DNA of 42,661 bases from Sorangiineae bacterium NIC37A_2. Its GTDB lineage: Bacteria; Myxococcota_A; Polyangia; Polyangiales; Polyangiaceae. The stretch is from positions 5 through 42,665 of the forward strand of contig NASX01000042.1 in assembly GCA_002085155.1 (NCBI GenBank). The letters are read 5' to 3'. The notes below the pieces were generated by a model. The model did no database searches. It worked only from the letters and a program-made list of their open reading frames with translations, and was not told the origin of the DNA. Shown in pieces: positions 1-42,661 of this stretch. Every line of letters begins with the position of its first letter. The first letter of the stretch is position 1. The translations under genes were made by a program, and so were the position numbers.

Positions 1-1647
1 GAAGTCGTCGTTGTAGTTCTTTCTCTTCTTCGCCATGGTCCATTCTCCCGGAGCATTGTTGCTCCATTTTGTCTCCGGGAAATCGGATCAGGTCCAGAAG
101 TCGGCAACGAGGGTCACCTTGCGAAGATGTTCGCCGCTCGATTTCGAGTACCCCCGATTACGGTTCCGGACTGGAGGCTCTTGCTTAAGCGATACCTCAT
201 ACAGGCATTGCCTGCGCATCAGGATGATTCCGAGAACGACCTCGTCTGCCATCTTTTCGATGAACACCGGTCAGCAACGACGCCAGTAGAGATAACGCCT
301 CGTGAAGTCAAGACATTCGTGAACGAGATCGGCGTCCTGCACCGTCAATGGCAAGACGACATCCCTGTCTCACATCTCGCCTACTATGCGCTTCTAGGAA
401 ATACCGCCGAAAGTCGCGCTGTGGCCGTTCGTGCATTGGTGAGTCACGAGAAGCCGATCCCCAGGATGCTCGAGAGCAGTGTGTTCGAGAACCTCGAGGT
501 GCTTTGCTACTCGCAACGCAACAGAGATCTCAGCGCGCGGGCACAGCTAGAGCGCTGTCTCGCCACCGGTCCGCATATGGTCTTCGGAGGACTGGTGCCC
601 AAGGAAGACGCTCGCGAGCGAGAGAGATTCTTTTCCGACCTTGTAGCGATAGTGGAGAAGGCCGCACCTGACATTCTTCCCCGATATGCTGGCGTAATAC
701 TGCCGCATTGGAGCATCATCCCCCAGAGTCACAAGGAGGTAATTGGGAAGATATTTGAGGAGGGGCTAAAGACCCTCGCGACCCTTGAATTCGATGCCGT
801 GCCCATTTTCGGTGCTCGGAAACTGCTCGAACACTTTCCCGAATCGAAGCCCTTGCTTGCAAAAGCACTTCACAAGAACGCCACTGGGCTATTGTCCTCG
901 GGCTCTGAGCGGGTGGTCCCTAACCTCATTGAACTTCTCAAACTATTGCCTGAAGGAAAGGTCAACCTCTCAGAGCTACACATCTCCCGCGTTGCTCCGG
1001 TCTGCAATCGCATCGTCGAGTCTGCTCCGACAGGGAGCAAATGGACTAAGTTTCTGCTACCAGATATCGACTTCGAGCACCTCATCAATGAATCCGCCCC
1101 TGAAAAACGGCCAGAGGTCATTGCCGTGCTCCTCGTCGCTGCCGCGCAAAGTAAGGAGAGCTCCAACCAAGTTTTAACTGTCCTCGCCCGGCAGCTCGCG
1201 ACGCAAGGCGACGGACCGCAGCGGCTCCTTTGGCTCACCTGCGTCTGGGCTATTCGCCAACAAGGTAGCGCTGAAGCACTCGAACTCCTCAAGCGGCACG
1301 GACAGGGGCTCACGGTTTCTGGATCCGAAGAGGAGCAAGCCCTCATCTCTGCGATCCATGCCACCTTGGGTCATGGACCGATAGCGGAAGCGGTTGCAGG
1401 GTCTTACGCATTCACTGACCTCTTGAGGAGATACGCCCGCAGTATCGTTTGGCTCATTCCAGCACTTCCTGAGAGCGCGGTGGAAGGTCTCCTCAAGAAC
1501 CTTTCTTCGCGCGCAAGGCACTTGGTAGACGGGTTGACGACTCCGCTGGTGGAACTGAACCTTCTCCAAGGTAAGGGCATCCAGCAATGGAACATCCTAA
1601 AACGAATCCTTGAGTCTGAGCGCCGCCCTCCATCAGCAAGGAGTTGA
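1..1647 (+). CDS. Probable P-loop NTPase (KAP-like), C-terminal part, cut by left edge
   Basis: The reading frame is open from base 1 to the TGA at 1645-1647, so the gene very likely starts outside the window; the ATG at 127 is probably internal. Just before it the frame reads GHLAKMFAARFRVPP, followed by a segment with TPREVKTFVNEIG and HLAYYALL. This order resembles the region after the nucleotide-binding core in KAP-type P-loop NTPases, where a Lys-Met/Ile-hydrophobic-Pro-Pro segment precedes an R-x-x-K-x-F-x-N helix. The Walker motifs would lie off-window and cannot be checked. The remaining roughly 400 residues are helical and repeat-like, with no membrane segment. KAP NTPases are often membrane-linked and some belong to phage-defence or surface-assembly loci. 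The family call is tentative; the gene itself is well supported by the long open frame and its terminator. Confidence 0.6.
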   Translation, partial: EVVVVVLSLLRHGPFSRSIVAPFCLREIGSGPEVGNEGHLAKMFAARFRVPPITVPDWRLLLKRYLIQALPAHQDDSENDLVCHLFDEHRSATTPVEITPREVKTFVNEIGVLHRQWQDDIPVSHLAYYALLGNTAESRAVAVRALVSHEKPIPRMLESSVFENLEVLCYSQRNRDLSARAQLERCLATGPHMVFGGLVPKEDARERERFFSDLVAIVEKAAPDILPRYAGVILPHWSIIPQSHKEVIGKIFEEGLKTLATLEFDAVPIFGARKLLEHFPESKPLLAKALHKNATGLLSSGSERVVPNLIELLKLLPEGKVNLSELHISRVAPVCNRIVESAPTGSKWTKFLLPDIDFEHLINESAPEKRPEVIAVLLVAAAQSKESSNQVLTVLARQLATQGDGPQRLLWLTCVWAIRQQGSAEALELLKRHGQGLTVSGSEEEQALISAIHATLGHGPIAEAVAGSYAFTDLLRRYARSIVWLIPALPESAVEGLLKNLSSRARHLVDGLTTPLVELNLLQGKGIQQWNILKRILESERRPPSARS

Positions 1648-1681
1648 GGTTCAGAAGGCCCGCTCGAATCGTTTCCTCCAA

Positions 1682-1716
1682 GAAAAACCGCCGCTCCCCT
1701 CACGGGAAGCGGCGGT
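1682..1716 (-). terminator. Intrinsic terminator of glnA
   Basis: A 9-bp GC-rich perfect stem (1687-1695 with 1708-1716) is followed on the minus strand by TTTTTCTT, the classic rho-independent layout. It sits 47 bp beyond the glnA stop. It may also help stop transcription arriving from the plus-strand gene ending at 1647, although no T-run follows on that strand. Confidence 0.85.
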
Positions 1717-1762
1717 CTCGCATGAGCTCACGAAGCGCACATAATGTGCCTCGTGCTGCCGA

Positions 1763-3166
1763 TCAGCAGGAGTAGTACAGCTGATACTCGACCGGGGTAA
1801 CGGTCATGCGCTGGGTGGTGACTTCCTGCATCTTGAGGTCGATGTACGAGTCGATCATGGCGTCGTTCATCACGCCGCCCTTCTTGAGGAACTCGCGATC
1901 TGCGTCGAGAGCCTCGAGAGCACGGTCGAGCGAGGGCGCAACGGTCGGGAAGGTGTTCTTGCCTTCCAGCTCGAGCTCGAAGAGGTCCTCGTCGCCAGCC
2001 GGGCCGGGATCGATCTTGTTGATGATACCGTCGAGGCCCGCCATCAAAAGCGCCGTGAAACAGAGGTAGGGGTTCGCGGTGCTGTCGGGGAAGCGCGTCT
2101 CGATACGCTTGCCCTTCTTCGGGATGACGAAGGGGATACGGATCGAAGCGGAGCGGTTGTTCGCCGAGTAGGTCAGGATGGTGGGAGCCTCGAAACCGGG
2201 GACCAAACGCTTGTAGCTGTTGGTCGAGGGGTTCGAGAAAGCGTTGATGGCGCGGGCGTGCTTGATGATGCCGCCGATGTAGTGCATCGCGAGCTCGCTG
2301 AGGCCACCGACGCCGTCACCAGCGAAGAGGTTCTCACCGTTCTTGAAGATCGACTGGTGAACGTGCATGCCGTTCCCGTTGTCGCCGACCATCGGCTTCG
2401 GCATGAACGTAGCCGTCTTGCCCCATTTGGCTGCGACGTTGTGCACGATGTACTTGAGCATCTGAACCTCGTCGGCCTTGCGAACGAGAGTACCAACGCC
2501 CACACCGATCTCACACTGACCAGCGTTGGCCACTTCGTGATGGTGCACCTCAGGGACCATGCCCATCTGAGCGATGACCTTGCACATCTCCGCGCGGATG
2601 TCGTTCAGAGTGTCGACAGGCGGAACGGGGAAGTAACCACCCTTGACACCCGGGCTGTGACCCTTGAAGCCCTCGACGTCCGTCGACCACGCGCCTTCTT
2701 CGCTCGTGATCTTGAACATCTGGTAGCCCATGGTCACGGCGTACTGGACGCTGTCGAAGATGAAGTACTCGTTCTCGGGGCCGAAGTAGGCGGTGTCACC
2801 GATGCCGGTGCTCTTCAAGTACTCGAGAGCACGCTTGCCGATGCTGCGGGGGCACTTCTCGTAGCCCGCCATATCCTTGGGAGAGATGACGTCAGCGGTG
2901 ATGTTGAGCTGCTTGTACTTGGCAAACGGATCCAAGACTGCGGTCTCAGCATCCGGCAGGAGAATCATGTCCGAGTCGTTGATCGGCTTCCACCCGGCGA
3001 TCGACGATCCGTCGAACATCTTGCCTTCGGTGAAGAGCTTTTCATTAGCCTGAGCAGCGGGAATCGTGACGTGCTGCTCCTTGCCCTTGGTGTCGGTGAA
3101 CCGAATGTCGAGGAATTCAACTTCTTCCTTCTTGATCAGATCCAGAACGTCTTTGCCGGTGGACAT
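1763..3166 (-). CDS. glnA: Type I glutamine synthetase
   Basis: 467 aa, the usual GSI length. It makes glutamine from glutamate, ammonia and ATP in a cytosolic dodecamer. Family hallmarks are visible: [10 protein letters not shown] (50-59), [10 protein letters not shown] (129-138), [14 protein letters not shown] (208-221), [17 protein letters not shown] (256-272) and the C-terminal EYQLYYSC. The open frame extends upstream to 3370, but the ATG at 3166 is chosen because an AAGGAGAG ribosome site lies just before it and [13 protein letters not shown] is a normal GlnA start. The adenylylation loop, NLY-DLPPEE in enteric enzymes, reads DLF-ELELEG here. The alignment to the downstream VA-SL motif has no gap, so the modifiable Tyr (397 in E. 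coli) is Phe396. Covalent control by GlnE therefore appears to be absent. It is a single-gene unit with its own terminator. Confidence 0.97.
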
Positions 3167-3585
3167 CTTCTCTCCTTGAAACAATCCGCTCCCTGAACTG
3201 CCCGAACTTGGGCCTCGAGGGCGCTTACATAAAGTCAGCCTATGTGCCCAAACGGGCACTGCGATGCTGCACGCTATAGGGCGAATGTTTCCGGAACAAT
3301 TCAGGATCCGGAATTCGAAGTACCTACCCCCTCCGGAAGACCAAAATTTTGACCCCCGCTCCGGTGGCACCCGCTCGACATTCCGCTACAACTGAATTGT
3401 CCAACGCCGAGGGAATCTGCGATGGCGTAAATCCCCCGGAAACCTGGGTATCCAAGCTTCTTGTTGGCCGACCTCGTCGGGCGAGATTGCTCCCCGCCCG
3501 GCTCGCTGATTCACTTCGCCCCGCCCGGCCCCCCCGGCCGGCGTTTTCGACCCCAAACTACACCTCTGAATAGGACATCAAACTC
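3167..3585. promoter_or_regulatory. Divergent glnA/asd promoter region
   Basis: This 419-bp spacer separates divergently transcribed glnA and asd and holds no credible gene. It contains a perfect inverted repeat at 3244-3259 and three copies of TCCGGAA at 3290, 3307 and 3332. No convincing -24/-12 sigma-54 element was found on the glnA side, and no clear -35/-10 pair could be fixed for either gene. Confidence 0.6.
3244..3259. repeat. Perfect 6-bp inverted repeat upstream of glnA
   Basis: GTGCCC and GGGCAC are separated by AAAC, 78-93 bp upstream of the glnA start. It could be a repressor or activator operator, or a leader hairpin if transcription starts upstream of it. The symmetry is directly visible; the function is inferred from position only. 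Confidence 0.4.
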
Positions 3586-4692
3586 ATGACGACGGTAGGC
3601 ATCGTTGGCTGGCGCGGAATGGTGGGCTCAGTGCTTCTCGAGCGCATGCGCGCAGAGAACGACTTTCAGCATTTCGAGCCCGTTCTCTTCTCCACTTCGC
3701 AGGCGGGGACCCCTGGCCCCGAGCTCAACGGCAAGACCGAGCCGCTTCGCGACGCAAATGATCTGAAAGCGCTCGGTGAGATGGACATGATCGTCTCCTG
3801 TCAGGGCGGCGATTACACCAAAGAGGTCCACGGGGCGCTCCGAAAGGCCGGTTACAAGGGTCTCTGGATCGACGCGGCCTCCAGCCTGCGCATGGAGGAA
3901 AACGCCGTCATCATTCTCGACCCCGTCAATCGCAAGGTGATCGACCGAGCTCTTGAGTCCGGGGTGCGCGATTTCATCGGCGGCAACTGCACCGTCAGCC
4001 TGATGCTCATGGGCATCCACTCCCTGTTCGATAATGGCTGGGTTGAGTGGATCAGCGCTTCGACCTACCAGGCTGCGAGCGGCGCCGGCGCCAAAAACAT
4101 GCGCGAACTTGTCGCCCAGATGGGCGCGATTGCTAGCGTTCCCGCGGCTCGTTCCGCTTCCAGCGCGATCCTCGATCTGGACCGCGAAGTCGCATCCCGC
4201 ATGAGGAACCCCGAGTTCCCGACCAGCGAGTTCGGCGCTCCCCTCGCTGGCAGCCTGATCCCCTGGATCGACCGGGGGGTCGACGCGGGCCAGACTCGCG
4301 AAGAGTGGAAAGGACACGTCGAGACCAACAAGATCCTCGGCCTTCCGCGTGAGGTTCCGGTCGACGGCGTCTGCGTCCGGATTGGCGCGATGCGCAGCCA
4401 CAGCCAAGCTCTCACCATCAAGCTGACGAGAGACGTTCCCCTCGCGGAGATCGAGTCGGCGATCAGCGGGAGCAATCCTTGGGTCGACTTCGTCCCGAAT
4501 GACAAGGCCGAGACGCTCCGGCGCCTCTCGCCTGCGGCTTGTTCCGGCACGCTCACCGTGCCTGTCGGTCGCGTGCGCAAGATGAAGCTCGGCCCCGAGT
4601 ACCTCTCGCTCTTCACGGTCGGCGATCAGCTCCTCTGGGGCGCGGCCGAGCCGCTCCGCCGCATGGTGCTCATCGCCCTCGGGAAGCTCTGA
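3586..4692 (+). CDS. asd: Aspartate-semialdehyde dehydrogenase
   Basis: 368 aa, the length of the proteobacterial-type enzyme. It reduces beta-aspartyl phosphate to aspartate semialdehyde with NADPH, the branch point to lysine/diaminopimelate, threonine and methionine. The N-terminal nucleotide-binding motif GIVGWRGMVGS (5-15) is clear. The active-site Cys is in GGNCTVSLM (Cys135), substrate-site Gln is at about 162 (TYQAASGAGAK), and the catalytic His is in RSHSQALT (about 272). The ATG at 3586 gives the canonical N-terminus; the ribosome site is weak (AGGACA about 11 nt upstream). It is divergent from glnA, and a hairpin terminator follows. No defect is seen. Confidence 0.97.
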   Translation: MTTVGIVGWRGMVGSVLLERMRAENDFQHFEPVLFSTSQAGTPGPELNGKTEPLRDANDLKALGEMDMIVSCQGGDYTKEVHGALRKAGYKGLWIDAASSLRMEENAVIILDPVNRKVIDRALESGVRDFIGGNCTVSLMLMGIHSLFDNGWVEWISASTYQAASGAGAKNMRELVAQMGAIASVPAARSASSAILDLDREVASRMRNPEFPTSEFGAPLAGSLIPWIDRGVDAGQTREEWKGHVETNKILGLPREVPVDGVCVRIGAMRSHSQALTIKLTRDVPLAEIESAISGSNPWVDFVPNDKAETLRRLSPAACSGTLTVPVGRVRKMKLGPEYLSLFTVGDQLLWGAAEPLRRMVLIALGKL

Positions 4693-4739
4693 ACAGCACA
4701 AACGAAGAGGTCGCCCAGGTGAGCGACCTCTGACGCAAC

Positions 4740-4787
4740 AGCGGCCCGGTCCGCGGCTCTCGCCGCGCATGCGGGCCGCTCTCTTTT
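4740..4787 (+). terminator. Rho-independent terminator after asd
   Basis: A 9-bp stem (4740-4748 with 4772-4780) with an internal GC-rich loop is followed by CTCTTTTA on the plus strand. A second perfect 9-bp hairpin at 4706-4731 precedes it, without a T-run. Together they separate asd from the convergent lipoprotein gene. Confidence 0.75.
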
Positions 4788-5733
4788 ACTTCCCTTTGAA
4801 TCCGAACAGGAACGCGTCGCGGCGCGCGTCACTCAGACCGTCCGCCGCCTTCGCCACATGAGCGACGAAGAGGACGCGATCGGGATAGAAATGAGCCACA
4901 CCGTGGTACTCGATTCCGTCCTTGCAAACGGTGTCGAAACGAACGTGTGCGGCGCCGTAGGACTCGAAGCGTCCGTGGAGCTTGAGCTTCGCTTCACAAG
5001 CGAGCCCGACGTACTTCGTGACGGTCCGGAGCTCGTTCGCTGCGCTGAGCTTTTTGCCTTCGATCGGCGCTGAAGCGATCACAAACTTCCCCGGCTCGCC
5101 CGGCTCATAGGCCTCGACGGACAGCGGATCTTCGCTCTTCACTGTGACCGGCTCCGGCATGAGCTGCGTGATGTTGAAGCCGGGGACGGGATAGGGGACG
5201 AGGCCGGCCGCCGGATCTTCCGACTTCGGCAGCGTCGTATCTCCCCAGACCCGCGGCTCGACGCGCCCCTCTCGACACTCGACCATACGCCGGAAGAGCT
5301 GAGTACAGGCCTCGTCCGCGATATTGGCGCAGAGGCGGAAGCTCTCAGCGTTCTCTTGGCAGGCGAGCGCACCGTGGATCTCGACGGGACACTTCCGCGT
5401 CCCCTCGACGTAGTCGCGACAGCTCGCTCGACAGAACTTCGCCGCCTTCTGGTTGCATTCTTTGTCGACGCGAACGCAGGTCCTTTCACAGATCGCCGAA
5501 ACGAGCTCGGCGGGATCGGGCAAGCTCGGCTCCGAAGAATCCTCCGTGCTGCCGTCCGGTCCAACCGAGTCGCTGCCTTCGCTCCCCGAAGCGGCGCTCC
5601 CGCGCCCGGAGCTCGGCCGGGAGCTCTCGTCACTCGCCGTCGAAGGAGGCGGCTCTCCCTTCGAACATCCGATACCGCTCACGATGAGGAAGCTGCCACA
5701 CAGCGCCGCGACGAAACGCCCCGAGAAGACCAT
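4786..5733 (-). CDS. Cys-rich lipoprotein, function unknown
   Basis: 315 aa from the ATG at 5733. The frame is open upstream, but this start places a short positive N-terminus and hydrophobic segment directly before a lipobox (VSGIGC), so a lipidated envelope protein is predicted. An acidic Ser/Gly-rich linker follows. Next comes a compact block with regularly spaced cysteines (about residues 75-155: CERTC, DKECNQ, FCRASC, RKCP, LACQ, LCAN, EACT, VEC), which suggests several disulfides outside the cytoplasm. The C-terminal half has no motif I recognise. It is convergent with asd and lies downstream of msrA on the same strand, with about 130 bp between them. Such Cys-block lipoproteins are common in myxobacteria, but no function is known to me. 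Confidence 0.8.
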   Translation of the reverse strand: MVFSGRFVAALCGSFLIVSGIGCSKGEPPPSTASDESSRPSSGRGSAASGSEGSDSVGPDGSTEDSSEPSLPDPAELVSAICERTCVRVDKECNQKAAKFCRASCRDYVEGTRKCPVEIHGALACQENAESFRLCANIADEACTQLFRRMVECREGRVEPRVWGDTTLPKSEDPAAGLVPYPVPGFNITQLMPEPVTVKSEDPLSVEAYEPGEPGKFVIASAPIEGKKLSAANELRTVTKYVGLACEAKLKLHGRFESYGAAHVRFDTVCKDGIEYHGVAHFYPDRVLFVAHVAKAADGLSDARRDAFLFGFKGK

Positions 5734-5865
5734 GACGCGCGACGATAGCGGCTCTCGCCGGTCTCTCCAAGGGCGCGCTGGGTCCGCCCAAAGGCGCTCG
5801 CGCAGGGCCCTCAGAGATCTCTCAGTGAGCGCTCCCACGACTGCTCGCGCGGGCCGCGCCTGCGA

Positions 5866-6540
5866 TCAGAAGTCGCGCAGGAAGTGGCACGTATAACCAC
5901 CCGGGTTCTTCTCGAGATAGTCCTGATGATAGTCTTCCGCGGGGGTGAACGGTCCGCTCGGAACCACCTCGGTCACAATCGGCGCTTTCCAGACTCCGGA
6001 TGCGTTGACCTTCTCGATGACGGCGTGAGCCGTCTTCTCCTGCTCCGGCGAGGTGAAAAAGATCGCGGAGCGGTATTGCGTTCCGATGTCGTTGCCTTGG
6101 CGGTTCTTGGTCGTCGGATCGTGCATCCGGAAAAACCACTTCTCGATGAGCTCTGCGTAGCTGAGCCGCTTCGGGTCGAAAACGATCCGCACGGACTCAG
6201 CGTGCCCCGTGCGTCCGGTTTTCACGGTCTGATAGGTCGGGCTGTCCGTCGTGCCGCCCGTGTAGCCGACCCCCGTCTCGATCACTCCGTCGATGCGACG
6301 GAGAAGATCCTCCATGCCCCAGAAGCATCCACCGGCCAAAATCGCTACCTCGTGCGCTTCGCTCTTTTCGCTCATCGAGTTTTTCTCCTTCGTGCTGCTC
6401 TCGTTCCGAGTCTCCTCCGTCGTCGCCTCGGGACGCAACCTGCGCGGCTCAGCTCGCTCGCATGCGAGCCCGAGCGCCAAAAGCGGTGCCCCGAGGAGAG
6501 CTCGCCGGCTGCACCCTGGGAGAAGCCCGTCACTTTGCAT
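5866..6540 (-). CDS. msrA: Peptide methionine sulfoxide reductase MsrA, possible exported form
   Basis: It reduces the S-epimer of methionine sulfoxide in proteins. The catalytic GGCFWG motif is at 70-75 (Cys72), followed by [16 protein letters not shown] and a C-terminal GGYTCHF Cys. From the ATG at 6540 the protein (224 aa) begins with [17 protein letters not shown], which is a twin-arginine-like signal and a lipobox (Cys27) in one. A second in-frame ATG at 6375 (MSEKSEAHE) would give a 169-aa cytosolic enzyme. That start has a strong AAGGAG site 9 nt upstream, whereas the upstream start has no well-spaced ribosome site. The locus may therefore make a cytosolic form, an envelope lipoprotein, or both. 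It is a single gene, divergent from the nfeD-like gene. Confidence 0.93.
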
Positions 6541-6666
6541 GCCTGTGAAGCACTAGCGCATCCTCCCCCGAAGTGCCCCTCACGAGGAGCCGCGACAAAA
6601 TCGATCCGAAGTAACCGCCAGGCTGACGGGGAGGCAGCCTTTCCGCTATCCTACTTGGAGGAACGC

Positions 6667-7098
6667 ATGGAGCCTTGGGTGATTTTGGCGATTATCGGTG
6701 CACTCTTCGCAGTGGCCGAGGTGTTTACAGTCACGTTCTTCGCGCTTCCCGCGGGGATCGCCTTTCTACTCACGGCGGCGACCGCGCCGTTTTTTGACTC
6801 CTGGCCGCCCATCCTCGCCATCCTCGCGGGCTGGCTGGGACTGACCTACGTGCTGTTCGCGACCCTCGTCTGGCCCCGGATGCGCCCGAAGGCGACGACC
6901 GGGACTGGCGTCGAAGGCATGATCGGAAAGATCGCGACGGTGACCGAGGCGATCACCCACGAATCCGGGGTCGGCTATGTTCAGCTCTACGGCGATAGCT
7001 GGCGCGCGATCAGCGAAGAGGTCTTCGAAGTCGGCGACAAGGTCAAGATCCTCGCCACCGAAGGCAACAAGGTCATCGTCGGCTCCTTGAACCGCTGA
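6667..7098 (+). CDS. NfeD-like membrane protein
   Basis: 143 aa, starting at an ATG with GGAGG five bases upstream. Two or three hydrophobic segments (about 4-23, 28-45 and 48-68) are followed by a C-terminal OB-fold-type domain (about 80-143) with TGTGVEGMIGKIATV and a closing VGDKVKILATEGNKVIVG. This is the short NfeD layout without the N-terminal protease domain. NfeD-like proteins are typically encoded beside stomatin/SPFH genes and are thought to act with them in membrane microdomains or membrane-protein quality control. The SPFH gene follows 95 bp downstream on the same strand, which supports the pairing. The open frame runs far upstream over msrA, but that part is antisense. Confidence 0.9.
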   Translation: MEPWVILAIIGALFAVAEVFTVTFFALPAGIAFLLTAATAPFFDSWPPILAILAGWLGLTYVLFATLVWPRMRPKATTGTGVEGMIGKIATVTEAITHESGVGYVQLYGDSWRAISEEVFEVGDKVKILATEGNKVIVGSLNR

Positions 7099-7193
7099 CC
7101 GGGGACGCGGGCCTTGGGGCCCCACCAGCAAAAAACCGCCGGGCCCGGCTGCCATGATGCGAGGACTGTCAAACCTCGATAGGCTGTCCGGCC

Positions 7194-8135
7194 ATGGCAG
7201 TATTTCTGAGCCTCATCGTATTCTTCGGACTCGTGCTCCTCGCGAAGGGGTTCCGCGTCGTCCAGCAGAGCCAATGCATGATCGTCGAGCGGCTCGGGAG
7301 TTACTCCCGGACCCTCACGAGCGGTCTGAACGTGATCATTCCGTTCCTCGACGCGCCCCGCGAGCTGATCTGGATCACCGACAGCGGCATCCGGCGCTCC
7401 TCGCGCATCGACTTGCGTGAAACGGTTCTCGACGTTCCCGAGCAGTCGGTCATCACCAAGGACAACGTGTCGATCAGCATCGACGCGCTGCTCTACATCC
7501 AGATCATCGACCCGGTCCGCGCCTCTTACGAAATCGCGCACCTGCCTCTGGCCGTGAGCCAGCTCGCGCAGACCTCGCTCCGTAACGTGATCGGCGAGAT
7601 GGATCTCGACGAGACCCTCGCTTCCCGCGACATCATCAACTCGAAGCTCAAGCTCATTCTCGACGACGCCACGGATAAGTGGGGGACGAAGGTCAACCGC
7701 GTCGAGCTCAAGAACATCACTCCTCCCCGCGACATCCAGCAGGCCATGGAGAAGCAGATGCAGGCGGAGCGTGAGCGTCGCGCGAAGGTGCTCGAGGCTG
7801 AAGGTGACAAGCAGGCGCGCATCGCTCGTTCTGAAGGTGAGCGTCAGGAAAACATCAACCACGCCGACGGTGAAAAAGAGGCCCAGATCCGGCGCGCTCT
7901 CGGTGAAGCCGACGCCATTCGCTCCGTCGCCGAAGCAAAACGCCAGGCCATCGAGCTCATTCGCCAAGGAATCGGCGATCCGGAGCTGGCCGTGCGCTAT
8001 CTCGTTGCAACCGACTACCTGGAGCGCTTCGGGCGCTTCACGGCAAAGCCCGGCGACAAGATCTACATCCCCTATGAGGCCTCTTCGGCGCTCGGTTCGC
8101 TCGGTGGCATCAAGGAGCTCTTGAAGGGCAAATAA
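7194..8135 (+). CDS. SPFH/stomatin-family membrane protein (paraslipin/QmcA type)
   Basis: 313 aa. One N-terminal membrane segment (about 2-20) is followed by the SPFH/band-7 domain (about 22-190), with VVQQSQCMIVERLGSY, SVITKDNVSISIDALLYIQI and the stomatin signature GEMDLDETLASRD. A charged helical region rich in Glu, Arg and Ala (about 185-265) follows, the oligomerising coiled coil of the family. Members form large ring or cage assemblies at the inner membrane and often partner NfeD. It follows the NfeD-like gene by 95 bp and precedes menB by only 5 bp, so the three may be co-transcribed, though a functional link to menB is not obvious. Confidence 0.92.
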   Translation: MAVFLSLIVFFGLVLLAKGFRVVQQSQCMIVERLGSYSRTLTSGLNVIIPFLDAPRELIWITDSGIRRSSRIDLRETVLDVPEQSVITKDNVSISIDALLYIQIIDPVRASYEIAHLPLAVSQLAQTSLRNVIGEMDLDETLASRDIINSKLKLILDDATDKWGTKVNRVELKNITPPRDIQQAMEKQMQAERERRAKVLEAEGDKQARIARSEGERQENINHADGEKEAQIRRALGEADAIRSVAEAKRQAIELIRQGIGDPELAVRYLVATDYLERFGRFTAKPGDKIYIPYEASSALGSLGGIKELLKGK

Positions 8136-8140
8136 GCCTC

Positions 8141-9058
8141 ATGGTCAAAAAGGTCTCCGACATCTTCGATCCGTCTGAGTGGGACGAAGTCCCTGACTTC
8201 TCCTTTTCGGACATCACCTACCACCGCGCCAAGCGACAAGGCACCGTGCGCATCGCGTTCCATCGGCCCGAGTGCCGGAATGCGTTCCGCCCCAAGACTG
8301 TCGACGAGCTCTACCAGGCCCTCGACCACGCGCGCATGACGTCTGACGTCGGCTGCGTGCTGATCACGGGAAACGGGCCTTCACCGAAAGACGGCGGCTG
8401 GGCCTTTTCGTCGGGAGGAGACCAGCGCATTCGCGGCAAAGACGGCTACAAGTACGAGGGAGCGGACGAGGCGAAAAAGGGCGAGAAAGTCGACCTGGCG
8501 CGCCTCGGCCGCCTCCACATCCTCGAGGTCCAAAGGCTCATCCGCTTCATGCCCAAGATCGTGATCGCTGTGGTGCCCGGCTGGGCAGCGGGCGGCGGAC
8601 ACAGTCTCCATGTCGTGTGTGACCTGACGATCGCTTCGAAAGAACACGCCCGCTTCAAGCAGACGGATCCCGACGTCGCGAGCTTCGACAGCGGTTACGG
8701 GTCAGCGCTCCTTGCACGCCAATGTGGTCAAAAGAGAGCTCGTGAGATCTTTTTCCTTGGTCTCGAATACACGGCCGACGAAGCCGTCGCGATGGGCGCC
8801 GCAAATCTCAGCGTGCCCCACGCCGAGCTCGAGAAAAAGGCCCTCGAATGGGCGGCGCTCATCAACTCAAAGAGCCCCACGGCCATGCGCATGCTGAAGT
8901 ACGGCTTCAATCTGCCAGACGACGGCCTCGTCGGACAACAGCTCTTCGCGGGAGAAGCGACCCGGCTCGCTTATGGTACGGAAGAAGCCGCCGAAGGGCG
9001 CGACGCTTTCGTCGAGCGACGTCCTCGTGATTTCTCGCGTTTCCCCTGGCATTATTGA
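8141..9058 (+). CDS. menB: 1,4-dihydroxy-2-naphthoyl-CoA synthase, bicarbonate-independent type
   Basis: 305 aa crotonase-fold enzyme that closes the second ring in menaquinone synthesis. The oxyanion-hole and substrate motifs are present: AFSSGGDQRIRG (88-99), VPGWAAGGGHSLHVVCDL (145-162) and FKQTDPDVASFDSGYGSALLARQCGQKRAREIFF. The C-terminal Tyr-ending tail (DFSRFPWHY) is typical. In QTDP the third residue is Asp176, as in the mycobacterial type II enzyme, whereas the E. coli type has Gly and borrows bicarbonate. No other men gene is in the window, so the pathway is presumably dispersed. The ATG at 8141 gives the expected N-terminus. Confidence 0.95.
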   Translation: MVKKVSDIFDPSEWDEVPDFSFSDITYHRAKRQGTVRIAFHRPECRNAFRPKTVDELYQALDHARMTSDVGCVLITGNGPSPKDGGWAFSSGGDQRIRGKDGYKYEGADEAKKGEKVDLARLGRLHILEVQRLIRFMPKIVIAVVPGWAAGGGHSLHVVCDLTIASKEHARFKQTDPDVASFDSGYGSALLARQCGQKRAREIFFLGLEYTADEAVAMGAANLSVPHAELEKKALEWAALINSKSPTAMRMLKYGFNLPDDGLVGQQLFAGEATRLAYGTEEAAEGRDAFVERRPRDFSRFPWHY

Positions 9059-9129
9059 GAGAAGAAGCGAGGGTGAGGTTTGCAGGCGACGGTCGCAATT
9101 CGCGTCGTTCGTGTTAACACTGGGGACAA

Positions 9130-11064
9130 GTGAGCGAGTTCTCCGCGTCTCCTCGACCCACATCACTCGTGGGCACCATCATCGCTGAACGGTATCACGT
9201 CGAGGAGCTCCTCGGGGCCGGCGCGATGGGCCAGGTGTACCGCGCCAAACACGTCCACATGCAGAAGCAGGTGGCGATCAAGGTGCTCCACCAGGAAACC
9301 CACGAGAACGCGGAGATCGTCTCGCGCTTCGAGCGCGAAGCCATCGCCGCCGGCCGCATCAACCACCCGAACGTCGCGGGCGCGACCGATTTCGGCCGGC
9401 TCCCGGACGGCGCTTTTTACCTGGTCCTCGAGTACGTCCAGGGAAAGAGCCTTGGGGCGCTGCTCGCTGAGACGGGCGCGCTGCCCCTGCCGCGCGCCCT
9501 CGACATCGCGAACCAGATCTTCTCCGCGCTCGCCGCGGCTCACCGCGCCGACATTGTGCACCGCGATCTGAAGCCCGATAACATCATGCTGGTGGCTCCC
9601 GAAGAGCCCCTGACCGGCCCGGGCACGACCGCATCGGACTCCGGACGTGAGCTCGTCAAGGTCCTCGATTTCGGGCTCGCCAAAGTTCAAAAATCCGACA
9701 CCTCCGACACCCAGCTCACCCAAGCCGGGGCCATCTACGGAACTCCTCAGTACATGGCGCCGGAGCAAGCGAGCGGAGCCGAAGTCGACCGGCGAGCGGA
9801 CCTCTACGCGGCGGGAGTCGTTCTCTACGAAATGCTCGCGGGAAAACCGCCCTTTCAAGCGGATCAGATCATGCCGCTGTTGCTCATGCACATGACGGAG
9901 CCGCCTCCCCCGCTCCCCGATTCGATTCCGAAGCCCGTACGCAAGATTGTGTCCCGCTTGCTCGAGAAGCAGCCAGATGCCCGCTATGCGTCGGCTGACG
10001 AGGTGCTGAGCGCCCTTGCAGAGCTTTCGCTCACAACAAGCGACCCCTGGGCCCGCACGACCATCGAGTTCCCTTCTCTGCCCCGGAGCCGCGAGAGCTT
10101 CATGGAGCGTGGTCGCTCGAGTCTCCAGTCTCTCGGCGCCGTGCTCGCTCGCCCCGTCGAAGTGCGCGGAAAGCGCGTCCCGCTCGGCGTGCCGATCGCA
10201 GCAGGTGCGCTGGTCCTTCTGCTCGGAGTGAGCCTCCTCGGCGGAAACAAAGAAGAGCCCGGCGCAAAGCCCGTTGCTGCGGCGGAAGAGAAAGCGCGCC
10301 CCGCCCCTCCGCCTCCTTCTCCCGCCCCGGCGAAGCGAAAAGAGATCGCCCCCGAGCTCCAGAAGGTCCTCGAAGCAGCCAAACAGGGCTCCGATCCTGC
10401 GCTTTACGCCCTCGAGCTCCGCTCAGACGACGAACGCACGGATGAAGAGTGGCTCGCTCTGACCCAAGCGTATCTGATGCGGAAAAACGTCGAGCGGGCG
10501 CTGTTCGCCTATGGCCGAGCCCTCGACGAGAACTCACGTCACTCGAGCGACATGACGATCCTCGGCCCGCTCCGCTACCTGGCCGACGATGAGAAGTACT
10601 CGGATGCGATCTTAGAGTTCGTCGCAGGACGCCTCCGGGACGTCGCTCCGGACTTCCTCTTCGACGTCTGGTCGAAGACCAGCGCCAAGACCAAAGCCAC
10701 CGAGCGCGCCAAAGAACTCCTCGACACAAAAGCTGTTATCGAACATCAGAGCGAAGCACTCGAGCTCGCCCTCACGCTCCGGGATAAGCCCAGCTGTGAA
10801 GAGCGCGTCGAGCTCTTGCCTCGCGTCATCCTACGCGCCGACGAACGCTCCCTGATTCGCCTCCGCGAGATGAAAAAGGACACCGCCTGCGCCAAGCTCG
10901 CGGGAAAGACCTTAGACGAAGCGATCACTCAGGCTTCTCTGCGCAAGTCTCCGAGGTTCCCCTTGCTCAAGCGGTGGCGCTGGAAGACCGGCGAAGGGCC
11001 CCCGCCGAGCGAAAAATCGAGCTCCGAGCCGAAGAAAAAAGAGAAGAAGTTCATTCTCTTCTAG
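9130..11064 (+). CDS. Membrane-anchored Ser/Thr protein kinase with helical-repeat tail
   Basis: 644 aa from a GTG start 72 bp after menB. A Hanks-type kinase domain fills about residues 22-285. It has a Gly loop ([11 protein letters not shown]), ATP-site Lys51 (VAIKVL), catalytic HRDLKPDN (Asp146), DFGLAK (Asp180) and [10 protein letters not shown], so it should be active. A basic linker is followed by one membrane segment (about 349-366, [17 protein letters not shown]). After it come a Pro/Ala-rich stretch and about 230 mostly helical residues resembling TPR/Sel1-like repeats, with several Cys near the C-terminus. The topology is cytosolic kinase and periplasmic tail, a common myxobacterial layout. 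Ligand and substrates are unknown. Confidence 0.93.
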
Positions 11065-11170
11065 GAGACGCTCCCCCCAGGGCAAAAGCGCACTTCAGTT
11101 GGCGGAGAACACTGCGCCGCTCGAGGACGCGCGTCGACTGGATGAGCGTCCAGCGTCGCGGAGAGAGGGA

Positions 11171-11186
11171 CTCACTGCGCAGTGAG
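11171..11186. repeat. Perfect 16-bp palindrome
   Basis: CTCACTGC is followed immediately by GCAGTGAG. It lies between the kinase stop (11064) and the katG promoter. It may be an operator or the stem of a weak terminator; no T-run follows. Confidence 0.35.
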
Positions 11187-11262
11187 GGAGGCGCGTCGCG
11201 ATGAAGGCGCGCTCTTTTCGAGTGTAGTCACAAGTCGCCCATTGTGCCCCAGCGCGCCGTGA

Positions 11263-13770
<2,508 letters not shown>

Positions 13771-13818
13771 GAGCGCGGACAAAAAGCTGCCCCGAGCGGC
13801 GCCCAGGCACGCGGGGGC

Positions 13819-15123
13819 TCAGTTCTTCTCGTAGAAGGTGATGCTCACGCCGCCCGCGGCGCTGCCCGGATCGGAGCTCAGATAGGCTCCCTGGTTCAGC
13901 GCTGCGAGGGATCCGGCGGCCCGCGCCTCGAACCATGGGATCATGGCGCCGAAGGGTCCGCAATTCCGAACGAGGAGAAATTCCCCGTCGTTGCTCTTCA
14001 ACGTGTACCGAGCGTCGAGCACCGTGCTCCCATTTCCGATCAACTGGTAGTCGGCGCCGCCGGGCAAGATGGTGCCACTGAAGCGGCCACTGAAGGTACC
14101 GCCTGTGATGGGGATGATGTTTCGGGTGCCCCGTTTGCTGGCGCCGACGGAGAGGGACGAACCGAGCGTCACCGTCTCCGTGAGGACGGTCGCCCCTTTG
14201 GATCCGGTGTTCATCGAGCATTCCCAGGGCTGGTTCGGGACATCCGTCGGGTCCTTCAGCGTCACCTTGGTCCCGGTACCGGTGACCCCGCTCACGTCAT
14301 AGATCTTCAGTTCAATCGTCTTCTTCGCAGCGTCATAGACCCGTGTTCCGACGAATTTGCCCGTGTTGAGCCAGGAGGCGGAGCTCGATTTCGGGGCCTC
14401 AAAGTCCGGTACGATGCGGACTTTTTCGTCGCCCGCGGCGGCTACGCCGCAGGTGCGCACGTAGATGATCGCGTTGTCGCTCGTACGCAGCAGGTTCACC
14501 TGCTCCAGCTCGATCGAGCCATTTTTGAGCTTTAGCTCCATGTCGAGACCGCCCTCGAGATAGTTCGCGTTGAGCTTACCGCCGCTGACAGCGCCGCTCT
14601 GAATGTCGTAGACGCGGCGCTCCCCGTACTGGGTCTCGCCGAACTCATAAACCTCTCCGACTTTGAGGCTGACCTCAAATGCGAGCTCCCCGAGCTCAGG
14701 ATCGACGATGCCCTCCGGCATGCCGCAGGTCCAAGAGGGGTCAGGCACGATCACCGCACCCGCCGTCGAAGTTCCTCCGGAACCATCCTGGCCGCCGCTC
14801 CCTGCGTCATCGCCTCCGACTCCGGGAGCGCCTCCGGCCGCCGCGCCCCCCGAAGCTGTATCCCCGCCGCCCGAAGCGCCACCGGCCCCGGTCCCGCTGT
14901 CTCCGCCCGTCGCCTGCGCGCCACCTGAGCTCGGCACAGCGCCACCGCTGCCGGGAGCTCCACCGCTCGGGGCACCACCGGCCCCCGAAGCGTCTCCCCC
15001 TGCGCCTACGGCGCCCCCCGCGGCACTGCCGCCATCGGGACTCCCAGCGGGCTCTCCACACGCCGAGAAGGCAAGAAGCGCTGCCGAACTCACAAGGCCC
15101 AAGGAAACACGAAGCCGCTGCAT
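13819..15123 (-). CDS. Stalked lipoprotein with tandem DUF3237 domains
   Basis: 434 aa. A signal peptide with lipobox (LAFSAC, Cys22) leads into about 100 residues made almost wholly of Gly, Ala and Ser, a flexible surface stalk. Two related domains follow. The second (about 300-434) has the DUF3237 pattern ITGGTFSGRFSGTILPGGADYQ, then LDARYTLKSNDGEFLLVRNCG. The first (about 150-290) is a more diverged copy with YDIQSGAVSGGKLNANYLEGGLD and IIYVRTCG. DUF3237 proteins are small beta-barrels of unknown biochemical function. Each domain is preceded by a Trp-x-Cys motif (SWTCGMPEG, WECSMNTG). GGAGCGAGG just before the ATG supports the start. It is convergent with katG and on the same strand as the xylanase-like gene, 251 bp apart. 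Confidence 0.87.
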   Translation of the reverse strand: MQRLRVSLGLVSSAALLAFSACGEPAGSPDGGSAAGGAVGAGGDASGAGGAPSGGAPGSGGAVPSSGGAQATGGDSGTGAGGASGGGDTASGGAAAGGAPGVGGDDAGSGGQDGSGGTSTAGAVIVPDPSWTCGMPEGIVDPELGELAFEVSLKVGEVYEFGETQYGERRVYDIQSGAVSGGKLNANYLEGGLDMELKLKNGSIELEQVNLLRTSDNAIIYVRTCGVAAAGDEKVRIVPDFEAPKSSSASWLNTGKFVGTRVYDAAKKTIELKIYDVSGVTGTGTKVTLKDPTDVPNQPWECSMNTGSKGATVLTETVTLGSSLSVGASKRGTRNIIPITGGTFSGRFSGTILPGGADYQLIGNGSTVLDARYTLKSNDGEFLLVRNCGPFGAMIPWFEARAAGSLAALNQGAYLSSDPGSAAGGVSITFYEKN

Positions 15124-15374
15124 CCTCGCTCCGTCTTAGTACGCACCCGCCCCCACCCGAGGGGACCTCATTGTCCCTCCGCTCCTACAGAGAGTTAGCT
15201 CGACTGGAACTTCCTCTGCGTTGGCCCCAAGGACGAGCCGGCGGCAAGCCTCCGAGCGAGCCCGGACCATCGGTGAGCGCGGTCGCGGGCGCCCTCGGGC
15301 CACCAGGTGAGCGCTTCCATAGGCGGAAGCGGGCCAAAAAGCGCGGGCGCCGAGCCTGACCTCAGCGCTCGTGC

Positions 15375-16505
15375 TCAGGGATTTTCGGCGACGACGTTCG
15401 CGATGGGGAAGTCGACACTGCCGGCCCCGCCGCCCGCCTCGATCAAGATCTTGGCTTCGAGCAAGCTGCCCATCTGCATGCCTTTCTCCTCCCACTTCTC
15501 AAAATGCTCACTGATCGAGATCAGGCCGCAGGAACGCTTCGCCGTGCGAATGCTATAATACTGGGCCCATTCGTTCTCGCCCTGAGCACAACGCGAGCCA
15601 CCGGTCCCCGGGGTCTGGCGCGTGAAGACATCATAGGTTCCGCCGTCGACCATAATCTGTCCCTTCTTTACGGTGTTGCCCGGATCGAAGGGAAGATTCT
15701 CGAAGGTGTCGTCGATGATATACCATTCGACACACGGGTTATTCGACCAGCCGTAGATACCGATATAGGAGAAGGGGCCGCCGGTTCCCGACTTCTTCGC
15801 GACGAATTGGGCGTAAATTTTCCCATATTCGGCGTGGGGTTTGGGCGTCTGGTTCCACCCGCCCCATTCGTAGCCGATGCGTCCGAGGTAGTCGCCGGAG
15901 TTGTTCCAATGAGCGCTGAAGGCAGGCGTCGGGTAGGTGACGAGATCGCCGGTGCCGGTGTTGGACCAAATCTGCCAGGCAAGGTTCCCCGAACCGCCCT
16001 GGCCATTGCCCGAGTGAGTCACACCGCCCGAGGTCGGCATCTCTGCATCACAATCGACGTCCGCCGGATCTCCTGCGGGCCCACCACCGGCTCCCGGCTG
16101 ACCGCCCGCGGCCGCGCCTCCGCTCGAAGCGCCGCCGCTGGGCCCTCCTGGAAAACCGCCGATTCCGGGGAACGACCCTCCCACGTTGAAGCCGCCACCA
16201 GATGCCGGCGCGCCACCGTTTCCAGGGGCGCCGCCGCTCGAGAGTCCACCAGCTCCTGGAGCTCCTCCGCCCGCGCCACCGCTCGGCCCCCCAGGTCCCC
16301 CACCGGACGCAAACGATCCGCCCGCAGGCCCACCTCCGGACGAAGTTCCGCCCGCGGCAGTTCCACCGGCCGAAGTCCCACCCATCCCGTCAGGGGCCGT
16401 GCCTCCGCTTCCCTCAGAGGAATCCGCCGTCCCCCCAGACTCGGAGCAACCTGAAACGATAAGAAGCCCCAGGAGGGCAGCAGAGCAAACAGTAAGTGCG
16501 CGCAT
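15375..16505 (-). CDS. GH11-type xylanase-like lipoprotein with Gly-rich stalk
   Basis: 376 aa from the ATG at 16505, which is chosen over the upstream in-frame ATG at 16607 because it gives a compact signal peptide with lipobox VSGC (Cys20). About 120 residues of Gly/Ala/Ser/Pro stalk follow. The C-terminal ~200 residues match glycoside hydrolase family 11: GYEWGGWN, YIGIYGWSNNPCVEWYIID with the nucleophile Glu260, KGQIMVDGGTYDVF, YYSIRTAKRSCGLISISEHF and a final ILIEAGG with the acid/base Glu356. Both catalytic Glu are therefore present. The usual EYY and EGYQSSG contexts are altered to EWY and EAGGGAG. GH11 enzymes cleave internal beta-1,4-xylan bonds. A cell-attached, stalk-displayed form fits a polymer-degrading surface, but substrate and activity are inferred. 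Confidence 0.87.
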   Translation of the reverse strand: MRALTVCSAALLGLLIVSGCSESGGTADSSEGSGGTAPDGMGGTSAGGTAAGGTSSGGGPAGGSFASGGGPGGPSGGAGGGAPGAGGLSSGGAPGNGGAPASGGGFNVGGSFPGIGGFPGGPSGGASSGGAAAGGQPGAGGGPAGDPADVDCDAEMPTSGGVTHSGNGQGGSGNLAWQIWSNTGTGDLVTYPTPAFSAHWNNSGDYLGRIGYEWGGWNQTPKPHAEYGKIYAQFVAKKSGTGGPFSYIGIYGWSNNPCVEWYIIDDTFENLPFDPGNTVKKGQIMVDGGTYDVFTRQTPGTGGSRCAQGENEWAQYYSIRTAKRSCGLISISEHFEKWEEKGMQMGSLLEAKILIEAGGGAGSVDFPIANVVAENP

Positions 16506-16576
16506 TGACCTCGTACGAGCCCTTTGCTCGTCCCGAGGCCATAGTGGCCGCATGTGGGCAGGCTGAGGCAAACGCC

Positions 16577-16605
16577 GAAAGGGGCACCATGAAGGTGCCC
16601 CTTTC
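16577..16605 (-). terminator. Hairpin terminator after the DUF1592-DUF1552 operon
   Basis: A perfect 12-bp stem (16577-16588 with 16594-16605) with a 5-nt loop begins 55 bp beyond the DUF1552 stop. The stem ends in AAA/TTT pairs but is not followed by a long T-run. It is symmetric, and it separates the operon from the xylanase-like gene downstream. Confidence 0.65.
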
Positions 16606-16659
16606 AATCCGCTGTCACGGAAGTTTTACTTCCTAAGAGAAATCTGAGATTCGGGAACC

Positions 16660-18225
16660 TCATGCCGGCTTCTGCCAGAGGCCCGGGATGGCGGACGCGT
16701 CCCGGTTGAACTGGTTGAAGCGCTCGTTGCCGAGGCCGCCCTTTGGATCGTCAGTCTGCATGAGCGCCTGAGCGCAGGTCAGGAAGAGATCGACCTGGGG
16801 ACGGGTGTTGAAGTTCTGGAAAGTACCGTGCTTGAGCCCGAGCTTCGAGCCGCCGAAGAGGAAGGCCGGCTTCGGGCCTCGCGAGTGGTTCGCCTGGGCG
16901 ACCTCGGTCACGTAAGGGATGACCGTGTGATCGAGGAGGGAGCCACCGTAGGCATCCTTCGTCATCTTCATCTTCACAAGGAACTCAGCGAGCCGCGTGT
17001 TGTACCAGGTCTGTACGTTCGCGAGGAACTCGTAGCGATCCTTGTCAGCTCCTTGGAGGCTCGCGACATCAGCGTCCGCGGCGCCCGAGAGGAAACCACC
17101 ACCATGGCTCACCGGGTGATGCATCGCGATCCGGTTCGGATCGCTCGGCCACATGCCCTTGAAGGAGACGTGGTTCGTGCCCGGCGAGAACTGGAAGGTC
17201 GCGACGCGAATGATGTCGCACTGAAACGCCGCCAAGATGAGCGCGAGGTGCGCTTCGGCGACCGCCTTGTGCACGGCGGAGTCGTCGCTGTTCACGTTCT
17301 CGAGGTACTGGGAGTTCCCCTTGCCGCCCGAGAGATCACGGGAAGGCTCCATCGGCAGCGTGCAGGACGGACCTTCATTGCCGAGCTCGCCGTCTTCGAT
17401 CTGCTTGGCGAGTTGGTTCTCGACCTTACGGATCGCCTCGGCGTGGAGATCGATCTTCGACTTCTCATTCGATGGAGCGAGGCGACCGAGATATTCGAGT
17501 TCGTCGAGGGAGTAGTCGAGGACGCTCTTGCGCATGCGGAGCGCCCGGAGCGCCGCCTCGCGGTTCGCGTCCGTGTCTCCGCCCGGCATGAAGCCGGTGA
17601 AGAGGCTCGCGTAGAGCTGCGCCGGGCTCAGCTGGGGCAAGAGCGGCGTGTACTCGGTGATCTGACCACCCGGGCGAGCCGAGTTAATCTGGCGCGTCGT
17701 GTAGCTATAAGAGAGACACTGCGTCGAGGTCTCGTTCGAATCGACGCGCGCGTCGCAGATGGCGTTGACGTAGCCGACGCCGTCCCGCTGCATACCGGGC
17801 ACGTTCTTCAAGAAGATCTGGTCGAAGGAGGGACCACCGGCGACGCCATCATCAGGCTCACCCGCGTTGTTGCGCGTTCCTGCTGCGCTGCAGCCCGTCG
17901 TCATGAACGGGGTGCCCGCTTCGTGCCCACCGCCGCCCGGACACTGCAGGTGACCGTCGGAGAAGCCGAAGAAGACCGTCATGTCCTCGCGGAGGCCCGC
18001 TTGTTCGAAGGGCAGGATGATCGGCGAAGCGACGTAGTTCGCTCCGCTGCCGGTCGGGAGGAAGCGCCGACGAAGCGTTCCCACGGGGAAGTGCGTCAGG
18101 AGGAAGCGCGAGGGCGATTCGGCGCCCTGCGCCATGGCCTCCATGTTCTTGAGCAAGATCTTGAGACCGAACGCCCCTCCGACTGCGCTGAAGAAAGATC
18201 TACGGGCGAAGCGATATGAGGTCAC
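16660..18225 (-). CDS. DUF1552 protein with Tat-like signal
   Basis: 521 aa from a GTG that overlaps the upstream stop by 4 bp (GTGA), with AAGGAG before it. The N-terminus YRFARRSFFSAVGGAFGLKIL carries a twin-arginine motif, so a folded exported protein is likely. The body matches the DUF1552 family: LLTHFPVGTLRRRFLP, MTVFFGFSDGHLQ, GGHEAGTPFMTTG, a helical DEYLGRL/E-KVENQL region, and an HPVSHGG segment with LVKMKMTKDAYGGSLLDHTVIPYVTEV. This family is related to sulfatase-like DUF1501 proteins and is nearly always encoded beside DUF1592/DUF1588 proteins in Planctomycetota and myxobacteria. The biochemical role is unknown; extracellular polymer processing or electron transfer has been suggested by context only. 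Confidence 0.9.
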   Translation of the reverse strand: MTSYRFARRSFFSAVGGAFGLKILLKNMEAMAQGAESPSRFLLTHFPVGTLRRRFLPTGSGANYVASPIILPFEQAGLREDMTVFFGFSDGHLQCPGGGGHEAGTPFMTTGCSAAGTRNNAGEPDDGVAGGPSFDQIFLKNVPGMQRDGVGYVNAICDARVDSNETSTQCLSYSYTTRQINSARPGGQITEYTPLLPQLSPAQLYASLFTGFMPGGDTDANREAALRALRMRKSVLDYSLDELEYLGRLAPSNEKSKIDLHAEAIRKVENQLAKQIEDGELGNEGPSCTLPMEPSRDLSGGKGNSQYLENVNSDDSAVHKAVAEAHLALILAAFQCDIIRVATFQFSPGTNHVSFKGMWPSDPNRIAMHHPVSHGGGFLSGAADADVASLQGADKDRYEFLANVQTWYNTRLAEFLVKMKMTKDAYGGSLLDHTVIPYVTEVAQANHSRGPKPAFLFGGSKLGLKHGTFQNFNTRPQVDLFLTCAQALMQTDDPKGGLGNERFNQFNRDASAIPGLWQKPA

Positions 18226-20063
18226 TGTGCGTCTCCTTGAGTCCGTTGGCTCAGAACCGCTGAGGTAGCGACTACCTTCACGAGTGAGCTGAATGTTCCG
18301 TCTGTAGCTGCAAATTTGTCCGCGACGCGTTTCACAGCGCAGCTGTCGACGTTCGCGGCACCTGCGCTCACGTCAGCGAGCGCGTAATTGATCAGGTTTT
18401 GGCCGATGCACTTGGCGAAGGCGCCCGACTCAGCGAGGCGCTGAGCGACCTCAACCACGTTATTTGCCTCTCCGCCGCCGATGATATCGGGAAGAGTCAC
18501 GGAGGGATCGATGGGCCGGCCGTGATCGTCGACTTCGCGGTAGCGCCCGATCACGTCAAACCGATCGAGGGCAAGTCCGTAGGGGTCGAAGGTGTGATGA
18601 CACTCGGCGCAAGCAGGCGACATCGCCCGGAGCTCAGCCATCTCCCGTTCCGACGCGTCAGGCATCGTCTCACCGAGCTTCTCGATGATCCCGAGGATCG
18701 CGTCGTCGGGCGGCGGAGTCTCGGTGCAGAGGAAGGCGGCCTTGATCAGGAGGCCTCGACCGACGACCGAGGTGTGGTCAGGACGCGAGCGGTTCGCGAG
18801 GAAGCCCGCCTGGGTCATCAGACCCGTGCGGTTGTCGGGAAGTGTGACCTCGTAGAATGAACCTTCGACGAGCTTCGCCCCGGGCGGCGGGAACATCTCG
18901 AAGCCGTAGACGGGCGCGAGCTTGGCGTCGACGTACCCCTTCTTGGAGGTGAGCAGGTCATTCACTGTCCCGTTCCAGAGCGTCTGGCTGAGGAACAGCT
19001 CCGCCTCACGATACATCGAGCGGCGCATATCGCCGTCGAAGGCGTCATCCTGAATGATCTGCTTCTCGAGGTTCGGGTAGGCAAAGTAGGAGAGCATGGC
19101 GCCCTCGATGTTCACCTTGGCTTCCTCTGTCTTGAGGATTCGCTCGACGTGCGCCGCGATCGTCGCCTCGTCCGAGAGCGCGCCCTGCTCCGCTGCCGCG
19201 AGCAACTGATCGTCGGGCGTGTTGTCCGTGAGGAAGTAGGACAACATGCTCGCGAGCTCATTCTGCGTCAGAGCCGCGCCGCTCGGAGAACCGAACTCGG
19301 TGCGATAGAGGAACTGAGGTGCTTGGAAGATAGCGTAGACGCCATATTGGATGGCCTCCGGCGTCGAGGCACCGACGCCCTTGAGCCCCGTCGTATAGAG
19401 GGTGCTCAGACGAGCCTTCTCATCGGCGGTGAGGGCGCGCCGATAGCCTCTTTCTGCCAGCTTGAGCAGATACTCGAGGGCACAGTCGTCGGTCGGGTCC
19501 GCACCGCAGCCCGTGACCTTGTCGAGGTTCTTGGAGACAAATTCTCCCGCCGCTTGCGCGATGCGGTCCGCCGTATCCCAGCTCTGGTCGGTGAAAGAGT
19601 TTCCTTCACGGGGGCTCTGGAGCGGTGGAAAGGCTCGATGTTGTGCATCGACGAGCTCGAAGGTCTCGACGAGGTTCGTCTGGAGCGACTGGTCGATGAG
19701 GGTCGCGATCGAGTTGGCCACCTGATTGAACGAGAGGCGGACCAAACGCTTCGAAATGATGTTTTCGTCGCCGACGCAGTCGCTCGCCTGGTTTCCGTCG
19801 CCGCCGCCGCCGTTTTGACCGGGATTGCCAGAGCCGGTTCCACCGGAACCGGTTCCGGGATTACCTGTGCCCACACCGGCGCCAGCGCCAGCGCCAGTTC
19901 CGTCAGTGACACGAGCGTCGTCGAAGGTGCCAGTCAGCTCAGCCGACGAGCAGCCTGCGAGCCATCCAAGCGCCACAAAAGGCGCGCATGCGCCCCAGAA
20001 ACTCCGGCGAATTGACCCGGACGGGGCCGTCCGAGCGCGAGGTTCGTTTCTAGCAGAGAACAT
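18222..20063 (-). CDS. DUF1587/1595/1592/1588/1585 multidomain lipoprotein
   Basis: 613 aa. A signal peptide (hydrophobic segment ending LAGCSS) and a Gly/Thr/Asn-rich linker precede five domains in family order. These are DUF1587 (SKRLVRLSFNQVANSIATLI, about 107-126), DUF1595 (ERGYRRALTADEKARL), DUF1592 (ELASMLSYFLTDNTPDDQLL through a long helical part to VYGFEMFP), DUF1588 (TGLMTQAGFLANRSRPDHTSVVGRG) and C-terminal DUF1585. DUF1588 contains SPACAECHHTFDPYGLAL, a CxxCH sequence that could bind heme c. The gene overlaps the DUF1552 gene by 4 bp, so the two are translationally coupled and likely act together outside the cytoplasm. Function is unknown in this family. There is no strong ribosome site at the ATG 20063. 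Confidence 0.92.
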   Translation of the reverse strand: MFSARNEPRARTAPSGSIRRSFWGACAPFVALGWLAGCSSAELTGTFDDARVTDGTGAGAGAGVGTGNPGTGSGGTGSGNPGQNGGGGDGNQASDCVGDENIISKRLVRLSFNQVANSIATLIDQSLQTNLVETFELVDAQHRAFPPLQSPREGNSFTDQSWDTADRIAQAAGEFVSKNLDKVTGCGADPTDDCALEYLLKLAERGYRRALTADEKARLSTLYTTGLKGVGASTPEAIQYGVYAIFQAPQFLYRTEFGSPSGAALTQNELASMLSYFLTDNTPDDQLLAAAEQGALSDEATIAAHVERILKTEEAKVNIEGAMLSYFAYPNLEKQIIQDDAFDGDMRRSMYREAELFLSQTLWNGTVNDLLTSKKGYVDAKLAPVYGFEMFPPPGAKLVEGSFYEVTLPDNRTGLMTQAGFLANRSRPDHTSVVGRGLLIKAAFLCTETPPPDDAILGIIEKLGETMPDASEREMAELRAMSPACAECHHTFDPYGLALDRFDVIGRYREVDDHGRPIDPSVTLPDIIGGGEANNVVEVAQRLAESGAFAKCIGQNLINYALADVSAGAANVDSCAVKRVADKFAATDGTFSSLVKVVATSAVLSQRTQGDAQ

Positions 20064-20303
20064 AATTTAACTGACCCGGGACAAGGTGCACGACACTTGG
20101 GACCACAAGCAGTGTGCGTGACCTCTCCATGCGCCGGGAGAGGAAACGGATCACCCATAGATCGCGAAAAGTTGCCTCTAAGCGAAACATCAGGCGGAAA
20201 ATCGAAATCGCCGGTTCAAGTGACGGCGTCTGCCAACACTGGAGACCTCTCCGCAGCCCAATCCGAGAAGGGTGGAGTGTTACGAAGTCCGCGGGCTCCA
20301 CGC

Positions 20304-22385
20304 TCACGACAAGGCGCTCGCGCCCGCTTCGGGGGCGAGCGGCAGCCGGATGATCGCCTGCGTCCCGCCCCCCGGGGCGTCGCTGAGCTCGAGAGTCCCG
20401 CCGTGCTTTTTGACGATGGAGTGGGTGATCGAAAGGCCGAGGCCGGTTCCGGAACCGACGGGCTTCGTCGTGAAGAAGGGATCAAGCACCCGTTCCCTGA
20501 GCTCGCTTGGAATGCCGGGGCCCGAGTCCCGAACGACAATGACGTAATTCGAGCCTTCCGCGCCCGCCGAGATATGGATGGTGCCGGAGCCCTCGATGGC
20601 GTCCGCTGCGTTCGAGACGAGGTTCATGATGGCCTGGTTAAGCAGGCCGGGCATGCAGTCAATGAGCTCCGGCGTGCCGATCTCCTGGGTCACGGTGATG
20701 CGATCGGAGAGGCGGTGAGCCAGGATGGTCAGGACCGAGTCGATGCACTCGCGAGTGCTGACTCTCTTTCTTTCTCCTTCGTCGAGGCGGGAGAAAGTCC
20801 GAAGCTTGAGGACGAGGTCCTGGATCCGCTCGAGCCCCATGCGCATCCCCTGCAGGCGATCTTTGGCCTTCCTGAAGCTCGCCTGGGCCGGCTCGAGGGC
20901 CGCCTCCCCGAGCCGCGTTTCAACGTCGCTGAGGCTCGTCTCAGCGGTCTTCAGATGACTCAGGACGAACGCCAGGGGGTTATTGACCTCGTGGGCGACT
21001 CCCGCCACGAGGGAACCGAGTGAAGCCATCTTGGCGGCTTGAACAAGCTTCGTCTGCGTCTCCTGAAGCTCGACGTAGGCTGCCTCAAGGTCGCGGTTCT
21101 TCTGTTCGAGCGCTTCGACGAGCCGAGCCCGGGTCTCGGCGATTTCCCGGGCAGCCCGAGCCTCGGAGGCTTCGATTTCGCTCTTCAGGAGCCGCTCGCG
21201 GACGCGCCTCGTCTCGTCTTCGAACTGGCGGCGGCGGAGCTGAGCCCGGACGCGGGCCTTGAGCACCTCGAGCTCGACAGCTTTCTGAACATAGTCGTCT
21301 GCCCCCGTGGCGAGCGCTTCGAGCATCGACGTGCGATCCTCGCCGGAAGCGAGGAGGATCACCGGAATGTCGCGGAAGGCAGGCGATTCCTTCAACCGGC
21401 GGCACACCTCCTTGCCGTCGAGCCCCGGCATCACTGTCGAGAGCAAAATACAATCGACGCTCTGCACGCCGAGGAGATCGAGGGCTTCTTCGCCCGAGGG
21501 CGCGGCGATGACCTCGTAGCCTTCCCCTCGCAGTGCGAGAGAGAGCTGCTCGCGATGAGTCGCGCTCGGGTCGACCGCCAGAATGCGCTTCGGGGCGAGC
21601 AAGCTCGCCGTTTTTTCATCGGCCTTCGGGACGGCCGCGGCGCGCAGCGCCGCGCCGAGCTTCGCCAAGATGACCTCGAGCTCTTCGTTCTTATGAACAA
21701 ACGCGTCCGCGCCCGCGTCGAGGGCGTTGAGCTCAGCGTCGATGTCCTTCGCCCCCGTGAGGAGCACGCACGGGATCCCCCGCAGCGCCGCATCGAGCCG
21801 GACCCGACGGATCACGGTAGGTCCGTCGATGCCCGGCAAGAGGCCATCGACGACGATGGCGCGGGGACGATGGGCCGCGGCGAGCTTCAGGCCCTCTTCT
21901 CCTGTCTCCGCAGCGATCACGCTGTGGCCCGCTTTGCGCAGTGCCTCGGCCAAAGTTTTCCGGAACGTGCGGCTATCGTCGATGACAAGCAGCGCACCGA
22001 GCTCAGGATCGGCGACGTGGTGGACCTGTAGGAGCTCCCTCACTTTAGCGATCAGGTAGGTCTTGTCGTAAGGCTTGCCGACGTATTCGTCGGCTCCCGC
22101 CCCGAGCCCGCGGATGCGGGAAGCTACCGCTGCTTCGCTCGAGAGCAGGATGACCGAGACGGCTTTGCCGCGCTCGCGTCGAAGTTCGCGCAAGAGCTCG
22201 AGCCCGTCGCCGTCCGGAAGCACGAGATCGAGCACAACGACAGCGATCGGCTTCGTTTCGAGGGCGCGGCGCGCTTCAGCGAGAGTGCCCGAAGGCACGG
22301 CGGGGATACCGGCCTGGTCGAGGGTCTCGACCAAATCCATGCGAACGGTCAAGCTATCATCGACGACCAGAACCCTCTCACTCAC
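20304..22385 (-). CDS. Three-receiver hybrid histidine kinase, output of the chemosensory operon
   Basis: 693 aa, soluble, from a GTG overlapping cheB by 8 bp. Receiver 1 (about 3-120) has the acidic pair VVDD and acceptor Asp53 (VVLDLVLPD). Receiver 2 (about 131-248) has VIDD and Asp180. Receiver 3 (about 267-383) reads AVDP at the acidic pair and ILLSTVMPG at the acceptor site, so Ser316 replaces Asp and this copy should not be phosphorylated. A coiled coil (about 388-450) leads to a HisKA box with His465 (AGVAHEVNNPLAF). The HATPase domain follows, with N box NLVSNAADAIE, G1 DSGPGIP, F box DPFFTTKP and G2 GTGLGLSI. It is the last gene of the operon, in the place WspR or a response regulator would occupy. 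Presumably CheA phosphorylates receivers 1 and 2, which tune the kinase; its own target is not in the window. Confidence 0.93.
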   Translation of the reverse strand: MSERVLVVDDSLTVRMDLVETLDQAGIPAVPSGTLAEARRALETKPIAVVVLDLVLPDGDGLELLRELRRERGKAVSVILLSSEAAVASRIRGLGAGADEYVGKPYDKTYLIAKVRELLQVHHVADPELGALLVIDDSRTFRKTLAEALRKAGHSVIAAETGEEGLKLAAAHRPRAIVVDGLLPGIDGPTVIRRVRLDAALRGIPCVLLTGAKDIDAELNALDAGADAFVHKNEELEVILAKLGAALRAAAVPKADEKTASLLAPKRILAVDPSATHREQLSLALRGEGYEVIAAPSGEEALDLLGVQSVDCILLSTVMPGLDGKEVCRRLKESPAFRDIPVILLASGEDRTSMLEALATGADDYVQKAVELEVLKARVRAQLRRRQFEDETRRVRERLLKSEIEASEARAAREIAETRARLVEALEQKNRDLEAAYVELQETQTKLVQAAKMASLGSLVAGVAHEVNNPLAFVLSHLKTAETSLSDVETRLGEAALEPAQASFRKAKDRLQGMRMGLERIQDLVLKLRTFSRLDEGERKRVSTRECIDSVLTILAHRLSDRITVTQEIGTPELIDCMPGLLNQAIMNLVSNAADAIEGSGTIHISAGAEGSNYVIVVRDSGPGIPSELRERVLDPFFTTKPVGSGTGLGLSITHSIVKKHGGTLELSDAPGGGTQAIIRLPLAPEAGASALS

Positions 22386-23442
22386 CTTCGGCCCCTCCTG
22401 CCTGAAAGAGCGCTACGAGCTTCGATCCAATCTCCGGAAGAGCCCAGACGTGCATTGCGGCGCCGAGCAGGGCCGCTTCCCTGGGCATTCCGTAGACGAC
22501 GGAAGTCGTCTCATCCTGAGCGATCGTGACCGCCCCCGCTTGCCGGAGCGCGAGGAGTCCCGTCGCTCCATCCTTGCCCATCCCTGTGAGCAAACAGGCG
22601 ACAGTCTCCTGTGCTGGCCCGCGCGCTACCGATTCGAACAAGACGTCGACAGACGGCCGACACGAATGGCGCTCGGGGGCGGAGGAGAGCACGAGTCTCT
22701 CATTTTCAACGAGCAGATGCTGTTCCGCGGGGGCGAGCCGAATCACGCCCCTGAGCTGAGCGAGGCGTTCTCCGTTTTTCGCGTAGCGCACCTCCCGCCC
22801 CACCTGCGCCTCGAGCCAATCTCCGAACGCTCTCGCGAAAGGCGCCGAGAGATGTAGCACGATCAAGATCGGAGCTGGGAAGTCCTTCGGCAGCGCGCGC
22901 AAGATCTCAACCAGGGCGCTCGGTCCGCCCGTCGACACACCGATCAAGAGCAGCTTCGGCGCCGCGCCGGGCGCGCGGGGGCTCTCGCTCGGCCGCGGAC
23001 GGTGAGACCAACCGCCCAGCCGCGCGCGCACGTGGGTGATGACCTTCACGCGCGCCACCACGCGCAAGCTGCTCAAAAACTGCCGCTCCCAAACGCCCGG
23101 TTCTTCGTTCCCGCTCGGCTTCTCGAGCACGTCGACGGCGCCCGCCGCCAGCGCATCGTAGGTCTTGAACATCTCGCCGCGATTGAACGAGGCGGAGACG
23201 ACAAGGATGGGCGTCGGGAAGTGCGCCATGATGAACTCAGTTGCCGCCAGACCAGTCATCACGGGCAACATCATGTCGAGGGTGATCACGTCCGGTCGGA
23301 GCCGCTCGCACAGCTCAATAGCGGTCTTTCCGTCACCTGCCTCTCCGACGACCTCAAACCCCGGATCGCTCGAGATGACCTCCACGAGACGGGCGCGTAC
23401 CGTCAGCGAATCTTCCACGACGAGCACTCGAATTTTTGTCAT
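22378..23442 (-). CDS. cheB: Chemoreceptor methylesterase CheB
   Basis: 354 aa. An N-terminal receiver (about 3-120) has acceptor Asp56 (ITLDMMLPVMTG), then a linker, then the esterase domain (about 163-345). The catalytic triad is visible: Ser170 in IGVSTGGPSAL, His197 in IVLHLSAPFARAF (QHM in most CheB), and Asp291 in LLTGMGKDGATGL. It removes methyl groups from receptor glutamates, with activity raised by phosphorylation from CheA. It overlaps cheA by 4 bp (ATGA) and the following kinase gene by 8 bp, so it is translationally coupled on both sides. It corresponds to WspF in the Wsp system. Confidence 0.96.
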   Translation of the reverse strand: MTKIRVLVVEDSLTVRARLVEVISSDPGFEVVGEAGDGKTAIELCERLRPDVITLDMMLPVMTGLAATEFIMAHFPTPILVVSASFNRGEMFKTYDALAAGAVDVLEKPSGNEEPGVWERQFLSSLRVVARVKVITHVRARLGGWSHRPRPSESPRAPGAAPKLLLIGVSTGGPSALVEILRALPKDFPAPILIVLHLSAPFARAFGDWLEAQVGREVRYAKNGERLAQLRGVIRLAPAEQHLLVENERLVLSSAPERHSCRPSVDVLFESVARGPAQETVACLLTGMGKDGATGLLALRQAGAVTIAQDETTSVVYGMPREAALLGAAMHVWALPEIGSKLVALFQAGGAEGE

Positions 23443-25505
23443 CGACCAAGAAGCCTTTCTATCGTGGCGATCAGGCGCTTCTGATCGAAGTCACCCTTGA
23501 CGATATAGTCGCTCGCGCCCGCATTTTTCCCCTTCTCGAAGTCCTCCGGGTCGTTCCTCGACGTGACCAAGATCGCCGGGACCAGCTTGAGCTCCGGATC
23601 TTGACGCGTCAGCGCGACAAATTCGAAACCGCTCATGCCCGGCATCTCGACGTCGACCAGGAACACGCCGTAACGTTTCGCTCGCGCCTTCTCGAGCCCT
23701 TCCTCAGCGGAGGTCGCGAGCTCGACCTCGTAACCCGCTGACTCCAGGATGCTCTGCTCGAGCATGCGGGTCGTCAGCGAGTCATCAATGACAAGGAGCG
23801 GGAGCCGCGGCGCGTCCGCCGGGAGCTCGCCGGGCGCAAATTCGAGGGCAGCGCGCACGAGCTCCCCTGGATCGAGCACCATGCGCGGGTTTCCTTCGCC
23901 ATCGAGGCTCACGTGAGCCACCACGGGCGCTACGAGAGCCCGAAGAGGGACCGGGGTGAGTACGATGTCCATCGTGCCGAGCAGCCCGTCGACCCCGAGC
24001 GCGACCACTTGGCCCAAATCACTGAGTACGACCACCGCGCTCGGAATCTTCCCTGGCTGAGCTTCGGGGCGGCCGAGGGCTCGTTCGAGCGGGAGGAACG
24101 GCACGAGCTCTTCGCCCACCCGGTAGCGATCTCCCTGAACCGAGCGGCGCAGATCGGCGGGATCGATGCGCTTCGTCTCAAGGAGCGTTTCGAGGGGCAG
24201 AGCCACCGTCTGATCCCCGACAAGCACGAGCAGGGCGCGCAAGCTCGCGAGCAAGAGCGAAAAGCGAAGAGCCACCTTGGTGCCCTGGCCCGGTTCGCTC
24301 TCGACGGAGACCTGCCCTCGGAGTTTCGTGCTCACCTCGGCGAGCACATTCAAGCCCACTCCCCGCCCAGCGAGCTGGGTCACCTCTGGGCTCGTCGAAA
24401 CTCCGCCCAACAGGAGCCGCCGAAGCAAGTCCTCTCGACTGATGATCGCGCCTTCGGCGGCCGTGAGCTCACCTCGCTCCATCAGCGCCCGGCGCACGCC
24501 CTCGACGTCGATTCCTCGCCCATCGTCCTCGCAGGTGAAGATCACCTCAGAGCCGCGCCGCTCGACCCCAATGCGAACCGTTCCCGTCCGCGGTTTCCCT
24601 CGTTGAAGCCGTTCGTCCGGCGTTTCGATGCCATGCGCAACCGCGTTGCGCACGAGGTGATGGAAGGCGTCGCGAAGAGGTCCGAGCACCCGCGCCTCGA
24701 GCCTGAGCCCACCGCTCGACAGCTCAAACTGAACCTCCTTCTTCAGAGTATCCGCCGCATCCCGCGCGACTCTCCCGAGAGTCGCAAAGGCCGTGTCGAC
24801 CGGGACCAATCGCAGCCGCGCCGCCCCATCGCGGACATCAGTGAGCTCCTGATCGACGCGCTCAGCGCGATCGACGAGCGCCGCCAAAGTTCGCTCAAAT
24901 CCGCTCTGGAGCTCGAGGGCTAAGTTGAGCTCGGGAGAGTCCGTGCGGGCGTGGCTGCCTCGCCCCACCGAGAGCCGATGTGTCAAAGAGGACGAAAGAC
25001 CTGTGAGGATCCGCAGCTCCTGGAGCTCTCTCTTGAGAGCGGCGACCTGAATGCCCGCGGCGCCAATGGATCGCTCGAGCGCGTCCATCTCATCAGCGTC
25101 TACTCGAATCGAGCGGAAGCTGTCATGAATCAGACTCGCCGCCTGGGCGGATCTTGCAGGTTCCGATGGAGCAGCGGCTGGCTCCGGAGCGGGAGCATCG
25201 AGGGCCTCCACGAGACCTTCAATGCGGTCGATGAGGGCAAAGAGAGCGCGAGCCCCCTCGGGCTCTAGGCCCCGGTCACCTTCACGCAAAGGCGACAGGA
25301 GTTCCTCGATCTGATGGGAGGCCTCAGCGATCTCGAGCTGTTTGACGACCCGCGCCGCGCCTTTCAGCGTGTGCGCGAGCCGGAGCAAACGCAGGACCAA
25401 AGCCGGGTCCCTTGTCCCCTTTTCGAGCTCGAGCGCACCTTGGCCCAAGCCCTCGGCGAGCTCTCGGGCCTCCACCCGAAAATACTTGTAGGGGTCACTC
25501 GCCAA
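23439..25505 (-). CDS. cheA: CheA histidine kinase fused to a receiver
   Basis: 688 aa from a TTG with AAGGA upstream. The order is an HPt domain with phospho-His45 (LAHTLKGAARVVK), then a linker without a recognisable P2 response-regulator-binding domain. A dimerisation helix region (about 130-260) follows. The HATPase has N box HHLVRNAVAHGIE (282-294), G1 DDGRGID and G2 GRGVGL. A CheW-like P5 domain (about 415-555) and a C-terminal receiver with Asp618 (FLVDVEMPGMSG) complete it. This is the WspE/FrzE class. The fused receiver may act as phosphate sink or gate for transfer to CheB and the three-receiver kinase. The gene lies 13 bp after the receptor gene. Confidence 0.96.
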   Translation of the reverse strand: MASDPYKYFRVEARELAEGLGQGALELEKGTRDPALVLRLLRLAHTLKGAARVVKQLEIAEASHQIEELLSPLREGDRGLEPEGARALFALIDRIEGLVEALDAPAPEPAAAPSEPARSAQAASLIHDSFRSIRVDADEMDALERSIGAAGIQVAALKRELQELRILTGLSSSLTHRLSVGRGSHARTDSPELNLALELQSGFERTLAALVDRAERVDQELTDVRDGAARLRLVPVDTAFATLGRVARDAADTLKKEVQFELSSGGLRLEARVLGPLRDAFHHLVRNAVAHGIETPDERLQRGKPRTGTVRIGVERRGSEVIFTCEDDGRGIDVEGVRRALMERGELTAAEGAIISREDLLRRLLLGGVSTSPEVTQLAGRGVGLNVLAEVSTKLRGQVSVESEPGQGTKVALRFSLLLASLRALLVLVGDQTVALPLETLLETKRIDPADLRRSVQGDRYRVGEELVPFLPLERALGRPEAQPGKIPSAVVVLSDLGQVVALGVDGLLGTMDIVLTPVPLRALVAPVVAHVSLDGEGNPRMVLDPGELVRAALEFAPGELPADAPRLPLLVIDDSLTTRMLEQSILESAGYEVELATSAEEGLEKARAKRYGVFLVDVEMPGMSGFEFVALTRQDPELKLVPAILVTSRNDPEDFEKGKNAGASDYIVKGDFDQKRLIATIERLLGR

Positions 25506-25518
25506 AGGAGATCCTTAC

Positions 25519-26997
25519 CTAGCTTGCGCTCGCACGTGCCTCGGACTGCACGACCTTAAAAAGCTCCCGAGAAAGGCTCGCCAGCTCAGAAGCGGTCTGG
25601 AGCGTCTGCCCGGAGCTCGCCTCGCTCTCCCGGCTCGCCTGAGCGACGTTTGCGATAGCCACGTTGACCTGCTCAACCGCTGTCGACTGCTGCTTCGTGC
25701 TCAGCTCGATCTCCCGGGCCGCTTCGGTTGTCGTCGAGACCATGCTGGCAATCTGAGCGAAGGAAGCGGCGACGTCCGCGAACTGTCGCGCTCCCGCCTC
25801 GACCGCTTTGTTGCCGCCTTCGGTCGTCATCACGGTCTTGTTCACCGCAGCGCGAATGTCGTCGACCAGCTGGCGGATCTCTTTCGTCGAAGCGCCCACT
25901 CGGTCGGCCAGCCTGCGAATCTCTTCTGCGACCACTGAAAAGCGTTTCCCGTGCTCGCCTGCTCCTGCGGCCTCGATGGTCGCGTTGATGGCGAGAATGT
26001 TCGTCTGTTCGGCGAGCTCGTTGATCAACTCTAAGATGCCGCCGATTTGCTGGGACTTTCGGCCGAGCTCGAGCATGTGAGAGACGATCAGATCGACCTG
26101 CTTTTGGATGGTCTGGATCGACTCGGTGGTGCGCCCGACCAGCTGAGTACCGCTTCCCGCCGTCTTGGCCGTGTCCTCAGCGATCGTCGAGACCCGCCGC
26201 GCGCTCTCAGCGATCTGCTTTGCCGTCGCGAGCAGCTCGCTGATGGTCGTCGTGATCTCGGCCATGGCCGTCGACTGTTCCTTCGCGCCTGTCACCTGCT
26301 GGTTCGCGGCGGCTTGAAGCTCCGACGACGAAGTCTGAATGTGGCGGACGGCAGAGCCGATTTGTCCCCGCAGAGAGCGTGAGATCCAATAGCCAACGAG
26401 CGCAATGAACACCGTGCCGGCTAGGGTTCCCCAGAGGATCACCTCGCGGGCGGTCTGCGCGCTCTTCTCCGCTTCCTTATGGCGCTGGCCGAGCAGCCGG
26501 AGCTCCTCGCGCTCCATGTCCGCCACGACGACGCGAAGCTCGTCCATCACGCGTTTTCCGGTTCCGTCTAAGATCGCGGCCTGGGCCGCCTCAAACCCTC
26601 CAGCACGGCGAGCCTCGATCGCGCGCAAGAGCTCACTGAGCCGCGCGTCGATGATCGGGCGGGCGCGATCCATGTTTCTTTTCTGAACGGGATTGTCCTC
26701 GGTCAGCTCAAGGAGCTCCTTGAAGTTCTGATCGATGTCTCCCAGAGCCCGCTGGTAGGGCTCGAGGAACTCGTCTTTGCCCGTGATGAGGAAGCCCCTT
26801 TGTCCCGTCTCTGCGTCGACGAGAGTCGAGAGCATGCGCGCAATGCCTTCGCGAACGCTCGACGAGCGAGTCACGAGCCGATCGTTTTCGATCAGGTGCT
26901 CGGTCGTCTGATATCCGAAGAGGGAAACCAGGAGCAGTATCAGCCCTGCAAACGCGAAGCTCGAGGCGAGCTTCTGCCCAAATGTCCATTCACCCAT
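25519..26997 (-). CDS. mcp: CHASE3-domain methyl-accepting chemoreceptor
   Basis: 492 aa. TM1 (about 11-29) and TM2 (about 186-206) flank a periplasmic CHASE3 sensor (about 38-180) with the family signature [15 protein letters not shown] and a later [12 protein letters not shown]. After TM2 a HAMP linker is not obvious, and a helical segment runs straight into the signalling coiled coil. The hairpin tip with [21 protein letters not shown] and [14 protein letters not shown] (about 338-370) is well conserved and should contact CheW and CheA. Gln/Glu pairs such as those in [11 protein letters not shown] are candidate methylation sites for CheR and CheB. Its first codons overlap the cheW stop by 8 bp. 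The ligand is unknown; CHASE3 is a helical sensor of unassigned specificity. Confidence 0.95.
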
Positions 26998-27514
26998 CGC
27001 TTACTGGCCCTTTCGTTCCTTTTCCGGTCGCCGTCTCGCGGACGGACGCGGCGATTGCCGAGACGTCGATCACCGGCCTGAGCTCTCTCTCCCCGCGAAG
27101 CGCCCCCCGGATCCATTTTTGTCCTTCGCCCGAGTAAGCCCCGAGCTCCTCCGGTCGCCGCTCGAGGTGTCCCTCGAGCTCGGAGAAGGCGAGACCGATC
27201 GCCTCGCTCCCCTGACTCAACGCGATCCAACGGGGCGCGGCCCCGGGCCGCGTCTCCCCGAACAGTGTCGCCAAGTCGAACACCGGCACGACCCGTCCGC
27301 GGATTCCAGCCAGCCCGATGAGCGCAGGCGAGCGCGCTGGCACCGGTACGATGCGCGCTCCCGCAGCCGTTCCTCCGAGCTCGCCCAGCGAGAGCGCAAA
27401 GGGGCGTCCCGCAACGCGAATCCCGAGCAGCGGCACGAGCTCGGGTCTCTCCTCCTCAGGCCGCGCGAAAGACTCGTCAAACTCGCGCCTGAGGCGCTCG
27501 ATCTGGTCCCTCAT
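26990..27514 (-). CDS. cheW: CheW scaffold protein (second copy)
   Basis: 174 aa. A charged helical N-terminus (about 1-24) precedes a CheW fold: [53 protein letters not shown], and a C-terminal ELRPVIDV strand. It couples receptor to kinase. The first helix is longer than in the other CheW of the operon. It overlaps cheR by 4 bp (ATGA) and the receptor gene by 8 bp. Two unlike CheW proteins are also found in Wsp (WspB and WspD), where both are needed. The two copies here are only weakly alike, so they probably have different contacts. Confidence 0.94.
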
Positions 27515-29028
27515 TCGAACCTCTCTCCCATCCGCGCAAGCTCCGTTCGACAGAGGCTCGTGAGCGATTCTCGAGAAAAGCCGCCCCCGAAGAGAACGAG
27601 GCGAGAGGGCTCCTCCCGAGCAAGGAGGCCGAGCGCTCGAGTGAGCTCGCTCTGAGCGGTCAGAAGGTCACCGGCGCGCTTGGCGAGCAGGCCTGCGTGC
27701 AGGCGGGGCATCGCTAAGGTCGGATCGAGGTGCGCCGCAATGCTGTCATGTTCCCGAGCGCCCTCTTCGTCCCCCGAGTGCTCCAGGCAGAGGGCCTTGA
27801 GATAGTGAGCGCCGGCGTTCAAGTCGTCCCGAGCGAGCAACTTCTCACACGCGGTCTCGGCAGCCTCAATGTTGCCTCGGTTGGTCATCAGCACCGCAAA
27901 TAGAAGAAGTGCTTCGGGCTCCTCTTTGGCCTCGGGAGAGAGGGCCTCCATGAGCCGAAGCGCCTCGCTGAAGCGCTCCTTTTCCATGAGCGCGAGCACT
28001 TCAGCGAGCTTCTCCTTCCCGAGCGTAGCCGTGAAGAGCGAACTCGGGGGCGCCCCTTCGAGCTCTCCCCTCTTGGCCAGCGCCATCACCCGCTCACTCG
28101 CCGCATGGATCGCTTCAAACCAAGAGATGGTCTCAGACGCCGCAGGCGCCGCCGCGGTACTGTCCTTCTGTTCCGACTCTTCCCGTCCCTCGGTGCGCTC
28201 CTGTTCGGAGGGGCGCTTCTGATAATAGAAGGTCTCGTGGGTGTGACAGAGCTGATAGTCCTGGGTGATCCCCCGCAGGGCCTCGGCGTGCCCCAGGAAG
28301 AGATAGCCTCCCTTTCGGAGCGAAGACGTGAGACGAGTGACCACCGTCTTCATCACATCCGGAGAGAAGTACATCAGGACATTGCGACAGAAGATCGCGT
28401 CGGCCTCGAAACCCTCAAAAGGCCAGACTCCCGGCTCGACCAAGTTCTGATGGAGAAACTTGACCATGGAGCGAGCCGCGGGCAGAAGCTCGTAGCTTCT
28501 TTCGACCTTTCGGAAGTATTTCTTCTTCAGCTCCGGAGGGAGCGCGCGCAAGGACCAGGCGCTGTACCGCCCTTCCTCGGCCTTCTTCAGCATGAGCGCG
28601 TTCAGGTCGAAGCCAACGATCTCGACATCCCAGCGCTCGATGTCCGGAAATCTCTCGCGAAGCGCGATCGCGAGGGTGTAGGGCTCCTCGCCGGAAGCAC
28701 AACCCGCTGAGAGGATTCGTAGCCGACGGCTCCGGGCGGCGGGCTCTGCGACCTGATCCAAGAAGGCAACAATCTGATCGTAGCTGCGATGAAAGTAGGT
28801 CTCCGTGACGGTGAGCAGGGAACCGACCGCCGTGGTCTCCGCTGCACGGTGCTCCGGAGCACGGAGGCGAGAGATATACGCGTCGAAGCCAGAAAGACCG
28901 AGTTCTTGCACCCGAGGCCAGAGAGCTACGCCGAGCTGAACGATGCGATCGGCTTCGAATCCGAAGCCGATCAGATCGCTGACCGCGTCTCGGAGACGTT
29001 CGAGCTCCCCCCTCTCAGCCCCGTTCAT
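27511..29028 (-). CDS. cheR: Chemoreceptor methyltransferase CheR with TPR tail
   Basis: 505 aa. The helical N-terminal CheR domain is followed by the methyltransferase (about 70-275). It has TVTETYFHR, SAM-binding LRILSAGCASGEEPYTLAI (about 102-120), the acidic VEIVGFDLNA motif and FCRNVLMYF. An Ala/Glu-rich linker leads to a C-terminal helical region (about 350-490) with TPR-like pairs, for example ALLLFAVLMTNRGNIEAAE followed by HYLKALCLEHSGDEEGARE. It methylates receptor glutamates. The TPR tail is the WspC/FrzF-type architecture and likely controls docking or activity. It overlaps both flanking cheW genes by 4 bp. Confidence 0.95.
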   Translation of the reverse strand: MNGAERGELERLRDAVSDLIGFGFEADRIVQLGVALWPRVQELGLSGFDAYISRLRAPEHRAAETTAVGSLLTVTETYFHRSYDQIVAFLDQVAEPAARSRRLRILSAGCASGEEPYTLAIALRERFPDIERWDVEIVGFDLNALMLKKAEEGRYSAWSLRALPPELKKKYFRKVERSYELLPAARSMVKFLHQNLVEPGVWPFEGFEADAIFCRNVLMYFSPDVMKTVVTRLTSSLRKGGYLFLGHAEALRGITQDYQLCHTHETFYYQKRPSEQERTEGREESEQKDSTAAAPAASETISWFEAIHAASERVMALAKRGELEGAPPSSLFTATLGKEKLAEVLALMEKERFSEALRLMEALSPEAKEEPEALLLFAVLMTNRGNIEAAETACEKLLARDDLNAGAHYLKALCLEHSGDEEGAREHDSIAAHLDPTLAMPRLHAGLLAKRAGDLLTAQSELTRALGLLAREEPSRLVLFGGGFSRESLTSLCRTELARMGERFE

Positions 29029-29450
29029 GACGCGATCGACTCCGCACTCACCGCGTCGAACAGCTTGGTCGCCTCGAGAACCAGGACAAGCTCTCGATCG
29101 ACTACAGACAGCGCCGCCAGGGTCTCACCGCTCGCACGAGCCACAAGTGGCGGCAAAGAGAGAAGGGAGCTCGGATCTGGTTCGACAACCTCGACCACAC
29201 TGTCGACGGCGAGCGCGATGCTCCGCTCTCCGAGGTCGAGGGTGACGAGGCGCTGCAGCTCTCCCTCACCGTCTCGGCCGATGAGCGCACCCAGATCTAA
29301 GACGGGCACCGACTTACCCCGAATGATGGACAGCCCGAGCACCGCCGGTGGAGCGTCCTTGAGCACTTCGAGGGGCCTAGGGCGCATCGTCTCCCGCACG
29401 TAGGAGAGCGGAATGCCCACTCGATGGTGACCCGCAGTCACCAGCAACAT
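29025..29450 (-). CDS. cheW: CheW scaffold protein (first gene of the operon)
   Basis: 141 aa from the ATG at 29450. The frame extends to 29516, but GGAGGGG seven bases before 29450 and the N-terminus MLLVTAGHHRVGIPLSYV favour the shorter form. The CheW fold is clear: VLGLSIIRGKSVPVLDLGALIG, then LDLGERSIALAVDSVVEVVE, then LAALSVVDRELVLVLEATKLF. It opens the operon, 228 bp after the ferritin-like gene, so the promoter should lie in 29451-29678. The 3' end overlaps cheR by 4 bp. Confidence 0.93.
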   Translation of the reverse strand: MLLVTAGHHRVGIPLSYVRETMRPRPLEVLKDAPPAVLGLSIIRGKSVPVLDLGALIGRDGEGELQRLVTLDLGERSIALAVDSVVEVVEPDPSSLLSLPPLVARASGETLAALSVVDRELVLVLEATKLFDAVSAESIAS

Positions 29451-29627
29451 CTTGCCCCTCCGATGCATCCCTGGTCGCCTGGCCAAAGGGTACGGCTCCT
29501 GGCTTTCGGCGGGCAAGTTCGCCCGGCCTTCGTCCGATTCCTGCGACTTTCCGCGAGTCGAGCCCTCGGCTGCGTCTCACCAAAACTTCGCCTGACCCGC
29601 AAAGCCTCCCTTTCCGCACACCGGCGA

Positions 29628-29653
29628 CCCCACCGATCAATGATTCGGTGGGG
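29628..29653 (-). terminator. Hairpin between ferritin-like gene and chemosensory operon
   Basis: A perfect 9-bp stem (29628-29636 with 29645-29653) with an 8-nt loop lies 26 bp past the ferritin-like stop. No T-run follows on the minus strand, so termination may be partial, or the element may be regulatory. If read-through occurs, the ferritin-like genes and the che genes form one transcript. Confidence 0.5.
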
Positions 29654-29678
29654 CGCGCCGATGGGCGAAGGCGCCGCG

Positions 29679-30413
29679 TCAAAGATCGAAGGGTACGGTC
29701 TCTCGCTCCTGAGCTGCCGCGAGCCAGGAGCGAACCAACGCGAGGTGATCAGACTCGTCTCGCACGGCCTGCTGGACGTCTTCGAGCTCAACAGTTTCTT
29801 TTCCCTCAACGAGCAATTCCAAGAGCGTCTCCCACCCCTCATTGTCGGTCAGCTCCGCGAGCAGCGCTGCCTCGAGAGACTGGACCAAGGTTGTCCTCGG
29901 GTCGACCGCAACGGCCAAGATGCCCGCAGACATCGTCGCGTGGAGGTTCGCCGAAGGCGTGACCACCGTCGGATCTCCGCCGATGCGGCGGATGATGCTG
30001 TCGATGAGACGGAAGTGAGAATACTCTTGAAGGACAATCCGCTCGATCTCTTCGATCGTCGGACCACCGGCGAACTCCCCCTCGTGGCGCAGCTTGCCGA
30101 GGATAGCCTCGTAAAGCCGAGCCCCGGTTCGCTCGAAAGCGAGCCGCTCTCCCAGCTTGTCTATGAGCTGGAACGGCTGGTTTCCGAGGAGCTCACCAGC
30201 GACCGCCTTGACGGCACCCTTGATGCTCGGAGGCGGCGGCACACTGCCTACCGGATCAGACTCCTCCGCGTACCGAGCGCGAACCTCGGCGACAGGAGTC
30301 GCATCCGACTCGGCTACGACCGAGAAGGTCTGTGCTGCTTCGAGCATCGCCTCGGCGCGCCCCTTGGACGTGGCGATGCCTGTACGATTGATGCCAATTT
30401 CTGTGGTTTCCAT
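29679..30413 (-). CDS. Ferritin-like domain protein
   Basis: 244 aa. The ATG at 30413 is preferred over a TTG at 30434 because AAGGAG lies 10 bp before it. After about 80 low-complexity residues, the C-terminal 165 residues show a four-helix bundle with di-metal-type ligands: ERTGARLYEAIL, then EEIERIVLQEYSHFRLI (ExxxH), then EAALLAELTDNEGW, then QQAVRDESDHLALV (ExxH). This matches ferritin-like/rubrerythrin-fold proteins but not ferritin proper. No signal peptide is seen. It follows the larger ferritin-like gene by 176 bp on the same strand and precedes the chemosensory operon. A role in metal or redox chemistry is inferred; storage is unlikely for so short a bundle. Confidence 0.8.
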   Translation of the reverse strand: METTEIGINRTGIATSKGRAEAMLEAAQTFSVVAESDATPVAEVRARYAEESDPVGSVPPPPSIKGAVKAVAGELLGNQPFQLIDKLGERLAFERTGARLYEAILGKLRHEGEFAGGPTIEEIERIVLQEYSHFRLIDSIIRRIGGDPTVVTPSANLHATMSAGILAVAVDPRTTLVQSLEAALLAELTDNEGWETLLELLVEGKETVELEDVQQAVRDESDHLALVRSWLAAAQERETVPFDL

Positions 30414-30589
30414 GAAAAAACTCTCCTTCTTCAATTGTGCGCTCCCGTGGAGCGCCCTCTTGTTTCGCTTGCAGCCCTCTGGCCGCGTCGCCCCTCAGCT
30501 CACGCGGAGGAGCCCCTTCCCTTTGCAGGCGGTCGCCGGGGCGGGGCCTCTGCGCCCCGCTCTCGACGAAGGCAGAGACCCTCTTGCCT

Positions 30590-31795
30590 TCATTCTGCCG
30601 AGTAGGCGGTCACTCCGCCGAAGGTGACCGAGCCCGGTGCCGCGCGCGCGAGCTCGGTGCCCGGATGCCAGACGTACCCTGCGGCCACCGTCTCGGAGGG
30701 CGAGCCCTCTGAGTTCAGCTGAAGGCGCTGGGCAATGCTCGCTTCGCTCTCGAGCTCAGGAGCCACGAACTCATGACCACGCGCCCGAAGCTGGACCTCG
30801 GCTTCCAGGGTGCGCTGCACGAACTCACGGTGACTGATGTACTCGATCGGCGCGGGGAGCGACGACGAGAGGACCTCGGCTGCGTCTCGGCGCTCGATCT
30901 TCTCGAACAGGTCAGCAACAAAGCGGAGCTGACCAAGCTCGTATTCAAGGAATCGTTCCCAGATCGCGCGCACGCGCGGATTTCCCTCGGACTCGACGCA
31001 GCTATGGTAATTGTAAACTTCGGTCGCCTCGTGCAAGAGCCATTTCTCGAGCCACGTCTCTGAGGCGTCGCTGATCGACTCGTACTGAGTGACGTGTTGT
31101 TCCTCGATCGAAGCGATCTCCGCGTAGAGCTGGCGGGCAAGAGGATCCGCAAAAGTCGGACCCACGGTCATGTAATAGTCATGGGTCATGTGCTCCCCAG
31201 CCATGATGGTGAGCGCGTGGAGCTTGGTGATGAGCTCGGCGGACTTTTTGTTGTAGGGTGTTCGAAGGTCATCTTCAGGAGCGCGGTGTTCAACGATCGT
31301 CGCGCGGCCCGGAACGATGTCCGAATAACTCTGGATGATCGCGTTCGCATCTTTGCCCTCGACGCGGTCCATGAGGGCCGAGTAGCGGTAAAGATGGTCG
31401 AAATCCTCAAGGAGCCCGAAGCGGTAGACCTGAGCCAGGTAAGGGTCAGGCTCTTTTTGAGCGACGGCGGCAGTAACCTCGATGGCGACTTGTTCAAAGC
31501 CGATCGTGGTCTCCAGCGGCGATTGATCGGCAGGATGAAGCCAATTGACCATGGTCTGCTGGTGTTGCTCGATGCGCCGAACGCGAGCGAGGGCGAGCTG
31601 AAGATCAGCGTTCATCCGAGCGCAGGCGTGACCAAAACGGAGCGCTTCCGCCTCGATGCCGTTCATCAAGATCACACGCACGCGAGTGAACGCGTCATCG
31701 TCGAGCTTGCTGTAGGTCGGTTGGACCAGCTCCTTCCAAGTGAATTTCTGTTCTTCTAAGGGAACGCCCTTGTCACGCAGCAGATTGATAGCCAT
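30590..31795 (-). CDS. Large ferritin-like helical protein, function unknown
   Basis: 401 aa from the ATG at 31795, with GGAGG 10 nt upstream; an upstream ATG in frame lacks such a site. The protein is strongly helical and has repeated acidic/His motifs at ferritin-like spacing: IEQHQQTMVNWLH, FGLLEDFDHLYRYS, EIASIEEQHVTQYES, LLHEATEVYNYHSC and ERFLEYELGQLRF. That is enough ligands for one or two di-metal centres. The C-terminal 60 residues (after about 340) lack these and end in a Gly/Ala-rich tail. It has no signal peptide or membrane segment. Its partner is the smaller ferritin-like gene downstream. I cannot name the exact family, and enzyme versus metal-binding role is open. Confidence 0.75.
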   Translation of the reverse strand: MAINLLRDKGVPLEEQKFTWKELVQPTYSKLDDDAFTRVRVILMNGIEAEALRFGHACARMNADLQLALARVRRIEQHQQTMVNWLHPADQSPLETTIGFEQVAIEVTAAVAQKEPDPYLAQVYRFGLLEDFDHLYRYSALMDRVEGKDANAIIQSYSDIVPGRATIVEHRAPEDDLRTPYNKKSAELITKLHALTIMAGEHMTHDYYMTVGPTFADPLARQLYAEIASIEEQHVTQYESISDASETWLEKWLLHEATEVYNYHSCVESEGNPRVRAIWERFLEYELGQLRFVADLFEKIERRDAAEVLSSSLPAPIEYISHREFVQRTLEAEVQLRARGHEFVAPELESEASIAQRLQLNSEGSPSETVAAGYVWHPGTELARAAPGSVTFGGVTAYSAE

Positions 31796-31927
31796 TGATT
31801 TTTTGCCTCCGCGCGTTTGCGAGCAATGCACGTGCCAGTTCGACTGGCAGCAAAGCCCTCCCGATCCCAGGCAAAATCGGGGTCATGAGGCTTTCTCGGC
31901 CCCCCGACCCCTCTGCTGATTTGCCCC

Positions 31928-31949
31928 GAGTGAGCGCTCGCGCTCACTC
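31928..31949 (-). terminator. Hairpin after the 62-codon CxxC gene
   Basis: A perfect 9-bp stem (GAGTGAGCG with CGCTCACTC) with a 4-nt loop starts 8 bp past the stop at 31958. No T-run follows, so it may attenuate transcription into the ferritin-like genes rather than end it. Confidence 0.45.
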
Positions 31950-31957
31950 AAATCAGC

Positions 31958-32146
31958 TCACCCGAAATCGCCGTCGATGTCTTCTCCTCGGGCGGCCTGG
32001 CAGCCTTCTTCGGGAGGAGAAGCGTCATATTCCAAGCCACAACGCACGCAGCGATGTCGCCCAAGTTTGGGAAGAAATCGAAAGCGATGCTCGTGCCGAG
32101 GCGCGACGGCGTGCTGATTCGCCGCCACTGGTGCGCGATTGTCCAT
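31958..32146 (-). CDS. Small CxxC protein, possible zinc-binding
   Basis: 62 aa from an ATG with GAAGGG 6-7 nt upstream. The sequence is His- and Arg-rich at the N-terminus (HEHRFRFLPKLGRHR), with CVRCGLEYD and one more Cys near the end. That could make a half zinc ribbon or a dimeric metal site, but the fourth ligand is not obvious. It is on the same strand as the ferritin-like genes, 163 bp upstream. Its reality rests on start, ribosome site and CxxC motif only. Confidence 0.5.
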   Translation of the reverse strand: MDNRAPVAANQHAVAPRHEHRFRFLPKLGRHRCVRCGLEYDASPPEEGCQAARGEDIDGDFG

Positions 32147-32458
32147 GGTTGACCCTTCTCGAGGGCTCACTTTCCGCCCTCATGTTCCTGCGCACTGCTC
32201 GCGCGCGGAGGCCAATTAAAACCAAACTCAACCGGCAGTAGGCACCATAGCCCGATCCATCCCGTTAGCAAGCGGAGCCGAATTTCTTCGCGCTCACCAA
32301 AAATCTACTCATCGAGACCCATCCAAGAAAAGCGAGCAACATCACGCGTTCATGCGCTTATCTGGCGCGCAGGCCGACACCTCCCATCTTGTCAGACCCT
32401 CGCTCGACAAGCGCCCGCTCGTTTGTTTTCCAAAGACTCGTTTGTTTCCAAAGGGTCG
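32147..32458. promoter_or_regulatory. Intergenic region upstream of CxxC/ferritin-like genes
   Basis: This 312-bp AT-richer gap lies between the FGE-like lipoprotein stop and the small CxxC gene, both on the minus strand. It should contain the promoter for the metal-related genes. Apart from a tandem repeat at its right end I see no clear motif and no gene. Confidence 0.4.
32418..32453. repeat. Tandem 17-18-bp direct repeat
   Basis: CTCGTTTGTTTTCCAAAG (32418-32435) is repeated one base later at 32437-32453 with one T missing. It lies immediately downstream of the FGE-like gene stop (minus strand). It may be replication slippage; no function is evident. Confidence 0.6.
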
Positions 32459-33613
32459 TCACTTGGGACGTCCTTCGGGATAACAACAACGAAAGCCGAC
32501 GTGGGGGCCGACCGCGTCACGCCGCATCGTCGCGAAATGGGAACAACCGATCTCTTCCTCGTTCCAGCTCCTGAACGAGCCTCCCCGCACGCGGCATTCG
32601 GCGCTCGGATCGCTGTCGTCGGCGCAGCTATCTTCCCATTCCGCGACGTTGCCCGAGAGGTGGTTCAAGTTCGAATAGCCGAAGATCACGCTGTGACAGT
32701 CGCCCGGGTCATCACTCGGACGAACCTTCGGGTTCGTCGCACCCGCAAAGACGCAGTCCCCAAGGTCCTCGTAACCAGGTGAATAGGTTCGAGGAGACCA
32801 GAGAGCGCTCGTCGCCGCGCATGCATGGCTCCAGGCGCTCTCCTCGGGTGACCCCTTCGAGCTGAGGTCGTTGAACGGCGCCGGCGCGTCCATCGCCCCT
32901 TCAGGCCCGAGTGCTCCGCACAGCCGCCCGCCCCAGAAACGGCAATAGGCCATCGCCTGACACCAGCTCACGCAGACCATAGGCAGCTGGCGATTGCACT
33001 CCGCACATGCGTCAGCGCAGTCGCCCCCTTCCGCTTCACACTTCACACAGGCGCGGCAATAGCTCATCTCCCCCACGCAGCGCGGGTCGATCTCCGCGAC
33101 ATTCGTCCCCTCACAGGCTTCGGCTTCTTCTTCGGAGAAAGGCGAGAACTTTTCAGATTCCCGCTCCTTCGCCGATTGCGCAACGAACTCGAAATACTGC
33201 TGCAAGGAGATTTCATACTCGTCCAGCTCCACGGAGACACAGCCGTAGTTCGCTGAGCATTGAGAAAGCTCGTCTTTGCAGGGAGGTGAGAAGATCTTCC
33301 GTGATTGATCTTCACTGCAGGCGTACGCGAGCAGCTCGTCGTAACGTCCCACGCAACCCCGCTCTCCTACTGCACAAGCCGGACCACCGCCCGCGCTCTC
33401 AAGGTTGCCACCTGCCCCTCCGCGAGCGCCCGACCCTCCTCCGCTCGCGAGGCCGCCACCGCTCCTCGGCCCTTCGCCCTCTGGCGACCCGGCTTCGCCT
33501 CCTTCGCCGCCCCGAGAAACACCTCCGCCAGCCTGAAATCCCTCGAATCCCCAGAGGGCTTGACATCCGCTCAGCGCTGCCGCGAGCAGCCAGATACAGC
33601 GCGTCTTCGTCAA
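32459..33613 (-). CDS. FGE/SUMF1-like lipoprotein with Cys-rich insert
   Basis: 384 aa from a TTG start; AAGGGG six bases upstream supports it. A signal peptide with lipobox (AALSGC, Cys17) leads to a Gly/Ser/Glu stalk (about 27-75) and a Cys-rich segment. The C-terminal part matches the formylglycine-generating-enzyme (sulfatase-modifying factor) fold: LPMVCVSWCQAMAYCRFWGGRLC, then SNLNHLSGNVAEWEDSC, RVRGGSFRSW and a final VGFRCC. Many extra cysteines are inserted (SYCRACVKCEAEGGDCADAC), which suggests disulfides. The copper-binding Cys pair used by true FGE (CxxxxC near the C-terminus) is not recognisable, so this is more likely a non-catalytic or differently acting surface protein. It is divergent from the RCC1-repeat lipoprotein. 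Confidence 0.85.
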   Translation of the reverse strand: MTKTRCIWLLAAALSGCQALWGFEGFQAGGGVSRGGEGGEAGSPEGEGPRSGGGLASGGGSGARGGAGGNLESAGGGPACAVGERGCVGRYDELLAYACSEDQSRKIFSPPCKDELSQCSANYGCVSVELDEYEISLQQYFEFVAQSAKERESEKFSPFSEEEAEACEGTNVAEIDPRCVGEMSYCRACVKCEAEGGDCADACAECNRQLPMVCVSWCQAMAYCRFWGGRLCGALGPEGAMDAPAPFNDLSSKGSPEESAWSHACAATSALWSPRTYSPGYEDLGDCVFAGATNPKVRPSDDPGDCHSVIFGYSNLNHLSGNVAEWEDSCADDSDPSAECRVRGGSFRSWNEEEIGCSHFATMRRDAVGPHVGFRCCYPEGRPK

Positions 33614-33976
33614 AGTTTCCCCTTGGACTCCTTCGACCCTCCATCGCGAGCGAGTCCCTCCGGCGCATCAGAGCACGAATTCGTCCTGTCGTGCACTCTT
33701 CCTTTTTCATTCACAGTTTCACATAGCGCGCCGTAAACGATCCTTTCGAAATGCGCGCTCTCAGCTCTCGCTGTAGTGCGGGCCCGCGCCTTCGTCGTCA
33801 GCGTGGGCCACGCGGAAACCGCTCCTTCGAATGGCGCTGTAGCGAGATGTGGTCGATTTTCGTTTACGCCTCTTGCGCGCCTGTGTTAACTGGAGGCTAA
33901 CTGCCTTGAGTCCGGGAGAGCGGAGAAGAGGGTACTCTGCTCGTGGGAAAAAGTTTTGGGGAAACGGAGTGCAGAA
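33614..33976. promoter_or_regulatory. Divergent promoter region between two stalked lipoproteins
   Basis: A 363-bp spacer between the FGE-like and RCC1-repeat lipoprotein genes. No coding pattern, strong promoter pair or clear repeat could be fixed. Ribosome sites for both genes lie at its ends. Confidence 0.45.
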
Positions 33977-36463
33977 ATGCGACGGCTATTAGGACTGGCT
34001 CTGCTCATCGTCGGCTGTAACGGCGATCTTTCTGGCTCGGACACGGACGGAATCGGCGGCGACGGCTCCGCGAGCGGCGGGCGCTCTGGAAGCGGAGGAA
34101 AGGGAAGCGAGACCGGGGGCTCCGCTGGGGCAGCTCCCGTGGATGAGCTCGACTGCCGCAGCGAGACTCAATGCCCTGCGCTCCTGACAGCCGGGGTCGA
34201 AGGCTGCGCCTACGTCGATTGCACCCATAAGGAGAAGGGTAATTGTACCCTTGTCGCAAGAGACGCCGACGGCGACGGAGCTCCCGAAAAGTGTCGCTCA
34301 AAACATCCTGACATCTACGTCTTCCGCGCGCCCGGCGACCGTGATGAATCGAAGCACCCTTGGGACTGCAACCCCAACGACCCATCCATTCATCCGAACG
34401 CCTGGGACGGGCCGGTCGGCGAGAACCACGACGCCTGCGATGGAATCGACAACAACTGCAACGGGAAGGTCGACGACGATCTCGACGGCGACGCTTCCTG
34501 CGAGTGCCAAGTAGGAGCTACCCGAGCCTGCGCTCTGCGCGAAGAAGATCAGAGCGAAGACGAGGTCCTGGCTGCCTTCTACAGGGGCGAGCGGACGCTC
34601 ATCGGATCCTGCAGGCTCGGGCACACGACCTGCACCCGCCAGAAAAAATGGGGACCTTGCCTCGGCGCGAGGCCCCCACGCGACGAGGTTTGCTCCGCAC
34701 TGCGCGAGGACCGCGACTGCAACGGTGTTGAAGCAATCGACGAGCTCGAGCGCGTCGATCCGTCCACCAAAGTGGAGTTCCATTGCGACTACGACGCCGA
34801 CGGTCAGCTGCCGGAAAGCCCGATCGTGATCTACGCGTGCATCGAGAAGGACGGCATCGCCGTCGGCGTCAAGAATTCCTGCGGGAAATGGACGCCGGTG
34901 CCTGCGGAGGATCAGACCAAAGTCGACTGCGACGACGGTGATCCGACGAGAGGAGAGGGCATGCCGGAGTACTGCGACGGCATCGACAGTAACTGCAACA
35001 AGATCCCCGACGACCTGGACCCGGACGTGATCCTCCCGACCGGCGGGAACAACGTCGCCGGCTATTCCTGCGACGGTTCTCGAGTCGTGCTGAGCTGCGC
35101 CCTTGGTTACGGAGACTGCGACATTGCGGCGCCCGATGGCGGAGTTGCGAGCGGGTGCGAAACCGATCTCCGGACCATTGAGCATTGTGGAAGCTGCACG
35201 AACAGCTGCGCCTTCTCCTGCTCCGGTCCTTTGAGTGCACTCGATTGCGCGGAGATTGAGTCCTTCTCGTTGGGAAGAGCTCATACTTGTACGAAGCTCT
35301 CGGACGGGCGCGTCGCCTGCTTTGGTGGCGGCACCGAGGGCCAGCTCGGCAACGGAGACGCCCTCGATCAAATAGCGCCGGTCACAGTTCTCGACCTCGG
35401 ACAGAGCGTCGCCTCTGCCGCTCTCGTCGCGGCAGGCGGAGCCCATTCCTGCGCCATCGTAGCAGGCGAGGTCTACTGCTGGGGAAGCGGAAGTCATCGT
35501 CAGAACGGCGCCGCGGGCGCCGTCCGGGACCGACCTCGTCCGGAAAAACTCCCTATCGAAGGTGCCGTCTCGCTGGGCCTCGGGCTTGAGCACAGCTGCG
35601 TCGTTCTCGAGTCTGGTGGTGTCAAATGTTGGGGCAATCAGATCGATGGTCGTCTTGGCATGGGAGAGCTCGCGGGGGGCAACGAGGAGCCCTACGAAGA
35701 CGGCTTGAACGGTGCGCATTCCTCGCTCGTCAACATCTCGGGAGTCATCGATCCTGAATACGGAGAGATCGGCGAGAACGACATCGGCGCCGGAGGCGCA
35801 TCGGGTGCGAGTTCGACGCGCCCCTTCGCGTCCGCTTCCCAGGTCGCCGCTGGCGACTACCACACCTGCGTCCTCGAAAACGGAAAGGTCTACTGCGCCG
35901 GCTACAACGGGACCTTTGAGCTAGGCATCGGCGAGGACGAAGACATCTACCAGAGCCTCTATTTCGTCGAAGTGCCCGGTCTCGACAACGTGAGCCAAAT
36001 CTCAACGCACTCCGAGACGACCTGCGCGCTGCGTTTGGGCCGGGTTTATTGCTGGGGCTCAAACGATATGGGTCAGGTCGGTCTCCCTTCAGACCAATAC
36101 GCCGTCGGGATTCCTCATCTCATTCCAAGCCTCACGGGAGTGACTGAGATCGCAGTCGGAGGTGCCTTTGTATGCGCTCGCGTAGGGGGGACTGTCTTCT
36201 GTTGGGGCGAAAACAACCGGGGTCAGCTCGGCTATCCCCCGAGCGAGCTGGGAACCGAATCGACGACTCCTGTGGCCATCCCCGGCCTCACCGAAGCTAC
36301 AGCCATCGGCGCCGGGGCACTCCACGCCTGCGCCCTCCTGCCGACTGGGGTCCATTGCTGGGGCGGAAACACTTTGGGTCAGCTCGGCCGGGGTCCGCGC
36401 AATTCAGACCCCTATCCGACCCCAGTCCTTGTCACGCCTCTCGGTCCCTTCTCCGCCCTCTAG
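33977..36463 (+). CDS. MopE/RCC1-repeat surface lipoprotein
   Basis: 828 aa from the ATG at 33977 with GGAG upstream. The signal peptide ends in lipobox IVGC (Cys14), followed by a Gly/Ser stalk (about 20-50). Next are two copies of the Cys/Asp-rich MopE-type metal-binding motif: CDGIDNNCNGKVDDDLDGD and YCDGIDSNCNKIPDDLDPD. Each follows an acidic DxDGDG or CDDGDP segment and probably binds calcium or another metal. The C-terminal half (about 430-828) holds about six or seven RCC1-type repeats with the recurring pattern HxCxxxxxGxVxCWGxNxxGQLG, predicted to form a beta-propeller. Such proteins are plentiful in myxobacteria as secreted or outer-surface proteins; RCC1 propellers mediate protein binding. 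The partner is unknown. Confidence 0.9.
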   Translation: MRRLLGLALLIVGCNGDLSGSDTDGIGGDGSASGGRSGSGGKGSETGGSAGAAPVDELDCRSETQCPALLTAGVEGCAYVDCTHKEKGNCTLVARDADGDGAPEKCRSKHPDIYVFRAPGDRDESKHPWDCNPNDPSIHPNAWDGPVGENHDACDGIDNNCNGKVDDDLDGDASCECQVGATRACALREEDQSEDEVLAAFYRGERTLIGSCRLGHTTCTRQKKWGPCLGARPPRDEVCSALREDRDCNGVEAIDELERVDPSTKVEFHCDYDADGQLPESPIVIYACIEKDGIAVGVKNSCGKWTPVPAEDQTKVDCDDGDPTRGEGMPEYCDGIDSNCNKIPDDLDPDVILPTGGNNVAGYSCDGSRVVLSCALGYGDCDIAAPDGGVASGCETDLRTIEHCGSCTNSCAFSCSGPLSALDCAEIESFSLGRAHTCTKLSDGRVACFGGGTEGQLGNGDALDQIAPVTVLDLGQSVASAALVAAGGAHSCAIVAGEVYCWGSGSHRQNGAAGAVRDRPRPEKLPIEGAVSLGLGLEHSCVVLESGGVKCWGNQIDGRLGMGELAGGNEEPYEDGLNGAHSSLVNISGVIDPEYGEIGENDIGAGGASGASSTRPFASASQVAAGDYHTCVLENGKVYCAGYNGTFELGIGEDEDIYQSLYFVEVPGLDNVSQISTHSETTCALRLGRVYCWGSNDMGQVGLPSDQYAVGIPHLIPSLTGVTEIAVGGAFVCARVGGTVFCWGENNRGQLGYPPSELGTESTTPVAIPGLTEATAIGAGALHACALLPTGVHCWGGNTLGQLGRGPRNSDPYPTPVLVTPLGPFSAL

Positions 36464-36586
36464 GCGCAAGGACCGAATCTTAGTCTGGCTTCTCTTTCCG
36501 GCTCCTCTTTCGCTCTCTCTTGAGGCCCAGAGGAGCAAGCCATCAAGAGCTCACATTCCACCAGTTTACGATAGGAGAAAAACTCA

Positions 36587-37057
36587 ATGGCCTTCAATAC
36601 AGGTTTGCTCAAACTCAACATCACTCAAGACGACGGCGGCTACGACTTCACGGTTGTTCAGGGGGAATCCGAGGTCATCTACAGCGGCGGGCTCGACGCC
36701 GACATCGTTTGGAGCATCGAGCGTTGCGCCGCGGTCGAGCTCAAAATCGGCCCCGATTCTGTCCCCGTCTCGGCCGCGATCCTTCAGACCGTCTTCTCCC
36801 TCGCTCAGAAAAAGAAAGGAAAGAACAAGAAGGGGGTAATAGCAATCGTTGAATCGAGGTTGCGCACCCTCAAGACGAGTTCTCCCAACGCCTTCAATGA
36901 GCTCATGAAGACCTTCTTGGCACCCAATGGGCTCCTCTTCCTCAGCGTCAGCACCGAATCAACGACCACCTTGCCTCTCAACACCGACCTGCGCCACACG
37001 TCGATCTTGTTCGCCGCATCGACCGGCCAAAGCACGACCGCAGGCATCAGTCCATAA
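36587..37057 (+). CDS. Small protein of unknown family, paralogue of next gene
   Basis: 156 aa, with AGGAG 10 nt before the ATG. It is not recognised. It has no signal peptide, cysteine cluster or membrane segment. The N-terminal half predicts beta strands: LLKLNITQDDGGYDF, VIYSGGLDADIVWSIERC and AAVELKI. A basic turn, AQKKKGKNKKGVIAI, is followed by a helix and a Thr/Ser-rich end. It aligns with the next gene over about 70 residues with the shared pattern Y-x-G-x-LD-x-x-IVW and LQxxFxLAQ-x-K-x-GKNKxG. The pair is separated by 9 bp and is therefore co-translated. A duplicated, probably soluble protein that may assemble as a heteromer is the simplest reading. Confidence 0.8.
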   Translation: MAFNTGLLKLNITQDDGGYDFTVVQGESEVIYSGGLDADIVWSIERCAAVELKIGPDSVPVSAAILQTVFSLAQKKKGKNKKGVIAIVESRLRTLKTSSPNAFNELMKTFLAPNGLLFLSVSTESTTTLPLNTDLRHTSILFAASTGQSTTAGISP

Positions 37058-37066
37058 GGAGGAACC

Positions 37067-37501
37067 ATGAAGCAATTTACCGACGTCGCGCTCACCGCCA
37101 TTCCACAACCTTTCGAGCTCGTCAGCGACTCCGCGAACGTCAACTACCGTGGCGCCCTCGACAACGCCATCGTCTGGGACATGAACAAGGCGCTCCACGC
37201 GGAGCTTCAGGACGCCAATGGCATCGCTTGTTACCCGGGGGCGACGTTCGCTTCGCTCCAAAGCACATTTCGGCTCGCGCAGCGAAAGCCGGGCAAGAAC
37301 AAGGAAGGGCGCATCAGCATCCACCTCGACTATTTCGCCGACAAAGACCTCAACAAGGACGGGCGCGGTGATGGCATCTCGCACGAAAGCCGTCAGGCAA
37401 TTGAGCAATGCTTCGCCGACAGGGGTCGTCTCTACGTGAGCGTCGCGCAAGAGAAGGCACCCGGTGGCCTCGCCCTCTATATCGACCTACATTTCGTTTG
37501 A
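37067..37501 (+). CDS. Small protein of unknown family with EF-hand-like loop, paralogue of preceding gene
   Basis: 144 aa, with a very strong AAGGAGG site four bases before the ATG, so expression should be high. It shares with its upstream neighbour VNYRGALDNAIVWDM and LQSTFRLAQRKPGKNKEGRISI. It differs by a loop, DKDLNKDGRGDG (about 102-113), whose acidic spacing resembles an EF-hand or dockerin calcium loop, although the family is otherwise not EF-hand. It has no signal peptide. It ends LALYIDLHFV, like the strand that closes a beta sandwich. The stop overlaps the tail of a convergent Rhs remnant by about 15 bp. Function unknown. Confidence 0.82.
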   Translation: MKQFTDVALTAIPQPFELVSDSANVNYRGALDNAIVWDMNKALHAELQDANGIACYPGATFASLQSTFRLAQRKPGKNKEGRISIHLDYFADKDLNKDGRGDGISHESRQAIEQCFADRGRLYVSVAQEKAPGGLALYIDLHFV

Positions 37502-37846
37502 GAATCGGGCCGGGGCCGCTTCGCTGAGCGGTGATATGCCTGCGATCGATCGGTCGCTCGTCGATGCGTTCGAGTCCAGAACAGCATTCACGTCCTGCAC
37601 GATCCCGTGCAACTCTTCGGCCGCTCCCGCGAGGTCCCCGCCCTTTCCAGCCGACCTTCGCAGCCTTTCACCACCATGAGCGCCCGCTCATGTCTCACTG
37701 GTTCACTGGGTTGCTTCGGGCGTGCGAGTACAGCCAGAGATTCTGTGGGGGTGCTCACTCCGCGAATCCCGCAGCTCACCGTCATCTGAGCTCAACTCGG
37801 ATCTACGCTCAGCCATTGCCCCTGCCGGGCGTCGTAGGACCTCGCT
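37487..37846 (-). pseudogene. Rhs core-tip remnant, copy A
   Basis: The minus strand reads RSYDARQGQWLSVDPS, the end of an Rhs/YD-repeat core, and then hits a stop (PS*AQM). The homologous continuation, including PQNLWLYS and SGRSWW, is present but spread over different frames with further stops. A later open stretch, GDLAGAAEELHGIVQDVNAVLD and on to SNEM, looks like the start of a former toxin domain. No N-terminal Rhs barrel precedes it, so it is an orphan tip. It aligns with copy B about 2.18 kb to the right. Confidence 0.8.
37613..37846. repeat. Direct repeat unit A (Rhs tip duplication)
   Basis: About 235 bp aligning with 39783-40027 with scattered substitutions and small indels. It spans the conserved Rhs tip and early post-core sequence. 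The end nearest 37846 includes a 29-bp identical block (37808-37836) also present at 39988-40016 and 42529-42557. Confidence 0.8.
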
Positions 37847-37926
37847 CGTTTCTGGCAGCGGCCCACTCCCATCTGAAGCGAATCGTCGCGACATTCCCGG
37901 AGCGCACGGTCGGCACATGACTCCGC

Positions 37927-38834
37927 TCACCCCCATGCAACGCCCGCTCGCCACGTCCCCGGTGCGGGGGTGCCATTCGCCGCAGCCGCGAGTGGTGCGT
38001 CCACGAACGCTCGCACCGCCGCGACCGTTTCGGTGAGGGTGCCGGCATCGCGCACGCCCGCCTTGCGCACGAAGCCGGACCACTGCGTTTTCTTGGTGGG
38101 GTCCTCGGCGAATGCGGGCGTGAGTGCGACCGGCGTGGTTGTCGGCAGCGTCGTCTTCCGGCGCTCGAAGGTCGCGCGGATCGCCCGGGCGAGCAGCTCA
38201 CCGTCGAAGTTGAAGTCCCGCGCGAGCACGGCCACGTCGTAGAAGTCCTTCATCCGGCTGTTGGCCATGCCGAGCTGCACCATTGCCTCGAGCTTCTCGG
38301 CGATGACGGTCTCCCGCGGATAGGCGCGCAGACGCGGCGCCGGGAAGTCGAGCAGCGGCGGGAACTCGATGACGCTCGCCTCCGGCGTGATCGCGTCGCC
38401 GAAGCCGACGTCGACCTGAAGCCGCACCTGCGCGTTCGTGATGCGGGCGACGAGCTCGACGCGCACGCCGCCGTACTCTTGCTCTTCGCGGATAAGGCCG
38501 ACCGCGAGGGACCCGTGGTCGAAGCGCACGCCGTCGTCGGTCACGTCGAGCGCGAGCACCTCGGCGAAGACCTCGCGCACGTGGTCGACGGCCGGGTCGC
38601 CGGAGCCGAGCAGGTCGAGGTCGCGGGTCGCTCGGTGCGGCTTGCCCGTCCAGAGCGTGAACAGCGCCGCGCCCTTCACCGCTGCGCGTGCCGTGACGAT
38701 GCGAGCCGGAAGAGCAGACGCTCGTTCGCGTAGCGCGTGAGCACGAGCTGAAAGTCCTCGCTCCGCTCGCGAGACAGGCGCGAGAGGCGTGCGCGCACCG
38801 ACGCGCCGATATCCTTGGGCGGCGTCTTCGTCAC
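37927..38834 (-). pseudogene. abiEii: abiEii, frameshifted type IV toxin
   Basis: The protein resembles AbiEii/DUF1814 nucleotidyltransferase toxins but lies in two frames. The N-terminus (GTG at 38834) reads PPKDIGASVRARL, ERSEDFQLVLTRYANERLLFRL and SRHAQR, then meets a TGA at 38676-38678. The rest is in another frame: VKGAALFTLWTGKPHRATRDLDLLG with the metal-binding DxD, then VIAEKLEAMVQLGMANSRMKDFYDVAVLAR with the conserved Lys/Asp motif. Comparison with the family (RFxxKGA) suggests a 7-base loss near 38680, between short repeats. Unless translation is recoded, no active toxin is made. The GTG overlaps the antitoxin stop by 4 bp (GTGA), the usual abiE coupling. A sequencing error is the alternative. 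Confidence 0.85.
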
Positions 38835-39439
38835 GCGAGCGCCTCCAGGTACGGCCGCATGAACACGTAGATGCGATCGGCGCGGGCGGCCTCGACGAGC
38901 ACATCGATGCTGCCCTTGCGCTTTCGCAGGTAGTCCTTCAGCGCCGCGAGCGCGACCTCGAGCCCGACGTGCCGGCGGAAACGGAAGCAGTCGGCGACAG
39001 TCTTCGCGGGCGTGGTGAGCTGCACCTTCACGCCGTCGACGACGCGCATCTCGATGCCGTGCTCCAGGGCTTTCCCGCTTGCACGGACGACCTCGAGCGT
39101 CGGCGACGTAACCTTCGGCATCCGCGCGTGTCGGTCGATGAGCACCCACACCGCGTGTGGCGCCTCGCTCGTCATGCCGTGGACCTGCAGCGCGCTGAGC
39201 AGGCAGATGACCGCGTGCGGGACGCGCTTGCTCACCTCGGCGAGCGTGCTCAGCTCGGTCATCGGTGCGTCGACGAGCCGGTAGAGGCCGCGGTCCACCT
39301 GCTCGAGCAGGCCGCGGTCGCAGAGCCGCTTGAGGTAGGCCCGCGGAATGCCGGCGTCGTCGAGGTCCCTAGCGCGCACCGGCCCCTGCCGGGCGAGCCG
39401 GAGGAGCGTGGTGGTCTTGCTCGGGACGGCAGGCGACAT
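38831..39439 (-). CDS. abiEi: AbiEi antitoxin/repressor of type IV TA system
   Basis: 202 aa. A winged-helix N-terminus (TLLRLARQGPVRARDLDDAGIPRAYLKRLCDRGLLEQVDRGLYRL, about 11-55) precedes the AbiEi C-terminal domain. Typical parts of that domain are VICLLSALQVHGM, HAVWVLIDRHARMP, VQLTTPAKTVADCFRFRRHVGLEVALAALKDYL and RPYLEAL. AbiEi both represses its own promoter and neutralises AbiEii without binding it directly. The frame is intact although the partner toxin is broken, which is the order of decay expected for a toxin-antitoxin pair. No ribosome site is seen before the ATG, so a very short or leaderless message is possible. Confidence 0.9.
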   Translation of the reverse strand: MSPAVPSKTTTLLRLARQGPVRARDLDDAGIPRAYLKRLCDRGLLEQVDRGLYRLVDAPMTELSTLAEVSKRVPHAVICLLSALQVHGMTSEAPHAVWVLIDRHARMPKVTSPTLEVVRASGKALEHGIEMRVVDGVKVQLTTPAKTVADCFRFRRHVGLEVALAALKDYLRKRKGSIDVLVEAARADRIYVFMRPYLEALA

Positions 39440-39485
39440 GATACGGAACGGTGTCCTCGGAACTTATAGACAGACGATTCGTATC
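39440..39485 (-). promoter_or_regulatory. Candidate abiE promoter and AbiEi operator
   Basis: GATACG (39440-39445) and CGTATC (39480-39485) form an inverted pair. Extended arms match at 9 of 13 positions (GATACGGAACGGT against GATACGAATCGTC). Between them, on the minus strand, is TATAAG (39463-39468), a plausible -10 box just upstream of abiEi. Inverted operators around the promoter are how known AbiEi proteins autorepress; the assignment here is by position. Confidence 0.4.
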
Positions 39486-39561
39486 ACGCCGCGCCGGAGC
39501 CTTCAAGTTCTTCCACCCCCGCGCCTGGCACGTGGAGAGCGGGCGGGGCGTGGGGGTGAGG

Positions 39562-39760
39562 TCACGGTGTTCGGTCTCCGACGGCGCGAATGCTTGACGA
39601 AGCCCACACGAGTCCGTAGCCGAACGACCCTTCGAGCGGTGCCAATCGAGGCGACCTCCGACCAGTCGTCCTCCAGCGAACCGAATGTGAGCCCCGTGGG
39701 CTCAGCTCCGGGCTCACCGAGGAGTTCTTTCCGCACGAACCAGTAGAGGTCAGCGTCCAC
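39562..39760 (-). pseudogene. Frameshifted small immunity-like gene
   Basis: A GTG at 39760 opens VDADLYWFVRKELLGEP and LTFGSLEDDWSEVASI, then near 39640 the homologous continuation shifts frame to PLEGSFGYGLVWASSSIRAVGD, ending at the stop at 39562. The joined product of about 66 residues looks like one compact small protein of the type often found directly after Rhs toxins. It lies 52 bp after the Rhs-tip ORF stop on the same strand. The immunity role is inferred from position; the frameshift is inferred from continuity of the pattern. Confidence 0.55.
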
Positions 39761-39782
39761 CTCAAGCGTGTCCCCCTGCGTA

Positions 39783-40027
39783 CTCTTCGGCCGCCGCCGC
39801 GAGGTCCCCGCCCTATTGTATGACCTTCCAGCCTACCTTCGCCGCCTTCGACCACCATGAGCGACCGCTCATGTCTCGCAAGTTGCCCGGGTTGTTTCGC
39901 ACGTACGAGTACAGCCAGAGATTCTGGGGGGCGCTCACTCCGCGAATCCCAGAGCTCACCATCATCTGAGCTAAGATCGGATCCGGACTCAGCCATTGCC
40001 CCTGCCGGGCGTCGTAGGACCTTGCGC
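39783..40027. repeat. Direct repeat unit B (Rhs tip duplication)
   Basis: About 245 bp aligning with 37613-37846. Both copies show the motif block for SYDARQGQWLS, GIRGVS, LWLYS and SGRSWW on the minus strand. Copy B keeps one frame through this block; copy A does not. Confidence 0.8.
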
Positions 40028-40298
40028 CAAAGTCTCTTTTTGGCCCTCTTTCGCTGCCTCCTCGCTTCGCTCCGGGGGCTGCGATTCTCCCTGATCCGTG
40101 CTCGCTGCCTGCCTTCGGCAGGAAGCTGCGCGCGGATGGGAGAATGGCTGAGAGCTGACTGCTTCCGGAGAAAGATTGTGGTTTGTGACTGGCGGATGAG
40201 GGCACCGCGTGCCCTCTTTGGGGCACGCTACCGAGGGCGAAACTGGGAAGGAGGAGGGCGAGAAGAAGAGCGCGCAGAATCGCCACAGCTCTCGTCAT
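39813..40298 (-). CDS. Short Rhs tip ORF with signal-like N-terminus, copy B
   Basis: 161 aa. It starts with a convincing Sec-type signal (RAVAILRALLLALLLPSFALG), then about 70 low-complexity residues. The Rhs tip follows abruptly: DFGARSYDARQGQWLSPDP, then LWLYSYVRNNPGNLRDMSGRSWW, ending WKVIQ at a TAG. Beyond the stop the frame continues as GDLAAAAEEY, the same as in copy A, so the TAG may be a nonsense mutation. The Rhs barrel is missing, which makes this a fusion or deletion remnant rather than a full Rhs protein. It may still be expressed as a short exported protein; more likely it is decaying. Confidence 0.5.
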   Translation of the reverse strand: MTRAVAILRALLLALLLPSFALGSVPQRGHAVPSSASHKPQSFSGSSQLSAILPSARSFLPKAGSEHGSGRIAAPGAKRGGSERGPKRDFGARSYDARQGQWLSPDPILAQMMVSSGIRGVSAPQNLWLYSYVRNNPGNLRDMSGRSWWSKAAKVGWKVIQ

Positions 40299-40405
40299 TG
40301 CCCGACCTTTCGCGATGTCTCGACAGCACCTTCCGCCCCGCCTTCGAGCCGGGCCCGGCGGAAGAGGCGCACGAGCCGCGCCAGCGCCGCAGATAGGTTT
40401 GTGAG

Positions 40406-40894
40406 TTGTCGAGTGGCGCCGCTTTCACGGCTCCTGCGCCAGGAAGGCCTTGTGCCCGGCTCTCTTGCCGGGCGGAAAGGATTCTCCTGCCTCGTCTCGC
40501 TCGTCTCGCTTCTCTCTCTCCGGACGCCCGCCGCCGCGCCGAAGAATATCGCGCTCGTCTCGAGCGCATCGCTCACTTTCTCCGAGCCAATCCCTCGCAT
40601 TTTGAGGCGCTCCTCTGGTCCGCCTTGAAGGGCTCTCGGCTCGGCGTCGCCTTTCGTCGCCAGGTCGTGCTCGGCGACCCGACCAAGAAGCTCTTCATCG
40701 TCGACTTTTGCGCTCCGTTCCGGAAACTCGTCGTCGAAGTCGACGACGCCTCGCACGAGGAGCGGAAGAGCGCTGACGCGCGCCGCGATGCGGCGCTCTC
40801 GCGCCTTGGCTATCGCGTCCTGCGCCTTCCGATCGGGCTCGTCGAGCGAGACTTCGATGGCGCGCTCGAGAAGATTCGGCAGGCGCTCCGGTAG
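40406..40894 (+). CDS. DUF559 endonuclease-like protein
   Basis: 162 aa at most, from a TTG; no ATG or GTG lies in frame between the upstream stop (40394) and the domain, so the true start is unsure. The DUF559 (Vsr-like, PD-(D/E)xK-type) core is clear: PSHFEALLWSALKGSRLGVAFRRQVVLG, then FIVDFCAPFRKLVVEVDDASH, then ADARRDAALSRLGYRVLRLP. The usual EVDGxxH is EVDDASH here. The family resembles very-short-patch-repair endonucleases and is common as solitary genes of unknown role. It lies inside the Rhs/AbiE accessory region, opposite in strand to its neighbours. Confidence 0.8.
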   Translation: MSSGAAFTAPAPGRPCARLSCRAERILLPRLARLASLSPDARRRAEEYRARLERIAHFLRANPSHFEALLWSALKGSRLGVAFRRQVVLGDPTKKLFIVDFCAPFRKLVVEVDDASHEERKSADARRDAALSRLGYRVLRLPIGLVERDFDGALEKIRQALR

Positions 40895-41253
40895 CTCGGG
40901 GCCCGCCTTTTGAAAGGTGCCGAAGTGTTTGGGCCTTCGCGCGCGCTCTCGCTGCGCGCGCTTCGGCACGGGCGCTCGCGGGGAGCGAGGTGTTTGCGCA
41001 GCGACAGGCAAAAACACCTGCTAGACTAAGGCCTACCCTCCAGCAAGGAAGCTGAGCTTTCTCGGAAGGGCTGTCGTTTCTCAGCAGTGACTCGTTTGTT
41101 GGCGAAACTGTCGCTGCCGTCGTGGCTCTGGGCGGGCTCTTGCCCGCCACCCAATTCTGCGTTTCAGCAGACGAGCGCCCCGAGGCGCTCACTATCTACT
41201 TACTTGCATCGGAGCTCTCGTCCTCTCCCTGAGCCCTCGCTGCTGAACGCAAG
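40895..41253. other. Intergenic gap with GC hairpin
   Basis: 359 bp between the convergent ends of the DUF559 and immunity genes. A perfect 8-bp GC-only hairpin (40939-40946 with 40954-40961, loop 7) follows the DUF559 stop by 45 bp and could terminate it. I see no gene or Rhs remnant in the rest. Confidence 0.4.
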
Positions 41254-41760
41254 TCATTGAGCACGCTCCTGCCTGTATCGCTCGAAGGTCTCAACAAAGG
41301 CGTCTCCGCATGGGGGGGCCTCTAGATCGCTTGCTCCCAGCTTCCCGCTAGTTGTCAGATCGATCAGGTCTGAGAGGAATGCAAACAGCTGGCAGACCTC
41401 CACCTTCGTCCAGTCACTACCCATCCGATAATCTATACCAATTGCGTCCTCGAAGAACTGAAGCCCAATAGGCGGAACCCGACCCGCGGACGCCCAGTTT
41501 GTCGCCACAAAGTGGAATACGTCGGCTTTCCCAGAAGTAAGCAAACTGGCTGCGTTCGGAACGGCGTCTAGATCCCGGTCGGAGGCCAATTCGCGATCCC
41601 AGAACGATGCCTTACCTAGAATCAATACCCGCTTTCGCACCCACAGGTAGACGCGCTCGATCTCCGAAGGCGACAGGTTGCGTACCTCGAGGGTGGGGAG
41701 GGAGCCATTATCCGGCCCGAAGCACTCTTTTATGGCTTCCCAAATTTCCTCGTCGCTCAT
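41254..41760 (-). CDS. Candidate immunity protein for the Rhs toxin
   Basis: 168 aa, acidic, soluble, starting 8 bp after the Rhs stop on the same strand. I do not recognise the family. It is predicted to be mostly helical at the ends (SDEEIWEAIKECFG; a C-terminal QLFAFLSDLIDL), with a middle containing DVFHFVATNWASAGRVPP. Position, size, acidity and lower GC than the surroundings are typical of immunity genes paired with Rhs C-terminal toxins. GGAG lies 11 nt before the ATG. The immunity role is inferred. Confidence 0.65.
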   Translation of the reverse strand: MSDEEIWEAIKECFGPDNGSLPTLEVRNLSPSEIERVYLWVRKRVLILGKASFWDRELASDRDLDAVPNAASLLTSGKADVFHFVATNWASAGRVPPIGLQFFEDAIGIDYRMGSDWTKVEVCQLFAFLSDLIDLTTSGKLGASDLEAPPCGDAFVETFERYRQERAQ

Positions 41761-41768
41761 GCCAAACT

Positions 41769-42661
41769 TTACTCCGCGAATCCGTCAAATCGCCCGCCTT
41801 TGTCAAATCGCGCTCCGCGCCCACTTGGATCGCGAATTTCCCAGCCTCCGCGACCTAGTGGGCGCACGGTCGAGGATGGATTTGTAACGATGTCATCCAG
41901 AATCTCCTGACCCTGAGTGTTCTTGTCGCTGACGTTTCCCGTCGCCTTGGGGAACTTAGACCCTTCTCGTCCCCCATGCTTCTCGAGTGCTCGTCCCGCT
42001 CGGGTAAGCCCACCTCGGTCGGCCTCTCGCCCGGCATCACTTAGTTCTTGAGGTGTCGGAGGTTCAGGCGCAGCATCCGGCTTGGCCTTTTCCTCTGTGT
42101 TCTCGGCCTTCACGACACTGTCGCCAGGAGTGGCAAGCGTTGCGACCAAGCCAACCGCTAGCAGGCCGGTCGCAATCAGACCGCCGAGGCACGCCGCTTG
42201 CCCGACTCCCGGCACCCAAACGAGCGTACATGCCATGGCCGGCGTGTTCCCGTCGGGGTCCGTGAACGTCGTCGGGTTGTTTTGCGCTAGTGAGTACGCC
42301 GATAGCGACGCGGGATTGTAAACGCCCGAGCGCATCTCACTGTTGGCTCGGATCAACTCCTCGACCTCTCTCAGGCCTCGAATATCGCGCATGCTCTGCG
42401 CGGCGTGCGACGAACGCCACACCTCTCGTGCCTGCTGACGCGAGAACTGCACCTGCGATTCCACGAGGGCAGACCGCCCCACTGGCCCACGCGCACCTTT
42501 CATGTACGTCGCAAGCACCGGATCTGCGCTCAGCCATTGCCCCTGCCGGGCGTCGTACTGCCTCGCTCCGAAGTCATACAGCCCGGTGCTCAGATCGAGG
42601 TCCTTCCCACTGAACGTAAACCTCTGCGCCAGCTCGTAAAGCGAGTCCGATTCGTGTTTCC
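41769..42661 (-). CDS. Rhs-family polymorphic toxin, C-terminal part, cut by right edge
   Basis: The frame is open from the right edge to a TAA at 41769-41771 (about 296 aa visible). It begins in the YD-repeat core: LAQRFTFSGKDLDL, then TGLYDFGARQYDARQGQWLSADP, then a variable insert and SAYSLAQNNPTTFTDPDGN, the normal end of the Rhs core. A hydrophobic stretch (about 90-125 of the visible part, VGQAACLGGLIATGLLAVGLVATLA) follows. The toxin tail has GLTRAGRALEKHGGREGSKFP, QGQEILDDIVTNP, GGWEIRDPSGRGARFDKGG. This tail type recurs on Rhs and filamentous-haemagglutinin proteins; a small RNase-type fold is my guess, not shown. The adjacent downstream gene is the presumed immunity gene. Confidence 0.85.
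   Translation of the reverse strand, partial: KHESDSLYELAQRFTFSGKDLDLSTGLYDFGARQYDARQGQWLSADPVLATYMKGARGPVGRSALVESQVQFSRQQAREVWRSSHAAQSMRDIRGLREVEELIRANSEMRSGVYNPASLSAYSLAQNNPTTFTDPDGNTPAMACTLVWVPGVGQAACLGGLIATGLLAVGLVATLATPGDSVVKAENTEEKAKPDAAPEPPTPQELSDAGREADRGGLTRAGRALEKHGGREGSKFPKATGNVSDKNTQGQEILDDIVTNPSSTVRPLGRGGWEIRDPSGRGARFDKGGRFDGFAE
42529..42557. repeat. Third copy of 29-bp Rhs-tip block
   Basis: Identical at all 29 positions to 37808-37836 and 39988-40016. On the minus strand it encodes YDARQGQWLS. Outside this block the third copy differs strongly from A and B. Confidence 0.8.

Follow-up and report, generated by a model that had tools for sequence, protein, structure and literature searches.

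The window, that is, the whole stretch of 42,661 nucleotides from Sorangiineae bacterium NIC37A_2 analysed here, carries a seven-gene operon which we read, with a probability of about 0.7, as an alternative-function chemosensory pathway having a receiver-controlled histidine kinase as its output. Operons of this kind are already known, the layout being widespread and having a biochemical precedent in CheA3-CheS3 of Rhodospirillum centenum. The new details are the replacement of Asp by Ser in the third receiver (REC3) of the output kinase, the near-invariance of REC1 and REC2 as against REC3, a signature in REC1 and REC2, and an NtrB-like kinase attached at a heptad-phased junction. In the proposed mechanism, the CHASE3 receptor and two CheW proteins would control autophosphorylation of CheA, and CheR-TPR and CheB would serve receptor adaptation. 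The acceptors of phosphate from phospho-CheA would be its own C-terminal receiver, which probably acts as a sink, as well as CheB and REC1 and/or REC2 of the output kinase. The non-phosphorylatable REC3 would be a structural adaptor, whose alpha5 is predicted to reach into the DHp domain as one uninterrupted coiled-coil helix, so that the state of REC1 and REC2 may turn the NtrB-like kinase on or off; the kinase would then phosphorylate a response regulator encoded elsewhere. We infer the phosphotransfer from CheA to REC1 and REC2, the sign of the control and the final target.

Gene content and order

The operon consists of the following genes, all on the minus strand.

29025..29516, minus strand: cheW 1 (Pfam CheW, 3.7e-24), candidate starts TTG 29516, ATG 29468 and ATG 29450
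27511..29028, minus strand: cheR-TPR methyltransferase gene (CheR, 9.4e-49; TPR_19, 2e-6)
26990..27514, minus strand: cheW 2 (CheW, 1.1e-14)
25519..26997, minus strand: CHASE3-MCP chemoreceptor gene (CHASE3, 5.9e-42; MCPsignal, 2.4e-37)
23439..25505, minus strand: cheA, Hpt (His45)-HATPase-CheW-REC (Asp618), by Pfam
22378..23442, minus strand: cheB, REC-methylesterase (CheB_methylest, 2e-53; Response_reg, 2.9e-19)
20304..22385, minus strand: output kinase gene, (REC)3-coiled coil-HisKA-HATPase, 693 aa (three Response_reg, 3.5e-64; HisKA, 2.9e-6; HATPase, 1.3e-25)

Open reading frame positions and Pfam thus bear out the gene content and domains of the original prediction, and the junctions between successive genes (-4, -4, -8, +13, -4 and -8 bp) are exactly its 4- or 8-bp overlaps and single 13-bp gap. 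Since the main Pfam matches have E-values from 1e-6 to 1e-64, chance is ruled out. The operon end formerly placed at 29450 does coincide with an ATG in the frame of the first cheW, but the frame opens at TTG 29516, so the start of this gene is uncertain. The chemoreceptor has its CHASE3 sensor between two hydrophobic stretches (hydropathy peaks near aa 6-28 and 185-205), followed by the MCP signalling domain. In CheA, residues His45, Asn287, Asp327 and Gly380/382, together with Asp574/575/618 and Lys670 of the receiver, are invariant across ten homologues.

No cheY was found in the ORF and Pfam scan of the operon, and a multidomain response regulator as output is combined with CheR-TPR, as in the definition of the ACF type (PMC3447774). 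The ACF-type part list previously proposed is therefore upheld; this typing rests on the part list, the CheA tree holding a few reference sequences only. Clusters with cheR-TPR are alike in their multidomain regulators, about 40% of the response regulators bearing a kinase module, although they are a survey category and not one defined system (PMC3447774). A similar cluster is che6 of Myxococcus xanthus, comprising CheW6a (6947), CheR6-TPR (6948), CheW6b (6949), Mcp6 with CHASE3 (6950), CheA6 with a receiver (6951) and CheB6 (6952), with no CheY listed (PMC3945109). Judged by locus tags, its order and parts equal those of the window's operon. Its output gene is presumably the kinase gene socD. 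M. xanthus orthologues were not found in the one family searched, which may not be Myxococcaceae. In addition, che6 is reported to be conserved in A. dehalogenans (PMC2330069), and the operon is present in Anaeromyxobacter terrae and A. soli with a (REC)3 kinase which, unlike that of the window, belongs to the HDLR family.

Receivers of the output kinase

The three receivers of the output kinase are as follows.

22023..22376, minus strand: REC1, phospho-Asp53 (Asp in 83/84 homologues; DDSLTVR signature)
21642..21995, minus strand: REC2, phospho-Asp180 (Asp in 81/84 homologues; S-x-T-x-R signature in 65/74)
21234..21587, minus strand: REC3, pseudo-receiver, Ser316 at the Asp position (Asp in 59/84 homologues)

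By fold there are three receivers, as had been predicted. REC3, however, has neither the second acidic residue (VDPS) nor the phospho-Asp, which is changed to Ser (CILLS-TVMPG), so only two are phosphorylatable. The phospho-Asp is gone from REC3 in 25/84 homologues, whereas the sites in REC1 and REC2 are almost invariant. Furthermore, REC1 and REC2, not REC3, have the receiver signature common to CheB and CheA's own receiver: in homologous loci, the pattern D-D/E-S-x-T/S/V-x-R is present in the receivers of CheA (75/75) and CheB (58/60), in REC1 (71/75) and in REC2 (65/74), and is absent from REC3 (0/67), from the next single receiver (0/9) and from other downstream receivers (0/39). The same signature occurs in 16 of the 79 receivers elsewhere in the loci, 13 of which read EDSLTVR or EDSATMR like CheB. 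Arg at the alpha1 position of the signature is common in many receivers. Co-variation with the Hpt domain of CheA is weak (partial r 0.10 for REC1, 0.10 for REC2 and 0.08 for the CheB receiver), and in the same test, where all correlations are small, none was found for REC3 (partial r -0.11). Both the signature and the co-variation are indirect indications, and the co-variation is too weak to settle the question by itself.

The precedent for such transfer is Che3 of R. centenum, where CheA3-D663A phosphorylates REC1 of CheS3 and CheY3 is phosphorylated by CheS3~P only (PMC3868531). Compared by parts, the two systems have in common a CheA with a C-terminal receiver, two CheW, an MCP, CheR, CheB and a second kinase with N-terminal receivers, encoded with CheA and predicted here to be phosphorylatable; the second receiver of CheS3 also lacks Asp. 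CheS3, however, combines two receivers with a PAS domain and an HWE-type kinase, and CheY3 is encoded in the cluster, whereas the window's operon has three receivers, no PAS, an NtrB-like kinase and no single-domain CheY target.

Phosphate could go mainly into CheA's own receiver and CheB. It is also conceivable, though unlikely, that the receivers of the output kinase serve as a sink, or take phosphate from the kinase domain of the same protein as in a reverse hybrid, CheA not signalling through this kinase. RodK of M. xanthus, as cited in PMC3868531, has three receivers and phosphorylates its own third, and the receiver of CheA itself probably acts as a sink. Nevertheless, the signature of REC1 and REC2 is of the CheB and CheA-receiver type, not that of the regulators encoded after the kinase; the receivers stay similar across differing attached kinase families, so the attached kinase is probably not their partner; and in CheS3 the kinase left REC1 of the same protein unphosphorylated (PMC3868531). 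Flow of phosphate from CheA into the receivers of another kinase, as originally predicted, remains the best reading, which we infer from the R. centenum precedent, the receiver signature and conservation.

Conservation of the kinase output and the Wsp question

In the 75 homologous operons, from many phyla, whose output gene could be read, this gene is a receiver-kinase in 70 and a double receiver without GGDEF in three, and GGDEF was found at the output position in none. In a fold search, the double-receiver protein matched receivers alone, and nothing matched its tail. Of the 70 loci whose sequence extends at least 600 bases past the output gene, 9 have a single-receiver gene directly after it, so that neither GGDEF nor CheY is consistently encoded with these operons. 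A kinase output is the usual state of the operon family, and is already in the literature.

These counts bear on the proposal that the system is of Wsp type, CheA having once signalled to c-di-GMP and a kinase having taken the place of the WspR diguanylate cyclase, which we consider quite improbable. The parts are identical to those of the Pseudomonas Wsp signalling core (two CheW, CheR-TPR, CheA-REC, CheB and no CheY), and Mesorhizobium has an operon in Wsp order (mcp-cheW-cheR-cheW-cheA-cheB-regulator) ending in a PleD-type (GGDEF) regulator. In the window, however, the receptor gene is not first but lies directly before cheA, between cheW 2 and cheA, and the CheA of the window's family is separated in the tree with support 100/100 from the only Wsp-type CheAs in the tree, that of Mesorhizobium and the putative one of Cupriavidus. 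Moreover, the other output type found is the double receiver without GGDEF, and even a few relatives with Wsp gene order, receptor first (L086 and L093), end in a (REC)3-kinase. Because GGDEF is absent from the output position of all 75 operons, the genes are ordered otherwise than in Wsp and CheA stands apart from the Wsp-type CheAs compared, a kinase in place of a cyclase is not supported; of the Wsp/ACF architecture first proposed, the ACF-type part list stands, whereas the Wsp gene order, CheA clade and GGDEF output do not.

Kinase core, junction and target

Two further features describe how the receivers would be coupled to the kinase.

20898..21272, minus strand: continuous helix, aa 372-496, of REC3 alpha5, coiled coil and first DHp helix with catalytic His465 (AlphaFold2 model, mean pLDDT 84.8)
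20334..21020, minus strand: NtrB/HPK4-like kinase core (AHEVNNPL box, HATPase), exchanged cassette (tail tree; His position)

The kinase-core junction lies near aa 429-437. According to the tail and receiver trees, the kinase is NtrB-like, unlike that of most homologues, though the receivers are homologous. The spacing from the receiver Lys to the catalytic His is 74 or 81 in 33/34 HDLR kinases and ranges from 74 to 102 by increments of 7 in 17/17 HExRTP/SP kinases, all these values being 4 mod 7. It is 97 (6 mod 7) in 4/4 HExNNP output kinases, a phase common to 5/6 other REC-HExNNP kinases in the loci. By these spacings, the kinase is joined at a precise junction, in the heptad phase of the NtrB-like family: the receivers are homologous, the kinase that follows them is of another family, and the phase is preserved. 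HExNNP kinase tails form one clade (support 98/87). In the CheA tree, the window and L066 are apart from L076 and L078, all being HExNNP-tailed operons, and a single clade for their CheAs is not rejected by the AU test (p 0.128); the receiver tree of these and other loci is mostly unresolved.

By E-value, the best PDB match of the output-kinase model is the Rec-controlled kinase LvrB of Leptospira (8vc9), which likewise has a receiver, a coiled-coil signalling helix, DHp and CA, the helix length going in heptad steps. The LvrB receiver is phosphorylated by another kinase, upon which the alphaS coiled coil forms (PMC13269768). Unlike the window's kinase, LvrB has one receiver and an upstream kinase, LvrA, that is not CheA, with no chemosensory genes named (PMC13269768). 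Receiver phosphorylation inhibits CheS3 (PMC3868531) and activates LvrB (PMC13269768), switching the kinase without the same phosphate being handed on, so the relay of the original prediction, taken strictly, probably does not hold.

The output kinase has its own ATPase motifs and an ordinary HisKA, and Pfam finds no Hpt domain in it. In phosphorelays, REC-to-His transfer, which is chemically known, runs through Hpt domains. With these features, and with the receiver acting allosterically in CheS3 (PMC3868531) and LvrB (PMC13269768), it is hardly credible that one phosphate passes from CheA His through a receiver and the kinase His to an external receiver. As for the target of the receiver-controlled kinase, no partner regulator adjoins its gene, and no receivers outside the operon were found in the window ORFs scanned, a set without some short ORFs. 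In the window's genome, a search for a regulator like the single receiver after homologous HDLR kinases gave only general receiver matches, the best of which (6e-18, 36% identity) lies in a 689-aa open frame, and singled out no candidate; the genome has ten GGDEF genes, none of them on the window's contig.

With about even confidence, the tandem receiver array and coiled coil may be regarded as a conserved adaptor plugging CheA arrays into at least three interchangeable kinase families in heptad phase, in which case the exchange in the window's lineage would have rewired the array to a new regulon with REC3 as a fixed structural coupler. This suggests a rewiring route for chemosensory arrays, in which input and receivers are kept and the reading kinase is swapped at a heptad-phased coiled-coil junction. 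The design rule, phase kept and kinase swapped, becomes directly testable, with the prediction that the signal is carried by REC1 and REC2, not REC3. Furthermore, the little-studied che6-like systems, from myxobacteria to Actinoplanes, are placed beside the biochemically studied Che3 of R. centenum.

Operon genes, relatives and outputs

The seven operon genes lie at the predicted place, on the minus strand, every domain named is backed by Pfam, and the claimed overlaps and gap are confirmed by junctions of -4, -4, -8, +13, -4 and -8 bp. Other features of the window are as follows.

29679-30413, minus: gene for a protein of some 245 aa that matches no Pfam family; it lies upstream of the operon, in the same orientation, and its ATG is preceded by an AGGAG-like sequence
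15375-20063, minus: one gene resembling GH11 xylanases and two that encode DUF1552 and DUF1585/1588/1592/1595 domains; the group follows the operon directly, at 240 bp from the kinase gene
37927-38904, minus: nucleotidyl transferase of the AbiEii type, from a family of toxin-antitoxin or phage defence proteins

Wsp operons begin with the receptor gene and have a REC-GGDEF protein as output; a Mesorhizobium plasmid has this gene order with a PleD-type regulator. Unlike Wsp, the window operon has its receptor gene directly before cheA, as does Azospirillum lipoferum, and its CheA belongs to a clade that splits from the CheAs of Mesorhizobium and Cupriavidus at 100/100 support. In addition, GGDEF occurs at the output position in 0/75 homologous operons with a readable output gene. 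Descent from Wsp was rejected on these three grounds, and the original prediction that the kinase stands in place of a diguanylate cyclase is not supported. By locus tags, the order is also like that of M. xanthus che6, which comprises CheW6a, CheR6-TPR, CheW6b, Mcp6 with CHASE3, CheA6-REC and CheB6 (PMC3945109).

About 30 of the 184 genomes of the order have a CheA match over nearly its full length (40-53% identity) beside other che genes, and the distribution is patchy because both same-genus genomes examined lack this CheA (best E 2e-45 and 1e-42). A CheA alignment scanned against 84,980 species picked up 80 named loci, which come from Myxococcota (including Anaeromyxobacter and Polyangium), Actinoplanes, Dactylosporangium, Acidobacteria, Planctomycetes, alpha-, beta- and gammaproteobacteria and others, many of them MAGs, so that single taxon names are uncertain. 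In 70 of the 75 readable loci the output gene encodes a kinase joined to one, two or three receivers, in three (Polyangium) it encodes a double receiver without a kinase, and in two it is cut by a contig end. A single-receiver gene directly follows it in 9 of the 70 loci with enough downstream sequence.

The operons of Polyangium and of relatives with large genomes (L185:13222-14316, L191:13241-14338, L198:13252-14346; also L072, L083, L085, L087, L089 and L094) end in REC-REC without a kinase; some 70 aa of conserved helical tail follow at the C-terminus, with no convincing Pfam match. This is a third kind of output. At L150, L167, L176, L180, L182 and L218, a single-receiver gene (146-154 aa; signature DDNKSD or similar, unlike CheA-type receivers) directly follows an HDLR-type output kinase, often succeeded by a REC-kinase gene, and is likely the next cascade step. 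In one family of the same phylum (L135, L136, L137), further C-terminal receiver(s) extend the output kinase behind its HELRTP kinase.

Receivers and their phosphorylation sites

In CheA, the phospho-histidine His45, the ATP-binding boxes and the receiver Asp618 are invariant (ten homologues compared). The output kinase combines three receiver folds with a HATPase domain and a HisKA box, AHEVNNPL, that contains the catalytic His465. The claim of three receivers holds for the folds; by sequence, the acceptor site is intact only in REC1 (Asp53) and REC2 (Asp180), and in REC3 the second acidic residue is Pro and the phospho-Asp is Ser316. Among 84 distinct triple-receiver kinases, the phospho-Asp is retained in 83 (REC1), 81 (REC2) and 59 (REC3), the REC3 replacement being Gly, Glu, Ala or Ser according to lineage. 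The operon core is also present in Actinoplanes and Dactylosporangium relatives (L187, L194, L197, L204, L206-L209, L212, L219, L222, L223, L226, L227), with Gly or Ala in place of the REC3 Asp in all those read.

CheB is a textbook target of CheA. An S-x-T-x-R signature behind the acidic pair is present in the CheA receiver (75/75), CheB (58/60), REC1 (71/75) and REC2 (65/74), and was found in 0/67 REC3, 0/9 next single receivers and 0/39 other downstream receivers. Since REC1 and REC2 have this signature in common with CheB, it suggests that they are CheA targets as well; co-variation with the CheA Hpt points weakly in the same direction.

Kinase families behind the receivers and their heptad phase

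The window kinase is 57-58% identical to its close homologues through residue 436 and diverges beyond it, the homologues' tails belonging to another kinase family (box SVSHDLRAPLR). The tail tree has three families, HDLR (clade 100/99), HExRTP and HExNNP, in which the window and the relatives' genomes G150, G152 and G147 form a single HExNNP clade (98/87), sister to the stand-alone receiver kinase L009 (100/100). In the receiver tree, the window and G150 are sisters (100/100) amid mostly HDLR-tailed arrays. From these two trees, homologous receivers and coil are joined to kinases of different families.

The conserved Lys of REC3 and the catalytic His are spaced by 74 or 81 in 33/34 HDLR kinases and by 74, 81, 88, 95 or 102 in 17/17 HExRTP/SP kinases counted, a common phase of 4 mod 7. 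The spacing is 97 in 4/4 HExNNP outputs (6 mod 7), a phase found in 5/6 other REC-HExNNP kinases, mostly at 48. These counts come from related, hence non-independent, sequences, but there were several length changes, every one in sevens. In an AlphaFold2 model, REC3 alpha5, the coil and the DHp helix form a single helix (372-496). The best solved-structure match by E-value is LvrB, in which receiver phosphorylation forms a coiled coil, frees the catalytic domain and turns the kinase on (PMC13269768).

Proposed signal path

That about 40% of response regulators in cheR-TPR clusters have a kinase module was reported in 2012 (PMC3447774). As far as the literature compared shows, which mostly excludes subscription journals, new points are how widely this single operon family is spread, that the REC3 site was lost repeatedly, the signature of the receivers and the exchange of the kinase with its phase kept. 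In R. centenum, the step from CheA to REC1 has been demonstrated and turns CheS3 off (PMC3868531), whereas LvrB is turned on, so the precedents differ in the sign of control. In the window operon, the receptor would most likely signal to CheA, CheA to REC1 and/or REC2 of the output kinase, and these through the helix to the NtrB-like kinase, which would in turn act on some regulator.
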